Shown here: one piece after another, positions 1 through 64,000 of the stretch
How the letters are laid out: every line of letters starts with the position of its first letter
Numbering within the stretch: the stretch's first letter is position 1
Assembly (NCBI RefSeq): GCF_004168035.1
Contig: NZ_SDPU01000035.1
Coordinates: 372,001-436,000 of the forward strand
Direction: 5' to 3'
Origin: Nocardioides iriomotensis
GTDB taxonomy: Bacteria > Actinomycetota > Actinomycetes > Propionibacteriales > Nocardioidaceae
DNA length: 64,000 nucleotides
The notes under the pieces: generated by a model
Seen by the model: only the letters and a program-made list of their open reading frames with translations
What the model was told of the DNA's origin: nothing
Database searches by the model: none
Made by a program: the position numbers and the translations under genes

Positions 1-4
1 CTTC

Positions 5-3000
5 ATGTCATCTCGCACCTCCAACGTGCCGCGCTACCGCGGCCTGCCACGCACCACGCGCAGGCGCGCCCTGGCCGCGGCGGCCTCCGCCCTGCTTGCG
101 CTCGGCGCACTTCCGTCGGGCTCTGCCTTTGGTCTGGCGATCACGAACGCTGTCTTCAGCGGCGGAACCGGGACGGCGTCTTTCGCCGGAACGTTGTACG
201 CCACGCCGGGCGCCTCCGTGACGTTGACCGTGCAGACCGACAGCGACGCCAGGTGCGTCAAGCTGGGCGGCGCGTTCGACGCCGTGCAGGTCTCCGATGT
301 CGCCAAGACGACGTGGAGTTTTCCCCTCACCGCCCAGTCCACCAATGGAGTGGCCACGACGACGGTCGCGGTGTCCGACAAGTTCAACAACAACCAGGGC
401 AACGGCAACAACTGCACCGGCAATGGCAACCTCACCACGACCGCGTCCTACGTCGTCGACGGCACTGGCCCGGTTGTGACCGCCGGCCTCAGCCCCGCTG
501 CCAACGCGGCCGGCTGGTACAAGACCGACGTGACAGTCCGCTGGACCGCGACCGACACCGGCTCCGGCGTGGCTGGGGCCCAGCCCTTCAGGACCGACAC
601 CGTGTCGGCCGAAGGCATTTCGACGATTACGGCGCCTGGGCAGACCGACCGGCTGGGCAACACCGGCGCGGCAGGATCCGTGACGGTGCGCGTCGACAAG
701 ACGAACCCGACGATCACAGCGGCACAGACCAAGCACGCCGACGGCACGACGACCGTCACGTTCACCTGCTCGGACCCTGACCCGGCTGGCGGAGTGGCGT
801 CGGGGATCGTGTCCTGCTTGGCGGCGGGCTCGACCACCAACTCGAAGACGGTGGGTCCGAGCGTCACGGTGAACGGCACGGCGACCGACCGAGCCGGCAA
901 CACCGTCACCACGAGTTCGACGACTCCGGTCGGCGACACGACGCCGCCGAGCCTCTCGGGCACTCCCACCACTTCGCCCAACGGAAACGGCTGGTACCGG
1001 GGCGACGTCACGATCGACTGGACCGCGGCTGACCCGGAGTCAGGTGTCGTGACCGCACCGGCGAACACCATGATCAGCAGTGAGGGCACGGGCCTGACCA
1101 GCAGCCAGACGGTCACGAACGGGGTCGGGCTCAGCACGACCGCCTCGAGCAGCCCGTCTGTGAACATCGACCGCACCGCGCCGACGACCGGCCTGACCGG
1201 CACCTCGAACGACTGGGTCGACGACGAGGTCACCGTCGGCTTCGACGCGACGGACATCCTGTCCGGTGTCGACACGACGACGTACACCGTCGACGGTGGC
1301 TCACCCCAGACGGGGAACAGCGTGACGCTGTCGACCGACGGGACCCACACCCTCACCTACTTCAGCACCGACAAGGCCGGCAACGCCGAGGCCGTGAAGA
1401 CCGCCGAGGTCAAGATCGACCGGGCCGCTCCCACGATCGGGCACACCTTCAGCCCGTCGACGTACACCGACGGTGCCTGGACCAACGGCAACGTGACCGT
1501 GACGTTCAGCTGCGAGGACCAGGGCGACTCGGGGCTGAAGAGCTGCACAGCGCCGGTGACGGTCTCCGAAGAGGGTGCCGGGCAGCAGGTGCACGGCGCT
1601 GCCGAGGACAACGCCGGCAACACCGCCACCGACCTGGCGACGGTCAGCATCGACAAGACCGACCCGACGATCACGGCCCAGGCCGACCGCGTGGCCAACG
1701 ACGCCGGCTGGTACGACGACGACGTCACCGTCAGCTACACCGCCTCCGACAGCCTGTCGGGCATCTCCGGCACGCCGGGCAACGATGTGCTCGGTGAGGG
1801 TCAGGGCCAGTCGGCCGGCGCGTCCGTGGCGGACGCGGCGGGGAACTCCGCCTCGGCCGGCGTCACCGGCATCAACGTCGACAAGACCGACCCGGAGCTG
1901 ACCGCGTCGTACAGCACCGACTGGCACACCGGCGACGTCACTGTCGACTGGAGCTGCTCGGACGCACTGTCGGGCGTCGCCACCGGTCCCGTGGACGACA
2001 CCGTGACGGGCGAGGGCGACAACCTCTCCTCCTCCGCGAGCTGCACGGACGAGGCTGGCAACTCGGTCACGGAGACCGTCCAGGGCATCCGGATCGACCG
2101 CCATGCCCCGGTCACCACCGGCTCGTTGGACGGCACGCTGGCCAACGGCTGGTACCGCAGCACCGTCGAGGTCACTTTGTCGCCCTCCGACAACCTCTCG
2201 GACGTCGACACCACCTACTACGAGCTGGACGGTGGCGCGACCCGGACCTACGACGGCCCGTTCTCGGTGACGAGCGAGGGCTCCCACACGGTCGAGTTCT
2301 GGAGCGAGGACGTCGCCGGCAACGTCGAGACTGCCCCTACGCCGCTCACGTTCCACATCGACACGACAGCTCCGACGACGACGGTCACCAGCCCGCTGTC
2401 GACGGCTGGCGACTGGCACGTCGAGAGCGGCATCGCGTTCGCCTTCGGGGCGACCGACGCTCGCTCCGGCGTGGCCGCGACGTACTTCACCATCGACGGG
2501 GGTGAGCAGCAGACCTACGGCGCGCCGTTCACCGAGGACCTCTCCGACGGGACGCACAGCGTCACCTACTGGAGCGTCGACGCCGCCGGCAACGTCGAGG
2601 TCGAGCGCTCGTTCGACCTGTTCGTCGACACGGTGGACCCGACCATCTCGGCCACCCAGACGCCGGCCAAGAACGCCTTCGGCTGGAACAACACAGACGT
2701 CGAGGTGTCGTTCTCGTGTGACGACGCCACGCCCGGCTCCGGTGTCGCCAGCTGCACCGACAAGGTGCTTCTCGTCAACGAGACCGCTGGCGAGATGGTG
2801 AACGGCAGCGCCGTCGACAGGGCTGGGCGCCAGGCCTCCACGTTGTACGGTCCGGTGAGGATCGACACCACCAAGCCGACGCTGCAGGGTGTGCTTCCCG
2901 ACGCCAACGCGGCGGGCTGGTACCGGGACGACGTTGTCGTGACCTGGGTCGGTGACGACGCCCTGTCGAAGCTCGACCCCGCGACGCAGCCGGGCGACAG

Positions 3001-4705
3001 CACCATCACCGGTGAGGGCAGCAACCTCGGTGCCGGTCCGGTCACGATCAGTGACAAGGCGGGCAACGAGAGCGAAGAGACCTCGGTCAGCGGCGTCAAC
3101 ATCGACCGGACCGCTCCGGTCATCGCCGGTGGGCCGACCACCGCGCCCAACGCGGCGGGCTGGTACAACGGCGAGGTCGTCGTGGACTTCACGTGCACCG
3201 ACGTCCTCTCGGGCGTCGCCACCTGCCCGACGAGCAGGGTTCTCAGGGGCAATGGCGCAGGCCAGAGCGTGACGAGCGACCCCGCGTCCGACGTCGCCGG
3301 CAACGTGGCGACGGGCAAGACAGTCGGTGGCATCAGCATCGACGGCACGGCTCCCGTGACCGCGGCCGACAACCTGTGCACCAAGGTGAACGGGTGGTGC
3401 ACCGGATCGACGGCCAACGTCGTTCTCACGGCCCAGGACCAGGCCGGTCTCGCGGGCGTCAAGGAAATCCATTACAGCGTCAACGACGGGGCAGAACAGG
3501 TGGTGGCCGGCTCTTCGACGACGGCCGTCGTGCCGCTCAACGGCTCGGGTCAGGGCACGGTGGACTACTGGGCCGTGGACAACGCGGGGAACCGTGAACG
3601 GCTGAACTCGGCCGAGCTCCAGTGGGACAACATCGCCCCGACGGTGACCCACAGCGTGTCGCCTGCCCCGAACGCTGAGGGCTGGAATCGGAGCAACGCC
3701 ACCGTGACATTCGACGCCACCGACGACGACAACGGGTCCGGTGTCGACGCCAGCACAGTGACCGCCCCGGTTGTCGTGTCGGCGGAGACGGCCGGACAGC
3801 TCGTGGCCGGATCGGCCAAGGACCTTGCGGGCAACGTCGGCGCCGACTCGGCGACCGTCAAGCTCGACAAGACCACCGGCTCGATCTCGGGCGCGATCAC
3901 CTCGGGCACCAAGGGCGACAACGGCTGGTACACCGGTCCGGTCAAGGTCGAGTTCACCTGTGACGACGCGCTGTCCGGCGTCGCCGCATGCGCGGCCCCC
4001 GTCGTCCTGACCGCCAACGGCGCGAGCAACTTCGCGTCCGGAACCATGACCGACGTGGCTGGCAACACCGCCGACACGTCAGTCGCCGGCATCAAGATCG
4101 ACCAGGAGAAGCCGACGCTGACCACGGCAGGCGTGAACGTCCAGGGCGGCACGTACACCGTCGGCCAGGTGCCGGCGGCGACCTGCACGGCCACGGACTC
4201 GTACTCCGGTGTCGCATCCTGCACCGTCACGGTCACCGGCGGCAACGCCAACGGTGTCGGCGAGTACGCCTACAGCGCGACCGCGAAGGACCAGGCCGGC
4301 AACGCGACGACGATCACCGGCACCTACAAGGTGATCTACCGGTTCGACGGGTTCCTCCAGCCGATCAACGACACGGCGCACCAGGTGGGAACTTTGACGA
4401 GCATCTTCAAGGCCGGCAGCACCGTGCCGGTCAAGTTCCAGCTGAAGAAGGCCGACGGCACCGTCGTCCAGGCGACCTCGGCGCCGAAGTGGCTGACCCC
4501 GGTCAAGGGCAGCGCGATGACGGCGCCCGTGGACGAGACCGCGTACGCGATCACCGGCGACAGCGGCTCGACGTACCGCTGGGACGCCTCGGCCCAGCAG
4601 TACATCTACAACTGGAAGACCGACAGCAAGGGCGGGAACTACTGGCGGATCGGCGTCACGTTCGACGACGGCCAGACGTACTACGTCAACATCGGTCTCC
4701 GGTGA
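5..4705 (+). CDS. Giant secreted Ig-like repeat protein with PxKF-type C-terminal domain
   Basis: This 1566-residue protein begins with an Arg-rich stretch and an Ala/Leu hydrophobic segment (residues about 22-43) that looks like a signal peptide. From about residue 150 to 1445 it carries some 16 imperfect repeats of 75-90 residues. Each opens with a motif like IDxTxP, followed by NAxGWY and VTVxxxCxDxxSGVxxC, the pattern of bacterial Ig-like or bacterial-cadherin-like surface repeats. Several repeats have paired Cys. The last ~115 residues (PVKF motif, many aromatic residues) resemble the actinobacterial PxKF domain. No LPXTG anchor is visible, so it is probably released or loosely wall-bound. 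Its role (adhesion or matrix) is inferred. The start codon is only 4 bases into the window, so no ribosome site can be checked and a further upstream start is possible. Confidence 0.8.
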   Translation: MSSRTSNVPRYRGLPRTTRRRALAAAASALLALGALPSGSAFGLAITNAVFSGGTGTASFAGTLYATPGASVTLTVQTDSDARCVKLGGAFDAVQVSDVAKTTWSFPLTAQSTNGVATTTVAVSDKFNNNQGNGNNCTGNGNLTTTASYVVDGTGPVVTAGLSPAANAAGWYKTDVTVRWTATDTGSGVAGAQPFRTDTVSAEGISTITAPGQTDRLGNTGAAGSVTVRVDKTNPTITAAQTKHADGTTTVTFTCSDPDPAGGVASGIVSCLAAGSTTNSKTVGPSVTVNGTATDRAGNTVTTSSTTPVGDTTPPSLSGTPTTSPNGNGWYRGDVTIDWTAADPESGVVTAPANTMISSEGTGLTSSQTVTNGVGLSTTASSSPSVNIDRTAPTTGLTGTSNDWVDDEVTVGFDATDILSGVDTTTYTVDGGSPQTGNSVTLSTDGTHTLTYFSTDKAGNAEAVKTAEVKIDRAAPTIGHTFSPSTYTDGAWTNGNVTVTFSCEDQGDSGLKSCTAPVTVSEEGAGQQVHGAAEDNAGNTATDLATVSIDKTDPTITAQADRVANDAGWYDDDVTVSYTASDSLSGISGTPGNDVLGEGQGQSAGASVADAAGNSASAGVTGINVDKTDPELTASYSTDWHTGDVTVDWSCSDALSGVATGPVDDTVTGEGDNLSSSASCTDEAGNSVTETVQGIRIDRHAPVTTGSLDGTLANGWYRSTVEVTLSPSDNLSDVDTTYYELDGGATRTYDGPFSVTSEGSHTVEFWSEDVAGNVETAPTPLTFHIDTTAPTTTVTSPLSTAGDWHVESGIAFAFGATDARSGVAATYFTIDGGEQQTYGAPFTEDLSDGTHSVTYWSVDAAGNVEVERSFDLFVDTVDPTISATQTPAKNAFGWNNTDVEVSFSCDDATPGSGVASCTDKVLLVNETAGEMVNGSAVDRAGRQASTLYGPVRIDTTKPTLQGVLPDANAAGWYRDDVVVTWVGDDALSKLDPATQPGDSTITGEGSNLGAGPVTISDKAGNESEETSVSGVNIDRTAPVIAGGPTTAPNAAGWYNGEVVVDFTCTDVLSGVATCPTSRVLRGNGAGQSVTSDPASDVAGNVATGKTVGGISIDGTAPVTAADNLCTKVNGWCTGSTANVVLTAQDQAGLAGVKEIHYSVNDGAEQVVAGSSTTAVVPLNGSGQGTVDYWAVDNAGNRERLNSAELQWDNIAPTVTHSVSPAPNAEGWNRSNATVTFDATDDDNGSGVDASTVTAPVVVSAETAGQLVAGSAKDLAGNVGADSATVKLDKTTGSISGAITSGTKGDNGWYTGPVKVEFTCDDALSGVAACAAPVVLTANGASNFASGTMTDVAGNTADTSVAGIKIDQEKPTLTTAGVNVQGGTYTVGQVPAATCTATDSYSGVASCTVTVTGGNANGVGEYAYSATAKDQAGNATTITGTYKVIYRFDGFLQPINDTAHQVGTLTSIFKAGSTVPVKFQLKKADGTVVQATSAPKWLTPVKGSAMTAPVDETAYAITGDSGSTYRWDASAQQYIYNWKTDSKGGNYWRIGVTFDDGQTYYVNIGLR

Positions 4706-4729
4706 CGGTCGGCACCACCACCTGACGAG

Positions 4730-4760
4730 CGGGGCCTCGCGCACTCAGCGCGAGGCCCCG
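4730..4760 (+). terminator. Intrinsic terminator after the Ig-repeat gene
   Basis: A perfect 13-bp stem with a 5-nt loop (ACTCA) lies 25 bases behind the stop codon at 4705. There is no clear T-run after it, which is common in high-GC actinobacteria. It also separates the giant gene from the small gene at 4787. Confidence 0.8.
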
Positions 4761-4786
4761 GTCTCATCCCGAGGAAGGGCGGCTCC

Positions 4787-5101
4787 ATGACGGCCACGGT
4801 CGGTACGACGGAGGCGAACTGCCCCGCCTGGTGCGCGCGGCGGCACGGCAGGCACGACGTCGGCGACGAGGAGCAGCTCCACGTCAGCGGAGCTTTGCAG
4901 GTCCGCCGCACCCTGCTCCGCCTGGTCAGCACCGTGGAGACCGTGGCCGGGATCCAGGGCGGGCCGTACGTCGTCGTCGGCGAGCAGGACTACACGCTCC
5001 ACGAGGCGGAAGTGCTGATCGCCGCGCTCACCCAGCTCGTGGACGAGGCCCGGGCGGCTACTGGCCCCGGAGTGCCTCGAATGCGGAAGCCCGGTCCTTG
5101 A
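4787..5101 (+). CDS. Small DUF6907-like protein
   Basis: A 104-residue soluble protein with the N-terminal motif CPAWCARRHGRH, which resembles the CPxWC...H zinc-ribbon-like start of DUF6907 proteins of actinobacteria. The rest (residues 28-90) alternates beta-like and helical segments, ending in an acidic helix. A strong ribosome site (GAGGAAGG at 4771-4778) supports the ATG at 4787. Its last 44 bases overlap, in the opposite direction, the end of the response regulator gene. Function unknown. Confidence 0.6.
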   Translation: MTATVGTTEANCPAWCARRHGRHDVGDEEQLHVSGALQVRRTLLRLVSTVETVAGIQGGPYVVVGEQDYTLHEAEVLIAALTQLVDEARAATGPGVPRMRKPGP

Positions 5102-5705
5102 CCCGCAGCTTCTTCAGCACCGTCGACACGTGCACCCGCACGGTGGTGGGGGAGAGGAACAGCCGCCTCGCGACCTCGTCGGTGGACAGGCCCTCGGCGA
5201 GCAGCTCCATGACCTCCCACTCCCGCGCGCTCAGCTTGGCGGCCGCCGTCGACGTGCGCACGAAGCGGGGCGTGGCGGGGGCGCGGAACTCGCCGAGGAT
5301 CCGGGCGACGAGGCGCCGCGGCATTGCGGCCTCACCCTCGAGCACCCCCCGGAGCGCGAAGGGCAGCCGCGCCGGGTCGGTGTCCTTCAGCAGGTAGCCG
5401 GACGCGCCGGCGCGCAGCGAGTCGAAGAGGTCGTCCTCCTCGGCGGACTGCGTCAACATCACGACGGTGACGTCGTTGAGGCCGCGGGAGATCTCGTGCG
5501 CCGCCTGGATGCCGCTGCCGGGCATGTGGATGTCCAACAGGGCGACGTCGGGATGGTGCTCCGCCGCCAGCCGTACGGCGTCCGGTCCCGTCGCGGCCTC
5601 GGCGACGACGTCGCAGCCGCCGACCTCGAGGGCCTCGCGGATCCGGCTGCGGATACGGGCATGGTCGTCGGCGATGACGACCCGGATCGGCCGGTCGGCG
5701 GTCAC
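5058..5705 (-). CDS. NarL/FixJ-family response regulator (LuxR-type HTH)
   Basis: DNA-binding response regulator of a two-component system, about 215 residues. The receiver domain (about 1-120) shows the acidic pair (ADDH), the phospho-acceptor Asp in ALLDIHMPG, the Thr of VMLTQS and the Lys of LLKD. The C-terminal LuxR helix-turn-helix (about 150-215) is LSAREWEVMELLAEGLSTDE followed by the VRVHVSTVLKKL recognition helix. The GTG at 5705 gives a 4-base GTGA overlap with the kinase stop codon; a second in-frame GTG one codon earlier (5708) is equally readable. Kinase and regulator are therefore translationally coupled. Confidence 0.92.
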   Translation of the reverse strand: MTADRPIRVVIADDHARIRSRIREALEVGGCDVVAEAATGPDAVRLAAEHHPDVALLDIHMPGSGIQAAHEISRGLNDVTVVMLTQSAEEDDLFDSLRAGASGYLLKDTDPARLPFALRGVLEGEAAMPRRLVARILGEFRAPATPRFVRTSTAAAKLSAREWEVMELLAEGLSTDEVARRLFLSPTTVRVHVSTVLKKLRVKDRASAFEALRGQ

Positions 5706-7126
5706 CACGTCACCTCGACGGTGGTCCCGCGGCCCGGCTGGGAGTCGATGTCGAACCGCCCGGACAGGGCGGCGGTGCGGTCGCGCATGCTGATGAGCCC
5801 GTACCCGCCGCTCGTGCCCACGCGCTCGAAGTCGAACCCGCGGCCGTCGTCCTCGACCACGAGCTTCCTGTCCCCGTCGAGGCGGCCGAGCCGCACCTGG
5901 ATCGAGCCCGCCTCCCCATGCCTGACGGCGTTGCTGATCGCCTCTCGCGTGATCCGCACGAGCGAGTGGCGGTGCTCGGGTAACGCGTCCACCGAGTAGT
6001 CGACGTCGACCACCACGCGGGCGCCGTACCGCTGCGCCGCCTGATGAGCAACGCGGTCCAGCACGAAGCCGAGCGGCTCGTCGGGTCCGCGGCCGAGCGC
6101 GTCGACGGCGGCGCGGGCCTCGTCCTGGGCGCGGTCGCAGGCGGCGAGGACGCTGGCCTTCAGGTCGCTCTCCGAGATCTGGTGTCCCTCGCTGCGGATG
6201 TACGCCAGCTCCTGGACGACGCCGTCGTGCAGCTCACGCGCGAGCCGGCGCCGGTCCTCCAGCACGGCTGCCCGGGCGTAACCGGTCCAGTACTGCCCGA
6301 TCTCGCGCAGCGCACCGACCAGGAGGAGCGCGTAGCAGCCGGTGCGCAGCACGTCCCCGGTGTAGAGCCAGTCGCTGTACAGCGAGGGAAACAGCACGTA
6401 GCTCACGCGGGCGAATCCGCCGAGCGCGCAGGCGGGCCCGAGCAGCCGCAGCAGACCGTCCTCGCGCCGCGTGGCCTGGGTCGTGAACAGCAGCGAGGCA
6501 CCGAGGAAGCACGCGGCGGCGACCACCTGGGCGACGAGCAGCAGCCAGTGTCCGTCCACGACCGGGTGCTGCGCGGACGCGGGTGGGCTCGGTGCGAGCG
6601 CGACCGGCAAGCGGTCGCGCACCAGGAAAAGCAGCGCGGCCAGGACGAGGAGGAGGAGCCACGGCGCGGAGGGGGCCGACGCCGAGAGGCGGCGCGGGGC
6701 CGGGCGGTCACCGGTGGCAGCGGCGGCGACGATCAGGACGGCCGCGACCAGGCGCAGCGCCAGCGGCAGCCACACGTCGACTGTCCGCGGCGGCCCGAGC
6801 GGTACGTGGCTGAGCAGCAGCGACAGGGCGAGACCCGCCACGCCGAGCAGCACCAGGCCGTGCGTGAGCAGCAGGTCCTGCAGCCGGCCGCTGCGCCGGA
6901 ACCGGCCGTTCAGCAGGTACGCGAGCAGCAGCGCGACGCAGCCGTCGACGGAGTCCAGCACGAGGTGCAGCGCGGGACTGTGGTAGCCGAAGACCAGGTA
7001 CGGCGTGCCGAGGATGCCGCCGGTGACGAGCAGACCGACCGCCCACGCCAGCGCCGTCAGCGCGCCCGGCGGCACGGATCGGTTCGTCTGAACCGTCCGG
7101 CCCACGGCGGCCCCCCGGTCATGCAT
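5702..7126 (-). CDS. Membrane sensor histidine kinase (HisKA_3 family), partner of the adjacent regulator
   Basis: A 474-residue kinase. The N-terminal ~270 residues hold about nine hydrophobic, Leu/Ala/Val-rich segments, so sensing is probably in or at the membrane. The dimerisation/phospho-acceptor motif LARELHDGVVQEL (His near residue 300) is typical of HisKA_3 (NarX/DesK-like) kinases. The ATPase domain has the N box ITREAISNAVRHG, G1 VEDDGRGFD and G2 GGYGLISMRDR. The ATG at 7126 lies 6 bases behind a TAGCAT -10 element, so the transcript may be leaderless. The signal is not identifiable. Confidence 0.92.
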   Translation of the reverse strand: MHDRGAAVGRTVQTNRSVPPGALTALAWAVGLLVTGGILGTPYLVFGYHSPALHLVLDSVDGCVALLLAYLLNGRFRRSGRLQDLLLTHGLVLLGVAGLALSLLLSHVPLGPPRTVDVWLPLALRLVAAVLIVAAAATGDRPAPRRLSASAPSAPWLLLLVLAALLFLVRDRLPVALAPSPPASAQHPVVDGHWLLLVAQVVAAACFLGASLLFTTQATRREDGLLRLLGPACALGGFARVSYVLFPSLYSDWLYTGDVLRTGCYALLLVGALREIGQYWTGYARAAVLEDRRRLARELHDGVVQELAYIRSEGHQISESDLKASVLAACDRAQDEARAAVDALGRGPDEPLGFVLDRVAHQAAQRYGARVVVDVDYSVDALPEHRHSLVRITREAISNAVRHGEAGSIQVRLGRLDGDRKLVVEDDGRGFDFERVGTSGGYGLISMRDRTAALSGRFDIDSQPGRGTTVEVTW

Positions 7127-7132
7127 CTTTGA

Positions 7133-7138
7133 ATGCTA
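7133..7138 (-). promoter_or_regulatory. Leaderless-type -10 element of the histidine kinase gene
   Basis: TAGCAT on the minus strand is followed by 6 bases and then the ATG at 7126. In actinobacteria this spacing puts the transcription start at the start codon. No ribosome site is visible. Confidence 0.5.
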
Positions 7139-7192
7139 AATGAGAGGTTCGTCCGGTCGATCCGTTTCGGAAATCTTCGTCGTCGCCGCGGC

Positions 7193-7198
7193 TAGGCT
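7193..7198 (+). promoter_or_regulatory. Leaderless-type -10 element of the phosphoesterase gene
   Basis: TAGGCT followed by 6 bases and the GTG at 7205, with no ribosome site. It sits back-to-back with the kinase promoter in a 78-base divergent intergenic region. Confidence 0.5.
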
Positions 7199-7204
7199 CG
7201 CGAC

Positions 7205-7726
7205 GTGGCCCGACGACGACTCGTGCTGATGGCGGACACGCACCTGCCCAAGCGGGCGAAGGTGCTGCCGGACGAGCTGTGGCGTGCCGTCGAGCACGCG
7301 GACCTCGTCGTGCACGCGGGCGACTGGGTCGACGTCGAGCTGCTCGACGAGCTGGAGAATCGCTCGCGGCGGCTGCTGGCCTGCTACGGCAACAACGACC
7401 ACGGCGAGCTGCGCACCCGGCTCCCTGAGGTCGGTACCGCGGAGGTGGACGGCCTGCGGATCGCCGTCGTCCACGAGACAGGGCAGGCCCACGGACGGGA
7501 GCGGCGGTGTGAGGAGCGGTTCGCCGGTCACGACGTGCTGGTCTTCGGGCACAGCCACATCCCCTGGGACACGACGGCCGACACCGGGCTCCGGCTGCTG
7601 AACCCGGGCTCGCCCACCGACCGACGCCGCCAGCCGCACTGCACCTACATGACCGCCGACGTCGTCGACGGCCGGCTGGACGAGGTCCGGCTGCACCGGC
7701 TCCCGGCCCGCGGAAACGTCGCATGA
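7205..7726 (+). CDS. YfcE/MJ0936-type metallophosphoesterase
   Basis: Calcineurin-like phosphodiesterase of 173 residues, the usual size for the YfcE family. The metal-binding motifs are present: MADTHLP (DxH), HAGDWVD (GDxxD), YGNNDH (GNxD) and FGHSHIP (GHxH). The position that usually reads GH(D/G) after the central strand reads HETGQ, so one metal ligand may be altered. Substrates cannot be read from sequence; the family acts on small phosphodiesters. The gene overlaps the next one by ATGA. Confidence 0.85.
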   Translation: MARRRLVLMADTHLPKRAKVLPDELWRAVEHADLVVHAGDWVDVELLDELENRSRRLLACYGNNDHGELRTRLPEVGTAEVDGLRIAVVHETGQAHGRERRCEERFAGHDVLVFGHSHIPWDTTADTGLRLLNPGSPTDRRRQPHCTYMTADVVDGRLDEVRLHRLPARGNVA

Positions 7727-8667
7727 GCAAGGACACCGACCCCGAGGAGACCTTCGCAGCGATCGCGGAGGAGCTGTACGGCGTGTCGCCGGCGGAGTTC
7801 ACGGACGCGCGCAACGGCTACGCCAAGGAGCTGAAGGCCGCCGGCGACAAGGAGCTCTCCGACCGGGTCAAGGTGCTCAAGAAGCCGTCCGTCGCGGCCT
7901 GGGTGGTCAACATGCTCGTGCGGCACAACGCCGAGGAGATGACCCAGGTGCTCGACCTCGGCGCCTCGCTGCGCGCGGCTCAGGCCGATCTCGACGGCGA
8001 CGCCCTGCGCGAGCTGACCAAGCAGCGCCGCCAGCTCGTCGCCGCGGTCGCGGGCAAGGGCCGCGTGCTGGCCAAGGAGCTGGGCCAGAAGCTGTCGGAG
8101 TCCGTGCAGCGGCAGGTCGAGGACACCCTGCACGCCGCGATGATCGACACCGACGCCGAGGCCGCCGTGCGGTCCGGGATGCTCGTCGACCCGCTCACCC
8201 CGTCGGGCATCGGGTCGGTGAAGGCCGCGTCGGCGGTCGCCGACCACACCGCGATGGGCCGCTCGGCCCGGCCGCTGTCGGAGGTCACCTCCAGCGCCGC
8301 CCAGCGCCCGAACCTGACCGTCGTACCCGAGATCGACCCGGAGGAGCGCGAGCGCGAGCGGCGGCGGGAGGAGCGCACCGCCGCCAAGCAGGAGCTGCGC
8401 ACGGCCCAGGCCGACCTCAAGGTCGCGCAGAAGGAGCTCAAGCAGCGCGACAAGCGGGTCAGCGACCTCGAGGCGGCGGCCCTGCAGGTCAACGGCGAGA
8501 TCGACGAGCTGAAGCGCCGGCTCGACGAGCTCGACGCGCGGCTGGAGCGGCTCGACGACCAGCTCGGTACGGCGACCGAGGAGCGCGACGATGCGGCCGA
8601 GGACGTCGCCGAGGCCCAGAGCGCCGTCGAGGAGGCGCAGGCCGAGGTCGACCGCTTGGCGGACTGA
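7723..8667 (+). CDS. Coiled-coil protein of unknown function
   Basis: A soluble 314-residue protein. Residues 1-140 are helical and acidic, with a KKPSVAAWVVNMLVR segment that recurs in uncharacterised actinobacterial proteins. From about 205 to 314 the sequence is an almost continuous charged coiled coil (repeated EERE, KELKQRDKR and DELDARLERLDDQL type heptads). It has no signal peptide or membrane segment. It starts inside the stop codon of the phosphoesterase (ATGA, 7723-7726), so the two are co-translated. Function unknown; the coiled coil suggests a structural or scaffolding role. Confidence 0.7.
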   Translation: MSKDTDPEETFAAIAEELYGVSPAEFTDARNGYAKELKAAGDKELSDRVKVLKKPSVAAWVVNMLVRHNAEEMTQVLDLGASLRAAQADLDGDALRELTKQRRQLVAAVAGKGRVLAKELGQKLSESVQRQVEDTLHAAMIDTDAEAAVRSGMLVDPLTPSGIGSVKAASAVADHTAMGRSARPLSEVTSSAAQRPNLTVVPEIDPEERERERRREERTAAKQELRTAQADLKVAQKELKQRDKRVSDLEAAALQVNGEIDELKRRLDELDARLERLDDQLGTATEERDDAAEDVAEAQSAVEEAQAEVDRLAD

Positions 8668-8670
8668 CCG

Positions 8671-10170
8671 CTACAGGCCGGCCCAGCCCTTCGACCGCTC
8701 GACCGCATCGGTCCAGCGGGCGTACGCCGCGTCGGCGTCCTTCCGCGACCCGGTCGGCTCGAACCGCTGGTCGAGCCGCCAGGTCTCGCGCAGGTCGTCG
8801 AACGACGTCCACACGCCGGTGCCGAGTCCGGCCAGGAACGCCGCTCCCAGCGCGGTCGTCTCCACGATCTGCGGCCGCTCGACCGGGACGCCGAGCTGGT
8901 CGGCCTGCATCCGGCAGAGCAGGTCGTTGGCGGACGCGCCGCCGTCGACGGTCAGGGACGTCAGCGCGGCCCGGGACGGGAGCGTCTCGACGACGTCGCG
9001 CACCTCGAACGCGATCGCCTCCAGCGTCGCGCGAACGACGTGCCCGCGGGTGGTGCCGCGGGTGATCCCGACGATCAGGCCGCGGGCGTGCGGGTCCCAG
9101 TGCGGTGCGCCGAGCCCGGTCAGGGCGGGCACGAAGACCACGCCCTGCGAGTCCGGCACGGTCGAGGCGATCGCCTCGGTCTCGGCGGCGGAGCCGACGA
9201 TCTGCAGCCCGTCGCGCAGCCACTGCACGGCCGCGCCGGTCACGAAGATCGCGCCCTCGACGGCGTACGTCAGCTCGCCGTCCGGCGACTTCCACGCCGC
9301 CGTGGACAGCAGCCCCGCGTCGGAGCGGACCACCTCGCTGCCGGTGTTGGTGAGGATGAACGAGCCGGTGCCGTAGGTGCACTTGGAGTCGCCGACGTCG
9401 AAGCAGGTCTGCCCGAACAGCGCCGACTGCTGGTCGCCGGCGATGCCCGCGATCGGCAGCTCGAGCCCGAGGAACGTGCGCGGGTCGGTCGTGCCCATCG
9501 TCGACCCGTCGCCCCAGGACGGCACCACCTCGGGCAGCGCGTCGCGCGGCACGCCGAACAGGTCGCACAGCTCGTCGCTCCACTCACCGCGCTCGAGGTC
9601 GAACAGCAGCGTGCGGGAGGCGTTGGAGACATCGGTGACGTGCCAGGTGCCGCGCGTCATCCGGGCGACGAGGTACGAGTCGACGGTGCCGATCGCGTAG
9701 CGACCGTCGTCGACGAGCGCCCAGGTGTTCGGCTCGTTCTCGGCGATCCAGACGAGCTTGGTGCCGGAGAAGTACGGGTCGAGCCGCAGGCCGGTCAGCT
9801 CGGCGACCCGGTCCTCGTGGCCGGCCTCCCGCAGGCGCGTGCAGATGTCCGCCGTACGGCGGTCCTGCCAGACGATCGCCCGGCGGGGGGAGCCGAGGGT
9901 CTCCCGGTCCCAGAGCAGGACCGTCTCGCGCTGGTTGGTGATGCCGAGCGCGCGGAGGTCCGGGCCGCCGGTCTGCTCGTAGGCCTTGAGGCAGGCGCGG
10001 GTCGCCTCGAGGGTGGCCTGCCAGATCTCCTCGGGGGAGTGCTCGACCCAGCCCGGGTGCGGGAAGTGCTGGGCGAACTCCTGGTAGCCCTTCGCCGCGA
10101 TCGTCCCCTCCTGGGAGACGACGAGCGCGGTGACCCCGGTGGTGCCTGCGTCGATGGCGAGAACGCTCAT
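8671..10170 (-). CDS. glpK: Glycerol kinase
   Basis: ATP-dependent phosphorylation of glycerol to sn-glycerol 3-phosphate in the cytoplasm. The 499-residue FGGY-family kinase has the phosphate-1 motif AIDAGTTGVTA, the NQRET and WQDRRT segments, GTVDSYLV, the AGDQQSALFGQ motif and the C-terminal VDGGASANDLLCRMQAD adenosine motif. I chose the ATG at 10170 because the family begins MSxLAIDAGTT; an in-frame start 16 codons upstream would add an Arg/His-rich tail. GAGGA lies just upstream as ribosome site. No glycerol facilitator or dehydrogenase gene is adjacent, so glycerol catabolism is not a local operon here. Confidence 0.96.
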   Translation of the reverse strand: MSVLAIDAGTTGVTALVVSQEGTIAAKGYQEFAQHFPHPGWVEHSPEEIWQATLEATRACLKAYEQTGGPDLRALGITNQRETVLLWDRETLGSPRRAIVWQDRRTADICTRLREAGHEDRVAELTGLRLDPYFSGTKLVWIAENEPNTWALVDDGRYAIGTVDSYLVARMTRGTWHVTDVSNASRTLLFDLERGEWSDELCDLFGVPRDALPEVVPSWGDGSTMGTTDPRTFLGLELPIAGIAGDQQSALFGQTCFDVGDSKCTYGTGSFILTNTGSEVVRSDAGLLSTAAWKSPDGELTYAVEGAIFVTGAAVQWLRDGLQIVGSAAETEAIASTVPDSQGVVFVPALTGLGAPHWDPHARGLIVGITRGTTRGHVVRATLEAIAFEVRDVVETLPSRAALTSLTVDGGASANDLLCRMQADQLGVPVERPQIVETTALGAAFLAGLGTGVWTSFDDLRETWRLDQRFEPTGSRKDADAAYARWTDAVERSKGWAGL

Positions 10171-10191
10171 GACGCTGGATCCTCGCACCGG

Positions 10192-10221
10192 CGGGTGGCG
10201 GTGCGCACGCACCGCCACCCG
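10192..10221 (-). terminator. Hairpin between the C15-like gene and glpK
   Basis: A perfect 13-bp inverted repeat with a GCAC loop lies 15 bases behind the stop of the upstream minus-strand gene (10237) and 21 bases ahead of the glpK start. It probably ends the C15-like transcript. No T-run follows. Confidence 0.65.
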
Positions 10222-10236
10222 GCCGTCATCACCGAG

Positions 10237-11517
10237 TCACTTCCGCAGGACAGCGGCGGCCCGAACGAGCGCGAGGGTCTGCTCGACGATCGCGTCGCGA
10301 CGGTGCACGAAGCCTCGGTCGCTGATCCGCCGCTTGTGCGGCACGCCGAGGACCGGCGTGTGCACGTGGCCGCCCACGTTCGCCGCGTCCGCGCCGTCGC
10401 GCAGCAGCGTCGCCCGGTAGGCGATCTCGTTGGACAGGTAGTCGCCCGGGCTGCCGGAGACCGCCTCCCATCCCGGCGTCGGGCCGTCGGTGTGGGTGCG
10501 CTCCTCGCCGGTGGCCGGGTCGCGCTCGGTGATCTCGCGGTTGACCCGCACGCGGTAGTCGCCGGTGTCGCGCTTCTGCATCCGCTTGACCGGGAGGTTC
10601 GTGCGGGTGAACTGCGGCTGCGGCGTCACCGTCGGGTAGCCGTCGGGGATCGGGATCGTCCCGGTCCGCTCGAGGTTCTCGTTGTCGGCGAAGCCGCCGC
10701 GGTGGGCGCCGTTCCAGACCTCGAGGTCGAACTGGTCCGGCCGGCCTTGGCTGACCGTGACCAGGGCGTCGAGCCCCCTGGTGACCTGCGGGGCGAGCGT
10801 GTGCTCGACCTCGCCGTCGGTGAAGTCGTCCCAACGGACCGGGAAGGTGGCGGTCTCGATCCGGATCCAGCCCTTCGTCGTGCGGATCTCGCGGCCGTCG
10901 AGGGCGAGCGCGACGGCGCCGGACGGGTTGCCGATCCGGGTGTCCTGGTCGAGCGTGAACGGGTCGAAGCCGGTCACCACGACCTGCCGGGTGCCGGGAC
11001 CGTCGGACTTCCGGTGCGTGGCCAGGGTGTCCTGGCCGCGCGACGTCGTCTCCAGCCGCTGCAGCAGCTGCTCGCGCGTGCCGTTGGCCAGCTTCTCCGG
11101 CGGCTGCCACTGGGTCAGCAGCCGGGTCATCGCGACCCGCGCCCAGTACAGCGGCCGGTCGTCGCCGCCGGGCAGCGTGCCCTCGACGGCGGTCCTGCCC
11201 TGTGCCCGAGCGGTGGCCCACCGCCACAGCGCGGATCCGTGCCGCTGCACGGTGGTGCGGACCTGCGGACCCGGCTTCGCGCGACAGAGGTCGGCGGCGA
11301 AGGCCTCGACGCGCGCGTCCGCCCCGCTGCGCTCGAGGACCAGTCGCGGTGCGCGCCGGTCGAGCCGGGCCTGCTCGACGGTCTGGTCGACCGTGGTGTC
11401 GAAGCAGTCGGCCGCGCCACGGGACTGGCCGGGTGGTGCGGCGGTGGCCGGGACGAGCGCGGTGCTCGTCAGCGCGAGCGCGGCGAGGGATGAGGTGATG
11501 ACCCGAGAGATGTGCAT
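10237..11517 (-). CDS. Secreted pyroglutamyl-peptidase-like (C15 fold) protein with Cys-to-Ser active site
   Basis: A 426-residue protein with a cleavable signal peptide (hydrophobic 8-22, cut near ATA-APP). The C-terminal ~260 residues match peptidase family C15: VVVTGFDPF followed by NPSGAV, the catalytic-Glu strand FDLEVWNGA, and GGHVHTPVL with the catalytic His. The motif that normally reads AGT(F/Y)xCN and supplies the nucleophile Cys here reads SPGDYLSNE, so Ser replaces Cys. The ~150-residue N-terminal part has no recognised domain. It may be an altered hydrolase or a non-catalytic binding protein. Export is unusual, because characterised C15 enzymes are cytoplasmic. Confidence 0.72.
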   Translation of the reverse strand: MHISRVITSSLAALALTSTALVPATAAPPGQSRGAADCFDTTVDQTVEQARLDRRAPRLVLERSGADARVEAFAADLCRAKPGPQVRTTVQRHGSALWRWATARAQGRTAVEGTLPGGDDRPLYWARVAMTRLLTQWQPPEKLANGTREQLLQRLETTSRGQDTLATHRKSDGPGTRQVVVTGFDPFTLDQDTRIGNPSGAVALALDGREIRTTKGWIRIETATFPVRWDDFTDGEVEHTLAPQVTRGLDALVTVSQGRPDQFDLEVWNGAHRGGFADNENLERTGTIPIPDGYPTVTPQPQFTRTNLPVKRMQKRDTGDYRVRVNREITERDPATGEERTHTDGPTPGWEAVSGSPGDYLSNEIAYRATLLRDGADAANVGGHVHTPVLGVPHKRRISDRGFVHRRDAIVEQTLALVRAAAVLRK

Positions 11518-11662
11518 CGTGCCTGATTACTCCAGCGCCGTACGACGGGCAAGCCGGGACCGCCACCTCGTGAGACGCGGCAGTGGGGTCTGGATCGATC
11601 AAACGGGTCGTCGCTAGGTTTGTCGCGAACGTCTCGACACCCCGGACCAGGAGGAAGAGCAG

Positions 11663-12691
11663 ATGCGCGTCGGAGTGCTGACCGGTGGCGGTGACTGTCC
11701 CGGTCTCAACGCGGTGATCCGGGGGGTCGTGCGCAAGGGCGTCAAGACCTACGGCTACGAGTTCGTCGGGTTCCGCGACGGCTGGCGCGGTCCGCTGGAG
11801 AACGTCACGATGCCGCTCGGTGTCGACCAGGTCCGCGGCATCCTCCCGCGCGGCGGCACCATCCTCGGCTCCTCGCGCACCAACCCGTTCAAGATCGACG
11901 GCGGCGTCGAGAAGATCAAGGACAGCCTCGCGGCCAACGGCGTCGACGCGCTGATCGCGATCGGCGGCGAGGACACCCTCGGCGTCGCCACCAAGCTCGC
12001 GGACCTCGGCGTGAACGTCGTGGGCGTGCCCAAGACGATCGACAACGACCTCAGCGGCACCGACTTCACCTTCGGCTTCGACACCGCGGTCAACATCGCC
12101 ATGGAGGCGATCGACCGCCTGCACACCACCGCCGAGTCGCACCACCGCGTGCTCGTCGTCGAGGTGATGGGCCGGCACGCCGGCTGGATCGCGCTGCACG
12201 CCGGCCTCGCGGGTGGCGCGAACGTCGTGCTGATCCCCGAGCAGCCGTTCGACATCGAGAAGGTCTGCGCGCTGGTCGAGAGCCGGTTCGAGACCCGCTA
12301 CTCGCCGATCATCGTGGTCTCCGAGGGCGCCGTCCCGGCGGAGGGCGGCGACATGACGCTGCAGAGCGGCGAGCTCGACGCCTTCGGACACGTCCGACTC
12401 GGCGGCATCGGCGACCGGCTCGCCAGCGAGATCGAGCACCGCACCGGCAAGGAGGCCCGCGCGGTCGTCCTCGGCCACGTGCAGCGCGGCGGCACGCCCA
12501 CGGCCTTCGACCGCTGGCTCGCCACCCGCTTCGGCCTGCAGGCGATCACCGCCGTGCACGACAAGGACTACGGGAAGATGGTCGCCCTGCGCGGCACCGA
12601 GATCGTCCGCGTCCCGCTCATCGAGGGCACCGGTGAGCTCAAGCTCGTCAGTCCCGAGGAGTATGCCGAAGCCGAGGTCTTCTTCGGCTAG
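11663..12691 (+). CDS. pfp: 6-phosphofructokinase, pyrophosphate-type signature
   Basis: Phosphorylates fructose 6-phosphate in glycolysis. The 342-residue protein is full length for actinobacterial group III PFKs: GVLTGGGDCPGLN, PKTIDNDL (catalytic Asp), the MGRHAGW substrate motif and LGHVQRGGTPTA. The phosphoryl-donor site reads GGEDT. ATP-dependent relatives (for example mycobacterial PfkA) have GGEGT, while the Asp goes with the PPi-dependent enzyme of Amycolatopsis, so PPi is the predicted donor and the reaction would be reversible. AGGAGGAAG upstream is a strong ribosome site. A -10-like TAGGTT is at 11615-11620. Confidence 0.88.
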   Translation: MRVGVLTGGGDCPGLNAVIRGVVRKGVKTYGYEFVGFRDGWRGPLENVTMPLGVDQVRGILPRGGTILGSSRTNPFKIDGGVEKIKDSLAANGVDALIAIGGEDTLGVATKLADLGVNVVGVPKTIDNDLSGTDFTFGFDTAVNIAMEAIDRLHTTAESHHRVLVVEVMGRHAGWIALHAGLAGGANVVLIPEQPFDIEKVCALVESRFETRYSPIIVVSEGAVPAEGGDMTLQSGELDAFGHVRLGGIGDRLASEIEHRTGKEARAVVLGHVQRGGTPTAFDRWLATRFGLQAITAVHDKDYGKMVALRGTEIVRVPLIEGTGELKLVSPEEYAEAEVFFG

Positions 12692-12694
12692 CCT
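12689..12694 (+). promoter_or_regulatory. Leaderless-type -10 element overlapping the pfp stop codon
   Basis: TAGCCT, whose TAG is also the stop codon of the phosphofructokinase gene, is followed by 6 bases and the GTG at 12701. The following gene would thus have its own leaderless transcript in addition to any read-through. Confidence 0.45.
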
Positions 12695-12700
12695 CCCGGC

Positions 12701-13126
12701 GTGGCGGTCGACCGGGTCAGCACGTTCCTGAAGGAGCGCATCGCCCCGTCGCTGCGTGCCGAGGGTTTCAAGGGGTCGGGCCAGAAGTTCGAGCTGCCGG
12801 TCGCCGGCTGGTGGGCGCTCCTGGAGTTCCAGCGTGCCCGCTTCGGCACCAAGGACGACGTGCTGGTGACCGTCAACGTGCTCGCCTGCTCGCACGAGAC
12901 CTGGGAGCAGGCACGTCGCGAGCGGCCGGCCATCGGTGACCGACCTGTCGGCTACGCGATCTACCCCGAGCCGGTGTGGTGCTCGCGCATCGGCTCGCTC
13001 ATGCCGGCCGGCACGGACCACTGGTGGCGGGTCACCCCGGACACCGACCTGGACGATCTCGCCGACGAGATGCTCGAGGCGATCACGACGTACGCGATTC
13101 CGGCGATCCGTTCCCGGCTGCCCTGA
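12701..13126 (+). CDS. DUF4304-like protein
   Basis: A 141-residue soluble protein with the pattern of DUF4304: an N-terminal helix (FLKERIAPSLRAEGFKGSGQKFEL) followed by mixed strands and a closing Asp-rich helix (DTDLDDLADEMLEAITTYAIPAI). These proteins are common beside unrelated genes and lack a known function; some may be immunity-like. The 3' end overlaps the convergent nuclease gene by 44 bases. Confidence 0.6.
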   Translation: MAVDRVSTFLKERIAPSLRAEGFKGSGQKFELPVAGWWALLEFQRARFGTKDDVLVTVNVLACSHETWEQARRERPAIGDRPVGYAIYPEPVWCSRIGSLMPAGTDHWWRVTPDTDLDDLADEMLEAITTYAIPAIRSRLP

Positions 13127-13871
13127 GGTCCAGGTCCACCACCAGCGCGCGGTGGTCCGACATCGGCAGCTGCCGCGCCTCCGTGTGCGTGGCGTGCAGC
13201 CCCCCGGCCGTCAGCACGTGGTCGATCTGCACGACCGGCTGGTCGGCCGGGAACGTCAGGTGGCTCGCCAGCGGCCGCATCCCGGTGAGCCGGTGCGCGG
13301 CTCCCGGTTCCATGTTCAGGTCGCCGGTCAGGACGCGCGGGCCGGGCAGGCTGAGCATGGCGGTCGCGAGCCGACGCAGCTGCCGGCCGTTCCAGTACGG
13401 CAGGAACGTCAGGTGCGTCGCCACCACCGTCAGGCCGTCGAGCTCGGCGGCCAGCGCCACGCGCGGCTCGTCGCGGACCAGGGTCGGCCGCGTCGCGCCC
13501 GGCCAGCGGTACGGCGCGCGCCCCGGCGCGGGCGACAGCCGCAGCACGTGCCACGCCCGGACCGGGAGGCGGCTGAGCAGCGCGATGCCGTAGGCCGTGG
13601 CCGCGGAGGCGTCGTCCCGCCCCGCCGCCCGCCACGCGCTGCCGGGGGTGCCCACCAGCGCGGGCACGAACGCGTGATGGGTGGCGCCCATCGCCTCCGC
13701 CGCGACCGTGGTCAGATCGGCCCCGCGGGAGCGGCGCTGACCCCGGTCGACCTCCTGGAGGGCGAGCACGTCGGCGTCGAGGGAGCGGACCGCGTCGGCG
13801 TACCGCCCGAGGTCGGCACGCTTCTCGCCCACGGTCCGACCGCTGAGGATGTTGAAGGTGGCCAGGCGCAC
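13083..13871 (-). CDS. Endonuclease/exonuclease/phosphatase family protein
   Basis: A 262-residue EEP-fold metal-dependent hydrolase, without a signal peptide. Visible motifs are LATFNIL (metal-site Asn), ALQEVD (catalytic Glu), LTGDLNMEPG (catalytic Asp and Asn) and SDHRALVVDL (catalytic Asp-His). Family members cleave DNA, RNA, nucleotides or phospholipid headgroups; the substrate here cannot be told. The GTG start at 13871 leaves 67 bases to the divergent helicase gene. The end overlaps the DUF4304-like gene by 44 bases. Confidence 0.85.
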   Translation of the reverse strand: MRLATFNILSGRTVGEKRADLGRYADAVRSLDADVLALQEVDRGQRRSRGADLTTVAAEAMGATHHAFVPALVGTPGSAWRAAGRDDASAATAYGIALLSRLPVRAWHVLRLSPAPGRAPYRWPGATRPTLVRDEPRVALAAELDGLTVVATHLTFLPYWNGRQLRRLATAMLSLPGPRVLTGDLNMEPGAAHRLTGMRPLASHLTFPADQPVVQIDHVLTAGGLHATHTEARQLPMSDHRALVVDLDLRAAGNGSPESRTS

Positions 13872-13926
13872 CCGGTCAGCCTGCCAGTCCTGTGGACGGC
13901 CCGTCGTGGCCGTCGGTGCCGTTCCC

Positions 13927-13932
13927 TACGGT
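13927..13932 (+). promoter_or_regulatory. Leaderless-type -10 element of the RecQ-like helicase gene
   Basis: TACGGT followed by 6 bases and the ATG at 13939; no ribosome site is visible. This supports the start chosen for the helicase over the longer in-frame reading from 13849. Confidence 0.5.
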
Positions 13933-13938
13933 GAACGC

Positions 13939-16038
13939 ATGACCACCACCGCACTCGCCGACAGCCGCGCCCAGACCGCACACCGGGTCATCGAGGCGAT
14001 GGCCGGCGCCGGCGCGCGGCTGCGCGACGACCAGGAGACCGCCGTCGCCGCGCTCTGCGAGCCGGCCGCGCGGGTGCTCGTCGTGCAGGCGACCGGGTGG
14101 GGCAAGTCGGCGGTCTACTGGGTGGCCACCGCGATCCGGCGCAGCGAGGGCGCCGGCCCGACCCTCGTCGTGTCGCCGCTGCTCAGCCTGATGCGCGACC
14201 AGGTCGCCGCCGCCGGCCGGGCCGGGCTGACCGCGGCCACCCTCAACTCCTCCAACTTCGACGACTGGTCCGCGATCGAGGACGGCCTGCTGGCCGGCGA
14301 CATCGACGTCCTGCTCGTCTCGCCCGAGCGGCTCGCCAACCCGGGCTTCGGCCGGCGGGTCCTCGACGGGCTCGCGGGGCGGCTCGGCCTGGTCGTCATC
14401 GACGAGGCGCACGCGGTGTCCGACTGGGGCCACGACTTCCGGCCCGACTACCGCCGCGTCTCCGACGTGCTGCAGCGGCTCAACCCCGACACCCCGGTGC
14501 TGGCCACCACCGCGACCGCCAACGCCCGCGTCACCGACGACGTCGCGCACCAGCTCGGCGACGCCACGCTGGTGCTGCGCGGCCAGCTCGCCCGGGCCAG
14601 CCTGGAGCTGTCGGTGGTCGACCGGCTCACCCCGCTCGACCGCTACGCCTGGGTGGTCGACCACCTGCCCCGGCTGCCGGGCTCCGGCATCGTCTACACG
14701 CTCACCGTCGCCGACGCCGAGCGGCTCGCCGCCGCGGTCACCGAGGTGCACGGGCGCGACGTCCCGGTCGCGGCCTACACCGGCCAGCTCGAGGCCGACG
14801 CCCGCCACGAGCTCGAGGACGCGCTGCGCGACAACCGGCTCAAGGCGCTGATCGCCACGTCCGCGCTCGGGATGGGCTACGACAAGCCCGACCTCGGGTT
14901 CGTGGTGCACGTCGGGGCGCCGCCGTCGCCGGTGTCCTACTACCAGCAGGTCGGCCGTGCCGGTCGCGCGATCGAGCACGCCCACGCGGTGCTGCTGCCG
15001 TCCGACGCCGACGCCGGCGTGTGGGACTACTTCGCCAGGGCCACCATCCCGGTGCCCGAGCAGGTCGACAAGGTGCTGGCGGTGCTGTCGGCCGACGAGC
15101 CGGTCAGCGTGGCCGCGGTCGAGGCCCAGTCCGGGGTACGCCGCGGGCGCGTGGAGCTGATGCTCAAGCAGCTGGCCGTCGATGGGGTCGTCGACCGGCT
15201 CGAGGGCGGCTGGGTCGCGACCGGGACGCCGTGGGTCTACGACCACGAGCACTACGACGGTGTCGTGGCGGTGCGCCGCCGCGAGGCCGACATCATGCGC
15301 GCCTACACGCGCGGGGAGCGCTGCCTGATGGAGCTCCTGCAGTCCTCCCTCGACGACCCGCACGCCGAGCCGTGCGGGCGCTGCTCGGTGTGCCGCGGCG
15401 CGCTGCCCGACGCGCTCGACGGGGCACCGTCGGTCGAGACGCTCAAGGCCGTCACCGACCTGCTGCGCCGGCAGGTGCACCTGCTCGAGCCGCGCAAGAT
15501 GTGGCCCGGCGGCGCGTTCGGCACCCGCGGCCGGATCGCGCCCGAGGACGGCCACGAGGTCGGCCGCACCCTCGTGCACGCCGACGCCCCCGAGTGGCGC
15601 GAGACCGTCGCGTCCCTGTTCAAGATCGACGCGCCAGCGCCGGACGAGGTGGGGGAGGCCTGCGTCCGGCTGCTCGCAGGCTGGAAGGACTCCTGGTCGC
15701 AGCGTCCCGAGGTCGTCGTCGACCTCCCGGCCTTCGGCTTCCCGACGATGACCGCCTCGGTCGCCGACCACGTCGCGGCGCGCGGGCGGCTCGACCGGGC
15801 GTCGCTGCCCGTGCCCGCGCGCGTGCCGGACCTGCGCGCCATGTCGTCGGCCGACGAGGCCGCGTTCTGGCGCGACACGCTCACCCCCGACTCGCTCCCT
15901 CCCGAGGTTGCGGACCGGTGCGTCCTGCTGGTCGTCGACGCCACCTCGTCGCTGTGGCCGATCACGGTCGCGGCCGCCGCGCTGCGTCGTGCCGGGGCGT
16001 CCGCCGTACTCCCGATGCTGCTGCACCGGAGGCCGTGA
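13939..16038 (+). CDS. RecQ-family ATP-dependent DNA helicase
   Basis: 3'-5' DNA-unwinding motor (699 residues). Motif I is QATGWGKSAVYW (about residue 50), motif II DEAH in VVIDEAHAVSDWGHDFRPDYRR (about 153), motif III ATTATAN, motif V TSALGMGYDKPDL and motif VI QVGRAGRA. The RecQ zinc site follows near residues 458-480 (RxxRCLMELLQ, then EPCGRCSVC). The C-terminal ~200 residues are an extension not matching RQC or HRDC by eye. A start at 13849 would add 30 residues not typical of the family. The likely role is recombinational repair or replication-fork processing. Confidence 0.92.
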   Translation: MTTTALADSRAQTAHRVIEAMAGAGARLRDDQETAVAALCEPAARVLVVQATGWGKSAVYWVATAIRRSEGAGPTLVVSPLLSLMRDQVAAAGRAGLTAATLNSSNFDDWSAIEDGLLAGDIDVLLVSPERLANPGFGRRVLDGLAGRLGLVVIDEAHAVSDWGHDFRPDYRRVSDVLQRLNPDTPVLATTATANARVTDDVAHQLGDATLVLRGQLARASLELSVVDRLTPLDRYAWVVDHLPRLPGSGIVYTLTVADAERLAAAVTEVHGRDVPVAAYTGQLEADARHELEDALRDNRLKALIATSALGMGYDKPDLGFVVHVGAPPSPVSYYQQVGRAGRAIEHAHAVLLPSDADAGVWDYFARATIPVPEQVDKVLAVLSADEPVSVAAVEAQSGVRRGRVELMLKQLAVDGVVDRLEGGWVATGTPWVYDHEHYDGVVAVRRREADIMRAYTRGERCLMELLQSSLDDPHAEPCGRCSVCRGALPDALDGAPSVETLKAVTDLLRRQVHLLEPRKMWPGGAFGTRGRIAPEDGHEVGRTLVHADAPEWRETVASLFKIDAPAPDEVGEACVRLLAGWKDSWSQRPEVVVDLPAFGFPTMTASVADHVAARGRLDRASLPVPARVPDLRAMSSADEAAFWRDTLTPDSLPPEVADRCVLLVVDATSSLWPITVAAAALRRAGASAVLPMLLHRRP

Positions 16039-16108
16039 CCCGACCTCGCGTGCTTCGTTCTGCCCCTTCGGGGGAAAGAGACAGTGAACGAGCGACCAAG
16101 GAGGGTTC

Positions 16109-17557
16109 ATGAGCACCGAGGTCCAGCCCGATCAGGGCCACGAACAGCACGAGCTCAAGCGGGTGATGGGGCCCAAGCTCCTGCTCCTGTTCATCGTCGG
16201 CGACATCCTGGGCGCCGGCGTTTACGCGGTCACCGGCGACATCGCGGGCGAAGTGGGCGGAATCGCCTGGCTGCCGTTCCTCGTGGCGTTCACCGTCGCG
16301 ACCCTGACGGCGTTCTCCTACCTGGAGCTCGTCACCAAGTACCCCCATGCCGCCGGCGCCGCGCTGTACACGCACAAGGCCTTCGGCATCCACTTCGTCA
16401 CGTTCCTCGTGGCGTTCACCGTGGTCTGCTCCGGCATCACGAGCGCGTCCACCTCGTCGAACCTGCTCGCCGCGAACCTGCTGGCCGGCCTCGACGGCAC
16501 CATCGGCGGGGTCCCGACCTCGACCGGCGCCACGCTCGTGGTCGCGCTCGGCTTCATGATCGTGCTCGCGCTGATCAACCTCCGAGGTGTCGGCGAGAGC
16601 GTGAAGTTCAACGTCGTGCTGACCCTCGTGGAGATCTCGGCGCTGGCGATCGTCATCGGCATCGGCTTCTACGCCATGTCGACCAACGGGGTCGACCTCG
16701 GCCAGGTCGTCGCGTTCGAGGACGCCAACGACCGCGGCATGTTCGTCGCGGTGACCGTCGCGACCGCGATCGCGTTCTTCTCGATGGTCGGCTTCGAGGA
16801 CTCGGTCAACATGGTCGAGGAGTGCCACGAGCCGGAGCGGATCTTCCCGCGCACCATGCTGACCGGTCTCGGGATCGCGGTTGTCATCTACATGCTCGTC
16901 GCGGTCTCAGTCGTGATGGTGCTGCCCCTCGGCGAGATCGAGAGCTTCGACGGCGAGACCGGGATCCTGCTCGAGGTGGTCAAGGCCGGCGCCCCGAACT
17001 TCCCGGTCGACACGATCTTCCCGTTCCTCACCGTCTTCGCGGTCGCCAACACCGCGCTGATCAACATGCTGATGGCCAGCCGCCTGATCTACGGCATGGC
17101 CAAGCAGGACGTGCTGCCCCGCTCGCTCAGCCGGGTGCTGCCGGGCCGCCGCACGCCGTGGGCCGGCATCGTCTTCACCACGCTGCTCGCCCTCGGCCTG
17201 ATCACCGTCGTCACGTACCAGGCAGAGTCCTCGATCGTGGGCGCCCTCGCCGGTACGACGGGTCTCCTCCTGCTTGTCGTCTTCTCGATCGTCAACGTCG
17301 CCTGCCTCGTGCTGCGGCGCGACACCCAGACGCCCACGCGCTTCCGGGCGCCGACCGTGTTCCCGGTGCTCGGCGCCGTGGCCTGCCTGTTCTTCACCGG
17401 CCCGTGGGCGCGCGACCCGGAGGACTGGATCCAGTACAAGATCGCCGGCGGCCTGCTCGCCGTCGGCATCCTGCTCTGGGCGCTGACCTGGGCGACCAAC
17501 CGCGGCGTGCGCGCGCAGAAGACCGGCTTCCGCGACCCCGACCACATCGACGGCTGA
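16109..17557 (+). CDS. APC-family amino-acid permease
   Basis: A 482-residue integral membrane transporter with about 12-13 hydrophobic segments. The first helix carries the unwound substrate-binding motif of the APC superfamily (VGDILGAGVYAVTGD), and a conserved GFEDSVNMVEE segment lies mid-protein. It probably imports an amino acid or polyamine using the proton gradient; the substrate is not predictable. AAGGAGGG six bases before the ATG supports the start. It stands alone between the helicase and the glycan locus. Confidence 0.88.
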   Translation: MSTEVQPDQGHEQHELKRVMGPKLLLLFIVGDILGAGVYAVTGDIAGEVGGIAWLPFLVAFTVATLTAFSYLELVTKYPHAAGAALYTHKAFGIHFVTFLVAFTVVCSGITSASTSSNLLAANLLAGLDGTIGGVPTSTGATLVVALGFMIVLALINLRGVGESVKFNVVLTLVEISALAIVIGIGFYAMSTNGVDLGQVVAFEDANDRGMFVAVTVATAIAFFSMVGFEDSVNMVEECHEPERIFPRTMLTGLGIAVVIYMLVAVSVVMVLPLGEIESFDGETGILLEVVKAGAPNFPVDTIFPFLTVFAVANTALINMLMASRLIYGMAKQDVLPRSLSRVLPGRRTPWAGIVFTTLLALGLITVVTYQAESSIVGALAGTTGLLLLVVFSIVNVACLVLRRDTQTPTRFRAPTVFPVLGAVACLFFTGPWARDPEDWIQYKIAGGLLAVGILLWALTWATNRGVRAQKTGFRDPDHIDG

Positions 17558-17710
17558 CGCCGGAGGGATCGAGCTGGAGTGCGGCCCGACCGGCAGGACG
17601 GTGGCGTACTAGAGTCCAATTGACCAGCCGAGGTCAACGGACGGATTCAGAGTCCCGTTGCCGTCCGCTGGACTTGGGCAAACACCGATCCGGCGGGGAG
17701 TGTACGAGCA
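17558..17710. other. Intergenic region with short inverted repeat
   Basis: 153 bases with no gene. It includes TTGACC(N6)GGTCAA (6-bp arms, about 17618-17635), which could be a regulator half-site pair, and a TAGAGT that could serve as a -10. Neither is strong enough to name. Confidence 0.35.
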
Positions 17711-19111
17711 GTGGGTGTGACTGCACCATCTTCGGAGATCCGAACGGGAGGAGGAGTCTCCTCACTCAGGGCCGCGGTCCCTGAGCGAGCTGTTCATCTT
17801 CTGGGCGTGGCTGCCTTGTTCGCGCTGTTCTTACTGGCCTTTCGTTGGGGCTTGCACTTCCGGCTCGTAGACGCAGTGCTCGGCACCGACGGAACCGGCT
17901 TCGTCAGCTCGTTCCAGCTCGACTCGGACGGACTCGTATTCCGGCGCCTCGAGCAGAACCGTCTGACGGGGCTCCTCTCGGGTGAGATGGCGCTCAGGAT
18001 GGACCCGGCCTATGCCCAGCCGTACGGACCCTTCTACGCCAGCCAGTTCGGCCTCGGAGGATGGCTGCTGACCTTGCTACCGACGGCCTTGGGGCTGTAC
18101 GGCACCGCCGGAATCTCATTGATGCTGACGCTGGTGGCGGCGGGCAACGCCGCCATCGCGACCTTGGCTGTCGTGGCGAGCCGACGAGTGATGTCAATGG
18201 GAGCGGCAGTCCTCTGCGCGCTGGCCCTGCTCCAGCCGTGGCCCGTCGCCATGGCCCACAGCGCCTACTGGATGATCGGGTTGAAGGTGCTCCCGGCAGC
18301 CGCACTGGCGATTCTCTACGCACGCGGCCGCGCTACACGACCGCGTGTCTTCGTGACGGTGGCCGTTGTGTCGACGTTCACCTTCCTGTCGGGATACGAG
18401 TTCGCGACGGTGGTGGTGGCGACTGCTCTCGGCGTGGCGACCTATATCTGCCTCGTGGAGCGCAGGGGCGTCACCGCGTCGCTGATGGAGATCGCAAACG
18501 TCCTTGGTGCCTGCCTGTCTGGCTTTGTTGGGGCGATAGTGATCCACCTGGTTCAGCTCAGCGTGCGACTCGGTGGCATGACCGTTGCTCTCGAAGCGTT
18601 CGAAGAGACGGTGTCGAAGCGCACCGGGGCGACGAGCCTGGAGCTCGACCCGGCCTACTTGGAATCGCTCGCGGTCAGCCCCAGCCAGGTTCTCGCAACT
18701 TATCTCGGCGTGCCGGTCATCGGTTCGCCACTCGCGCTTCCGATCGTCAGCTCCTTCTCCGTGGCGGCACTCATCGCGGTCTGCATCGTCGTCGTGGTGA
18801 CGGACGCGCCGCGGTCGGTGCATGGAGGCCTCGACCTCAGACAGCACGCCATGGGCATCGCCTGGTTCGTTACCCTCCTGGGCCCGTTGGGGTGGTTCCT
18901 GCTCGCCCGACCCCACAGTTACATCCACACGCACATCAACCCGGCACTGTGGTTCCTGCCGGTCGTGCCCCTCGGGCTCGCACTACTGTGGAGACCGCTA
19001 CGCATCGGGACGATCTCACTGCGCTCTCATCCGGTGGCTCTGGTGGCACTCGCCGCCGTCATGACGTGCATCGTGCTCTTTTACGGCTACTCCCTGTCCA
19101 CCGTGAAGTAG
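17711..19111 (+). CDS. Polytopic membrane protein, possible GT-C-type glycosyltransferase
   Basis: A 466-residue protein with about 10-11 transmembrane helices. After the first helix comes a ~90-residue loop rich in Asp and aromatic residues (TDGTGF, LDSDGLVF, PYGPFYASQFG), a layout typical of lipid-phosphate-sugar-dependent GT-C enzymes. A late extracytoplasmic loop (ARPHSYIHTHINPALWF) is His-rich. The GTG at 17711 is chosen; a second GTG two codons later is equally possible. It converges on the six-gene glycan operon, which supports a role in placing a sugar on a surface polymer, but no family motif proves this. Confidence 0.6.
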   Translation: MGVTAPSSEIRTGGGVSSLRAAVPERAVHLLGVAALFALFLLAFRWGLHFRLVDAVLGTDGTGFVSSFQLDSDGLVFRRLEQNRLTGLLSGEMALRMDPAYAQPYGPFYASQFGLGGWLLTLLPTALGLYGTAGISLMLTLVAAGNAAIATLAVVASRRVMSMGAAVLCALALLQPWPVAMAHSAYWMIGLKVLPAAALAILYARGRATRPRVFVTVAVVSTFTFLSGYEFATVVVATALGVATYICLVERRGVTASLMEIANVLGACLSGFVGAIVIHLVQLSVRLGGMTVALEAFEETVSKRTGATSLELDPAYLESLAVSPSQVLATYLGVPVIGSPLALPIVSSFSVAALIAVCIVVVVTDAPRSVHGGLDLRQHAMGIAWFVTLLGPLGWFLLARPHSYIHTHINPALWFLPVVPLGLALLWRPLRIGTISLRSHPVALVALAAVMTCIVLFYGYSLSTVK

Positions 19112-19139
19112 CAGTTGTGGGACCGACAACTCGACTGCC

Positions 19140-19928
19140 TCACGGGTTGTAGCGACCCAGGCACGCGGAGAGCAGGACTTTGATCAGTTCGGCGTTGCCG
19201 CGCAGGCCGCTGATCTTGGTCGGGACCTCACCGTCGGGATACACGCGCGACGTCGGGAGTTCGAGGCAGCGGTACCCGAGACGGGGCACGCGGTACGTCA
19301 GGTAGGCGAGGAGTTCGTAGGCCTGGAAGACCTCGCGGAACGGAGCCACGCGCAGGTCCCGGAGCACCTCGCTACGGTACCCACGGAAGCCCTGGGTCGT
19401 GTCGGTCCACCGGTGTCGCGACGCGAGCGAGAGGGCAGGCGCGTGGAGCAAGCGGATCGCTAGGTCCCGCGACAGCGGCGTGTTCACGGCCACTCCACCC
19501 TCGACGAACCGCGAGGCCTGGACGAAGTCGACACCGGATTGGAGGGCCTCGAGGAAGTTGGGGATGGGGGTCGGGTCGTCCTTGTCGTTCCCGTCGATGG
19601 TGACGATCCCCTCGTAGCCCTGCTCCAGGACGAAGGCGTACGCGCAGCGCAGCTGGGCACTCAGCTTGCCCGGACCGGTCTTGACGAGGAGAGCGGCCAC
19701 GTCGGCGTCGTCGAGCAGGTCTGTGGGCAGCGAACCGTCCGTCGACCCGCCGTCCACGATGATGATGTCGGCGAGGGACGGGACGTCGATCGCGCGCATC
19801 TTGGTGAGCAGGGATCGGATACGCGGGCCCTCGTTGATGACCGGGATGACCACGCAGTCCCGGCGCGTGCGGCCGCGCCAGCGGACCGTGTCGTACGCCG
19901 GTACCTCCCAGGTCCCACCTGCGTGCAT
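19140..19928 (-). CDS. Family-2 glycosyltransferase (dolichyl-phosphate-sugar-synthase-like)
   Basis: A 262-residue GT-A-fold transferase. The nucleotide-binding start CVVIPVINEGPRI, the IIVDGGSTDGS motif and the metal/donor motif VTIDGNDKDDP are in family order, and a GFRGYR loop follows. It has no membrane helix, so it should act at the inner leaflet on a nucleotide sugar and a lipid or protein acceptor. It is the last gene of the minus-strand operon, 12 bases behind the SMR-like gene. Confidence 0.85.
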   Translation of the reverse strand: MHAGGTWEVPAYDTVRWRGRTRRDCVVIPVINEGPRIRSLLTKMRAIDVPSLADIIIVDGGSTDGSLPTDLLDDADVAALLVKTGPGKLSAQLRCAYAFVLEQGYEGIVTIDGNDKDDPTPIPNFLEALQSGVDFVQASRFVEGGVAVNTPLSRDLAIRLLHAPALSLASRHRWTDTTQGFRGYRSEVLRDLRVAPFREVFQAYELLAYLTYRVPRLGYRCLELPTSRVYPDGEVPTKISGLRGNAELIKVLLSACLGRYNP

Positions 19929-19940
19929 GCGCGATTGCTC

Positions 19941-20297
19941 CTAGATCGTCTTGAGGGAGATGAGGGCGACGCCCAGGATCACGAGCGCGATCCCGGCGAT
20001 GGTGCTCCAGGGCAGCGACTCGCCGAAGAACACCGCCGAGCCCAGCGCGACGGCAGCGATGGCGCCGGACGTCAGGATGGGATGGGCGACGTTGAGCGGG
20101 AGCTTGGTCAGGGCTGCCGTGTAGATCAGGAAGGTAGCGCCGTACAGGACCAGCCCGACCCAGAACGGCCAGTTCAGCAGGGCGCCGATCGGGTCGGCGA
20201 GGCTCGGCATGCGGCGGGGCTCGGTCACCGCCTTCTTCACTAGGAGGCTCGCCGCGGCGTTGGCAAGGATGCCGAGGGCGAGCACGAGCCACTTCAC
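19941..20297 (-). CDS. SMR/EamA-type four-helix membrane protein (flippase-like)
   Basis: 118 residues with four hydrophobic helices (about 2-19, 40-60, 68-86 and 96-115), the size of small multidrug resistance and ArnE/ArnF-type proteins. The GTG at 20297 overlaps the preceding stop codon (GTGA). Placed between two glycosyltransferase genes, it most likely flips a polyprenyl-phosphate sugar across the membrane rather than exporting drugs; this is inferred from context. Confidence 0.7.
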   Translation of the reverse strand: MKWLVLALGILANAAASLLVKKAVTEPRRMPSLADPIGALLNWPFWVGLVLYGATFLIYTAALTKLPLNVAHPILTSGAIAAVALGSAVFFGESLPWSTIAGIALVILGVALISLKTI

Positions 20298-21118
20298 GAG
20301 GCGCCCTGTCCGTAGCGCTGCGTGACGAAGGCGACGGCTCGCTCGACCGCGGCGACGGCGGGCTCCTCCTCGGTCATCAGCATCTCGATGCAGGCAACGT
20401 GCCCCGGGAGGTGCTGCTGGAGCACGCGCGCGGCCCACTCGTGGTCGCCGCTGCCGTCGCCCACCGGCGCGAGGCCGGGCTCGCTGAGGTGGACGTGGCC
20501 GACGATGTCCGACACCGCCGGGACGACCTCCGCGACGTCCTCGCCGTTCATAGTGCACGCTCCCAGGTCGAGTTGCATCCGGATGGCCGGGTGCTGCACC
20601 CGTCGGACGACTTCGGCCGTCTCGGCCGACGTCGTCATGAAGTTGGCGCCGTACTTGGTGGGGTTGGGCTCGAGATCGACCACGACCCCATGCGCGGCGG
20701 CTCGGTCGCCCAGGGCGTGGAAGAAGCCGGTCGAAACGTCGAGCACGGTGTCGTCGTCGAGACCGGCGCGGTCCCGATTGCGTGGGGAGCCAAAGACAAG
20801 CTGGCGAGCCCCGAGCGCGCTGCCGACGCGGCAGACCGCACCGAGGTAGTCGAGCATCCGTTCGCGCACGTCCTCGGGCCCGAACACGTTGAAGCCCGAG
20901 GTCCCGAAGAGCAGCGACTGCATCCCGGTGATCTCGAAGCCCCGGACCTCCCAGGCCCGACGGACGTCGAGCAGGTCGGCGTCCGACGCGGTCAGCACGT
21001 CCGGGACGTACTTCGCGGGAGCGACGTCGACGGCGTCGACGCCGTAGGCGCGCAGGATCTCCGCGACGGCGTCGTCGTCGGCCGGCGACCAGGCGATGTT
21101 GGAGATGCTGATCCTCAT
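20294..21118 (-). CDS. Sugar phosphate isomerase/epimerase-like TIM-barrel protein
   Basis: A 274-residue member of the xylose-isomerase-like TIM-barrel fold. Strand ends carry the expected acidic/His metal ligands: DVAPAKY, VFGSPRNRD, VDLEPNPTKYG (Glu), MQLDLGACTMN (Asp), GHVHLSEPG (His) and CIEMLMTEE (Glu). The ATG at 21118 overlaps the upstream stop (ATGA). The protein probably isomerises or epimerises a sugar made for the neighbouring transferases; exact chemistry unknown. Confidence 0.8.
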   Translation of the reverse strand: MRISISNIAWSPADDDAVAEILRAYGVDAVDVAPAKYVPDVLTASDADLLDVRRAWEVRGFEITGMQSLLFGTSGFNVFGPEDVRERMLDYLGAVCRVGSALGARQLVFGSPRNRDRAGLDDDTVLDVSTGFFHALGDRAAAHGVVVDLEPNPTKYGANFMTTSAETAEVVRRVQHPAIRMQLDLGACTMNGEDVAEVVPAVSDIVGHVHLSEPGLAPVGDGSGDHEWAARVLQQHLPGHVACIEMLMTEEEPAVAAVERAVAFVTQRYGQGAS

Positions 21119-21888
21119 GCCGACACCGCCCCGGCGGACTGTGCGTAGGCACGGATCGCCAGGATCGTGTCGCCCACGTCGTACTGGTAGGGACCGGAGG
21201 CGCCGAACACCTCCGCGTGCTTGGTGCGGAAGTCGTAGTGCGCAGGCGTCCTCTCGAGGGCGTTGGTGAACTCGCGACCGAAGGCTGCGGACGCGAGCTC
21301 TCCGACCGCCACCGGCGCGGCGGTCAGGTGGACGAGGTCCAGGCCGGCCGCGACGGCGGTGCGGACGTCCCACCATAGGTTGACCATCGGGTAGAACTGG
21401 AAGACGCTGCGGGCGTCCACGGCTTCGAGGTCGTTGTCGTGGAGCAGGTCGAAGATCACGTTCTTCTGCAGGCCCGGGCCGACCAGGCCAGGGAGCCGGA
21501 CCACGGTCGAGGCCGGGAAGCGCTGCTGGACGAACTGCTCCAGGCGCCGCCGGTTCGCCCCGTAGGCGTGCAGCCCGTCGACGTCGACCTCGTCGTCCTC
21601 GTCGACGCCGACGGGTGACCCGAACACGTCGACTGTGCTGATCAACACGAAACGGTCGCAGGTGACCGTGTCGAGCCGTTCGATGAGGGAGTCGATCGTG
21701 GCGCGGTCCCGGTCGGGCTCGGCGTTCGCCTTCCACTTCTGGGCGGGCGCCCCCGCACAGACCAGGAGGTCGAAGGACTGTCCCACGATGTCCTGGATGT
21801 CCGTGGACCGGAAGTGGGCGTCGAAGAACGTCTGGCGCTTGAGAGTCGAACCGACGAAGCCGGAGTGTCCGACGAGTGCAGAGGTCAC
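21115..21888 (-). CDS. NAD-dependent epimerase/dehydratase-like protein
   Basis: A 257-residue Rossmann protein starting TSALVGHSGFVGSTL (GxxGxxG cofactor motif), with ISTVDVFG holding the catalytic-Ser/Thr region. The usual YxxxK reads YGANR, so Lys is replaced by Arg, which may alter or weaken catalysis. It is short for an extended SDR. It forms part of the glycan operon, upstream of and overlapping the isomerase gene, and presumably modifies a nucleotide sugar. Confidence 0.75.
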   Translation of the reverse strand: MTSALVGHSGFVGSTLKRQTFFDAHFRSTDIQDIVGQSFDLLVCAGAPAQKWKANAEPDRDRATIDSLIERLDTVTCDRFVLISTVDVFGSPVGVDEDDEVDVDGLHAYGANRRRLEQFVQQRFPASTVVRLPGLVGPGLQKNVIFDLLHDNDLEAVDARSVFQFYPMVNLWWDVRTAVAAGLDLVHLTAAPVAVGELASAAFGREFTNALERTPAHYDFRTKHAEVFGASGPYQYDVGDTILAIRAYAQSAGAVSA

Positions 21889-21928
21889 GGTGGCTCCTTG
21901 GTCGCTGATTGCTCGGTCAGGTGGCGGG

Positions 21929-23056
21929 CTAGAGGCTGGCGGCGTCGAGGCTCTCGAGGACGTCGTAGATGTTGTCGATCTTGCCGCCCAGCACGGAGAA
22001 GAACCCCGGCATTGCCGCGTCCTGCTCGACCAGGATCGGGCGGCCGTCGTCGTTCTCGTTCTTCATCAGCACGGCCTTGACCTCGAACGACGAGTCGACG
22101 TGGACCGACTCGGCGATCTTAGGCATGTAGCGGCCCGCGTCGCGCAGCATCCAGGCTGCCCGGCTGCCACCCTGGTAGCCGTCGAGACGGGCGTACGGGT
22201 CGAGCCCCGGCTGGTCGACCCAGCTCGAGTGCGGCGTGTAGCGGACGTGGGAGAGCGAGTGCAGGCCCCGGGAGGGGAAGGGCATGAGCGAGTAGAACGG
22301 CCCGTCCATGACGGTCACGCCGACGCGCGACAGGGCGGGCGGCACCTTGACCATGGCCATCTCGGTGATCTCCTGCTTGATGCCGGTGCGCACCCCGGCG
22401 AACGAGCCCCCCACCTGGTTGATGCCGGCGTAGGAACAGTTGAAGACCAACCGGGACACGACCTCGTCCGTGCCCCCCGGGCCCACCGTCGTTACTCGCA
22501 GCTCGGCGGGCGAGGCGGGCGAGACCTCGGTGGCCCGGGTCGATAGGCGTACGTCGACGTCGAGGCCCTCCAGCTCCTTGGCCGCCCACGACCCGAGCAC
22601 GGTCGCGTCGAAGGCCCACTCGGCCACCTCGAAGATAGTGTCGATGAGCCGCGGCTGGAACAGGTTCGCGAACTGATCCGCCGCCGGAGCGACGGTCGCC
22701 CCGATCTCCCGGCAGAACTTCACGAACTGGCGCGAGGTCACCTTCGAGTTGCGCCGGGCGATGGCGTACAGCTTGGTGAAGTCCGTGACCACGGCGTCGG
22801 GCCAGTCGGAGATGAAGCGTGGAAGGTTCACCCGGCTGCGGAACGCCGTCGTGAAGCTCCGCGGGTAGTGGTAGCCGTTGTGCACGCGGGCCTGGTTGTG
22901 GAACGACGCCCTGGTGAGCAACTCGCCCTCGCGCTCGACCAGGCACACGCGCTTAAGCCCGCGTTGCCGGACCAGGTACGACGCGATGCAGACGCCGAAG
23001 AACCCACCCCCGATGACGAGCGCGTCGTGCTGGCTCCCCGGGGTGCCGTCACTCAT
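21929..23056 (-). CDS. FAD-dependent oxidoreductase (DAO-like)
   Basis: A 375-residue flavoprotein: dinucleotide-binding motif ALVIGGGFFGVCIASYL followed by VCLVERE, an N-terminal RASFHNQARVHNGYHYPRS segment, and a C-terminal FAD-contacting FSVLGGKIDNIYDV. Enzymes of this type oxidise amines, alcohols or sugars. Lying among sugar genes, it may oxidise a sugar or sugar-lipid, but no substrate motif is recognised. It starts 8 bases before the upstream glycosyltransferase stop. Confidence 0.8.
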   Translation of the reverse strand: MSDGTPGSQHDALVIGGGFFGVCIASYLVRQRGLKRVCLVEREGELLTRASFHNQARVHNGYHYPRSFTTAFRSRVNLPRFISDWPDAVVTDFTKLYAIARRNSKVTSRQFVKFCREIGATVAPAADQFANLFQPRLIDTIFEVAEWAFDATVLGSWAAKELEGLDVDVRLSTRATEVSPASPAELRVTTVGPGGTDEVVSRLVFNCSYAGINQVGGSFAGVRTGIKQEITEMAMVKVPPALSRVGVTVMDGPFYSLMPFPSRGLHSLSHVRYTPHSSWVDQPGLDPYARLDGYQGGSRAAWMLRDAGRYMPKIAESVHVDSSFEVKAVLMKNENDDGRPILVEQDAAMPGFFSVLGGKIDNIYDVLESLDAASL

Positions 23057-24056
23057 CGTTGTCAGGAGCGGCGGAATTCACCACGGACTCCACGTTGAGT
23101 CGCTCGCGGCTGCTGATCCGGGCGCTCGTGAACTCCTGCGCCAGGTGGTAGTCGGGGGCCTCGTTGCTCAGCGCCGCCATGTGGAGGATGTATTCGCCGA
23201 GGACCAGCAGGACGAGCGAGAGGAGGAAGAACATGCCGGACTGCTGGAGGGACACGCTGGTCCAGCCCGGCTCGACGTCCTGCTTGACAAGGCCGATGGC
23301 CAGCACGTAAGCGGCGTACACGACGTTCGCGACGGCGCCGAAGAGGGACAGCGCCGTCACCGCCCGCAGCGGCGCCCGCGACGTCGACACCATGATCTGC
23401 ATCCCCCGGTCGAAGCCGTCGACGACGGACCTCCGCTGGCGGGGGCTGAAACTCCGGGAGAAGGTCACGTAGTCGCGCACGAACCCACCCGTGGCGGGCA
23501 GCAGTCGGTAGGACACGGCCGGCCGGGGGTGGTGCATGACGTGGTTGACCACCTTGCGGCTCACGAGCCGGAACGTGGGCGCCTCCTTCGACAGCCGCAC
23601 GCCGGTGAAGCCGCGGTACAGGCCCTCGAACACGCCCCGCGCGAGCCGGTAGCCGCGCGACCCCTTCTCGGGGCTCGCGTTGGTTGCGAACACGACGTCC
23701 GCGCCGCTCAGGGCCCTCTGGAGCATCGCGGGGACGACCGCGACGTCGTCGAGGAGGGGGTCGAGGACAACGACGTAGTCGCCGAGAGAGTTCTCCAGCC
23801 CCATCCAGCTGGCCGCGTCACGCCCGATCTCCTTGGTCAGGGCGTAGACCTGGATGTTCGGCAGGCCGCCCTCGCCGACGAGGGAACGGAGCGTGGCGAT
23901 GGTGTCGTCGTCGGAGGCGTTGTCCACGACGACGATCTCGTAGTCGTTGACGAGCTCAGCCACGGCTGACCCGATGCGCACTAGCGCCTCCTCGAGCTCC
24001 GTGGCCGCGTTGCGGACCACGCAGACCAGGGACAGGAACAGCGGCTGACGTCGCAC
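23049..24056 (-). CDS. Family-2 glycosyltransferase with two C-terminal membrane helices (GtrB-like)
   Basis: A 335-residue protein. Residues 8-220 are a GT-A domain (SLVCVVRNAATELEE, VVVDNASDDDT, VVVLDPLLDD in the place of the DxD-type motif). Two hydrophobic helices near residues 235-262 and 275-300 give the architecture of GtrB/DPM1-type enzymes that charge polyprenyl phosphate. The GTG at 24056 follows a GAGGGGG ribosome site and gives the family N-terminus. It is first in the six-gene operon that runs to 19140. Confidence 0.85.
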   Translation of the reverse strand: MRRQPLFLSLVCVVRNAATELEEALVRIGSAVAELVNDYEIVVVDNASDDDTIATLRSLVGEGGLPNIQVYALTKEIGRDAASWMGLENSLGDYVVVLDPLLDDVAVVPAMLQRALSGADVVFATNASPEKGSRGYRLARGVFEGLYRGFTGVRLSKEAPTFRLVSRKVVNHVMHHPRPAVSYRLLPATGGFVRDYVTFSRSFSPRQRRSVVDGFDRGMQIMVSTSRAPLRAVTALSLFGAVANVVYAAYVLAIGLVKQDVEPGWTSVSLQQSGMFFLLSLVLLVLGEYILHMAALSNEAPDYHLAQEFTSARISSRERLNVESVVNSAAPDNDE

Positions 24057-24154
24057 GCAACCCCCTCGATGGAACGTGTCCGAGCCCAGTACCAGGCGGA
24101 CGGCCGGGGGAGACACTACCGGTGCGCCTGGGGCGGTCGGCGCAGGGTGACCCG

Positions 24155-24616
24155 TCAGGAGGCGACGATGCGTACCCGCGGGTTGTCCAGCGCGCGCACC
24201 ATCGCGGCCATCACACCGCTGGCGCACATCCGCGTCGCCCCCACACGGAACAGCTCCAGACCGTCGCGGTGCACCCGCTCGACACCGGCCTGCGTCGACA
24301 GCGTGTCGTCCAGCGCGGCCGGGGCGGCGTCGTCGAAGAGCCGCCCGCGGGTCTCCGTGATCCGGACCAGGTAGTGGAAGGGCCCCAGCCGCTGGCCGCT
24401 GTGCGGCAGGGTCACGAACCGGTCGTCGGGCAGCACCGGCCGGGCATCGAGGGCCTCGTGGGCCAGGAGCTCGCCGACGCTCACCTCGGTCGACTCCAGG
24501 CTCGGCACCGTGTGGTCGGCGAGGGCCTCGACGTGCTCCTCGCACTGGCACAGGCCGAGCGCGGGCGGAGCCCACGGAGGCTCGACCGGCGTGCGCCAGC
24601 GCTCGAAAAGTCCCAT
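24155..24616 (-). CDS. Hypothetical protein
   Basis: A 153-residue soluble protein without recognised domain. It has a CQCEEH metal-like motif near residue 23, a GQRLGPFHYLVRIT strand, and a C-terminal segment rich in Val/Ala/Met. The ATG at 24616 has no ribosome site but sits 6 bases behind TAACCT, which suggests a leaderless message. It is divergent from the secreted Ser/Pro-rich protein gene. Confidence 0.55.
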   Translation of the reverse strand: MGLFERWRTPVEPPWAPPALGLCQCEEHVEALADHTVPSLESTEVSVGELLAHEALDARPVLPDDRFVTLPHSGQRLGPFHYLVRITETRGRLFDDAAPAALDDTLSTQAGVERVHRDGLELFRVGATRMCASGVMAAMVRALDNPRVRIVAS

Positions 24617-24622
24617 AAGTCG

Positions 24623-24628
24623 AGGTTA
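24623..24628 (-). promoter_or_regulatory. Leaderless-type -10 element
   Basis: TAACCT on the minus strand, 6 bases before the ATG at 24616. Confidence 0.45.
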
Positions 24629-24691
24629 GGAGTTTGGCGCCGCGCGTGTGGGCACTTTCGACGGACCGGTGTGAGCGTGGCCACGACCGTT

Positions 24692-24720
24692 TTGGCTGGT
24701 CACAGGCACACTGCTACGGT
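24692..24720 (+). promoter_or_regulatory. Sigma-70-type promoter of the secreted Ser/Pro-rich protein gene
   Basis: TTGGCT and TACGGT are separated by exactly 17 bases, placing transcription start near 24727 and leaving a ~60-base leader before the ATG at 24786. The leader contains CGTCCCCAGGGACG, a small hairpin. Confidence 0.55.
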
Positions 24721-24785
24721 CGTCCGGCGTCCCCAGGGACGCTCGCGGGGGAGGGAACCTTGCAACGACTCTCGGGAAGGCCCCC

Positions 24786-25556
24786 ATGCGACACCGTGCC
24801 CCCACGATCCTGTCCCGCGCCCGGGACCTCACCCAGCGCCGCGGGCTCGCCGCCGGCGCGGTGACCGTCCTCGGCGTCTCCGCCTGCGCAGGTCTCGTCG
24901 CGGTCAACGGCCACGACTTCAGCCCCGGCGACGCCGGCTCGGTCACCGCGGGCGTCTTCCCGGACCTGCGCACCGGTACGACGTACCCCGACGCGGCCGC
25001 CCTCGAGACGATGGCCTCCGAGCGCAGCGACGCCGCCGCCAACCGTGGCGACGCCCGCACCAGCCCGTCGGACAAGGTCTCCGAGGCGCCCGACCCGCAG
25101 GCCGCCGCCCCGGCGCCATCCGCGGCCACCCCGACCCCCGAGCCGGCGTCGCCGCAAGCGGGCGACGACGAGCCGCGCCAGAGCGCCGACCCGACGCCGA
25201 GCGACCCGGCCGGCTCATCGCCGAGCCCGTCGTCGCCGGAGTCCTCGTCGCCCGACCCGGAGGAGTCCGGCTCCTCCACCGCGCCGGCTCCGGCGCCCGC
25301 CACCGGACCCGAGACGACCGCGGTCACCGACCTCGCGGCGGCAGGCACCTGGACGGTCGTGCTGACGTCCGACACGGTCGCGTCGTTCGAGTGCAGCCTC
25401 GACGGCGGGGCGTGGACCGCCTGCGGCCCGGTCGCGACGTTCACCGGCCTCAGCAAGGGCAAGCACACGCTCGCCGTCCGGGCGATCGACGGCTCGGGCA
25501 CGCCCGACTCCACCCCGGCCCAGCTGTCCACCACCCTGAACGGATCGGTGCTCTGA
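24786..25556 (+). CDS. Secreted protein with long Ser/Pro/Ala/Asp linker and C-terminal Ig-like domain
   Basis: 256 residues. An Arg-rich start and hydrophobic segment (about 22-38) suggest export or an N-terminal membrane anchor. Residues about 85-175 are a low-complexity Pro/Ser/Asp/Glu linker. The last ~75 residues (TWTVVLTSDTVASFECSLDG, WTACGP, GKHTLAVRAID) match the short Ig-like domain found in secreted actinobacterial proteins, related in style to the repeats of the protein at the window start. GGAAGG ahead of the ATG is the ribosome site. The role is unknown. Confidence 0.65.
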   Translation: MRHRAPTILSRARDLTQRRGLAAGAVTVLGVSACAGLVAVNGHDFSPGDAGSVTAGVFPDLRTGTTYPDAAALETMASERSDAAANRGDARTSPSDKVSEAPDPQAAAPAPSAATPTPEPASPQAGDDEPRQSADPTPSDPAGSSPSPSSPESSSPDPEESGSSTAPAPAPATGPETTAVTDLAAAGTWTVVLTSDTVASFECSLDGGAWTACGPVATFTGLSKGKHTLAVRAIDGSGTPDSTPAQLSTTLNGSVL

Positions 25557-25569
25557 CGACGGGCTCCCG

Positions 25570-25575
25570 TACGCT
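25570..25575 (+). promoter_or_regulatory. Leaderless-type -10 element of the class II DAHP synthase gene
   Basis: TACGCT, 6 bases, then the GTG at 25582; no ribosome site. The absence of a leader means this isozyme gene cannot share the attenuation seen at the class I gene. Confidence 0.5.
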
Positions 25576-25581
25576 GGGTCG

Positions 25582-26934
25582 GTGACCCAGACCGTCCCGG
25601 ACCTCGAATCGCTGCGCGCGCTCGGCGCCGCCCAGCAGCCGACGTGGCCCGACCCGTCCGCACTCGACGACGCCGTGGCCAAGCTCCGCGGCGTGCCGCC
25701 GCTGGTGTTCGCCGGCGAGTGCGACGACCTGAAGGCCAAGCTCGGAGCCGTCGCCCGGGGTGAGGCGTTCCTGCTGCAGGGCGGCGACTGCGCCGAGACG
25801 TTCGAGGGCGTCACCGCCGACAACGTCCGCAACAAGCTGCGCGTCCTGCTGCAGATGGCGGTCGTGCTCACCTACGCCGCGTCCGTCCCGGTCGTGAAGC
25901 TCGGCCGGATCGCCGGCCAGTACGCCAAGCCCCGCTCGTCCGACACCGAGACCCGCGACGGCGAGACCCTGCCGGCGTACCGCGGCGACGCCGTCAACGG
26001 CTTCGACTTCACCGGCGCGGCCCGGGTGCCCGACCCGCAGCGGCTGGTCGAGGTCTACCACTCGTCCGCGGCGACGCTGAACCTCGTGCGCGCGTTCGTC
26101 ACCGGCGGCTACGCCGACCTGCGCCAGGTGCACACCTGGAACACCGACTTCGTCCGTGAGTCCCCGGTCGGTCGTCGCTACGAACGCCTCGCCGCCGAGA
26201 TCGACCGCGCCCTCACGTTCATGAAGGCCATCGGCGCCGACCCCGACGAGTTCCACCGCGTCGACTTCCACTCCAGCCACGAGGCGCTGGTGCTGGAGTA
26301 CGAGCACGCGCTCACGCGCATCGACTCGCGCACCCAGCAGCCCTACGACGTCTCCGGGCACTTCCTGTGGATCGGCGAGCGGACCCGGCAGCTCGACGGC
26401 GCCCACGTCGAGCTGCTGTCCAAGATCCGCAACCCGATCGGCGTGAAGCTCGGCCCGACGACCTCGCCCGACGACGCGCTCGCCCTGGCCGCGAAGCTCA
26501 ACCCGGACAACGAGCCCGGCCGGCTGACCTTCATCACCCGCATGGGTGCGGGCAAGATCCGCGACCACCTGCCCGACCTGGTCGAGAAGGTCACCGCCGC
26601 CGGGGTCACCGTCGCGTGGGTGTGCGACCCGATGCACGGCAACACGTTCGAGGCGTCGTCCGGCTACAAGACCCGCCGCTTCGACGACGTGATCTCCGAG
26701 GTGCAGGGCTTCTTCGACGTGCACGGCGCGCTCGGCACCTGGCCCGGCGGCGTGCACGTCGAGCTCACCGGCGACGACGTCACCGAGTGCGTCGGCGGTG
26801 GCGAGGCGCTGCTCGAGGACGACCTGCACAACCGCTACGAGTCGGTGTGCGACCCGCGCCTCAACCGCGTGCAGTCCTTGGAGCTGGCCTTCCTCGTCGC
26901 CGAGATGCTCAGCGCCGCGCAGGTCAAGGACTGA
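25582..26934 (+). CDS. aroG: Class II 3-deoxy-7-phosphoheptulonate (DAHP) synthase
   Basis: First enzyme of the shikimate pathway: phosphoenolpyruvate plus erythrose 4-phosphate gives DAHP. The 450-residue protein is full length for the plant/actinobacterial class II family. Diagnostic blocks are LLQGGDCAETF (metal-ligand Cys), VKLGRIAGQYAKPRSS (PEP-binding), DFHSSHEALVLEYE, FITRMGAGKIRDHLP, CDPMHGNTF and VHVELTGDDVTEC. In mycobacteria the class II gene lies close to pknL; here a PASTA-bearing PknL-type kinase gene is found about 6 kb downstream. Confidence 0.95.
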   Translation: MTQTVPDLESLRALGAAQQPTWPDPSALDDAVAKLRGVPPLVFAGECDDLKAKLGAVARGEAFLLQGGDCAETFEGVTADNVRNKLRVLLQMAVVLTYAASVPVVKLGRIAGQYAKPRSSDTETRDGETLPAYRGDAVNGFDFTGAARVPDPQRLVEVYHSSAATLNLVRAFVTGGYADLRQVHTWNTDFVRESPVGRRYERLAAEIDRALTFMKAIGADPDEFHRVDFHSSHEALVLEYEHALTRIDSRTQQPYDVSGHFLWIGERTRQLDGAHVELLSKIRNPIGVKLGPTTSPDDALALAAKLNPDNEPGRLTFITRMGAGKIRDHLPDLVEKVTAAGVTVAWVCDPMHGNTFEASSGYKTRRFDDVISEVQGFFDVHGALGTWPGGVHVELTGDDVTECVGGGEALLEDDLHNRYESVCDPRLNRVQSLELAFLVAEMLSAAQVKD

Positions 26935-26997
26935 ACCGGCGGGGTCACGCCCGACGCGTCGAGCGGACCCCCGACCAGCTACCCGGTCTGCCCCACC

Positions 26998-27003
26998 TAG
27001 CAT
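26998..27003 (+). promoter_or_regulatory. Leaderless-type -10 element of the threonine aldolase gene
   Basis: TAGCAT, 7 bases, then the GTG at 27011, without a ribosome site. It supports the start chosen for the aldolase. Confidence 0.5.
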
Positions 27004-27010
27004 CGGCAAG

Positions 27011-28060
27011 GTGACCGCCACCGACGCACCCGGCCCGATCGATCTGCGCAGCGACACCGTCACCAAGCCCACCGAGGCGATGCGCGCGGCGATGGCCGCG
27101 GCGGAAGTCGGCGACGACGTGTACGGCGAGGACCCGACCGTCCGCGCGCTCGAGGAGCGGGTCGCCGACCTCTTCGGCAAGAAGGCCGCGCTGTTCACCC
27201 CGACCGGCTCGATGGCCAACCTGCTCGCCGTGCGCGCGCTGGTCTCGCCCGGCCAGGAGGTGCTGTGCGAGGCGCAGGCGCACATCGCGCGGGCGGAGCT
27301 CGGGGCGCACGGCGCGTTCTTCGGGGTCACGATGCGCACCTGGTCCCACCCGCGCGGCGGGGTCGACTTGCCCGCCATCGAGGCGATGTTCGCCCCCGAC
27401 CTGTCTCCGTTCTTCGTCGCGACCAAGGCGATCTCGGTCGAGTGCACGCACAACTTCGCGGGCGGTCGCGTCGTGCCCCTCGCCGAGATCGAGTCGCTGC
27501 ACCCGCTCGTGGAGCGGCACGACATCGGGCTGCACGTCGACGGTGCGCGGATCTGGAACGCGCACGTCGCGTCCGGCGTACCGCTGGCCGACTACGGCCG
27601 CGCCTGCGGCGTCCTCACCGTCTGCCTCAGCAAGGGGCTGGGCGCACCGGTCGGCTCCCTGGTGCTCGGACCGCGACGGATGATCGACGAGGCCCGCGTG
27701 TGGCGCAAGCGGCTCGGCGGTGGCATGCGTCAGGCCGGCGTGCTGGCCGCCGCCGGGCTGCACGCGCTCGACCACCACGTCGAGCGGCTGGCCGACGACC
27801 ACTCCCACGCCCGGCTGCTCGCCGAGGCGTGCGGCGTCGACCCCGCCGAGGTGGAGACCAACATCGTCGTCCTCGACGTCCCCGACGCGGCCGCCGTGGT
27901 GGCGGCCGCGCGTGACGCCGGGGTGCTCGTGTCGGCGCTGGGGGAGCGGACGGTGCGGCTGGTCACCCACCTCGACGTGAGCCGCGATCAGGCGGAGGTC
28001 GCGGCCTCGGTCCTGGCCAAGGCGCTGGCGTCGACCCGGCCGAGCGCCGGCGGCAGCTGA
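27011..28060 (+). CDS. ltaE: Low-specificity L-threonine aldolase
   Basis: PLP enzyme that splits L-threonine or allo-threonine into glycine and acetaldehyde. The 349-residue protein begins with IDLRSDTVTKPT, the family hallmark, followed by GDDVYGEDPTV, FTPTGSMAN, the Asp-containing HVDGARIWNA and the PLP-Lys region CLSKGLGAPVGS. The leaderless GTG at 27011 gives exactly this N-terminus. The last 73 bases overlap the end of the convergent aroF gene. Sitting between two DAHP synthase genes is not an obvious pathway link. Confidence 0.93.
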   Translation: MTATDAPGPIDLRSDTVTKPTEAMRAAMAAAEVGDDVYGEDPTVRALEERVADLFGKKAALFTPTGSMANLLAVRALVSPGQEVLCEAQAHIARAELGAHGAFFGVTMRTWSHPRGGVDLPAIEAMFAPDLSPFFVATKAISVECTHNFAGGRVVPLAEIESLHPLVERHDIGLHVDGARIWNAHVASGVPLADYGRACGVLTVCLSKGLGAPVGSLVLGPRRMIDEARVWRKRLGGGMRQAGVLAAAGLHALDHHVERLADDHSHARLLAEACGVDPAEVETNIVVLDVPDAAAVVAAARDAGVLVSALGERTVRLVTHLDVSRDQAEVAASVLAKALASTRPSAGGS

Positions 28061-29040
28061 CGCACCGCCTGGGCGAGCGCCCGCAGCTCCGCGCCGAGCA
28101 GCGCCTGCGGGCCGTCGCACAGCGCGGTCTCCGGGTCCGGGTGCACGTCGACGATCACGCCGTCGGCGCCGACCGCGATCGCCGCGCGCGAGAGTGGGAC
28201 CACCAGGTCCTTGCGGCCCGACGCGTGCGACGGGTCGACGATCACCGGCAGGTGGCTGGTCGCCTGGACCACGGGCACGGCCGAGATGTCGAGCGTGTTG
28301 CGGGTGCTCGGCTCGAAGGTCCGGATGCCGCGCTCGCACAGCACGATGTCGAGGTTGCCGCGCTGGGCGATGTACTCCGCCGCCATCAGCCACTCCTCGA
28401 TCGTCGCGGTCATGCCGCGCTTGAGCAGCACCGGCTTGCCGGCCTCGCCGACCGCCTGGAGCAGCCCGAAGTTGGCGGCGTTCCGGGTGCCGATCTGCAG
28501 CATGTCGGCGTACTGCGCGACCACCGGCACGTCCCGCGCGTCGACGACCTCGGTGACCACGGGCAGCCCGGTCGCCTCGCGCACGGCGGCGAGGATCTCC
28601 AGGCCCTTCTCGCCCAGGCCCTGGAAGGCGTACGGCGAGGTGCGGGGCTTGTAGGCGCCGCCGCGCATGATCGTCGCGCCCGCCGCCTTGGCCATCTCGA
28701 CGGCCTCGAGGGTCTGCTGGGGCGACTCGACCGCGCACGGTCCGGCCATGAACGTGAAGCTGTCCGGGCCCACCGGGACGCCGCGCACCCAGACCGTGCT
28801 CCGGTCGGGGTGGTGCTGCCGGCTGACCAGCTTGTACGGGTCGGAGATCCGGTGCACGTTCGCGACGCCGGGCAGGCTGCGCAGGTTGAGGCCGTGGAAG
28901 GAGTCGATGTCGCCGACGAGGCCGATGATGGTGCGGACGACGCCCTTGCTGACGAACGCCTCGCCCCCGACGCTCTCGACCTTCTCGACGACGTGGGCGA
29001 TGTCCGCGTCCGTGGCTTCCGGTGTCATGACGACGACCAT
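27988..29040 (-). CDS. aroF: Class I-beta DAHP synthase with N-terminal ferredoxin-like domain
   Basis: A second shikimate-entry enzyme, unrelated in class to the one at 25582. Of 350 residues, 1-75 form the ferredoxin-like regulatory domain known from Thermotoga-type DAHP synthase (VVVMTPEATDADI, then TIIGLVGD). The barrel has MAGPCAVES, GGAYKPRTSPYAFQGLGEKG, LLKRGMTATIEEW and VDPSHASG. The ATG at 29040 is preceded by AAAGGGA. Transcription passes through a leader peptide and terminator (29141-29272), so expression should respond to Tyr/Phe supply. It overlaps the convergent threonine aldolase gene by 73 bases. Confidence 0.94.
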   Translation of the reverse strand: MVVVMTPEATDADIAHVVEKVESVGGEAFVSKGVVRTIIGLVGDIDSFHGLNLRSLPGVANVHRISDPYKLVSRQHHPDRSTVWVRGVPVGPDSFTFMAGPCAVESPQQTLEAVEMAKAAGATIMRGGAYKPRTSPYAFQGLGEKGLEILAAVREATGLPVVTEVVDARDVPVVAQYADMLQIGTRNAANFGLLQAVGEAGKPVLLKRGMTATIEEWLMAAEYIAQRGNLDIVLCERGIRTFEPSTRNTLDISAVPVVQATSHLPVIVDPSHASGRKDLVVPLSRAAIAVGADGVIVDVHPDPETALCDGPQALLGAELRALAQAVRQLPPALGRVDASALARTEAATSA

Positions 29041-29149
29041 GGGTGGATCCCTTTCAAGTGTGCCGCCCGCTGGTGCGGGTCGTGCGCTGGTGGCGGGACG
29101 CCTCGGGCCACGTCGTCGGGGTCGGGCTGCCGTGCGCTGACAAAGCAGA

Positions 29150-29173
29150 ACGCCCCTGGTGGCCCAGGGGCGT
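29150..29173 (-). terminator. Attenuator terminator of aroF
   Basis: On the minus strand a perfect 10-bp stem (ACGCCCCTGG with its complement) encloses a GCCA loop and is followed by TCTGCTTTG. It lies 18 bases behind the stop of the leader peptide and about 100 bases before the aroF start. The segment CCCGGGGC inside the leader (29221-29214) can pair with GCCCC(T)GGG in the 5' arm (29171-29163), giving a competing antiterminator with a one-base bulge. Confidence 0.8.
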
Positions 29174-29191
29174 CGTGGTCGTGTGCAGGCC

Positions 29192-29272
29192 TCAGGCGGC
29201 CGCCGGACCGGGAGCCCCGGGCGGGTAGCCAAAGAAATAGGTGACGGTCTGCACCCGCAGACGGTAACCCAC
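29192..29272 (-). CDS. aroF leader peptide (Tyr/Phe attenuation)
   Basis: A 26-codon open frame starting at GTG 29272, with GGGAGA just upstream, encodes MGYRLRVQTVTYFFGYPPGA and then a Pro/Ala tail. The core codons Tyr-Phe-Phe-Gly-Tyr plus an earlier Tyr are what a ribosome would stall on when aromatic amino acids are scarce. A second GTG at 29254 would give a 20-residue version without a good ribosome site. The stop codon lies 18 bases from the terminator stem, as in classical attenuators. It is inferred to be regulatory only. Confidence 0.75.
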   Translation of the reverse strand: MGYRLRVQTVTYFFGYPPGAPGPAAA

Positions 29273-29314
29273 CGCGTCTCCCGGTGCGGACACCGGGACC
29301 AGGATGCGGACGCC

Positions 29315-29334
29315 GACTACCGATATCGGTAGTC
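29315..29334. promoter_or_regulatory. Perfect 20-bp palindrome upstream of the aroF leader
   Basis: GACTACCGATATCGGTAGTC reads the same on both strands. It lies 43 bases before the leader-peptide start, directly next to a TTGGAC that could be the -35 of the aroF promoter. The position suggests an operator for a dimeric repressor. It is also just behind the stop of the CAP-domain gene (29354), but with no loop or T-run it is a poor terminator. Confidence 0.55.
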
Positions 29335-29353
29335 CAAGCGTGACCCTCGGCGG

Positions 29354-30190
29354 TCAGTGGCTGGTGAACACCTGCACGACGTAGTAGCGGCGCAGGTAGC
29401 GGTCGTAGCCGACTCCGACGCCGGTCAGCCGGTACGACGTCTCCACGATGTTGTCGCGGTGGTCGGTCGAGCCCATCCACATGCGCAAGGCGTCGGCGCC
29501 GGTGCCGACGGAGCTCCAGAGCACGTTCTCGCCGTAGGTGTCGCGGGCGCCGCAGTCGCCCTCGACGACGGCGAGGTCCTGGTGGGCGAGCTGCCCGGTG
29601 CGGGCGAGGTGCTCGGCGTGCCGCTGCGCGTTGGCCATGAGGCAGGCGTCGGCCGTCAGGGCGGTCAGACCGGCGGCGGCGCGCTCGGCGTTCACCAGGT
29701 CGACGATCGCCAGGCGGGTGGTCTGGGGGTCGACCGCCGGTCCGGGCGGCAGCGACCCGACCAGCAGGACGACGCGGTGCTCACCGGCGGACCGGGCGTG
29801 CCCGAAGCCGAGGGCGACCTCCTGGGGTGCCGCGAGGAGCGGCCGCCGCGTGGAGGACCGCTTCAGCAGCCGCGCGGCCTGCTCGCTCGGGCCGGCCTCG
29901 GACGCGAAGCGCAGGCTCTGCACCCGGTCGACCTCGCACTTCCGGGCGACGGCGTCCAGTGCGCCGACGGCGCCGGGTCGCTCAGCCCAGCGCTGGGCCG
30001 TCCGGTCGAGGCAGCGTGCGGTCCCGCCGCGGGTGTGCAACCGGGTGAGCCCGCGCTCGGCGCGCTCGGCCTGGACCTGCGTGACGACCGTGGCCTGGTA
30101 GGCGTCGCTGCGCCGGACCGCGTCGGCCGGCGTGCCCAGAAGGCCGACCAGCACGACGCCGGCCAGCGCGGTCAGCAGCATGCTGCGCAT
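29354..30190 (-). CDS. Secreted CAP/SCP-domain protein
   Basis: A 278-residue exported protein (hydrophobic signal 4-24, cut near ADA-VRR). The C-terminal half is a CAP domain: LVNAERAAAGLTALTADACLMANAQRHAEHLA, a His-bearing GQLAHQDL, YGENVLW, TDHRDNIV and GVGVGYD, with the two His and Glu of the CAP cavity in place. Residues 30-160 look like a degenerate second copy (VQAERAERGLTRLHT, Cys pair). Bacterial CAP proteins are extracellular, often of unknown activity. Confidence 0.85.
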   Translation of the reverse strand: MRSMLLTALAGVVLVGLLGTPADAVRRSDAYQATVVTQVQAERAERGLTRLHTRGGTARCLDRTAQRWAERPGAVGALDAVARKCEVDRVQSLRFASEAGPSEQAARLLKRSSTRRPLLAAPQEVALGFGHARSAGEHRVVLLVGSLPPGPAVDPQTTRLAIVDLVNAERAAAGLTALTADACLMANAQRHAEHLARTGQLAHQDLAVVEGDCGARDTYGENVLWSSVGTGADALRMWMGSTDHRDNIVETSYRLTGVGVGYDRYLRRYYVVQVFTSH

Positions 30191-30286
30191 CGGACCGGAG
30201 CCCCCCTCCCCGGGTGCACGAGCACCCGAAGGGAAGAGTGGCGTCCGACCTGGCCGGGTTTGCCGGTTTTTAGACGTTCTTTACCG
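30191..30286 (-). promoter_or_regulatory. Intergenic region with hairpin before the CAP gene
   Basis: A 7-bp perfect hairpin (30211-30228, loop ACGA) lies between the end of the GNAT gene and the CAP gene, just ahead of a GGGGAGGGGG ribosome-site stretch. It may be a terminator or part of the CAP leader. An AT-rich patch at 30268-30285 could hold the CAP promoter. Confidence 0.35.
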
Positions 30287-31264
30287 TCAGTACCCGATCG
30301 TCCGGTGCAACCGCTGGAACGTCGGGACGAAGCCGAGCGCGGTCCAGGTGCGCGACGACAGCAGGTTGGTCGCCCGCCAGTCGGTGGCGACGACCGGGTA
30401 GCCGGTGTCCCGCGCCCAGGCGAGGACGGTCTCGCCGAGCGCGCGTCCGGCGCCGAGCCCGCGCGCCTCCGGCAGCACGGCCGCGAACCCGAGGAACCCG
30501 GCCTTCTCGGGCCGCATCAGACCCTCGTTGCTGCCGGACTTGGTGAGGTCGCAGGCCACCGCGGAGCCGATCACCCGGCCGTCGTGCTCGGCGACGAAGG
30601 TGGTGAACTCCGGGTCGTCGAAGTCCTCCTCCCACTCCTCCTGCGCCTCCTCGACACTGCCCTGCTCCCCGGCGGAGAACGTCGGCGACAGGCCCTGGTG
30701 CTGCGGCAGCGCGACGTCGAGGCGGGCCAACGTCGGGATGTCGTCACGGACGGCGCGGCGGACCACCAGCCCGACGGCGATGCGCGGGTCGGTGGCGAGC
30801 GGGGCGCGCAGCGCGTGCGCCTGCTGGTGGCCGAAGCCGAGCCGGTACCAGGCGTCGAGCAGGGCGACGTCGGTGGCCGGGACCACGACGTACTGGGCGG
30901 TGCGTCCCTCGTCGACCCACCGCGTCGCGGCGGCGGCGTACAGGTCCCGGACCGTCTCGGCCGGTTCGTCATCGGCGAGTGCCTGCCCGGCGGACTCGAC
31001 CCACAGGTTGGGGCCCCAGGTCTTGCTCTGCTTCGGCGCGCCGAGCAGAAAGCCCACGACGGTGTCCCCACGGAGGGCCACGGCACCGGAGGCGTCGTCG
31101 GCGGCGAGGGCCGCCTCGACGCGCTCCTTGGCGGTCGCAGCGTCCTCGAACGCGGGGGAGAGGTCGGGCTGCGCGGCGCGGTGCCGGCGGTGCCGCGTCG
31201 CGAGCAGGCGGCCGGCGTCGGCCAGGTGCTCGTCGGTGAACGGCTGGATCTCGGGTCGGGTCAT
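30287..31264 (-). CDS. Two-domain GNAT acetyltransferase
   Basis: A 325-residue protein with two tandem GNAT-like halves. The second (about 165-325) has the acetyl-CoA loop as PEARGLGAGRALGETVLAWA followed by the strand-helix TGYPVVATDWRATNLLSSRTW; the first (1-155) is more divergent. Substrate unknown. The ATG at 31264 gives the usual family start MTRPEIQPF. An alternative ATG at 31312 shares its A with the EamA stop codon (TGATG) and would add 16 residues, so translational coupling from that site is possible. Confidence 0.8.
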   Translation of the reverse strand: MTRPEIQPFTDEHLADAGRLLATRHRRHRAAQPDLSPAFEDAATAKERVEAALAADDASGAVALRGDTVVGFLLGAPKQSKTWGPNLWVESAGQALADDEPAETVRDLYAAAATRWVDEGRTAQYVVVPATDVALLDAWYRLGFGHQQAHALRAPLATDPRIAVGLVVRRAVRDDIPTLARLDVALPQHQGLSPTFSAGEQGSVEEAQEEWEEDFDDPEFTTFVAEHDGRVIGSAVACDLTKSGSNEGLMRPEKAGFLGFAAVLPEARGLGAGRALGETVLAWARDTGYPVVATDWRATNLLSSRTWTALGFVPTFQRLHRTIGY

Positions 31265-31311
31265 GGCGACATCGTGGGGTACGGCGTGCCGGGCGGCGAC
31301 CGGTTTACGCA

Positions 31312-32211
31312 TCAGACCGAGATGTGCGTGACCTCGGCCTCGATCTTGCGGCGCGGCGCCAGCTCGACGACCAGCATCGCGGCCAGCACCATCGTGCCGC
31401 CGACCAGCATCCGGGCGGTCAGCGACTCGCCGCCGAGCAGCACCGCGAAGAAGGCCGCGAACACCGGCTCCATGCTCATGATGATCGCGCTGCGCGTGGG
31501 CGGCAGGTGCGCCTGCGCCCAGGTCTGGGCCGCCATCGCCAGCGCCCCGGCGATCAGCGCCATGTAGACGAGCGCGAGCCAGTCGCGGCCGTTGTCGGGC
31601 AGCACGATCCCGTTCGGCAGGCTCACCAGGAAGCAGACCGCGGCGATCGACGCGAGCTGGATGATCGTCATGCCCATCGCCTCGGCCGAGGACGACCAGG
31701 CGCCAAGGCCGACGATGTGCAGCGCGAACAGCAGCGCCGACACGAACGTCAGCGCCTCGCCGTAGCCGATGCTGAACCCGCCCAGGGTCAGCACGCCCAG
31801 CCCGGCCAGCGCGAGCACGACCGCGCCCCACGTCATCCAGCCGATCCGCTGCCGCAGCAGCAGGGCGGCGAACAGCGGGGTCGCGACGACGTAGAGCCCG
31901 GTGATGAACCCGGACACGCTCGCCGCGGTGTGCTCGAGGCCCGTGGTCTGCAGCATCTGCGCGACGCCGTACAGCACGCCGAGCACGACGGCTGTACGCC
32001 GCCCGTGCGGGGTCAGCCGGAAGACCGGACGCGGGAACAGCAGGAAGGTGGCCGCCGCGGCGATCGCGAACCGGACCGCGAGGTAGTCGAGCACGGGCAC
32101 GCGCTCGACCAGGTCCTTGGTGAGGAAGAACGTGCTGCCCCAGGCCGCGGTCACGCCGAGCAGTGCCAGCGCCGCGACCAGGGAGGTGCGGCGCTCGGTG
32201 GTCGTGGTCAT
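31312..32211 (-). CDS. EamA/DMT-family transporter
   Basis: A 299-residue membrane protein with ten predicted helices in two EamA repeats; the first starts ALLGVTAAWGSTFFLTKD and the second ALTFVSALLFALHIVG. This is the standard length for drug/metabolite exporters (RhaT/YdcZ-like). The ATG at 32211 overlaps the endonuclease IV stop by ATGA, so it is the second gene of a three-gene operon. The substrate is unknown. Confidence 0.88.
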   Translation of the reverse strand: MTTTTERRTSLVAALALLGVTAAWGSTFFLTKDLVERVPVLDYLAVRFAIAAAATFLLFPRPVFRLTPHGRRTAVVLGVLYGVAQMLQTTGLEHTAASVSGFITGLYVVATPLFAALLLRQRIGWMTWGAVVLALAGLGVLTLGGFSIGYGEALTFVSALLFALHIVGLGAWSSSAEAMGMTIIQLASIAAVCFLVSLPNGIVLPDNGRDWLALVYMALIAGALAMAAQTWAQAHLPPTRSAIIMSMEPVFAAFFAVLLGGESLTARMLVGGTMVLAAMLVVELAPRRKIEAEVTHISV

Positions 32212-33071
32212 GGGCGGAGCTTCTTGACCAGGTCGATCTGCCCGTCCTCGGGGTCCCGGGAGCCGGGCGTCTCGAGGATGACCGGCACCCCGTCCATCGC
32301 GTCGTGCGCGAGCAGCTCCTCGAAGGCGGGGATGCCGATGTGGCCCTCGCCGATGCGCTCGTGGCGGTCCTTGAACGCGCCGCGGACGTCCTGGGAGTCG
32401 TTGGCGTGCACCAGCCGCAGGCGTCCCGGTCCACCGATCTCCGCGAGCCGGTCGACCGTCGCGGTGGGGCCGCCGGGCTCGTCGAGCGGGGCGCCGGCGG
32501 CGAACACGTGGCAGGTGTCCAGGCAGATCCCGGCGCGCGGGTGGTGGTCGAGCGCGTCGAGGTACGGCGCGAGGTCGTCGACCCCGGCGCACAGCGACCG
32601 GCCCTGGCCGGCGGTGGGCTCGAGCAGCAGCCAGGGCGCGGTGTCGCCGTCGAGCGTGTCGAGCAAGGGCAGGAGGCCCTCGCGGACCTGCCGCATCGCC
32701 ACGTCGTACGCCGCGGTGCCCTCGCTCTCGGCGACGCACGACCCGGTGTGCACCACGACGCCCTCGGCGCCGATCTCGACCGCCCGCCGGAGGTTGTGCG
32801 CGACGGAGGCGACGGACCGCTCGTAGGTGGCGGGGGTGGGCGAGCCGAGGTTGACGAGGTACGGCGCGTGCACGAACACCCGCATCGCCCGCTCGGCGCA
32901 GGCCGCGCGGAACGCCGCGTCGACGGCCGGGTCGCCGGGGGAGTGCGCCCAGCCGCGCGGGTTGCCGGCGAAGACCTGGATGGTCTCGCAGCCGGTCGCG
33001 TCGGCCTGCGCGAGCGCGCCCTTGACCAGGCCGGGACCGACCTGGACGTGGGTGCCGACGGGGTTGCGCAT
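32208..33071 (-). CDS. nfo: Endonuclease IV (AP endonuclease)
   Basis: Cleaves DNA 5' to abasic sites in base-excision repair. The 287-residue TIM-barrel nuclease shows the zinc-ligand blocks VFVHAPYLVNLG, VVHTGS, LLEPTAGQG, GICLDTCHVFAAG, LVHANDSQD, DRHERIGEGHIG and VILETPG in the order of the family. The ATG at 33071 lies 7 bases behind TAGGCT, so the operon nfo-EamA-GNAT probably has a leaderless first message. Confidence 0.95.
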   Translation of the reverse strand: MRNPVGTHVQVGPGLVKGALAQADATGCETIQVFAGNPRGWAHSPGDPAVDAAFRAACAERAMRVFVHAPYLVNLGSPTPATYERSVASVAHNLRRAVEIGAEGVVVHTGSCVAESEGTAAYDVAMRQVREGLLPLLDTLDGDTAPWLLLEPTAGQGRSLCAGVDDLAPYLDALDHHPRAGICLDTCHVFAAGAPLDEPGGPTATVDRLAEIGGPGRLRLVHANDSQDVRGAFKDRHERIGEGHIGIPAFEELLAHDAMDGVPVILETPGSRDPEDGQIDLVKKLRP

Positions 33072-33078
33072 GGGCCCC

Positions 33079-33084
33079 AGCCTA
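33079..33084 (-). promoter_or_regulatory. Leaderless-type -10 element of nfo
   Basis: TAGGCT on the minus strand, 7 bases before the ATG at 33071. Confidence 0.5.
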
Positions 33085-33104
33085 CGAGCCGAGGGTAAGG
33101 ACCG

Positions 33105-35150
33105 TCAGACCAGGTAGAGGATGACGGTGCTGCCCTTGGGGGCCATCGAGCCGAAGCCCGGGTCGGCCGACTGGACGAACCCGAGGCCGAGGTAGCCGGG
33201 GCCGGGCTGCTCCTCGACGGTGAAGCCCAGGCCCTCGAGCGTGGCCCGTGCGTCGGCGACGCCCTGCGCGGTGAGGTCGGGGATCTGCACCATGACCGGG
33301 CCCTTTGACACGGTCAGCTCGACGGTGTCGCCGCGGAACACCCGGCCGTCGGTCGGGGACTGGGAGATCACCTTGCCCTCGGGCACGGTGTCGGAGTTCT
33401 CCGAGGAGGCGTCGATCTTGACTCCCTTGTCCTCGAAGTAGGCACGGGCCTTGTCGGCGTTCTTGCCGGTGAAGTCCTTGACCTCGATCGGCTTCGGGCC
33501 CCGGCTGACCACGATGTCGACCGCGGTGTCGGGACGCAGCTCGGTGCCGGCCTTCGGGTCGGAGGCGAGCACGGTGCCCTTGGCCACCCGCTCGTTGTAG
33601 CGGCGGGTCACGTCGCCGACGGCGAGGGTTTCCTCCTCGAGGAGGTCCTCGGCCTGGGTGAGGGAGTTCCCGCGCAACGCCGGCACCTGGTAGCGCTCGG
33701 GGCCGAGCGAGAGGAACACCGTGACCGTGCCGTCGTTGAGGATCCGCTCGCCACCGGCGGGGTCGGAGGTGACGACCAGTCCCTTGTCCACGGTCTCGGA
33801 GTAGCGCGGGTCGCCCTCGCGGTAGGTCAGGCCGGCGGCCTCGACCTGGGTGCGGGCCTGCGCGGCGGTGAGGTTCACGACGCCCGGCGTGGTGGTGTAG
33901 CGGCCGGCGCCGAACCACCAGCCGCCGACCCCCGCGGCGACGGCGAGAAGCAGCACGATCGCGAGCAGGATCGGGCCACGCTTGGACCGGCGTGGCTGCT
34001 GACGGATCGGCGCGCTCGGCCGGGAGACGTTGGCCGGCTGCCGGCGCGCGGCCGCGGGCGGGGGAGCGGTCGGCCGCTGCTCGGGGAGCTTGCCGATCAC
34101 GGTCGTGCCGTCGTCGCCGCGCTCCACGCGGGCGATGACGTGGGAGATCCCGCCGACCTCGGCGGCCCGCGCGACCTGCCCCGGGGACAGGATCGTCGGG
34201 ACGTCGTCCTCGGTGACGTAGTCGATGTCGTCCTCGCGCTGCACCGGGACCGTCGGGGCGAGGTCGGCGGTCAGCTCGGGGTCGTCGCGCACGCCGTGGT
34301 CGAGGGCGCCGTGCACCCGGCGTACCTGATGCAGCAGCACGCGGGCGTCGGCCGGCCGCAGCTCACGGTCGCGCGCGCAGGCGCGGGCGACCAGGGCGTC
34401 GACGTACGGCGGGATGCCCGGCACCTCCGCGGAGGGCGGCGGCACGTCCTCGTGGACGTGCTTGTAGGCGACCTGGATCGGTGACTCGCCCTCGTGCGGC
34501 TTGCGGCCGGTGAGCGTCTCGTAGAGCAGCACGCCGGCGGCGTACACGTCGGCGCGGGCGTCGGACTTGCCGTCGACGACCAGCTCGGGGGCCAGGTAGG
34601 AGACGGTGCCGATCAGCACGCCACCGGTCGCGGTGTGCTGGGTCTCGGCGCTCACCGCCCGGGCCAGCCCGAAGTCGGCGACCTTGATCCGGCCGTCGTC
34701 GGCGATCAGGACGTTCTCGGGCTTGACGTCGCGGTGGACCAGACCGGCCTGGTGCGCGGCGCCGAGCGCGGCGAGCACCGGCTCGATCAGCGTGAGCGCC
34801 TTGGCCGGCGCCATCGGCGCCTCCTTGCGGATCACGTCGCGCAGGGTGTGGCCGGGGATGTACTCCATGGCCAGGAAGAGCGTGCCGTCGTCGTCGCCCT
34901 GGTCGAAGACGCTGACGACGTTGGGGTGGGAGAGCCGGGCGGCGCTGCGTGCCTCGCGCACGAAGCGGGCCGCGAAGTCGTGGTCGTCCCCGAGCCCTGA
35001 GTGCATCACCTTGACCGCGCAGACCCGGTCCAGGCGCAGGTCGACGGCCTCGTAGACGGTCGCCATGCCGCCGCGGGCGATGCGGGGGCCGACGCGGTAG
35101 CGGCCGTCGAGGACACGCCCGATCAGCGGGTCCGCAGCGGTCTTGTCCAC
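33105..35150 (-). CDS. pknL: PASTA-domain Ser/Thr protein kinase (PknL/PknB type)
   Basis: A 681-residue Hanks-type kinase. The cytoplasmic kinase domain (about 18-275) has the Gly-loop IARGGMATVYEA, AVKVM (Lys), HRDVKPENVL (catalytic Asp near 138), DFGLAR and APE. A juxtamembrane Arg/Pro-rich region leads to one helix (about 390-412), then four extracellular PASTA repeats (about 413-681) that sense peptidoglycan fragments in this family. I use pknL because of the nearby class II DAHP synthase and the Rv2175c-like gene at 41122, as in mycobacteria; the mycobacterial PknL itself lacks PASTA repeats. Confidence 0.88.
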   Translation of the reverse strand: MDKTAADPLIGRVLDGRYRVGPRIARGGMATVYEAVDLRLDRVCAVKVMHSGLGDDHDFAARFVREARSAARLSHPNVVSVFDQGDDDGTLFLAMEYIPGHTLRDVIRKEAPMAPAKALTLIEPVLAALGAAHQAGLVHRDVKPENVLIADDGRIKVADFGLARAVSAETQHTATGGVLIGTVSYLAPELVVDGKSDARADVYAAGVLLYETLTGRKPHEGESPIQVAYKHVHEDVPPPSAEVPGIPPYVDALVARACARDRELRPADARVLLHQVRRVHGALDHGVRDDPELTADLAPTVPVQREDDIDYVTEDDVPTILSPGQVARAAEVGGISHVIARVERGDDGTTVIGKLPEQRPTAPPPAAARRQPANVSRPSAPIRQQPRRSKRGPILLAIVLLLAVAAGVGGWWFGAGRYTTTPGVVNLTAAQARTQVEAAGLTYREGDPRYSETVDKGLVVTSDPAGGERILNDGTVTVFLSLGPERYQVPALRGNSLTQAEDLLEEETLAVGDVTRRYNERVAKGTVLASDPKAGTELRPDTAVDIVVSRGPKPIEVKDFTGKNADKARAYFEDKGVKIDASSENSDTVPEGKVISQSPTDGRVFRGDTVELTVSKGPVMVQIPDLTAQGVADARATLEGLGFTVEEQPGPGYLGLGFVQSADPGFGSMAPKGSTVILYLV

Positions 35151-35316
35151 GTCGAGGCCTCCAGAGAACGGCCGACGTGTGGGGAAGCGTCGACCTCGTC
35201 AGCCCCGATTCTAGGTTCGGCGGCGGATCCGGGCCCACCACGGCGGGCGTCCGGCGTGGCGGGGGTCACCGCGTGCGGCGGCGTCGGGCCGGGGTCAGCC
35301 CCCGACTACCGCGGGG

Positions 35317-36258
35317 TCAGAGCGGGTCCCAGCCGGTGGCCAGCCGTCGCTTCAGGGCCATCACGTTGGCGACGTAGTGCTTGGTGGAGCGGTACATCCC
35401 GTGCTCCCGCACGCCGGCCAGGCCCTGGTAGTAGCCGGCGACCGCGTGCCGCGGACCGGCCTGCTGCCGGAGCAGCTTGAGCAGCACGACCCCGGCGGTG
35501 ACGTTGTCGTGCAGGTTGCGCAGGTTGAGTGTCCGGCCGACCACCTGGGACATCCACACGCCGGTGGCCGGCATCACCTGCATCGCGCCGAGGGCGCCGG
35601 CGGAGGAGATGCGTTTCTGCTGCCAGCCGGACTCCATCCAGGAGACGGCGAGGGCCAGGTCGGGGTTCACGCCGTGGTAGCGGGAGCGCTTGGCGACGAT
35701 CCGCCGCACCTCGCGGTGGCTGGCGCCGGCGTGCACCCAGCCGTGCTTCGCGTGCTGGTGCGCGTGGTGCTTCTTCGGCTTGTGGTGCTTCGGCTTGTGG
35801 TGCTTCGGCTTGTGGTGCTTCGGCTTGTGCTTCGCCGGTTTGGCCGGGGGCTTCGACGGCTTGGACTTCGGCTTCGACGTGGTCTTGTGCTTGTCGTGGT
35901 GGTGGCCGTAGTAGCCGGTGAAGTGGTCGCGGTGCTTCGTGCAGGCCCGGGCGCGCTTGACCACGACGGGGATCCGGACCACGTCGCCGACGTGCAGCAC
36001 GGCGGAGTTCATCGCGATCAGCTCGTCGGTCCAGGCGTGGTACCGGGTGGCGATCCCGCTGGGTGTGTCGCCCAGGCGGACGACGTACTTCTTGATCTTG
36101 CGGTGCGGGTGCCCGGACCTGCTCTTGCTGACGAGGCTGACCTGCTCGGTGCGGGCCGGCTCGGCCGACGCGAGGACGACCGGTGCGCCCAGGAGGGTCA
36201 CGGCGAGCGCGGTGACGCCGCCGGTGAGGTGGCGGAGGGCGCGGCGCAGGGAGGTCAT
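35317..36258 (-). CDS. Secreted LysM - lytic transglycosylase with His/Lys/Pro repeat linker
   Basis: A 313-residue peptidoglycan enzyme. A signal peptide (about 12-32) is followed by a LysM module (about 58-100, KYVVRLGDTPSGIATRYHAW and MNSAVLHVGDVVRIP). Next is a ~65-residue linker of repeated KHHKP units. The C-terminal SLT domain (about 185-313) carries the catalytic Glu in SWMESGWQ, then AGALGAMQVMP and the substrate motif AVAGYYQG. GGAGGAGA ahead of the ATG at 36258 fixes the start. It lies behind the PASTA kinase, another peptidoglycan-linked protein. Confidence 0.9.
   Translation of the reverse strand: MTSLRRALRHLTGGVTALAVTLLGAPVVLASAEPARTEQVSLVSKSRSGHPHRKIKKYVVRLGDTPSGIATRYHAWTDELIAMNSAVLHVGDVVRIPVVVKRARACTKHRDHFTGYYGHHHDKHKTTSKPKSKPSKPPAKPAKHKPKHHKPKHHKPKHHKPKKHHAHQHAKHGWVHAGASHREVRRIVAKRSRYHGVNPDLALAVSWMESGWQQKRISSAGALGAMQVMPATGVWMSQVVGRTLNLRNLHDNVTAGVVLLKLLRQQAGPRHAVAGYYQGLAGVREHGMYRSTKHYVANVMALKRRLATGWDPL
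35776..35829 (-). repeat. 15-bp tandem repeat encoding KHHKP units
   Basis: Three perfect 15-bp copies (35776-35820) plus a partial fourth, in frame, coding the His/Lys/Pro linker of the transglycosylase. Copy number may vary between strains by slippage. Confidence 0.85.
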
Positions 36259-36387
36259 CGGATCTCCTCCCGCACTCGTCGGCGTGGCGCCTTGACAAGA
36301 GACACGAAAGTGACTCGTGATGCGCCGGTCTACGACAGTGACTGATGAGGCAGCATCCGTCAAGCCGAACGGCGCAATCCGTCCCGC

Positions 36388-37326
36388 TCACTGGTCGGCG
36401 GCCACCCGGAAGCCCGTGTGCGAGGAGGTCGAGTCCGGGGTGTTCGCCGTCCTGGCCGAGACCCGGTACCGGTTGCAGAAGCTGTCGTGGCACATGAACG
36501 AGCCGCCGCGCACGACGCGCTGACCGGGGTCGGCCGGCCCGCCGGACACGGACCAGGGGTCGGTGCACCACTCCCAGACGTTGCCGACCATCTGGAAGAA
36601 CCCGAGCCCGTTGGCCGGGAACGCCTTGACCGGCGCGGTCGCCGGCCAGCCGTCCTCGACGGTGTTGTGGTGCGGGAACGGGCCCTGCCAGATGTTGCAG
36701 CGGTGCCGGCCGCGCGGGGTCAGGTCGTCGCCCCAGGGGTACGTCGCCTGCTCGAGGCCGCCGCGGGCGGCGAGCTCCCACTCGGCCTCGGTGGGCAGCC
36801 GCAACCCGGCCCAGGTGGCGTAGGCCTCGGCGTCGGCCGCGCTGACGTGCACCACGGGGTGGTCGTCGAGGCCGTGCAGGTCGCTGCCCGGTCCCCAGGG
36901 CGTGCGCCAGGTGGCGCCGTCGAGGCGGCCCCACCACGGCGTCTCGGCGACGACGCCGACGACCTGGCAGCGCCGCGCGGCGGTGAGCAGGGGGACCGGG
37001 ACGAACGACCAGCCCTCGGCCTCCGCGGTGGTGACGTGGCCGGTGCTGCGTACGAAGGCGGCGAACTGCCGGCTGGTGACGGTGGTGGCGCCGAGGGCGA
37101 ACGCCTCGACGGTGACCGGCCGGACCGGTCCCTCCCCGTCGCCGGGGCGCGCCTCGGGACCCTCGCTGCCGGCGAGGTACGTCGACCCCGGCAGGTCGAC
37201 GAGAGCCCGGCGAAGCCGGCGGCGCACCTCCTCGGGGGCGGTGCCGACCGTGGCCACCGTGCCGACCGCCGCCGGCGCGGTACCGGCGGCGGTCGGGGTG
37301 CGGGCGGGGCCGCAGCAGGCACTCAT
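36388..37326 (-). CDS. Formylglycine-generating enzyme (sulfatase-modifying factor)
   Basis: Oxidises the active-site Cys of type I sulfatases to formylglycine before folding. The 312-residue protein is cytoplasmic, as in other aerobic actinobacteria. FGE blocks are [51 protein letters not shown] and the copper-binding two-Cys site [15 protein letters not shown], followed by [18 protein letters not shown]. It sits 18 bases behind a sulfatase gene, with a second sulfatase upstream, so its clients are encoded in the same run. Confidence 0.95.
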
Positions 37327-37344
37327 GCGTCGCTCATGCGTCGC

Positions 37345-38991
37345 TCATGCGTACTGGGTCCCGGGCTTCCACTGCCGCACGCGGACGCGGGCGGCCCAGG
37401 CCTGCCACTCGGCGTCGAGCTCGGTGACGGTCTCGGGCCGCTGGTCGGCGAGGTTGCGCGTCTCCGCCCGGTCACGGGTGACGTCGTAGAGCCGCCAGGG
37501 CTCGTCGTACCGGGCGACCAGCTTGTACCGGCCCTTGCGGATCGCCCGGTTGCCCTCGTGCTCCCAGAAGACCGGCCGGCCGTTGGTCCAGCCGCCGGGA
37601 TCGGTGCCCTGCGCGACGGCCTGGAAGCTGCGGCCCTCCAGGGGCGGGACGGTGCGTCCGGCGCGGGTGGTGGGGTACGTCGCGCCGGCCGCGCCGAAGA
37701 TCGTGGGCGCGAGGTCGATGAGGTGCAGTGGCTTGTCGACGACCCGGCCGGCCGGCACGCGCGCCGGCCACGACGCGAGCAGCGGCGTGGAGATGCCGCC
37801 CTCGTCGGTGTAGTGCTTGTAGCGGGTGAACGGTGTGTTGGAGGCGTGCGCCCACTCCAAGCCGTAGCTGGCGTAGGTGTTGCTCGGCCCGGGCCAGATG
37901 GTCGGGTTGTTGCCCGAGCGGACCGGGGAGCCGTCGACGCTGACCGTGCCGGCGCCGGCGTTCTTGCCGAGCACCTCGGCGCAGCCGCCGTTGTCGGAGA
38001 GGAAGAGCACGAGGGTGTCGTCGCGCACGCCGGTCTCCTCGAGCGCGTCGAGGATGCGGCCCACCCCGATGTCCATGCGGTGCACCTGGGCGGCGTACAC
38101 CGCCATCCGGCGGTCCTGCCAGCTCTTGTTCGGGTCGTCGTCCCAGATCGTCGCGTCGGGATCGCGTGGCGGCAGCTCGCTGACCGACGACAGCAGGCCG
38201 AGCTGCCGCTGCCGGTCGAAGCGGGACCTGCGCAGGGCGTCCCAGCCGCCGAGGTAGCGGCCGCGGAACTGCTCGACGTCGGCCTCCGGGGCGTGCAGCG
38301 GCCAGTGCGGGCTGGTGAACGCGACGTAGCTGAAGAACGGTGCGTCGCCCCCGGCGAGCTCGTGGATGGCGTCGACGGCGTCGTCGGCGAGGGCGTCGGT
38401 GAGGTAGTAGTCGGGCTCGGTCGGCCGGCCGATCGGGCTCGCGTCGCGGTAGAGCGTGGGGCGGAAGTACGACGACTTGCCGCCGGTGGGGCCGTAGGAG
38501 CGGTCGAAGCCGCGGGCGTGCGGGGTGACGCCGTTCTGCCAGGTGCCGACGTGCCACTTGCCGCTCATCGCGGTGCGGTAGCCGGCGTCGCGCAGCACCT
38601 CGGCGATCGTGACGCAGTCGTCGTTGAGGCGGCCCTGGTACTCCGGGTAGCCGTGGTCGTCGGTCATGTACCCGACCCCGGTCTGGGTGGGGTAGAGGCC
38701 GGTGAGCGCGGACGCGCGGGTCGGGCAGCAGCGGGCGTTGTTGTAGAACTGCGTGAACGTCGCGCCCTCGGCGGCGATCCGGTCGATGTTCGGTGTCGGG
38801 ATCTCCGAGCCGAAGCGGCCGATGTCCGAGAAGCCCATGTCGTCGGCCAGGATCAGTACGACGTTGGGCCGCCCGCCGGTGGGTGCGGCCGAGGCCGGTG
38901 CCGAACCTGCGACGCCGATCGCCGTGCCCGCCGCGGCCGCGGCCGTGGTCTGCAAGAGGGCACGGCGGGACAGTCCCCGAGATGACTGCAC
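37345..38991 (-). CDS. Tat-exported type I (Cys) arylsulfatase
   Basis: Hydrolyses a sulfate ester outside the membrane. The 548-residue protein has a twin-arginine-type signal (LSRRALLQTTAAAAAG). The alkaline-phosphatase-like fold shows VLILADDMGFSD (metal Asp pair), CCPTRASALTG (first Cys is the formylglycine precursor), SGKWHVG, LSDNGG and a late His region. Export by Tat after folding fits modification by a cytoplasmic FGE. The natural substrate (aryl or sugar sulfate) is not predictable. Confidence 0.92.
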   Translation of the reverse strand: MQSSRGLSRRALLQTTAAAAAGTAIGVAGSAPASAAPTGGRPNVVLILADDMGFSDIGRFGSEIPTPNIDRIAAEGATFTQFYNNARCCPTRASALTGLYPTQTGVGYMTDDHGYPEYQGRLNDDCVTIAEVLRDAGYRTAMSGKWHVGTWQNGVTPHARGFDRSYGPTGGKSSYFRPTLYRDASPIGRPTEPDYYLTDALADDAVDAIHELAGGDAPFFSYVAFTSPHWPLHAPEADVEQFRGRYLGGWDALRRSRFDRQRQLGLLSSVSELPPRDPDATIWDDDPNKSWQDRRMAVYAAQVHRMDIGVGRILDALEETGVRDDTLVLFLSDNGGCAEVLGKNAGAGTVSVDGSPVRSGNNPTIWPGPSNTYASYGLEWAHASNTPFTRYKHYTDEGGISTPLLASWPARVPAGRVVDKPLHLIDLAPTIFGAAGATYPTTRAGRTVPPLEGRSFQAVAQGTDPGGWTNGRPVFWEHEGNRAIRKGRYKLVARYDEPWRLYDVTRDRAETRNLADQRPETVTELDAEWQAWAARVRVRQWKPGTQYA

Positions 38992-39076
38992 GATCTACCT
39001 CCACAAAGTCGAGTGAGTTGGAGGTATTTAACACCGGCCGGTTGCAGTCGCCAAGCACGTCCCGCCGTCGGCGCTG

Positions 39077-40948
39077 CTACGGCGTCGCGCGGCTCGGCGC
39101 CAGCTCGTCGACGAGGAGCTTCATCGGCTTGCCCGGGTCGAACCCGACGGGCGGGACCGGGTTGCGCGTGCGCAGGCTGCGCGGCAGCGGCATCGAGCAC
39201 TCCGTGACGTCGCACTCGCGCAGCCGGTCGAGCTGCTTCGCGAGCAGGCGCACCACGGCGGCGTACCGGGGCCGCTCGACGAGGTTGGTGAGCTGCCGCG
39301 GGTCGCGGCGCATGTCGTAGAGCTCCTTGTCGTGGCTGGCGTGCTCGACGTACAGGTAGCGACCGGTGCGCACGCCTTGCGAGAAGCGCAGGCTCGACGG
39401 GCCGCGCTTGCGCTGCAGCAGCGGCGTGCGGGTGAGGGTGTCGTCGCTGAGCTCGCGGGGGCCGGTCTCTGTGAGGATCGGCCGGGTCCAGCCCTGGTCG
39501 CCGAACCGGGCGACGTCGAGCATGCTCACGCCGTCCAGCGGCTGGTCGGTGGTGACGCCGGTGGCCGCGAGGATGGTCGGGGCGAAGTCGATCATCAGGA
39601 ACGGGTCGCGGCGCTCCTCGCCCTTGGGGATGCCGGGGCCGCGCATGACGAGCGGCACCCGGAGCGAGGGGTCGTAGGCGATGATCTTGCCCTGGCGCCG
39701 GCGGTGCTCACCGAGGAAGAAGCCGTTGTCCGACGTGAACATCACGTAGGTGTTGTCGAGCTGTCCGGTGCGGCGCAGCGTCGCCATGATGTTGGCGACC
39801 TCGTCGTCGACGACCGACAGCGCCTCGACCCGCTGGCGGTAGTCCTCGAGGATCGACTCCTTCTCGACGTCCACCAACGGCGGCTGGCTGCGGATGAACA
39901 CCGGCTTGTCGGCGACGTCCTCACGGCCGAGCCACGGCGGGATCCGCTGGATCCGCTGGTCGAAGCGGCCCTTGACGTACTTCGGGCGCGCCGGGTTCTG
40001 CCAGGTCTGCCGCCAGCCGTCGGAGCGCAGGAACGGCTTGGGGTCGTCCTTCTCCTTCGGCGAGCCGACGTGCGGGGTGGCGAACGACGTCTGCATGAAG
40101 AACGGCTGCGGACTGCGCGCACCGCGACGGATCACCTCCTGGGTGATGTCGCTGTACAGGTTGGTCTGGTAGACGCCCTCGTGCGGCTCGAGCACGCCGT
40201 TGTCGGACAGCGTGGTGTCGAAGTAGCGGTACGTGCCGCCCTGGAGGTGCCGGGCCTCCGGCTCCTCCTTGACGTTGTCGACCGAGGGGCGCCAGTCGGT
40301 CCAGCCCGGAGGGATGTAGCGCAGCGACGACGAGCCGTCGAGCCGCTTCTGCCGGCCGTAGCCGTTGAGGTACTTGCCGACGAACGCCGTGTCGTAGCCG
40401 CCGTTCTCGTGCAGCCACCGCGGGAAGGTCTGGCGGTCGTCGAAGACGCGGAACCCGAACGGCGCCTTGTGCGACCAGACCTCGTGGTTGTGGGAGTACA
40501 GGCCACTGACGAACGACGCACGTGCGGGGCAGCACAACGGGTGCGGGCTGAACATGTTGGTGAACCGGACGCCCTGGTCCGCGATGAGCCGCTGGACGTT
40601 CGGCATGAACTGCAGGTCGTCGTCCCGCATGTCGTCCATCATCATGACGAGCACGTTGGGCCGGTCCTGGTCGCCGGTGATCCCCTCCGCCGTCACGCTG
40701 GGACGGCGCGCGTCGAACAGCTGCTGCTGGTACGGCGTCTGCCCCAGCCGCTTGCGCTGCTCGTCCTCGTCGAGCCTGGCCAGCGGCCCGGTGACGTTGC
40801 CGCTGAGGGCCGGCGTCCCGGTGTCGTCCTGGTCGGCGCTCGCGGTGGTCGTGGTGCCGGCGGTGGGCGCGGCCGTCCCGGGGAGCGCGAGGGTCGTGAC
40901 GAGCAGGGTCAGCGCGGTCGCGGCGAGCACGGCCGTTCTGCGGGGCAT
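39077..40948 (-). CDS. Secreted sulfatase, second type
   Basis: A 623-residue sulfatase with a Sec-type signal (hydrophobic 5-25). It has VLVMMMDDMRDDD, the formylglycine motif CCPARASFVSG, FVGKYLNGYG and FTSDNGFFLGEHR, which place it near N-acetylglucosamine-6-sulfatase/choline-sulfatase-like members rather than beside the first sulfatase. I chose the ATG at 40948 (AGGAG nine bases ahead), not the in-frame start 16 codons upstream. It heads the run sulfatase - sulfatase - FGE. Confidence 0.9.
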   Translation of the reverse strand: MPRRTAVLAATALTLLVTTLALPGTAAPTAGTTTTASADQDDTGTPALSGNVTGPLARLDEDEQRKRLGQTPYQQQLFDARRPSVTAEGITGDQDRPNVLVMMMDDMRDDDLQFMPNVQRLIADQGVRFTNMFSPHPLCCPARASFVSGLYSHNHEVWSHKAPFGFRVFDDRQTFPRWLHENGGYDTAFVGKYLNGYGRQKRLDGSSSLRYIPPGWTDWRPSVDNVKEEPEARHLQGGTYRYFDTTLSDNGVLEPHEGVYQTNLYSDITQEVIRRGARSPQPFFMQTSFATPHVGSPKEKDDPKPFLRSDGWRQTWQNPARPKYVKGRFDQRIQRIPPWLGREDVADKPVFIRSQPPLVDVEKESILEDYRQRVEALSVVDDEVANIMATLRRTGQLDNTYVMFTSDNGFFLGEHRRRQGKIIAYDPSLRVPLVMRGPGIPKGEERRDPFLMIDFAPTILAATGVTTDQPLDGVSMLDVARFGDQGWTRPILTETGPRELSDDTLTRTPLLQRKRGPSSLRFSQGVRTGRYLYVEHASHDKELYDMRRDPRQLTNLVERPRYAAVVRLLAKQLDRLRECDVTECSMPLPRSLRTRNPVPPVGFDPGKPMKLLVDELAPSRATP

Positions 40949-41121
40949 CGAGGAGGCTCCTGGGTCGGGTACCGGGTGTCCTGGTGTCGCGCGCACGGCG
41001 CGGCAACAGTCGGGACGGTGAACCAGGTGCCTCCGTGCGCAGCCACTCTACGGAGCCGGGACACGCCGACTCACGTCGGGCAGGCGTGAGAAGGCTCTCG
41101 GTGACGTGCCAGCATTGAGCC

Positions 41122-41493
41122 GTGAGTACCACCGATTCCGGCCCCGGCCTCGACGAGCTCGTGGGGGAGTGGCTCGACTGGGGACAGGTGTCCGACGCGT
41201 TGCACATCAGTGTCTCCAAGGTGCGCCAGCTCATCCGCGAGCACCACCTGGCGGCCGCCGTACCCGTGCCCGGCGGGGGACAGAAGGTGCCGGCCGCGCT
41301 GATCATGGACGGCGAGATCGTCAAAGGCGTGCCCGGCGTGCTGACCGTCCTGCACGACGCGGCCTACGACGACCGGGATGCGCTCGCCTGGCTGTTCACG
41401 CCCGACGAGTCGCTGCCCGGCCGGCCGATCGACGCGCTGCGCGAGAACCGCGGGTCCGAGGTGAAGCGCCGCGCCCAGGCGCTGGGGTTCTGA
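41122..41493 (+). CDS. Rv2175c-like DNA-binding protein
   Basis: A 123-residue winged-HTH protein. Residues 15-60 form the HTH (WLDWGQVSDALHISVSKVRQLIREHHL). The second half (IVKGVPGVLTVLHDAAYDDR, LAWLFTPDESLPGRPIDAL, REN...EVKRRAQALGF) closely follows mycobacterial Rv2175c, a DNA-binding protein that PknL phosphorylates near its N-terminus. Here the N-terminus has STTDS, which offers candidate sites. A PknL-type kinase gene is 6 kb away on the other strand, with cell-wall and sulfatase genes between them. A GTG start without ribosome site, 6 bases behind CAGCAT, suggests a leaderless message. Confidence 0.82.
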   Translation: MSTTDSGPGLDELVGEWLDWGQVSDALHISVSKVRQLIREHHLAAAVPVPGGGQKVPAALIMDGEIVKGVPGVLTVLHDAAYDDRDALAWLFTPDESLPGRPIDALRENRGSEVKRRAQALGF

Positions 41494-41578
41494 CTGTCCG
41501 CCGCCCCTGTTGCTCGCCGTACCGCAGGGCTACCCTGCGAAGGAACCAGTCCGGTGACCCTTCGGAGGTTCCAGCAGA

Positions 41579-42019
41579 ATGAGCGGTCTCGCAGCACTCC
41601 TGGCAGGACACAACGCACCCGATCTCTACCAGTGGCACAGTGCCGCGCACGTGCCGGACGTCGAGCACGCGGTCGAGCACGCGGGCTGGAAGTTCGCCTA
41701 CCTCGACGGCTGGACCATCGAGGACAAGCAGTCCTTCCTGAAGGCCTGCGGCCACGCCCTCGACGTCGACGGCGACCTCGGCGAGAACTTCGACGCGCTG
41801 TCGGACCGCCTGGCCGACGTGTCCGCGGGGGACCGCAACGGAGTGATCCTGCTGTGGGACGGGTGGAGCCCGTTCGCGCGCCACGACGAGCAAGCGTTCG
41901 GAGTGGCGCTTTCTGTTCTCGGGGGTCGCGCCAACGCCGACCGTGGCTGCAAGTTCGCCGCCATCCTGCGCGGCGACGGCCCGCCGCTCGACCTGCCCGA
42001 GCTCCCGGTCAAGCACTGA
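41579..42019 (+). CDS. Barstar-like (ribonuclease-inhibitor family) protein
   Basis: 146 residues. The middle holds the barstar pattern: strand FAYLDGWTI, helix EDKQSFLKACGHALD, the DLGENFDALSDRLADV helix and strand GVILLWDGW. Barstar binds and blocks barnase-type RNases. No barnase or other toxin gene is adjacent, so this is an orphan inhibitor or a regulator that reuses the fold. GGAGG nine bases before the ATG is the ribosome site. Confidence 0.75.
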   Translation: MSGLAALLAGHNAPDLYQWHSAAHVPDVEHAVEHAGWKFAYLDGWTIEDKQSFLKACGHALDVDGDLGENFDALSDRLADVSAGDRNGVILLWDGWSPFARHDEQAFGVALSVLGGRANADRGCKFAAILRGDGPPLDLPELPVKH

Positions 42020-42049
42020 CCCACTCCGGTTGGTCGAGCTTGTCGAGAC

Positions 42050-42907
42050 CTACTCGTAGCTCCCCGACAGCACCGCCGTCGCCTCGGCGATCCGCAGGCT
42101 GCCCGCCGGACCGCTGATCGTGACCGTCTCGGGGATGTCCTGCCATGCGCCGCCGTTGACCCGGAACCGCGCCGCGTAGGTGACGTCCACGCTCGGCATC
42201 ACCGTCACGTGCGCGTCGGTGTACTCGTGGATCACGTCCTTCGCCGGGAACCGCGCGCCGGGCGTGCTCGTCTGCGTCGACGTGCCGTCACCGTGGTGCC
42301 AGATGTACGTCGACGGCGTCGCCTCGACCTCGACCCGCTGGCCGAGCAGCGTGATCGTCCGGGCGAACGTCTCCGGCTCGGCGTAGAAGATCGTCGCGAA
42401 GTTCACCAGCGTCTTGTCTTCTGGCTGGGTCCTGGCCTCGAGGGCCGGCAGGCCGATGCGACGGAGGGCGGTCAGGACATCCCCTGGTCCGACTTCGGGT
42501 GGGCGTGGGGTGTCGGCTGGTCCAGGTGGGCGACCGAAGCATTGAAAAGCGATCGCAGTCCATCCGCCGCCTGCTTCCCTGCCCCACAGTCGCCACAACC
42601 GCTCGTTAGGGTCCGCGCAGGAGCGCGCCGACGCACAGTCGATCGCAGTGTCTCCTGCATCAGCGTCCGAGATGTCACGGCACACCGACACCCATCGATA
42701 CTCCAAGAACGGCGAGCCAGTCGATTGGATCGGCTCGGAACCTGGCTGGCCGGGCGTTTGAGATCCGCCGTGGGTTTGCTTGCCGCCGATCCATGCGGCG
42801 TCGCCGTCCGCACCGCCGGAGATCTCGGGTCCCGGGGATTCGTTTGCGTTGGCCGATGGAGTGGCGATTGCGACGGCGGCCGCGAGAGCCACGACGAGTG
42901 CGCGCAT
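42050..42907 (-). CDS. Secreted protein with C-terminal PKD-like domain
   Basis: A 285-residue exported protein: signal peptide 1-20 (cut near ANA-NES), a Gly/Pro-rich segment, a Cys-containing middle (YRWVSVCRDIS, CASARSCADP, AIAFQCFG), then a PKD-type strand set (STYIWHHGDGTSTQT, HEYTDA, VTYAARFRVNGG). The ATG at 42907 shares a base with the stop of the lipoprotein gene upstream (TGATG), so the two are translated together. The role is unknown; the pair is probably a surface assembly. Confidence 0.65.
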   Translation of the reverse strand: MRALVVALAAAVAIATPSANANESPGPEISGGADGDAAWIGGKQTHGGSQTPGQPGSEPIQSTGSPFLEYRWVSVCRDISDADAGDTAIDCASARSCADPNERLWRLWGREAGGGWTAIAFQCFGRPPGPADTPRPPEVGPGDVLTALRRIGLPALEARTQPEDKTLVNFATIFYAEPETFARTITLLGQRVEVEATPSTYIWHHGDGTSTQTSTPGARFPAKDVIHEYTDAHVTVMPSVDVTYAARFRVNGGAWQDIPETVTISGPAGSLRIAEATAVLSGSYE

Positions 42908-43479
42908 CAGCTCTGAACCAATCGCGAGATGGTCCATGAGTTCTCCGTCGAACGCATGTAGATGTCGAGAATCCCTCGGATCTCGTCGGAAACGATCGGC
43001 TCTGAGTTGGGTTTCTCGTACCGTCGTTGACTGCTGACGAGGAGAGTCAGAGATATCGCTCGCTCGTTCTCCCGACCACCGCTCAAGACCTTGGTCCCGA
43101 GGACTCGCCATCCATCCCCTTCTAGATGGCCGCCCTTGGAGTAGACGTCTTGGATTCCGTCTGCCATTCCCCGGCATACGCGACAAGAGTCAGACGCGAC
43201 AGCATTGATTGCTTCGACATCGCCCGTGGCGGAGGCGTAGTTGACGAGATCGACAAAGTGACGGGCGAAGGCCTTGGCCGCCCGTGTCGAACTTCCGCCG
43301 GCATCGGCAGGCAGCGAGGGGGGCGCCTCGGACGACGAACCGGTCGGACTCGGCGACTCAGTCGGCAGAGGGGCAGGTTTCGGCGGGTCGTCGCCCGACG
43401 TGCACGCTGACGTACCGAACCCGAGCAACCCCGCGGCCGCGACCGCGACCAACGAGCGGCGCCACCGAGAAGCGCGCAT
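42907..43479 (-). CDS. DUF6318-like lipoprotein
   Basis: A 190-residue lipoprotein: hydrophobic signal ending in the lipobox GTSAC (lipidated Cys near residue 26), a Pro/Ser linker, and a compact domain (about 65-190) with AKAFARHFVDLVNYASATGD and the CRVC pair. This is the look of DUF6318 proteins, which are common in Nocardioides relatives. It is paralogous to the next upstream lipoprotein (43567-44121). Function unknown. Confidence 0.7.
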   Translation of the reverse strand: MRASRWRRSLVAVAAAGLLGFGTSACTSGDDPPKPAPLPTESPSPTGSSSEAPPSLPADAGGSSTRAAKAFARHFVDLVNYASATGDVEAINAVASDSCRVCRGMADGIQDVYSKGGHLEGDGWRVLGTKVLSGGRENERAISLTLLVSSQRRYEKPNSEPIVSDEIRGILDIYMRSTENSWTISRLVQS

Positions 43480-43566
43480 CCTCGACCCCCAAGACGACCG
43501 AACCGAACGCCCTGAACCTACCCAGGTCCGAGCCTCGGCTACCAGGGTCGATCGCGGATCTGTGGA

Positions 43567-44121
43567 TCAGCGCGGCGAGAGGTCCTGGACCGCCCAGTCC
43601 CCGTCCTCACGGATGAGCTGGAACCGGAAGCCCTGGGTGCCGCCGGGGAACTCCTGCGGCTTCGACTTCTTCTTCAGGTACACCGTCTGCGGCGACACTT
43701 CGAACGTCACCATCAGCCCGACCTCGTCGTCCGTCGCGCCGGCCTCGGGGACGACCTTGTTGACAGCCCACCCGTCCGACTCGACGTGACCGCCGGCGGC
43801 GTAGATCTTGTCGAGCTGCCCCGCGAAGTCGGCGCACGCGGTGCAGTCGTCGGCCGCGAGCGACTTCAGCTCCTGCGTGTCCCCGCTAGCGGTCGCCTCG
43901 TTCAGCGTGTCGGTCCAGAACCCGACGAACTGCTCGGCCCCGGCCCGGCCCTCGTTGTCGGCATACGCCGGACGCTCGCCGGTCGTGTCGGCGGGGTCGT
44001 CGGAGCCGCAGGCCGCGGTCGACGAGAGCAGCAGAACAGCGGTCAGGGCAGGCAGGACGCGAGAAAGCACGTGGTCGATGGTGACACGCACGTGGCCACG
44101 AACCGGCACCGGGACCGTCAC
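43567..44121 (-). CDS. Second DUF6318-like lipoprotein
   Basis: About 184 residues. Lipobox STAAC near residue 37; the domain (EQFVGFWTDTLNEATASGD, CTAC pair, LDKIYAAGGHVESDGW, then WAVQDLSPR) parallels the neighbouring lipoprotein position by position, including the Cys-x-x-Cys. The GTG at 44121 gives the longest reading; a GTG ten codons later (44091) gives a more ordinary signal peptide and may be the true start. No ribosome site is clear at either. Confidence 0.65.
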   Translation of the reverse strand: MTVPVPVRGHVRVTIDHVLSRVLPALTAVLLLSSTAACGSDDPADTTGERPAYADNEGRAGAEQFVGFWTDTLNEATASGDTQELKSLAADDCTACADFAGQLDKIYAAGGHVESDGWAVNKVVPEAGATDDEVGLMVTFEVSPQTVYLKKKSKPQEFPGGTQGFRFQLIREDGDWAVQDLSPR

Positions 44122-44155
44122 GGATCGGACACGGCCGGGTTCGTGCGAGCGCGTG

Positions 44156-44515
44156 TCAGCGAGTGCGGCGCCCCGTGGAGCGGCGCGGCTTGTACTCGCT
44201 CACCAGGCCGAGCGCCACGAGGACCCGCGCGACCAGCACGAAGAGCAGCAGCAGGCACAGAGTGGCGCCGATCGTCGCCCCGGCGGTGAACACCCACGCG
44301 ACCTGGTCGCCGGCGCGCGCCACCCGGCCGAAGTCGATGGCAGCCTTCACGAGGAACACCCAGGCCACGCCGGCGGCGAGCGCGCCCAGCGCCAGCAGCA
44401 GCATCGAGAGCCGGCGCTCCGGATGCTTCTGCTTCTCCGCCCGTCGCCTGCCTTCGCTCACAGTCCCTCGTCCGGTCCTCGCCGCCGCCACTGACACGCC
44501 CTGATTCTGTCCCAT
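44156..44515 (-). CDS. Small two-helix membrane protein
   Basis: 119 residues: basic N-terminal tail (about 1-35, Arg/Lys-rich), then helices near 37-57 and 72-100, and an Arg-rich C-terminus. No family recognised. The ATG at 44515 gives MGQNQGVSVAAA; the ribosome site is weak. A 16-bp palindrome 100 bases upstream may control it. Confidence 0.5.
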   Translation of the reverse strand: MGQNQGVSVAAARTGRGTVSEGRRRAEKQKHPERRLSMLLLALGALAAGVAWVFLVKAAIDFGRVARAGDQVAWVFTAGATIGATLCLLLLFVLVARVLVALGLVSEYKPRRSTGRRTR

Positions 44516-44999
44516 GAACCACACCCGTCGCAGCCAATCGCCCGCCCGGTGGTCGATTGGTGTGCGCCGTGTCGCCGGGGCCGAGGACTGGACACCACGG
44601 CGCGCCTCGTTTCGCCGACCGATCGGTCGGGTAATCATCATCTCAAGAAGCAGTGCACGTTCCTCCAAACCGTGCAGTCGCCCCGAGTGCCCGGTGCAGG
44701 ACCCACGCAGGCCGACTGAGCTCGGTGGCGAGGCCTCTGCACCGGGCCGGCGCATTTCTGATCAATCTCTCGCGTCGGCGTCCACCCGCGAATGGCCCGG
44801 ACGGGCCGTGGACAGTGGCCGAACGGCCCGGTATGGACCCGTTCCGCGCTCACTGCGTGCGAGCCCCGCGACACGCCCGCGACCCGCCGTTCCGTGCCGC
44901 TCTTCCAAGGTCTGACCTGCGGTTTTACCTACGACACCAACGATCTTCGGTTTTCTTTCCCGATCTGGTTGCGCGCCTCGGGACGCCGACCTAGGGTTA
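44516..44999. other. Gene-poor interval upstream of nrdR
   Basis: About 480 bases without a credible gene; the readable frames here have no ribosome site, no domain and unnatural composition. It holds a perfect 16-bp palindrome (see 44615). No tRNA-like or conserved RNA fold was recognised. Confidence 0.5.
44615..44630. promoter_or_regulatory. Perfect 16-bp palindrome, TetR-operator-like
   Basis: CCGACCGATCGGTCGG lies 100 bases upstream of the small membrane-protein gene. GACCGATCGGTC-type palindromes are typical of TetR-family operators in actinobacteria. No TetR gene is nearby, so a distant regulator would be needed. Confidence 0.4.
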
Positions 45000-45046
45000 C
45001 CACTACATCTAGTAGTTACACCGTTGTGGTTTTCCACATCTAGGCC
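45000..45046 (+). promoter_or_regulatory. Tandem NrdR boxes upstream of nrdR-nrdJ
   Basis: Two 16-base elements with cores CTACATCTAG (45003-45012) and CCACATCTAG (45034-45043) fit the NrdR-box consensus core CwAtATaTwG at most positions. They are exactly 31 bases apart, the three-helical-turn spacing known for paired NrdR boxes. This predicts that NrdR represses its own gene and the following ribonucleotide reductase gene. Confidence 0.7.
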
Positions 45047-45233
45047 CACAGGCCGAGCGGGATTACCCACAAAAAACCGCTGGATGTCCCCACGTTACGC
45101 ACAGTTTCGTCCCCAGATCCGGTGGCTCACCGCCGCCGGCACCCGGGCAGAAAACGTCGGTGGGGAGCGTTGAACTAGACGTGTGGACAACCACCGCCAC
45201 AGGCACCACGAGACCGGGAGAGGAGTGGCCGCG

Positions 45234-45755
45234 ATGCACTGTCCCTACTGCCGCCACACCGACACCCGCGTGCTCGACAGCCGGGTGGCCGACGACGGCG
45301 GAGCGATCCGCCGCCGGCGCACCTGCCAGGAGTGCGGCAAGCGGTTCACCACCGTCGAGCAGATGCAGCTGACCGTGCTCAAGCGCAGCGGGGCCAGCGA
45401 GCCGTTCGCCCGGGACAAGGCGATCCGCGGCGTCCGTAAGGCCTGCAAGGGCCGGCCGGTCTCCGAGGACGACCTGCAGTGCCTCGGCCAGAAGGTCGAG
45501 GACACCCTGCGCAGCGACGGCTGGGCCGAGGTGCCGGCCCACGAGGTCGGGATGGCCATCCTCGGCCCGCTCCGCGAGCTCGACGAGGTCGCCTACCTGC
45601 GTTTCGCCAGCGTCTACCGCGCGTTCGAGTCGGCCGACGACTTCGAGGCCGAGATCGCGATGCTGCGCGCCGAGCGCCCGCCGACCGCGGCCGAACCCGC
45701 CGACGACGCGTCGGCCGCCCGGTCGGCCGACGGCACCGCCGTACCCACCGGGTAA
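45234..45755 (+). CDS. nrdR: Transcriptional repressor NrdR
   Basis: Nucleotide-sensing repressor of ribonucleotide reductase genes. Of 173 residues, 1-45 form the zinc ribbon (MHCPYC...DTRVLDSR, then [13 protein letters not shown]), and about 46-140 the ATP-cone ([20 protein letters not shown]) that binds ATP/dATP. The C-terminal ~35 residues are an Ala/Asp-rich tail. The ATG at 45234 is the conserved family start, after GAGAGGAG. The gene precedes nrdJ by 172 bases and has NrdR boxes upstream. Confidence 0.96.
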
Positions 45756-45927
45756 CCCACAGACTGCCCGGCGCGTCGTGGGGAAGCGGCGCGTCGGGCA
45801 AACCAACTTCCCACCAGTCACATCTGAAGCACCTGTTCCGCAGACTTCGCCGCGATCGACCCGCGGCAAGCACCAACAGCAGAAGCCAGCAGCACCACCG
45901 AGAATCACAGGGGAAAGGAAGCACCAC
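45756..45927 (+). other. nrdR-nrdJ spacer
   Basis: 172 bases. A GGCGCGTCGTGGGGAAGC stretch is partly repeated. No cobalamin riboswitch or gene is visible, so nrdJ control is more likely through the NrdR boxes upstream of nrdR. Confidence 0.4.
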
Positions 45928-48819
45928 ATGACGGAGACCGCGAACGGCCCGGCACGCAGCACCGCCGGGAGCCGGAAGGCCGGTGCCAAGGGCGGCATCA
46001 AGATGGAGCGCGTGTTCTCCACCGAGGGTGTGCACCCCTACGACGAGCTCACCTGGGAGCGTCGCGACGTCGTCCAGACCAACTGGAAGACCGGCGCCAC
46101 CGTGTTCGAGCAGAAGGGCGTCGAGTTCCCCGACACCTGGTCGATCAACGCCTCGACGATCGTCACCACCAAGTACTTCCGCGGCGCCGTCGGCACCGAC
46201 GCTCGCGAGTGGAGCCTCAAGCAGCTCATCGACCGGGTGGTGAAGACCTACACCAAGGCCGGCGCCGACCACGGTTACTTCGCGACCCCGGCCGACGCCG
46301 AGCTGTTCGAGCACGAGCTCACCTGGCTCCTGGTCAACCAGTACTTCTCGTTCAACTCCCCGGTCTGGTTCAACGTCGGCACGCAGAGCCCGCAGCAGGT
46401 CTCCGCGTGCTTCATCCTCTCCGTCGACGACTCGATGGACTCGATCCTGAACTGGTACAAGGAGGAGGGCTTCATCTTCAAGGGCGGCTCCGGTGCCGGC
46501 CTGAACCTCTCCCGCATCCGGTCCTCCAAGGAGCTGCTCTCCAGCGGCGGTACGGCGTCCGGCCCGGTCTCCTTCATGCGCGGTGCCGACGCGTCCGCGG
46601 GCACCATCAAGTCCGGTGGCGCCACGCGTCGCGCGGCCAAGATGGTCGTCCTCGACGTCGACCACCCGGACATCGAGGAGTTCGTGATGACCAAGGCGCG
46701 CGAGGAGGACAAGATCCGCGCGCTCCGCGACGCCGGGTTCGACATGGACCTGGGCGGCGCCGACATCACCTCGGTGCAGTACCAGAACGCCAACAACTCC
46801 GTCCGCGTCACCGACGAGTTCATGCGCGCGGTCGAGGAGGGCACCTCCTTCGGCCTCAAGGCCCGCGGCACCGGCGAGGTCATCGAGACCGTCGACGCCC
46901 GCGACCTGTTCAAGAAGATCGCGCAGGCGGCGTGGGAGTGCGCCGACCCGGGGCTGCAGTACGACGACACGATCAACGACTGGCACACCAACCCCGAGAC
47001 CGGCCGGATCACCGCGTCCAACCCGTGCTCGGAGTACATGTCGCTCGACAACTCCTCCTGCAACCTGGCGTCGCTGAACCTGCTGAAGTTCCTCAAGGAC
47101 GACGACACCTTCGACGCCGAGCTGTTCGCCAAGGCCGTCGAGGTGATCATCACCGCGATGGACATCTCGATCTGCTTCGCGGACTTCCCGACCGAGTCGA
47201 TCGGTCAGACCACCGTCGACTACCGCCAGCTTGGCATCGGCTACGCCAACCTCGGCGCGCTGCTGATGGCGATGGGCCTGGGCTACGACTCCGACGGCGG
47301 CCGCTCCATGGCCGCGGCGATCACGTCGCTCATGACCGGCACGTCGTACAAGCGCTCGGCGGAGCTCGCCGCGGTCGTCGGCCCCTACAACGGCTACGCC
47401 CGCAACGCCGACGCCCACAAGCGGGTCATGCGCAAGCACCAGGCCGCCAACGACGCCGTGCGCACCCTGCACGTCGAGGACGCCCGCGTGCACAAGCTCG
47501 CCACCAAGGCGTGGGACGCCGTCGTCAAGACGGGGGAGAAGAACGGCTACCGCAACGCGCAGGCCTCCGTGCTCGCGCCGACCGGCACCATCGGCTTCAT
47601 GATGGACTGCGACACCACCGGCATCGAGCCCGACTTCTCGCTGGTGAAGTTCAAGAAGCTCGTCGGCGGCGGCTCGATGCAGATCGTCAACCAGACCATC
47701 CCGCGTGCGCTGAAGAAGCTCGGCTACCAGACCGAGTCGATCGAGGCGATCGTCGAGTACATCTCCGAGCACGGCCACGTCATCGACGCGCCCGGCCTGA
47801 AGACCGAGCACTACGAGGTCTTCGACACCGCGATGGGCGCCCGATCGCTCAAGCCGATGGGCCACGTCCGGATGATGGCGGCCGCGCAGCCGTTCCTGTC
47901 CGGCGCGATCTCGAAGACCGTGAACCTGCCGGAGACGGCCACGGTTGAGGAGATCGAGGACGTCTACCTGCAGTCCTGGAAGCTCGGCCTCAAGGCGACC
48001 GCGATCTACCGCGACAACTGCAAGGTCGGTCAGCCCCTCGCCGACGGTGGCGGCAAGGCCAAGAAGGACGCCGCCGATGCGGCCGCGGCTGCGGAGTCCA
48101 AGGTCGAGACGGTCGTCGTCGAGCGTCCGGTTCGCAAGCGGCTGCCGAAGTCGCGTCCGTCGCGCACCACGTCGTTCACCGTCGGTGGCGCCGAGGGCTA
48201 CATGACCGCCGGCTCCTACCCCGACGACGGTCTCGGCGAGGTCTTCCTCAAGCTCGGCAAGCAGGGCTCGACCCTGGCCGGCGTGATGGACGCCTTCTCC
48301 ATGGCGATCTCGATCTCGCTGCAGTACGGCGTCCCGCTGGAGACCTACGTCTCGAAGTTCGTCAACATGAAGTTCGAGCCGGCCGGCCTCACCGACGACC
48401 CCGACGTCCGGATGAGCCAGTCGATCATGGACTACGTCTTCCGCCGCCTGGCCCTCGACTACCTGCCGTTCGAGACCCGCTCCGCGATGGGCATCTACTC
48501 GGCCGAGGAGCGTCAGCGCCAGCTCGAGACCGGCTCCTACGAGCCGATCGAGGAGGTCGCCGTCGACCAGACTTCGGTCGACCTCGAGGCGTCCGTGACC
48601 GAGGCCGTCGAGGCTGCCGTCAAGGAGGTCGAGGCCAAGGTCGAGACGGCCGCGGTGAAAGAGGCCCCGAAGGGCGCCCACACCTCCGCCGAGCTGCTCG
48701 AGGCGATCACGGGTACGGCGGTCGACAGCCCGCTGTGCTTCACCTGCGGCACCAAGATGCGTCCCGCCGGTAGCTGCTACGTCTGCGAGGGCTGCGGCTC
48801 CACCAGCGGCTGCAGCTGA
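45928..48819 (+). CDS. nrdJ: Adenosylcobalamin-dependent (class II) ribonucleotide reductase
   Basis: Reduces ribonucleotides to deoxyribonucleotides with B12-generated thiyl radical chemistry. The 963-residue protein has NQYFSFNSPVWFNVGT, QVSACFILSVDDSMDSI (redox Cys), GGSGAGLNLSRIRS, the radical-site region ASNPCSEYMSLDNSSCNLASLN and LAPTGTIGFMMDCDTTG. A charged Ala-rich insert (about 710-740) precedes the last part. The tail ends with CFTCGTKMRPAGSCYVCEGCGS, Cys pairs typical for actinobacterial NrdJ. The ATG at 45928 follows AAAGGAAG; a longer in-frame reading from 45778 lacks a ribosome site. Confidence 0.96.
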   Translation: MTETANGPARSTAGSRKAGAKGGIKMERVFSTEGVHPYDELTWERRDVVQTNWKTGATVFEQKGVEFPDTWSINASTIVTTKYFRGAVGTDAREWSLKQLIDRVVKTYTKAGADHGYFATPADAELFEHELTWLLVNQYFSFNSPVWFNVGTQSPQQVSACFILSVDDSMDSILNWYKEEGFIFKGGSGAGLNLSRIRSSKELLSSGGTASGPVSFMRGADASAGTIKSGGATRRAAKMVVLDVDHPDIEEFVMTKAREEDKIRALRDAGFDMDLGGADITSVQYQNANNSVRVTDEFMRAVEEGTSFGLKARGTGEVIETVDARDLFKKIAQAAWECADPGLQYDDTINDWHTNPETGRITASNPCSEYMSLDNSSCNLASLNLLKFLKDDDTFDAELFAKAVEVIITAMDISICFADFPTESIGQTTVDYRQLGIGYANLGALLMAMGLGYDSDGGRSMAAAITSLMTGTSYKRSAELAAVVGPYNGYARNADAHKRVMRKHQAANDAVRTLHVEDARVHKLATKAWDAVVKTGEKNGYRNAQASVLAPTGTIGFMMDCDTTGIEPDFSLVKFKKLVGGGSMQIVNQTIPRALKKLGYQTESIEAIVEYISEHGHVIDAPGLKTEHYEVFDTAMGARSLKPMGHVRMMAAAQPFLSGAISKTVNLPETATVEEIEDVYLQSWKLGLKATAIYRDNCKVGQPLADGGGKAKKDAADAAAAAESKVETVVVERPVRKRLPKSRPSRTTSFTVGGAEGYMTAGSYPDDGLGEVFLKLGKQGSTLAGVMDAFSMAISISLQYGVPLETYVSKFVNMKFEPAGLTDDPDVRMSQSIMDYVFRRLALDYLPFETRSAMGIYSAEERQRQLETGSYEPIEEVAVDQTSVDLEASVTEAVEAAVKEVEAKVETAAVKEAPKGAHTSAELLEAITGTAVDSPLCFTCGTKMRPAGSCYVCEGCGSTSGCS

Positions 48820-48830
48820 CAGAGCACTTG

Positions 48831-48863
48831 AGGTGGAGGCGTCGGGCGTCGATGCCTCCACCT
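48831..48863 (+). terminator. nrdJ terminator
   Basis: A 10-bp perfect stem (AGGTGGAGGC with GCCTCCACCT) around a 13-nt loop, 12 bases behind the nrdJ stop. It marks the left edge of the defence island; the next gene starts 24 bases later. Confidence 0.75.
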
Positions 48864-48887
48864 ATCACTTTGAAAGGTAATTGAGTC

Positions 48888-49820
48888 GTGGCCGTGCCGG
48901 TTGTGGGGGAGGAGCGTGACCGTGCACTCGAAGAGGTTTTTGAAACGCTCATCGCGCTCGATCCGGATCAGTCTCGAATCGCTGCAGCGCTGCGCCGCAC
49001 CATCGATCAGTTGTACGACGGTCAAAACACGGGTCGCTACCGCTGGGATCAGCTCCACAAGACCGAAAAGACGCACTGCGGCACTTTGGTCGAGATCAAC
49101 CTGCAGCGGGAGTTCAACTTCAAGGACGGCGTCCTCCTCGACTACGAGATCGCGAAGCATCAGGTCGACTGCAAGTACAGCCAATCCAGTGGTGGCTGGA
49201 TGATCCCAAACGAGGCGCACGCGCAGGTGTGCTTGCTAGTGACAGCCGACGACGCGAAGTCGACCTTTAGCGCCGGAATTGTGCGGGCTCGCCGCGAATG
49301 GCTCAATGTGGGACGTAATCGCGACGCCAAGGCGACCCTGAGCAAGGCCGGCCGAGAAAACATCCTCTGGTTAGCGCGTAACGCACAATTGCCTCCAAAC
49401 ATTCTGCTGGGGCTCCCGGCCGATGACATCCTGGCGATCTTCGCTCCTCAATCCGGGCAGCGGCGCGTCAACGAACTATTCCGGAGGGCGCAAGGTCGCC
49501 GCATCACCCGTGGAGTGGTAGCTACGGTCGCCCAGCAGGCTGACTACATGAAGCGCGTACGCGGGAACGGCGGGGCCAGGAGTTCGCTCGCACCCGAGGG
49601 AATCATTGTTCTGGGTCACTACGGTGCACATCGGGCAGTCGGACGGTGTCTCGGGCTCGAGGAGCTGTTGGCAGGCGAAAGCATGAGTGTCCGAGTTGTG
49701 CCTGCCGACGAAGCCGACTATTGGACCGCCGAGATCGACGGACGGCTGTGGCGCGTCGCCGATGCACACGATCCGGTCGTCACGGCGCCAACGCTCCCAC
49801 CAGTGTCGGCGGCGTGGTGA
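48888..49820 (+). CDS. NaeI-type (type IIE) restriction endonuclease
   Basis: A 310-residue enzyme that follows NaeI over most of its length. Shared blocks are DQLYDGQ, QLHKTEKTHCGTLVEINLQREF, the catalytic site LLDYEIAKHQVDCKYS (Asp85, Asp94 and Lys96, matching the NaeI D-x9-CK arrangement), RVNELFRR, TVAQQADYMKRVRGNGGARS, LAPEGIIVLGH and VRVVPADE. The first half is the PD-(D/E)XK nuclease domain, the second the effector-binding CAP-like domain. NaeI cuts GCC/GGC after binding two sites; the specificity here is inferred from similarity. Ribosome site GAAAGG, GTG start. Confidence 0.92.
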   Translation: MAVPVVGEERDRALEEVFETLIALDPDQSRIAAALRRTIDQLYDGQNTGRYRWDQLHKTEKTHCGTLVEINLQREFNFKDGVLLDYEIAKHQVDCKYSQSSGGWMIPNEAHAQVCLLVTADDAKSTFSAGIVRARREWLNVGRNRDAKATLSKAGRENILWLARNAQLPPNILLGLPADDILAIFAPQSGQRRVNELFRRAQGRRITRGVVATVAQQADYMKRVRGNGGARSSLAPEGIIVLGHYGAHRAVGRCLGLEELLAGESMSVRVVPADEADYWTAEIDGRLWRVADAHDPVVTAPTLPPVSAAW

Positions 49821-49863
49821 ACGATGCCTTTAACTATCCGGGGTCGGGATACGGAGGAGAAGA

Positions 49864-51138
49864 GTGGCTGAGCTGAGTGTTGTTGAGATCTGTGCAGGCG
49901 CTGGCGGCCAGTCGCTTGGCCTGCATCGAGCCGGCTTCGACCACATGCTCTCTCTAGAGATCGACCCGCAGGCCGCCGCCACGCTCCGGCATAACCTCGA
50001 GCGAATTCAGGATCGCTCGCCGGACGTTCGCGTCGGCGACGTGGCGGACCAAGGACTGTGGAGGCCCGAGGACTACGAAGGCGTCGACCTACTGGCGGGT
50101 GGTGTGCCGTGCCCGCCCTTTTCTGTGGCGGGCAAGCAGCTAGGTAGTCAGGACGAACGAGACCTCTTCGCGTGGGCAGTCGAACTCGCCGGCCGAATCC
50201 AGCCCCGGGCATTGCTTCTCGAAAACGTCCGTGGTCTGTCAGCTCCACGGTTTGCGGGGTACCGGCAGGCAATCGCGGATCGCCTGGAGGAGCTCGACTA
50301 CGCGTCCGCGTGGCGCATGCTGCACGCCAACGAGTTCGGTGTTCCACAGCTTCGTCCGCGTTTTGTCCTCGTGGCGATGCGACCAGATTCTGCAGCGCAT
50401 TTCTCGTGGCCGACACCCCTCGAGGACTGCCCCAGCGTTGGGGACGTTCTGCGGGAGTCGATGGGCGAACGGGGATGGCGCTACGCGGACCGGTGGGCAG
50501 ACCAGGCCGTGACGATCGCGCCCACGATCGTGGGGGGGAGCAAGAAGCACGGTGGTGCTGACCTTGGTCCCACTCGGGCTAAGCGTGCTTGGGCGCAGCT
50601 GATGGTCGACGGGCACGGTGTTGCAGACCATGCCCCGACGCGCAACGACCCCTCGTTCCGAACACGAATGCCTAAGCTGACCAACGAGATGGTTGCGCGG
50701 ATCCAAGGGTGGCATCGCGGTGGTGAGGACTGGGAGTTCCTCGGCAGGAAGACGTCCACATATCGCCAGATTGGCAACGCGTTCCCTCCGCCCGTTGCGG
50801 AGGCGATCGGCAACTCGATCAACGCTGCGCTCAACGAGTCGGCGGCGGCTAGCGGTGGACTTGAGTCGACTGTTCACGATGACCTCTACAGACTTCTGAA
50901 GGGGTCATCGAAACTGCTTACGATGAACGACATCGTAAAGTCCCTCGGCCTTGGAAACGACCTATCCTCCATCGCTCGACGACTCCAAACGCTCAGCGAG
51001 GACTTCGTCCTCCATGAGATGGAGACGTCGCAGGGACTCGCATATGGACTTGGTGAGTTCAAGGCTTTCCGCGGCCAGGAAGACCACGGTCGGCACTCAC
51101 ACTTTGCTGATGCAAGAACGCGTGCTCGAGTGAGCTAG
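49864..51138 (+). CDS. C5-cytosine DNA methyltransferase with C-terminal winged-helix-like extension
   Basis: A 424-residue methylase. Motif I is VEICAGAGGQSLGL, motif IV GGVPCPPFS (catalytic Cys), motif VI ENVRG, motif VIII QLRPRFVLVA and motif X YRQIGNAFPPPVAEAIG, with a short target-recognition region before X. A further ~95 residues (LTMNDIVKSLGLGNDLSSIA, VLHEMETSQGLAYGL) look like a winged helix, not usual for these enzymes. It follows the NaeI-type nuclease by 43 bases (GGAGGAG ribosome site), so it is probably the protecting methylase of GCCGGC. Confidence 0.92.
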   Translation: MAELSVVEICAGAGGQSLGLHRAGFDHMLSLEIDPQAAATLRHNLERIQDRSPDVRVGDVADQGLWRPEDYEGVDLLAGGVPCPPFSVAGKQLGSQDERDLFAWAVELAGRIQPRALLLENVRGLSAPRFAGYRQAIADRLEELDYASAWRMLHANEFGVPQLRPRFVLVAMRPDSAAHFSWPTPLEDCPSVGDVLRESMGERGWRYADRWADQAVTIAPTIVGGSKKHGGADLGPTRAKRAWAQLMVDGHGVADHAPTRNDPSFRTRMPKLTNEMVARIQGWHRGGEDWEFLGRKTSTYRQIGNAFPPPVAEAIGNSINAALNESAAASGGLESTVHDDLYRLLKGSSKLLTMNDIVKSLGLGNDLSSIARRLQTLSEDFVLHEMETSQGLAYGLGEFKAFRGQEDHGRHSHFADARTRARVS

Positions 51139-51184
51139 ACGCATCGGGCTGCGCAGAAGCCGGAACCGGTGAAATCCTTAGCCC

Positions 51185-52444
51185 GTGTCTCAACACATCT
51201 CCGTGTCATTTGACGATCTGGCTACCAGTGATCTGGTCGTTGACGCGCTGTACGAGGGCGGACGAAGGGGGAACCGCGGCGATGATCCGATCGCGAAGCT
51301 CTTGCCCGTTGGTAACGCGGGTGGATTCCGCTTCGTAGGCAGCCCGACGGCAGGCACGGTCAGAGCGTTGGCGCTCTACACCTCGAACGCCGACGCTGAT
51401 TGGCCCGATCGTCTGGATGCAGCAACTGGCACCTTCTCTTACTACGGGGACAACAAGGCACCTGGTCGGCAGCTTCATGACACGCCCCGCAAAGGCAACT
51501 TGTTCCTGAGCCTTGCGTTCGCGTTGGTTAGCGAAGGCGTTCTTGGCCGACGCCAGGTTCCTCCGATCTTGCTGTTCGCCAAGGGTGGCCGCGGCGCAGA
51601 CGTCCATTTTCGTGGGCTCTTGGTGCCAAGTTCTCCGTTGGTGCCGGTTGACGAGCAGCTGGTCGCGATCTGGCGGAGTGCCGGAGACCAGCGGTTTCAG
51701 AACTATCGCGCAACGTTCTCGGTGCTAGACGTCCCATGTGTGTCTCGGGAATGGATCACGGCGGTGGTCAGTGGCGAAGACCCGGTTCGGCTGGCACCCC
51801 CTGCGTGGGAGAAATGGGTGCGGACTGGTGTCATTGAGCGTTTGCAAGCGCCGAAAGCGTTGGCGTTCAGGACGAGAGAAGATCAAATCCCCAAGCCCGG
51901 GGACGACAGTGAGATCGTCGCGGCGATTCATGAGCACTTCGCTGGCCGGCCGCATGACTTCGAGCAGTTCGCCGCCCAGATTTGGATGATGATCGCCCCT
52001 GCAACAGACGAAATTGAAGTAACGCGGCCTTCTCGCGACGGTGGCCGGGACGCGGTCGGACGCTACGCGATCGGTCCACCCGGCGATCTAGTGCGCATCG
52101 ACTTCGCTCTCGAGGCCAAGTGTTACGGACCTCTCAACTCCGTGGGCGTCCGCGAGATGAGTCGGTTGATCTCCCGGCTGAGGCATCGCCAGTTCGGCGT
52201 GCTAGTTACGACTTCGTACGTCAACCGGCAGGCGTACCAGGAGGTCCGCGACGATGGCCACCCTATCGCCATCGTTTCAGGCCGTGACATCGTGGAGGTG
52301 CTCAAGCGCAGGGGCTGGGGGTCTCTCAGGGCAGTTAGGCAGTGGCTCGTGACTGAGTTCCCCAGGGCACAGGTCGGTCAAGTCGAGGTCGTGACTCCGG
52401 GGGTCATCGTGGAAGTTGACGAAAGTGTGGTTCGGTCCAATTGA
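51185..52444 (+). CDS. Mrr-type restriction endonuclease with AspBHI-like N-terminal domain
   Basis: 419 residues. The C-terminal domain (about 260-360) is an Mrr-type PD-(D/E)XK nuclease: HDFEQFAAQIWMMIA, TRPSRDGGRDAVG (catalytic Asp) and FALEAKCYG (ExK). The N-terminal ~230 residues (EGGRRGNRGDDPIAKLLPVGNAGGFRFVG, WPDRLDAATGTFSYYGDN) resemble the SRA-like recognition domain of AspBHI, which cuts 5-methylcytosine DNA. If so, it attacks methylated invading DNA. The methylcytosine reading is inferred; the nuclease domain is clear. GTG start, weak ribosome site. Confidence 0.75.
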   Translation: MSQHISVSFDDLATSDLVVDALYEGGRRGNRGDDPIAKLLPVGNAGGFRFVGSPTAGTVRALALYTSNADADWPDRLDAATGTFSYYGDNKAPGRQLHDTPRKGNLFLSLAFALVSEGVLGRRQVPPILLFAKGGRGADVHFRGLLVPSSPLVPVDEQLVAIWRSAGDQRFQNYRATFSVLDVPCVSREWITAVVSGEDPVRLAPPAWEKWVRTGVIERLQAPKALAFRTREDQIPKPGDDSEIVAAIHEHFAGRPHDFEQFAAQIWMMIAPATDEIEVTRPSRDGGRDAVGRYAIGPPGDLVRIDFALEAKCYGPLNSVGVREMSRLISRLRHRQFGVLVTTSYVNRQAYQEVRDDGHPIAIVSGRDIVEVLKRRGWGSLRAVRQWLVTEFPRAQVGQVEVVTPGVIVEVDESVVRSN

Positions 52445-52467
52445 CGAGTAAGGGCGGGGACAACGAG

Positions 52468-52911
52468 GTGAACACGGACGCGCCCAGGTCCGGATCTTGG
52501 GCCTCCTCCCCGGGCGTTGCGTCTCGCATGCGTCGCCAGAAGGCGAGGGACACGCAGCCTGAGCTCGCCCTTCGTCGGCTTCTTCACAGCCGGGGGCTGC
52601 GGTACCGCGTGGATCGCGTCTTGCCACTGCCTGGGGTCCGCCGACGCGCCGACATCGTCTTTGGTCCTGCCAGAGTCGCGGTCTTCGTAGATGGCTGCTT
52701 CTGGCACGGATGCCCACTTCATGGCAACCCGGAGGTCAAGAGCAATACGTGGTACTGGCCGCAGAAGATCGAGCGCAACCGGGATCGAGATGCTGATACT
52801 GACCGTCGCCTGAGGGCTATCAACTGGCTGCCCATCCGCTTGTGGGCGCATGACGACCCCGCCGAGTGGGCCGACATCGTTACGACTGCAGTCCGGGCAC
52901 GATCCCGCTAA
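52468..52911 (+). CDS. vsr: Very short patch repair endonuclease (Vsr)
   Basis: Nicks T:G mismatches that arise when 5-methylcytosine deaminates, so it belongs with the C5 methylase upstream. The 147-residue protein has SRMRRQKARDTQPELALRRLLH, the catalytic RADIVF Asp, VDGCFWHGCPLHG (zinc/aromatic wedge residues) and WYWPQKIERNRDRD. The GTG at 52468 has a GGCGGGGA ribosome site. A TTG at 52441 would overlap the Mrr gene stop (TTGA) and add nine residues; either is possible. Confidence 0.93.
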   Translation: MNTDAPRSGSWASSPGVASRMRRQKARDTQPELALRRLLHSRGLRYRVDRVLPLPGVRRRADIVFGPARVAVFVDGCFWHGCPLHGNPEVKSNTWYWPQKIERNRDRDADTDRRLRAINWLPIRLWAHDDPAEWADIVTTAVRARSR

Positions 52912-52935
52912 TAGCCGGGGCCGCGAACAGCTCCG

Positions 52936-53466
52936 CTATCCGGCAGCTTGCCTAACAATTCGCATTGCCATGTCTGGGAACTCAACAGCGGACCGAAAAT
53001 GCTTCTCGATCTCGGAGGCGGTTGCCTCGAGCGTGGCTGTAGCGAGATTTTCGTGCACTATAGTGTTTCGGGCGGTACAAAGAAACATGAAGCTCTGACC
53101 AGCTTTATCAAATGGTTCGTTATCGGCTGCCTGAGCAGCATACAATTCATGGCAGGCGGTCCCGAAGCTCTTGAAGAAGCTTGTCGGCTTAGGCGAATCG
53201 AAATTGAACCATCGAAAAAACTTGCGCTCCAGAGACTCGCGTCGGATGAATTCGTAGGGCGTGCTGCCAAGTCCCGCGAAATACTCGTGCATGTGAAAGG
53301 ACATTAGCGATTCGAGGTGCGACGCCGCCGCAAGTACGAACAATTTGCGGAAGTGTGTGTCCAGGGCGACGTGGTCGCTAACCGCGTCGGCTCCTAGCGA
53401 GTTCGAGAGAGAATGGTAGTCGTTAAAGAGTTGGTCCACTGGGCCGGCGGATGGCGGGAAGTCCAT
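52936..53466 (-). CDS. HEPN-domain protein (MAE_28990-like) paired with DUF262
   Basis: A 176-residue all-helical protein. The HEPN RNase motif R-x4-H is visible as CTARNTIVHEN (about 137-142), with an upstream VLAAASHLESLMSFHMHEY helix. HEPN proteins of this size often accompany DUF262 proteins and are thought to be RNases that stop growth on infection. The gene begins 8 bases behind the DUF262 stop, so the two are co-transcribed. It is at low GC compared with the chromosome around it. Confidence 0.7.
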   Translation of the reverse strand: MDFPPSAGPVDQLFNDYHSLSNSLGADAVSDHVALDTHFRKLFVLAAASHLESLMSFHMHEYFAGLGSTPYEFIRRESLERKFFRWFNFDSPKPTSFFKSFGTACHELYAAQAADNEPFDKAGQSFMFLCTARNTIVHENLATATLEATASEIEKHFRSAVEFPDMAMRIVRQAAG

Positions 53467-53474
53467 GCCGTGGC

Positions 53475-54605
53475 CTATCCGACATGCTCTGCGGCGGCCC
53501 GCAGCCGGGCGCGAACGTTGACCGTCTTAGTACTTCCTTCTTGCAGCGAGTTGACAAAGCGTTCATCGGCGGCGAGTTGGATCACCTGCTCGTAGGTAAC
53601 GGATGCTCTGGAATTAGCCCATAAGGTTGCGACGACCGCTTCGAAAAGAAGCGGGCTAAATCGACCACTTCGTCGAAATGCCTCTGGCCCCGCCTGGTGG
53701 CACTGTTCGATTACGTGGCGAAGCCGCTTTTCGACGTCTGCTGCCCGATCTTGCGGCCATCCTCGTGCCGCTACGCAAAACGAGTTGATAAAAGTCGTCA
53801 TAGGGCTTGAATAGATGTCGGATTTCATCGCTAGAGCGACCGAACGCAGGAGGATCTCGGCATCTTGCATTCGAGAGTCGGGCTCTTGCCTTCCAATGAG
53901 TTTGCGCCAGGAAGAATCGTGATTGATTTCATCAATGAGACTCATCAACTCAGAGCGATACAGCGATGCACGAATTTCCTGGGGGGCTAGGTTTACGCCG
54001 CCGCTGTTGAGGCGGTTGAAGATCTCGTACATGGCGTCATTGCCACGGGGGCTGACCTGCTTCACGACGACATTGCGCAACGCTCGAAGATCAAGCGTAG
54101 GCTTATATGTGTCAAGCTGCGTGTACTTCAATTTGTGGAATCGGTTCACGGATTGCGATTCGGGTGTTGAAAGATTCAGCGCGAAGTCTTGGAAAGCGGA
54201 GTCGTCAGCCAGCGCGGCTTCATCAAGTGGCCCGTTGCGAAGAAGGGCACGCAGATGACCACGCCTGGAAGGACGCGGAAAGCGTCCCTTCAGGTAAAAG
54301 TAGATAGTCAGAAGGCGCTGTTGCCCGTCGATCACGAGGTATCGATTTCGTTCTTCCTCATAGAGGAAGATTTGAGGTACGGGAAGCCCGACTAGTAGCG
54401 ATTCGATGAGTCGTGACGCTCGTTTTATGTCCCACACATAATTGCGTTGAAAGTACGGGATTTGGATGGCCCCGGCTTCCATGTAGTTGCCGATTGTCAG
54501 AACGTTCCAGTCGTTGGGCGATGACAGGATGTCAAACTCTGTCGGCGTGGCCTCATCTAGGTCGTCGATTTCGTCGCTCGCAACCCAATCTTCACCCTCC
54601 GACAT
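53475..54605 (-). CDS. DUF262 (ParB-like/GmrS-type) domain protein
   Basis: 376 residues. The DUF262 core (about 35-200) has the motif IPYFQRNYVWDIKRASRLIESLLVGLPVPQIFLYEE followed by VIDGQQRLLTIY, the DGQQR signature of the ParB/Srx-like NTPase fold of GmrSD type IV restriction subunits and Swt1-like proteins. The rest is helical, without the DUF1607 nuclease half, so the nuclease partner is probably the HEPN protein. The ATG at 54605 (GAGGGGA ribosome site) is preferred to a longer in-frame reading. Base composition is clearly less GC-rich than flanking genes. Confidence 0.85.
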   Translation of the reverse strand: MSEGEDWVASDEIDDLDEATPTEFDILSSPNDWNVLTIGNYMEAGAIQIPYFQRNYVWDIKRASRLIESLLVGLPVPQIFLYEEERNRYLVIDGQQRLLTIYFYLKGRFPRPSRRGHLRALLRNGPLDEAALADDSAFQDFALNLSTPESQSVNRFHKLKYTQLDTYKPTLDLRALRNVVVKQVSPRGNDAMYEIFNRLNSGGVNLAPQEIRASLYRSELMSLIDEINHDSSWRKLIGRQEPDSRMQDAEILLRSVALAMKSDIYSSPMTTFINSFCVAARGWPQDRAADVEKRLRHVIEQCHQAGPEAFRRSGRFSPLLFEAVVATLWANSRASVTYEQVIQLAADERFVNSLQEGSTKTVNVRARLRAAAEHVG

Positions 54606-54887
54606 CGTGCTCCCCTCGTTGGACGCATGCAGACTGCAAAGTCGCCAAGTGAACGTGACGCACGTGAGCTTAGCTGGCTCTGTCCAGGGCAACGCCCAAC
54701 GACGCACCGCTACACACCGCCGGCGAGCCAATGAGGGTCCACGTGAGGTGATTGAAGTGACCCTCCGAACCGCTTTCGCGCGTTCCTCGGAGATTCAGGC
54801 CGCGTTGGTCTAACCTTGCCTTCTCAAGCCTTACGAAGGTTGTGTACCGCGGGGGAATATGCCTTTGACTGCGTCACGAGCATCCAC
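54606..54887. promoter_or_regulatory. Divergent control region of the two defence modules
   Basis: 282 bases between the minus-strand DUF262-HEPN pair and the plus-strand DISARM-like operon. Both promoters must lie here. A ten-codon open frame (54859-54891) ends in an ATGA overlap with the first operon gene; its GGGGGA is too close to its ATG for a confident call. No operator-like palindrome stands out. Confidence 0.45.
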
Positions 54888-55886
54888 ATGACAGTTGCAT
54901 TTTCGCTGGCTGAGGACCCGGTGGCGGAGAGCATGCCGGCGCCGTGGATCGGACCGCTGATCGCTCTCGGGGCGCGGGCGGCGCGTTTTGCCCCCAAGGT
55001 CACGAATCGCCAACTTGTCGTGGCGGTTTCCCTTCCTCAACGTGACTTCGCGGCAACCCTTATCGCCGCTGGCTGGGTAATGGCCCAACCGGCGCCCGAC
55101 TTGCCGGATCCACTGGAGATCTTGCGGGCGATCGAGCCGGGCACGGTCCTGCGAGTCGTCACTGAGCGCGACGTCATCCTGGATCAATTCAGGTGTCTCG
55201 ACGAGGCGAAGACCCCGCCGCGTCTCCACCTGTCGAGCTCGCAGTGGCAGGTGCCGAAGATCCGGGCACTTCAGGTCGTCAACGGCGTTCTGCTCGACAA
55301 GCCGCTTCGGATGGCGCGTCCCCAGCCAGGCGCGATGGGGCGACTCGCACGAATGACGGATGGCTGGGACTCCTGTTTGGCGGCCCCCACGACAGACCTC
55401 GCCATTATTGGCACCCGCATCTGGCTTCACGAGGATCTCGACGCCTTCCTAAGTCGCGAAGGAGAAGCGGAGGCAGAGAAGCCCAAAGAGCTGGTCGAGG
55501 ATCTTGCCAAAGCGAAAGAGAAGGGCAAGCCGTACAAGGTGGGGTTCGGGCACGGTGCCCTGCTCGACGTGGTGCTGCCCGAGTCGGGGAAGTCGGCGAC
55601 AAGTTTCACCAAGGTCTATTCAGCAGCCCGGCTAGCCGACATGCTACCGCTCCCAAGCGCACTCAGCGCGGCAATCCTCGATGGCAGCGGTGCAATCAAA
55701 TATGTGGCAGAGATCGAGACGTCTGTCGTGATCTGCATCCTGGACCGCTCTGTTGCCGACGAGACGGCAGCTGAGATGGTGGTGCAGTTGCGCAACACCC
55801 GTGGGGAGCCACTGTCCCTTACCGAGGACCTTCGTTGGCGCCCGCCAGCTGGGGTCGAAGCCCTCGCGTTCACGGTGGCGCTGTGA
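54888..55886 (+). CDS. Unrecognised first gene of the DISARM-like operon
   Basis: 332 residues from the ATG at 54888 (a TTG at 54816 would add 24). No family is recognised with certainty. Visible parts: LVVAVSLPQRDFAATLIAAGWVMAQ, GTVLRVVTERDVILDQF, a charged helix (EGEAEAEKPKELVEDLAKAKEKGK) in the middle, then AAILDGSGAIKYVAEIETSVVICILDRS. Soluble, with alternating strands and helices. It ends in a GTGA overlap with the next gene. Size and order suggest it could be the N-terminal part of a DrmE-like function, but that is a guess. Confidence 0.6.
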   Translation: MTVAFSLAEDPVAESMPAPWIGPLIALGARAARFAPKVTNRQLVVAVSLPQRDFAATLIAAGWVMAQPAPDLPDPLEILRAIEPGTVLRVVTERDVILDQFRCLDEAKTPPRLHLSSSQWQVPKIRALQVVNGVLLDKPLRMARPQPGAMGRLARMTDGWDSCLAAPTTDLAIIGTRIWLHEDLDAFLSREGEAEAEKPKELVEDLAKAKEKGKPYKVGFGHGALLDVVLPESGKSATSFTKVYSAARLADMLPLPSALSAAILDGSGAIKYVAEIETSVVICILDRSVADETAAEMVVQLRNTRGEPLSLTEDLRWRPPAGVEALAFTVAL

Positions 55887-57397
55887 GCCGAATCGATGCG
55901 CTGAACCAGCGCTACGCCGCATGCGCCAACCTCGCGGAAAGCGGCGTCGAAATCGTTGCCGTCGGCGACCCGGCCGGCGCACGATTCAACGCCGCCGTCC
56001 GCCGTCTCTTGGTGCTGCTCAAGGACGAGGGTGGCGGCTATCTGGATGATGTCGTTGGCGCCGCGAAGGCGCTGCGCTGGCGGCAGATCACCCAGCCCCA
56101 GCCCCTTGACTTCAATCCCGGAATGCTCGAACTGGCAGGCGAGGTGAGCAAACACACCGCGAGGCTTCGGGGGGCAATCGGCGATCAGGCGTTGCTTGAT
56201 GAGCTCGCGGCAGCGGCCGTCGAGGTGGCTGCGACTGACCCCGTCGCCGGCACCTTGCTACTGCATTCATGCGAGGAGATTGGCTCCGAATCGTGCGTCG
56301 TGATCGCCGCTAGCAAGGCCGCCGCCGCAGGGCTGAAGCCTTGGCTGCGCGACCACGGCGTCTTGGTGCTCACGGCGGGTGAACTCGAACGCGACCAACC
56401 CAAGAGCGAACAGGCATACGTCATCGGCCCTCCGAGGTTCTTTCGGTCGTCGTTGGTGACGGCGCCGGTGACGAGTGGGATCACTTTCATCCTGCCCGCG
56501 TGGTTCGGCGACCGGGGCGTGCCCCGATCGGCGATCGCTGCATATGCCGAAGGAGCGATCCGCATCGAGGCACGCGTGTTCACCGAGGGCGACACGACCG
56601 AGCCGGAGCTGGATCTCCCAGGCGACGCCGAGGACGAGAATGAGTTCCTTCCGCAGCCGGCGTGGGGTCATCGGCAATCAGGCGACCGTGAACCGACTAG
56701 CGAGGAAGTAGAAGCGCGCAAGGTGCTGCTCAGCGGCAACCTCGCGATGTGGCTCGACGATGGGGAGCGCATCCGCTCGCTCGACCCTGCTCAGCCAGTC
56801 GGCGAGCGCGTCACCTACACGGAGGTTCCCGCTGTCCGAGCGGGCACCTATCTGCTCCTGCGCCAAGGCGCGACCGAGCGTGGCGCGCTGTACCAGGCCG
56901 CCATCGCCCGGGTAGCCCGCGGTGAGGTCATACACCAGGCTCAGGCGGCGTGGAAGCACCTTCTCACCGACAGGCTGCACGAGGCCGGCTACCGGCAGGT
57001 CGTGAAGCAGTTGCGGACTGCAGGGGTCATGGCAGCTGACCAGGCGCGTGCGTGGACGACCCCACACCTCATCCGGCCGCACAGCGACCAGGACTTCGAA
57101 CGCTTGCTGCAGTGGCTCGGCATCAACACCCAGCCGACGTTCGGATATGCGTCAATGCTGCGGAAGACCCTCTATCAGGTGAGTGCTGAAATCGGAAAGC
57201 AACTTGAAGCAGCCGTTTCAGCCGCTGACCTTTCGGAGCTGGAGACCACCGGGTACCTCAGCCTCGATGTCAAAGCAGAGGGCTTCCGGGGCATTCTGGC
57301 CACCCGCGTCCTGGCGATTTCACCCTTTACGGAAATCGTGCCCCGGCACGATGCGAGGGTGCCTTTTGAAGATCGGAGTGGACAGTGGCTCGAATGA
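55883..57397 (+). CDS. Unrecognised second gene of the DISARM-like operon
   Basis: 504 residues. Residues about 90-235 (LLLHSCEEIGSESCVVIAASKAAAAGLKPWL, VLVLTAGELERDQPKSEQAYVIGPPRFF, SGITFILPAWFGDRGVPRSA) look like the C-terminal lobe of a helicase-like fold without the catalytic motifs. The rest is helical with an acidic linker (about 240-275). It may act with its upstream neighbour as a two-part DrmE-like protein; together they total 836 residues. It overlaps both neighbours by 4 bases. Confidence 0.6.
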   Translation: MSRIDALNQRYAACANLAESGVEIVAVGDPAGARFNAAVRRLLVLLKDEGGGYLDDVVGAAKALRWRQITQPQPLDFNPGMLELAGEVSKHTARLRGAIGDQALLDELAAAAVEVAATDPVAGTLLLHSCEEIGSESCVVIAASKAAAAGLKPWLRDHGVLVLTAGELERDQPKSEQAYVIGPPRFFRSSLVTAPVTSGITFILPAWFGDRGVPRSAIAAYAEGAIRIEARVFTEGDTTEPELDLPGDAEDENEFLPQPAWGHRQSGDREPTSEEVEARKVLLSGNLAMWLDDGERIRSLDPAQPVGERVTYTEVPAVRAGTYLLLRQGATERGALYQAAIARVARGEVIHQAQAAWKHLLTDRLHEAGYRQVVKQLRTAGVMAADQARAWTTPHLIRPHSDQDFERLLQWLGINTQPTFGYASMLRKTLYQVSAEIGKQLEAAVSAADLSELETTGYLSLDVKAEGFRGILATRVLAISPFTEIVPRHDARVPFEDRSGQWLE

Positions 57398-59097
57398 TGC
57401 CCGCCTTCTGCCCGGACGATGCGCCACCGGGGGAGAAGGCCGTCTACGCGGCGCTACAGGAGAGCAGCGAAACCGGCGATTGGATGGTGCTCCACTCGCT
57501 CGGTATCGCCGCCCACGTCCGCCAAGTCGAGGGTGAAGCTGACTTCGTCGTGATCGTCCCTGGTGCTGGCATCCTCGTCATCGAGGTAAAGTCCCATCAA
57601 TCAATTGACCGCCGCAGTGACGGAACCTGGAAGCTCGGGAACGACGCACCCACCGCACGGGGACCGTTCCAGCAGGCCAGTGGCGCGATGCACAGCTTGC
57701 GCGACTATCTGGAAAAGATGAGCGTCGACCTGCGGTCAGTGCCGATGTTGTCGGCTGTCTGGTTCACCGGTGTCCGCGCCCGCGCGATGCTGCCGCCTAA
57801 CCCGGAGTGGCACGACTGGCAGGTACTGGACTCGAAAGACCTAAAGACGGCATCGAGCGCAATCCTGCGGACGCTCGCCGCCGGGACCAAGCACCTCGAC
57901 GACAAGATCAAGTACTTCGCGTACGGCGGCGTCGGCCCGGACGGAGAAGCTACAGACAAGATTGCCAGAATGCTTCGCCCCAAGTTCGAGCTGGCCACCG
58001 TCGCCGGAGACCGCAGGCGCGCCCGCGAGTCTCAGTTGATCTCTTTCATCGAAGAACAGTTCCTCGCCCTCGACGCCGTGGCCGAGAACGGCAGCGTGTT
58101 GTTCTCGGGGCCAGCCGGGTGTGGGAAAACCTTCCTCGCCATGGAGTCTGCCCGCCGCGAACTGGCGACTGGCAAGCAAGGATGGCTTCTCTGCTTCAAC
58201 CGCTTCCTCGGCCACCGCCTGAAGCAGGACATGGCTGACCTCGACGGCCTGACGGTTGGCACCTTCCACCAGGAGTTGCTCCGCCTCGCCGGGCTCGCCC
58301 GTGCGCCCGACAACCCGACCTCCGAATTCTGGAACGAGGTACTGCCGGAGCGGGCCATGGAGGCACTCATTGACGGTGGTGCATCGCTGACCAGCGACTT
58401 CCTGATCGTCGACGAGATTCAGGACATCGCCACCGAGCCTTACCTGGACATCATGGATTTAATGGTCGATGGCGGGCTGAAGGCAGGACGGGTGCTGCTG
58501 TTCGGGGACTTCGAGCGGCAGGCGATTTTTGAGAATGAGACGGGGCGCGAGCGCCTCCGCGCGCGTGCGCCGTACATGACGAGTCACAAGCTAATGCAGA
58601 ACTGCCGCAATCTGCCGCGCATCGGCTACCAGGTGAACCTGCTCAGCCACCTCGAACCGGGTTATCAGCAGTTCCGCCGCCTCGACGATGGCGTGGACCC
58701 TGAGTTTCGCCAATACCGGGCAAAGCAGGACCAGTCCGCCCTGCTTGTTTCGGCCATCCGCGGCCTAAAGGACGAGGGATACGAGCTCAACGAGATCGTC
58801 GTGCTCAGCCCACAGCGCGACGGCTCTACAGCGACTACCACGCAAGACCCGTGGCTCCGGCAGATCTTGAAGCCCGCCGACGGGCTGCCCTCCCGGGCTG
58901 GACAGGTTCAGTACTCGACCATCCATGCCTTCAAGGGGCTGGAAGCGCCGGCGGTTGTCGTCACCGACCTCGACCAATCTGCGACCACAGACAACTTCGA
59001 TTCGTTGCTTTACGTCGGACTCACGCGAGCAACTGATCGACTCATCGCCCTCATCGAAAGAAGCACGCTCAGGAGAGCTGTAGGAGGCACCGCATGA
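57394..59097 (+). CDS. NERD nuclease - UvrD/Rep-type helicase fusion
   Basis: 567 residues. The N-terminal NERD domain (about 10-120) has a nuclease-type site, GEADFVVIV followed by VIEVKSH (Asp...ExK). The helicase part has Walker A GPAGCGKT (about 242), DEIQD (about 339), the QNCRN segment, HAFKGLEAP and LYVGLTRATDRL, which are SF1A motifs. The enzyme likely unwinds and cleaves DNA. The ATG at 57394 overlaps the previous stop (ATGA); a GTG three codons earlier is also possible. It replaces the SNF2-type DrmD of class 1 DISARM in position. Confidence 0.85.
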   Translation: MMPAFCPDDAPPGEKAVYAALQESSETGDWMVLHSLGIAAHVRQVEGEADFVVIVPGAGILVIEVKSHQSIDRRSDGTWKLGNDAPTARGPFQQASGAMHSLRDYLEKMSVDLRSVPMLSAVWFTGVRARAMLPPNPEWHDWQVLDSKDLKTASSAILRTLAAGTKHLDDKIKYFAYGGVGPDGEATDKIARMLRPKFELATVAGDRRRARESQLISFIEEQFLALDAVAENGSVLFSGPAGCGKTFLAMESARRELATGKQGWLLCFNRFLGHRLKQDMADLDGLTVGTFHQELLRLAGLARAPDNPTSEFWNEVLPERAMEALIDGGASLTSDFLIVDEIQDIATEPYLDIMDLMVDGGLKAGRVLLFGDFERQAIFENETGRERLRARAPYMTSHKLMQNCRNLPRIGYQVNLLSHLEPGYQQFRRLDDGVDPEFRQYRAKQDQSALLVSAIRGLKDEGYELNEIVVLSPQRDGSTATTTQDPWLRQILKPADGLPSRAGQVQYSTIHAFKGLEAPAVVVTDLDQSATTDNFDSLLYVGLTRATDRLIALIERSTLRRAVGGTA

Positions 59098-62000
59098 GCG
59101 GACTCGAAGCCCGCGCCATCATCGAAGCCGAGTTGCGACGCGAGCTATTCGGACCCCTCGGAGACGAGGAACCCGCTGGAAGGCCGGTCGACTGCTCCAG
59201 CGGCACGATCACCTTCGCCACCGCCGAGGAGAGCCGGGGCCAGTTCCACGACGGCACCAGTAAGCAGGAGATCCTCACAATCGGGACGCCGCTGTCTCGG
59301 TACGGCATCGGCGTGCTCTACAGCGGAGCAGCCGTGGGCGGTACGGCCATAGGCGAGGCTAATGGATACGACGTCGACCTGACCGGCTTCCCGGGCGTAG
59401 CCACTAGCGAAGAAGACCCCGACGGCCCGCCGGTCGAGATCAAGGGATCGCTCCGCCATGACGTAGCCGACTCCGACGATTTCGACCTGACGGACGCTAA
59501 CAGGTTCAAGCCGTCCGCGATGGCCATCTCCTTTCAGTGCCGCGTCCCCGCTACCGGCTCGCTGCACGTAAGAGTTGTCGGCGCCCACTACGAAAAGTTA
59601 AGCGTCCACATCCCCGGAGTCAGCAAGCCAGTTGACTGGTGGCGCCGCCGCCCCTTCGCGCTCGTCGGCACCGTGCCGGGACGCGTGCTCCGGGACGAAA
59701 TCAACCGTCTGAAGATCGTGAGTACCAGCCCGGAGGGCGACGTACCGGGCATCGCCCCCACGACGCGCATCTTCAGTCGACCCGTTCCAGGGGAGCATGA
59801 TCCTGACCTGCGGCTCGTGACCGTCGCGGTGGTCAACAACGTTTTGGGTACCGGGCCGAGCAGCGCCTTATTCCAGATGGGCTTCACCGTCACCCCAGCG
59901 GACGGTCTCGTGATCGAGCCATACCCCGAAGTCGAGCTCCCTGACCGAAACGACGAGGACCAATCCATCGATCTGCTGTACCGCAACAAGCGCACCTACG
60001 CGATTGGGCATGGGTGCGCTGCTGAATGGGACGGTGGTGCACGGTCACCGGTGCCACACGTTCGGGCGGTGGCGATGCCGGCTTTCGAGGTGGTCAGCCT
60101 GACACCGAACATCTACCGCACGGATGCAGAGGGCAACTACTTGTTGGACACCAAAGGTCAGCGCCAGTCGGTAACGGTCAGCATGAAGGCCTTGGCTGAC
60201 GGAACCAACGAGGGCGCGGAACAGGTAGAGACCGTGCTCCGGCTCTACGACGAGTGGATCGAAGCCAGGAGGGCTGAGATCGACGACCTCCCCGAGCGAT
60301 TCCGCCCGGCGGCTACACGTCACATGGAACTGGCGGGTGACGCACTCAAGCGGATGCAGGTTGGCTGGGACTTGGTGGGCTCAAACGACGTCGCGGCCCG
60401 GGCGTTCCGTTGGGCCAACGAGGCGATGTTCTATCAGCAGGTTCGTTCCAACTTCCCGCTGCGAGAGGTCGAGCGTGGCCGCGACGACGTGCTCCGAGTC
60501 AAGGGCGTTCACCCCCAGCCGACCATCCCCGAGGGGAGGGGGACCTGGCGTCCCTTCCAGATCGCCTTCATCCTCGCCAGTCTGCCGGAGTTGGTCGAGC
60601 CGACTCGAAAGACTCGCTCGCTCGTCGACCTAATCTTCTTCCCGACTGGTGGCGGTAAGACCGAGGCATATCTCGGCGCGTGCGCGATCAGCCTGCTAGC
60701 TCGGCGCCTGAGGAATCCGGAGGACGTCGGCACGGACACTTTGATGCGGTACACGCTGCGGCTATTGACCGCGCAACAGTTCCTGCGCGCTGCCTCGCTG
60801 GTGTGCGTTCTGGAAGACATTCGCGACCAGAACGCAGAAACGCTCGGAGAATCGCCGTTCGGGATCGGAATCTGGCTCGGTGGATCATCGACCCCCAACA
60901 GCTGGAAGAAGGCCGTCGATGTGCTGGCCAAGCTCCGCCGCAACCCACACGAGCAGAACCTCTTTCTCCTGCTGCGCTGCCCGTGGTGCGGGACTCAGAT
61001 GGGCACGAAGCCGAAGGGCAGAGGCGGACAGGACGTCATCGGGTACGAGCAAGTCGGGCAGAAGGTTTCATTGCGCTGCGTCGACTCCCAGTGTCGCTAC
61101 TCCCGGAGATCCGGTCTGCCCGTTCATGTGGTCGACGAAGACATCTACGCAGTGCGCCCCTCCATTGTGATCGGCACCGTCGACAAGTTTGCCATGATGG
61201 CTTGGCGTCCTGAGGCGCGGAACCTCTTCGGTTTCGATGACCACGGCGAGCGGGTGCTTTCGCCGCCCGGCCTGATCATCCAAGACGAGCTGCACCTCAT
61301 CTCCGGGCCACTCGGCTCCATGGTGGGGCTGTATGAGCCCGTCATCGACGAGCTGTGCACCGACCGTCGCGGCGAGGCACCCATCCCGCCCAAGATCATC
61401 GCCTCGACCGCCACCATCCGGCGGTTTGAGGACCAAATCAAGGGACTTTTCGGTCGTCAAGAAGTGGCGCTATTCCCGCCTCATGGCTTGGAGGAGGGAC
61501 ACTCCTTCTTCGCCGAACCGGCTCGGCTTCCGGATGGCACGCTGGAACGGGGACGCCGCTATATCGGCGTCATGAGCGCCTCGCTCGGCTCACTGCAGAC
61601 TGTCCAGACCCGCGTTGCCGCAGCCACCCTCCAGGGTGCCACCAAGGTGCCCGAGGAAGACCGCGATGGATACTGGACCAACCTCAATTTCCTAAACTCC
61701 TTGCGCGAGCTCGGTAACACCGTCTCCCTGCTGGAGTCCGACGTCCCTGACTATCTGACTGGCCTCGTGCGCCGCGACGGCATCGATCCGCGTTGGCCGA
61801 ACCGCACCATGGAGCTGACGTCCCGGCGCCGTTCGGATGAGATCCCCAAGGCGATCGAGCAGCTTCAAGTTCGCTATGTGCCGGACCAGCAGCGCCAGGA
61901 CGCTGTCGACATCTGCCTCGCCTCGAACATCATCGAGGTCGGGGTCGACATCGACCGCCTCGGCCTGATGACCATCGTCGGCCAGCCAAAGACCACCGCG

Positions 62001-62591
62001 CAGTACATCCAGGTCAGCGGCCGCGTCGGTCGACGTGCGGATGTCAGCCCCGGACTGGTCATCACCGTCTACGGTGCCGCCAAGCCCCGTGACCGCAGCC
62101 ATTACGAGCGCTTCCGGACATACCATCAGCAGCTCTACGCCCAGGTCGAGCCGACCTCAGTGACGCCTTTCGCTACACCGGTCCTGCGTCGGGCGCTCCA
62201 CGCAGCCGCCGTGGCGTACGTCCGCCAGACCTCGCCCGAGGACCTTCCTCCATACCCGTTTCCCGCCAACGGGTACCGGGAGGCGATCGAGCTTCTCCGC
62301 GAACGCGCGCTTATTGCCGACAAGGGGGAAGTGCCTGTGCTGGAGCGCATGGCTGAAAAGCGCGCCCGCCAGTGGGACGGCTGGGAGCGGACGATCTGGG
62401 AAGCCAACCCCGCACCGTGGGGTGACCCCAAGCAGGGGCTCATGCGCTACGCCGGCACGCTCCCAGATCTCGACAGCAAAGCCACCATATGGGATGTGCC
62501 AACCAGCATGAGAAACGTCGATGCTGAGTGCCGACTAGCAATCTCGATGGCCTACATCTACGCCGATGCCGCCACGGAGGACGGACTATGA
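59094..62591 (+). CDS. drmA: DrmA, DISARM SF2 helicase
   Basis: Core motor of DISARM. 1165 residues: a ~480-residue N-terminal region, then Walker A FFPTGGGKTEAY (about 517), a zinc-binding insert with Cys pairs (LLRCPWCGTQM, LRCVDSQCRYS) and GTVDKFAMMAW, DELHLISGPLGS (about 729), ASTATIRR and, in the last third, VGVDIDRLGLM with QYIQVSGRVGRRA. This motif order and the zinc insert are characteristic of DrmA. It starts in the previous stop (ATGA) and ends in the same way with drmB. Confidence 0.92.
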   Translation: MSGLEARAIIEAELRRELFGPLGDEEPAGRPVDCSSGTITFATAEESRGQFHDGTSKQEILTIGTPLSRYGIGVLYSGAAVGGTAIGEANGYDVDLTGFPGVATSEEDPDGPPVEIKGSLRHDVADSDDFDLTDANRFKPSAMAISFQCRVPATGSLHVRVVGAHYEKLSVHIPGVSKPVDWWRRRPFALVGTVPGRVLRDEINRLKIVSTSPEGDVPGIAPTTRIFSRPVPGEHDPDLRLVTVAVVNNVLGTGPSSALFQMGFTVTPADGLVIEPYPEVELPDRNDEDQSIDLLYRNKRTYAIGHGCAAEWDGGARSPVPHVRAVAMPAFEVVSLTPNIYRTDAEGNYLLDTKGQRQSVTVSMKALADGTNEGAEQVETVLRLYDEWIEARRAEIDDLPERFRPAATRHMELAGDALKRMQVGWDLVGSNDVAARAFRWANEAMFYQQVRSNFPLREVERGRDDVLRVKGVHPQPTIPEGRGTWRPFQIAFILASLPELVEPTRKTRSLVDLIFFPTGGGKTEAYLGACAISLLARRLRNPEDVGTDTLMRYTLRLLTAQQFLRAASLVCVLEDIRDQNAETLGESPFGIGIWLGGSSTPNSWKKAVDVLAKLRRNPHEQNLFLLLRCPWCGTQMGTKPKGRGGQDVIGYEQVGQKVSLRCVDSQCRYSRRSGLPVHVVDEDIYAVRPSIVIGTVDKFAMMAWRPEARNLFGFDDHGERVLSPPGLIIQDELHLISGPLGSMVGLYEPVIDELCTDRRGEAPIPPKIIASTATIRRFEDQIKGLFGRQEVALFPPHGLEEGHSFFAEPARLPDGTLERGRRYIGVMSASLGSLQTVQTRVAAATLQGATKVPEEDRDGYWTNLNFLNSLRELGNTVSLLESDVPDYLTGLVRRDGIDPRWPNRTMELTSRRRSDEIPKAIEQLQVRYVPDQQRQDAVDICLASNIIEVGVDIDRLGLMTIVGQPKTTAQYIQVSGRVGRRADVSPGLVITVYGAAKPRDRSHYERFRTYHQQLYAQVEPTSVTPFATPVLRRALHAAAVAYVRQTSPEDLPPYPFPANGYREAIELLRERALIADKGEVPVLERMAEKRARQWDGWERTIWEANPAPWGDPKQGLMRYAGTLPDLDSKATIWDVPTSMRNVDAECRLAISMAYIYADAATEDGL

Positions 62592-64000
62592 GCACCGGAG
62601 CAATGCGGCGAGCCCAGCTCGTCACCCCTTTCGGCGTCGGTGCAATGAGCGTGCTCGTCAACGGCACCTCGGTGATCACCGCCGGGCTCGATCACTGGTA
62701 TGAGTCCGGTGACGCCAGCTCGCTCGCTCTGGAGGAGTACCAGGAGCACGACTGGCGGCTCGAAGCGCGCCTCCGAGTCTCGGAGTTCCGGCTGCCCCCA
62801 GACTTCCGCTACCAGGGACAGGGCAACGACAACCGAAACGTCAAGCTGACCGTGCCGGTGCTGCGTTTTCCCCGCTGGTGCTTCTGCATGTTCTGCAAGC
62901 GAATGGAACTCTCCACCCTCACCATGCAGCAGCCCATGGTCTGCAAGGACAAGAAGCACGCTGACTGGAAGTACAAGCCCCGCATGTCGCAGGTTCCGTT
63001 CGTCGCGGTCTGCGCTGATGGGCACCTGGATGACTTCCCGTTCGACAAATGGGTGCACCGAGCACATCGGCCGTCGTGCAATGGGACTCTGCGCTTGAAG
63101 TCCCTCGGGGGCGGTGGCCTTGAGGGTCAGCGCGTGGTGTGCGATGGCTGCCAGAGGGAGAGGACGCTGCGAGGCATCACCGAAGCTCGCTTCGTCAACG
63201 GCGAAGAACACAGCAACCTGAGCGACCAGCTCTCGTCGCCCGACGATCCGTACCTCTGCACGGGAGCCCGGCCTTGGCTAGCGAAGCTCGAAGGTGCCTG
63301 CGGCCAGCCCACGCGCGGAGCCCTGCGCGCGGCGGGCAACGTCTACTTCCCTAAGGTTGAGTCCTCGATCTACCTGCCGCGCAAGGAGGGTGCAGTCAGC
63401 GAGGAAATGCACGAGCTGATGCGCCACCCGGCTGTTAGCGGCACTATGCGAACCCTCCACAGTATTTTTGGTGCCGAACTCGACGTCGAGATGCTCCGTG
63501 CCCAGTTGCTCAAGAACGTTCCGCCCGAGCTCTTCGGCCCGATCTCCAACGAAGAGCTAATCGCTGGCTACTGCGATCTCCTTGGCGTCGGCGAGGACGA
63601 ACCGAAGTCGGGCGAGGAGTCCGACGCCGAGCTGCTCACCGGCGACGACGAGTGGCGTTACCCGGAGTTCCAGCACATCCGCGAGACTCCGAAGGACGAC
63701 TACCTGACGGCAACCAACCCCGGCATCCACGCCGACCTCCACCCCCATCTGGAGCGGGTCCGCTCGGTCGATGTCCTCCGCGAAACCAGAGCGCTGCGCG
63801 GCTTCACCCGGGTCCGGGACGATGTGCTGAAGCTAAGTGTAGGCAAGAAGTTGCTGCGGCGAGAGCCGCTTCCGCCGGTCCAAGACTGGCTGCCCGCCTA
63901 CGTCGTCAAGGGCGAGGGCATCTACTTCGAACTCGATCCTGGGCGCCTGGCAGCCTGGGAAGCCCGAGCCGAGGTACAAGCCCGCGCCCAGAAGATCACC
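62588..64000 (+). CDS. drmB: DrmB, DISARM DUF1998 protein (3' end cut by window)
   Basis: Partner of DrmA. The 471 codons seen have the DUF1998-protein start RRAQLVTPFGVGAM, a Cys-rich zinc site (FCMFCKRMELS, MVCKDKKHADW) and VCADGHLDDFPFDKWVHR, all typical of DrmB. The C-terminal DUF1998 part would lie beyond the window. ATGA overlap with drmA. What follows (DrmC-type phospholipase-D nuclease or another gene) decides the system's type. Confidence 0.9.
   Translation, partial: MSTGAMRRAQLVTPFGVGAMSVLVNGTSVITAGLDHWYESGDASSLALEEYQEHDWRLEARLRVSEFRLPPDFRYQGQGNDNRNVKLTVPVLRFPRWCFCMFCKRMELSTLTMQQPMVCKDKKHADWKYKPRMSQVPFVAVCADGHLDDFPFDKWVHRAHRPSCNGTLRLKSLGGGGLEGQRVVCDGCQRERTLRGITEARFVNGEEHSNLSDQLSSPDDPYLCTGARPWLAKLEGACGQPTRGALRAAGNVYFPKVESSIYLPRKEGAVSEEMHELMRHPAVSGTMRTLHSIFGAELDVEMLRAQLLKNVPPELFGPISNEELIAGYCDLLGVGEDEPKSGEESDAELLTGDDEWRYPEFQHIRETPKDDYLTATNPGIHADLHPHLERVRSVDVLRETRALRGFTRVRDDVLKLSVGKKLLRREPLPPVQDWLPAYVVKGEGIYFELDPGRLAAWEARAEVQARAQKIT

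Follow-up and report, generated by a model that had tools for sequence, protein, structure and literature searches.

The present analysis suggests that five genes on the forward strand of Nocardioides iriomotensis contig NZ_SDPU01000035.1 represent an unnamed, class-2-like branch of DISARM with relatives in several phyla. The operon is probably, though short of certainty, an anti-phage one, closest to DISARM class 2, with a two-protein DrmE and without the PLD nuclease DrmC; its function in phage defence is what we infer. It occupies positions 54888-64501 in the coordinates of the window, i.e., the stretch of 64,000 nucleotides analysed here, beyond the edge of which the final gene extends.

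Operon organization and the DrmA-DrmB core

Gene 1 (54888..55886, ATG start, 332 aa), gene 2 (55883..57397, GTG start, 504 aa), gene 3 (57394..59097, 567 aa), drmA (gene 4, 59094..62591, 1165 aa), and drmB (gene 5, 62588..64000 within the window, 637 aa) all lie on the + strand, and the own-genome sequence past the window edge placed the stop codon of drmB at position 64501. The 4-base overlaps that had been proposed at 55883, 57394, 59094, and 62588 were verified at all four junctions. Exactly 4-base overlaps were also computed at 22 of 30 junctions in eight relatives, and a further two junctions, at gene 3 of loci L007 and L008, proved to be ATGA overlaps by their sequence letters, and thus the overlaps exceed what is expected by chance. 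The extremes among the six other junctions were a 13-base overlap and a 20-base gap; one of the six (L027 gene 3) had been computed from a position that is no start codon. Comparison of gene 2 with its L007 counterpart gave substitutions of 0.20, 0.13, and 0.55 by codon position; since substitutions concentrate at third codon positions, genes 1, 2, and 3 can all be regarded as coding.

The original prediction had recognised DrmA and DrmB, and both assignments were borne out by the solved structures. DrmA, a YprA-family SF2 helicase, matched 7s9v_A (E 9.1e-140) as well as the PADLOC DrmA model (E 4.6e-206), and its DUF1998-type partner DrmB matched 7s9v_B (E 7.8e-73) and passed the NCBIfam DrmB_fam cut-off (423 bits, cut-off 240). 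The locus therefore contains the DISARM core, namely a DrmA helicase and a DrmB encoded by two adjacent genes. DrmA scored below the NCBIfam DISARM_DrmAS cut-off (821.5 bits vs 950); among nine further DrmA proteins, 7 missed it as well, and the two that passed are of class 1.

Distribution of the gene order and the DrmA tree

Searches with genes 2, 1, and 3, and not with drmA, found 13 loci, of which L012 is not assessable for gene order because its contig ends within gene 2; the locus of genome G246 coincides in its coordinates with L008, so the two were entered as one, and L038 and L046 repeat L041. Genes 1-2 were situated upstream of drmA in all 12 assessable relatives, which belong to Actinomycetota, Cyanobacteriota, and Deinococcota, and a NERD-helicase gene lay between them and drmA in 8 of the 12. 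The possibility that the first three genes occur mostly away from drmA and drmB was thereby contradicted for genes 1-2, and it has been partly answered for gene 3, as drmA was found nearby in at least 10 of 18 plasmid records carrying a gene 3 relative, with context looked up for part of the 18. No named system with exactly this order was found in the literature searched. A plasmid search with the DrmE-family protein of L041 gave no match; when viral contigs were scanned with the gene 2 alignment, 39 pattern matches came up, none of them a relative.

In the DrmA tree, rooted at the midpoint and built without L009, L012, and L015 (DrmA cut or absent), the 12 split-type rows grouped at 99/98 and apart from class 1, with L041 as their sister at 81/99, a placement that is not starred; the long rows are L037, L025, L019, L020, L031, L051, and L053. 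The tree contains no canonical class 2 DrmA, because the DISARM_DrmE equivalog NF038323 gave a single weak match in 296 genomes. Since the combination of the split arrangement with the NERD-helicase requires at least two changes on this tree, the latter gene appears to have been gained or lost more than once.

A probable DrmE in two pieces

Locus L041 offered the key to the first two genes, which had originally been described as two unrecognised proteins standing, together with a NERD-UvrD-type helicase, in place of DrmD/DrmMI or a single DrmE. There, a single DrmE-family gene (263 bits, cut-off 80) occupies the place of genes 1 and 2 and is followed by the NERD-helicase, drmA, and drmB. Gene 2 was colinear with residues 351-865 of this 880-aa protein (hhalign, residues 344-864, 95%, E 2.2e-8; HMMER, 21.4 bits, with 0/500 shuffles scoring as high), and the alignment identifies it as the C-terminal half of DrmE. 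The idea that unrelated proteins replace DrmE was accordingly not supported, and the description as unrecognised held for gene 1, for which profile searches of Pfam, PADLOC, and NCBIfam gave no family match. The DrmE_C profile matched the gene 2 protein of the window under its cut-off (E 9.5e-4) and was over the cut-off in a Nostoc relative. The comparison of gene 2 with the candidate DrmE of L031 failed (66/500 shuffles as high), NF038323 matched no window protein, and PADLOC matched neither gene 1 nor gene 2. The structure model of gene 2 was weak (mean pLDDT 61.3), and its best PDB structure matches were XPB helicases, with a best E of 0.019 and none below 0.001; a profile search of PDB sequences found nothing. 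A Walker A motif is absent from both genes 1 and 2, and a helicase-like fold without an ATP site is only hinted at by the model of gene 2.

Gene 1 belongs to a coherent family, since with leave-one-out profiles none of 500 shuffles reached the score of any of the 6 distant members tested; L025 was excluded from the profile alignment (15% identity, untrusted). Its identification with the N-terminal half of DrmE by sequence was rejected: hhalign gave 0.3%, shuffles scored as high in the profile comparison in 188/500 cases for L041 and 224/500 for L020, and L019 and L031 gave no match. The structure model was again weak (mean pLDDT 57.5), and a PDB structure search with it yielded nothing useful. 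One might therefore suppose that gene 1 encodes an unrelated subunit, e.g., a sensor, that only gene 2 derives from DrmE, and that the operon is a DISARM whose core includes one genuinely new gene. We consider this improbable, at about one chance in four, as the negative comparisons and the want of a family match are opposed by the joint occurrence of genes 1 and 2 in every assessable locus (12/12), by their lengths (332 + 504 aa), which sum to nearly that of the DrmE_fam model (838), and by the 343 residues that precede the gene 2 match in the L041 protein, close to the length of gene 1. Because the sequence tests were negative, length and position are the grounds on which gene 1 is taken as the probable N-terminal half of DrmE. 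With gene 2 as the C-terminal and gene 1 as the probable N-terminal half, the system is placed on the class 2 side. Of the suggested new DISARM class or related system, what finds support is an unnamed, class-2-like DISARM branch.

The NERD nuclease-helicase

Gene 3, predicted to be a NERD-UvrD-type helicase, was confirmed as such by Pfam, where NERD and UvrD_C_2 both scored over cut-off, and combines a NERD nuclease domain with a UvrD-type SF1 helicase. The nuclease D and ExK residues and the Walker A (at residue 239) and Walker B motifs are conserved in gene 3 and in all 13 aligned relatives. The protein further matched the PADLOC models RTasNERD-Hel (residues 1-555, E 1.7e-29) and C3a187 (E 4.9e-17).

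Because 4 of the 12 relatives lack the NERD-helicase, it is no fixed core part, and the decisive nuclease may be another. The gene could accordingly be a defence-related passenger: split DrmE-DrmA-DrmB would then make up the working unit, and degradation would be left to host nucleases, the possible borrowing of which by DISARM is proposed in PMC9142583; the occurrence of NERD-helicases with other systems, reflected in the two PADLOC matches, points the same way. We regard this explanation as rather unlikely, though less so than a gene 1 unrelated to DrmE, given that the gene is embedded in the operon by 4-base overlaps, its active-site residues are conserved, and the gene order including it has been kept from Actinomycetota to Deinococcota.

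DrmC, methylases, and the neighbourhood

As had been advised, the sequence past 64000 was inspected, and neither drmC nor a methylase gene was found after drmB. Plain DrmC queries recovered only their four source loci and were uninformative, hence a leave-one-out DrmC profile was used; it found 4 of 4 left-out controls and no DrmC relative in any of 16 loci, in 12 of which the sequence after drmB was covered. PLDc_2 had no match on the own contig. In PMC9142583, DrmC is described as often missing and as a dispensable candidate nuclease, and its absence is therefore a weak class criterion. DrmD and DrmMI relatives were likewise absent from all 16 loci including the own locus, although the L048/L049 queries used do recover both proteins from each of the four further class 1 loci.

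A 5mC DNA methylase gene (49864..51138, + strand; Pfam DNA_methylase, E 6.8e-59) is associated with the operon, lies outside it, and adjoins a NaeI gene; its product is a possible self-marking enzyme. It matched the DrmMII models (E 4.6e-27), and the DruM2 and MTase_II models match far better. Of the 16 loci, 10 had such a methylase close to the operon, and in the other 6 none lay in the fetched flanks.

The surroundings of the operon are rich in restriction and defence-like genes. Similarity to the genus mates G002 and G003 stops at the end of the gene at 45778-48819 (which we read as nrdJ-like), the gene of the right-hand flank sits elsewhere in the G003 genome, and no clean empty site was found in either. 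That the operon forms, together with the adjacent NaeI-type restriction set, Vsr, and GmrSD_N-HEPN pair, one larger joint system appears quite unlikely: on a Rhodococcus opacus plasmid, NaeI, 5mC methylase, Vsr, DUF262 (GmrSD_N-type), and HEPN genes adjoin the operon in another order and strand, and L007 also has NaeI and the methylase, whereas the fetched flanks of L006, L014, L015, L025, L026/L027, and L037 had no match to NaeI, methylase, Vsr, and AspBHI-type queries.

Comparison with known systems

DISARM class 1 comprises drmD, drmMI, drmA, drmB, and drmC (e.g., L048, L049, and L054). The present operon shares with it the DrmA-DrmB core as two adjacent genes, but has no DrmD, DrmMI, or DrmC relative, and its DrmA falls in another tree group. 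With class 2, for which PADLOC requires DrmA, DrmB, DrmC, DrmE, and DrmMII according to PMC9252829, it shares DrmA, DrmB, at least the C-terminal half of DrmE, and often a 5mC methylase nearby; it differs in having DrmE apparently in two genes, an added NERD-helicase, no DrmC, and the methylase outside the operon. The earlier view that the gene set is neither that of class 1 nor that of class 2 was thus upheld.

The DRT NERD-helicases (RTasNERD-Hel) resemble gene 3, but their PADLOC name implies reverse transcriptase partners in place of DrmAB and DrmE pieces. TALON and ARMADA also employ a YprA-family helicase, and TALON a NERD nuclease alongside TPR-CSD and TBP genes; as portrayed in PMC12458937, the helicase of those systems typically carries the DUF1998 part as a fusion, and the other partners differ, whereas DrmA and DrmB are separate here. 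None of the ten proteins of 49864-63998 had a TPR, CSD, or TBP match in Pfam. With respect to ARMADA, class 1 DISARM queries found no DrmD or DrmMI relative in the own locus. Three Alphaproteobacteria UvrD-drmA-drmB-NERD loci (L022, L023, and L028) likewise combine DrmAB with a NERD-helicase, but there the NERD gene follows drmB, a UvrD-type gene comes first, and DrmA belongs to another group (100/100).

Proposed mechanism and implications

By homology to Serratia DrmAB, which loads on DNA with a single-stranded 5' end (PMC9142583), DrmA and DrmB would form the translocating core that loads on incoming DNA of this kind. The two presumed DrmE pieces, without Walker A, would probably serve as a non-catalytic adaptor on the DrmAB complex. 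The NERD nuclease-helicase would be the likely DNA-degrading arm replacing DrmC, as suggested by its retained catalytic residues, by its position within the operon, and by the fact that no other nuclease is recognised there. Self DNA would probably be spared by DNA structure, perhaps, more speculatively, with the help of cytosine methylation by a separate methylase such as that at 49864-51138. In its boldest form, which we hold tentatively and at somewhat short of even chances, this amounts to a third DISARM class, in which DrmAB carries an adaptor of two DrmE chains that recruits a NERD nuclease-SF1 helicase as the degrading arm. The split-DrmE lineage would then span at least three phyla, and the NERD-helicase would be an exchangeable effector that DRT and other DrmAB systems have in common with it.

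Curated models under-call this branch, as its DrmA lies under the NCBIfam equivalog cut-off and its genes 1 and 2 are without a PADLOC match. How DISARM destroys DNA after DrmAB activation is an open question, and PMC9142583 leaves the roles of DrmD and DrmE to future work. In a natural branch without DrmC, with an in-operon NERD nuclease-helicase and an apparently two-piece DrmE, which protein cuts and what each DrmE half does become testable.

Organization of the operon

The ORF list bore out the coordinates originally predicted for the five forward-strand ORFs of the operon, which begins at 54888; the start of gene 1 and the overlap leading into drmB were also inspected. In its own genome, where the window corresponds to G000:C29:372001-436000, the fifth gene, drmB, was revealed to be interrupted by the window end, its stop lying 501 bases beyond, at 64501. 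DrmA showed unambiguous matches to the PADLOC model (E 4.6e-206) and 7s9v_A (E 9.1e-140), as did DrmB to DrmB_fam (423 bits) and 7s9v_B (E 7.8e-73). A family search identified NERD and UvrD-type helicase domains in the gene 3 product. The D and ExK residues of the nuclease, as well as the Walker A and Walker B motifs, were conserved in the window protein and in 13/13 relatives aligned with it; the final helicase motif had diverged in some.

The sequence past 64000 was inspected for drmC and methylase genes, and no such-looking gene was observed up to 18 kb beyond the window; DrmC and 5mC methylase searches of the stretch after drmB, to the same limit, likewise found none. The first convincing genes after drmB were on the reverse strand (4620-5918 and 5885-7147 of L004, a stretch of the organism's own sequence on whose scale drmB ends at 2501), and the product of the latter presumably resembles a PLP-dependent decarboxylase.

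Genes 1 and 2 compared with DrmE

Gene 2 of the window found nothing in PADLOC or NCBIfam and matched DrmE_C below the cut-off (E 9.5e-4). Its Nostoc relative in L015 exceeded the DrmE_C cut-off (35.5 vs 27) and aligned with positions 453-802 of the 838 in DrmE_fam at 68.8 bits, short of the cut-off of 80, and that in genome G212 (L036) scored 32.5 bits over DrmE_fam positions 642-830. Furthermore, when the 13-row gene 2 alignment was compared by hhalign with the 880-aa protein of L041, which scores 263 bits to DrmE_fam (cut-off 80), columns 8-486 were matched to residues 344-864 (95%, E 2.2e-8). The HMMER profile of gene 2 gave 21.4, 9.6 and 15.7 bits for L041, L020 and L019, respectively, with 0/500 shuffles as high in each case, and failed on L031. 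On these comparisons, gene 2 is assigned as the C-terminal half of DrmE. Gene 1 (332 aa) gave no family match in any family search made and had no detectable sequence similarity to DrmE; by length and place, it corresponds to the 343 L041 residues ahead of the gene 2 match.

Other arrangements ahead of drmA were also seen. Large hypothetical genes directly precede drmA-drmB in plasmids of Lactiplantibacillus (L031 6447-8852, 801 aa, without a DrmE_C match) and Hymenobacter (L053 6049-8643, 864 aa, with a weak DrmE_C match, E 0.0047). In a Priestia megaterium plasmid (L025 6104-8575), three small genes encoding 330, 206 and 278 aa lie ahead of drmA; since the third product exceeds the DrmE_C cut-off (28.8 vs 27), this plasmid may encode a DrmE split in three.

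Distribution and DrmA phylogeny

Searches with genes 2, 1 and 3 yielded 13 loci besides the window, 12 of them assessable, and the gene order did recur elsewhere, with genes 1-2 located upstream of drmA in all 12. The NERD-helicase lay between gene 2 and drmA in eight, namely those of Lentzea (L006), Nostocoides (L007), Nocardia (L008), Amycolatopsis (L010), Micromonospora (L011), a Rhodococcus opacus plasmid (L013), genome G212 (L036) and a Deinococcus psychrotolerans plasmid (L026/L027, spanning the record start). It was absent in the other four: a MAG contig (L009), two Nostoc plasmids (L014, in which a transposase gene separates genes 1 and 2, and L015) and genome G292 (L037). drmB was seen in 10/12, the sequences of L009 and L015 stopping short of it. 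Leave-one-out profiles confirmed 6/6 distant members for genes 1 and 2 alike (0/500 shuffles each), the weakest score being that of L037 gene 1 (14.4 bits vs a best shuffle of 7.4). In L041, the order was fused DrmE, NERD-helicase, drmA and drmB, with a methylase beyond on the opposite strand.

This operon type is rare: of 197 sampled relatives, none but the source genome itself yielded gene 2, and a set of 396 phylum genomes added three others, L008 included. Gene 3 had matches in 18 plasmid records, at least 10 of which carried a drmA match within ~2.5 kb, as counted from the 40 listed of 86 drmA-matching records.

In a tree of 31 DrmA proteins, nine split rows with the NERD-helicase, two split rows without it and the Priestia row formed one group (99/98), which the fused L041 adjoined (81/99, not starred). 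A separate group (100/99) was made up of five class 1 rows, and a third (100/100) of four loci with a NERD-helicase after drmB. By these groupings, the gene set largely tracks the DrmA lineage, and NERD-helicases became associated with DrmAB more than once. Rhizobium and Azospirillum plasmids (L022, L023, L028) showed a recurrent order of UvrD-type helicase, drmA, drmB and NERD-helicase without annotated drmC, their DrmA grouping with that of L029 (100/100). A small AAA or UvrD-like helicase gene followed drmA-drmB in plasmids of Deinococcus gobiensis (L021, also with a NERD-helicase ahead of drmA), Streptomyces fungicidicus (L030) and Photobacterium (L032), which shared one DrmA group (100/99).

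DISARM partners and neighboring defense genes

No relatives of DrmC, DrmD or DrmMI were found in 16 loci, made up of the window, its 13 related loci, L041 and the Priestia plasmid (L025); 12 of these were covered beyond drmB. As controls, the DrmC profile recovered 4/4 left-out class 1 DrmC genes, and the DrmD and DrmMI queries recovered their kin in 4/4 class 1 loci of other origin, one DrmD weakly. A 5mC methylase was present in 10 of the 16 loci. That of the window belongs to a NaeI-type restriction series a short way upstream of the operon (48888-52911, +), in which the NaeI-type enzyme itself (Pfam NaeI, E 2.9e-113) is accompanied by the methylase, an AspBHI-type methyl-directed nuclease and Vsr. 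Between this series and the operon, a GmrSD_N (DUF262) protein (PADLOC NsnA, E 2.2e-55; PD-T4-2_A, E 3.2e-37) and an adjacent HEPN-like protein (E 1.2e-4, below cut-off) are encoded on the reverse strand (52936-54731), likely constituting a second defense pair. The R. opacus operon (L013) is likewise flanked by genes for NaeI, a methylase and Vsr, together with a DUF262-HEPN pair. Upstream of the Lentzea operon (L006 772-4084), nucleotidyltransferase-like, E1-like and JAB-like proteins presumably represent a CBASS-like set, as read from the ORF list.

Classification and proposed mechanism

The operon has the DrmAB core, departs from class 1, agrees with class 2 in part, lacks a detected DrmC in the stretch searched, and encodes a DrmA below the NCBIfam cut-off. 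It is placed near DISARM class 2, as a variant of a known system; the possibility that it merits a separate class, as raised in the original prediction, is given slightly less than an even chance.

For Serratia DISARM, DrmAB has been shown to be restrained by a trigger loop, to load onto 5'-overhang DNA and to have lower ATPase with methylated DNA (PMC9142583). In the window DrmA, 62 residues beginning near residue 77 form an acidic stretch (net charge -11), which by alignment offset lies approximately where the Serratia loop 176-232 would be expected; a simple pattern identified such a stretch in 9/31 DrmA rows but gave no match in the remaining 22. The Serratia DrmAB mechanism could be carried over to the window DrmAB, with the DrmE pieces serving as a putative adaptor and the NERD protein as a predicted nuclease, and the operon probably works like DISARM.
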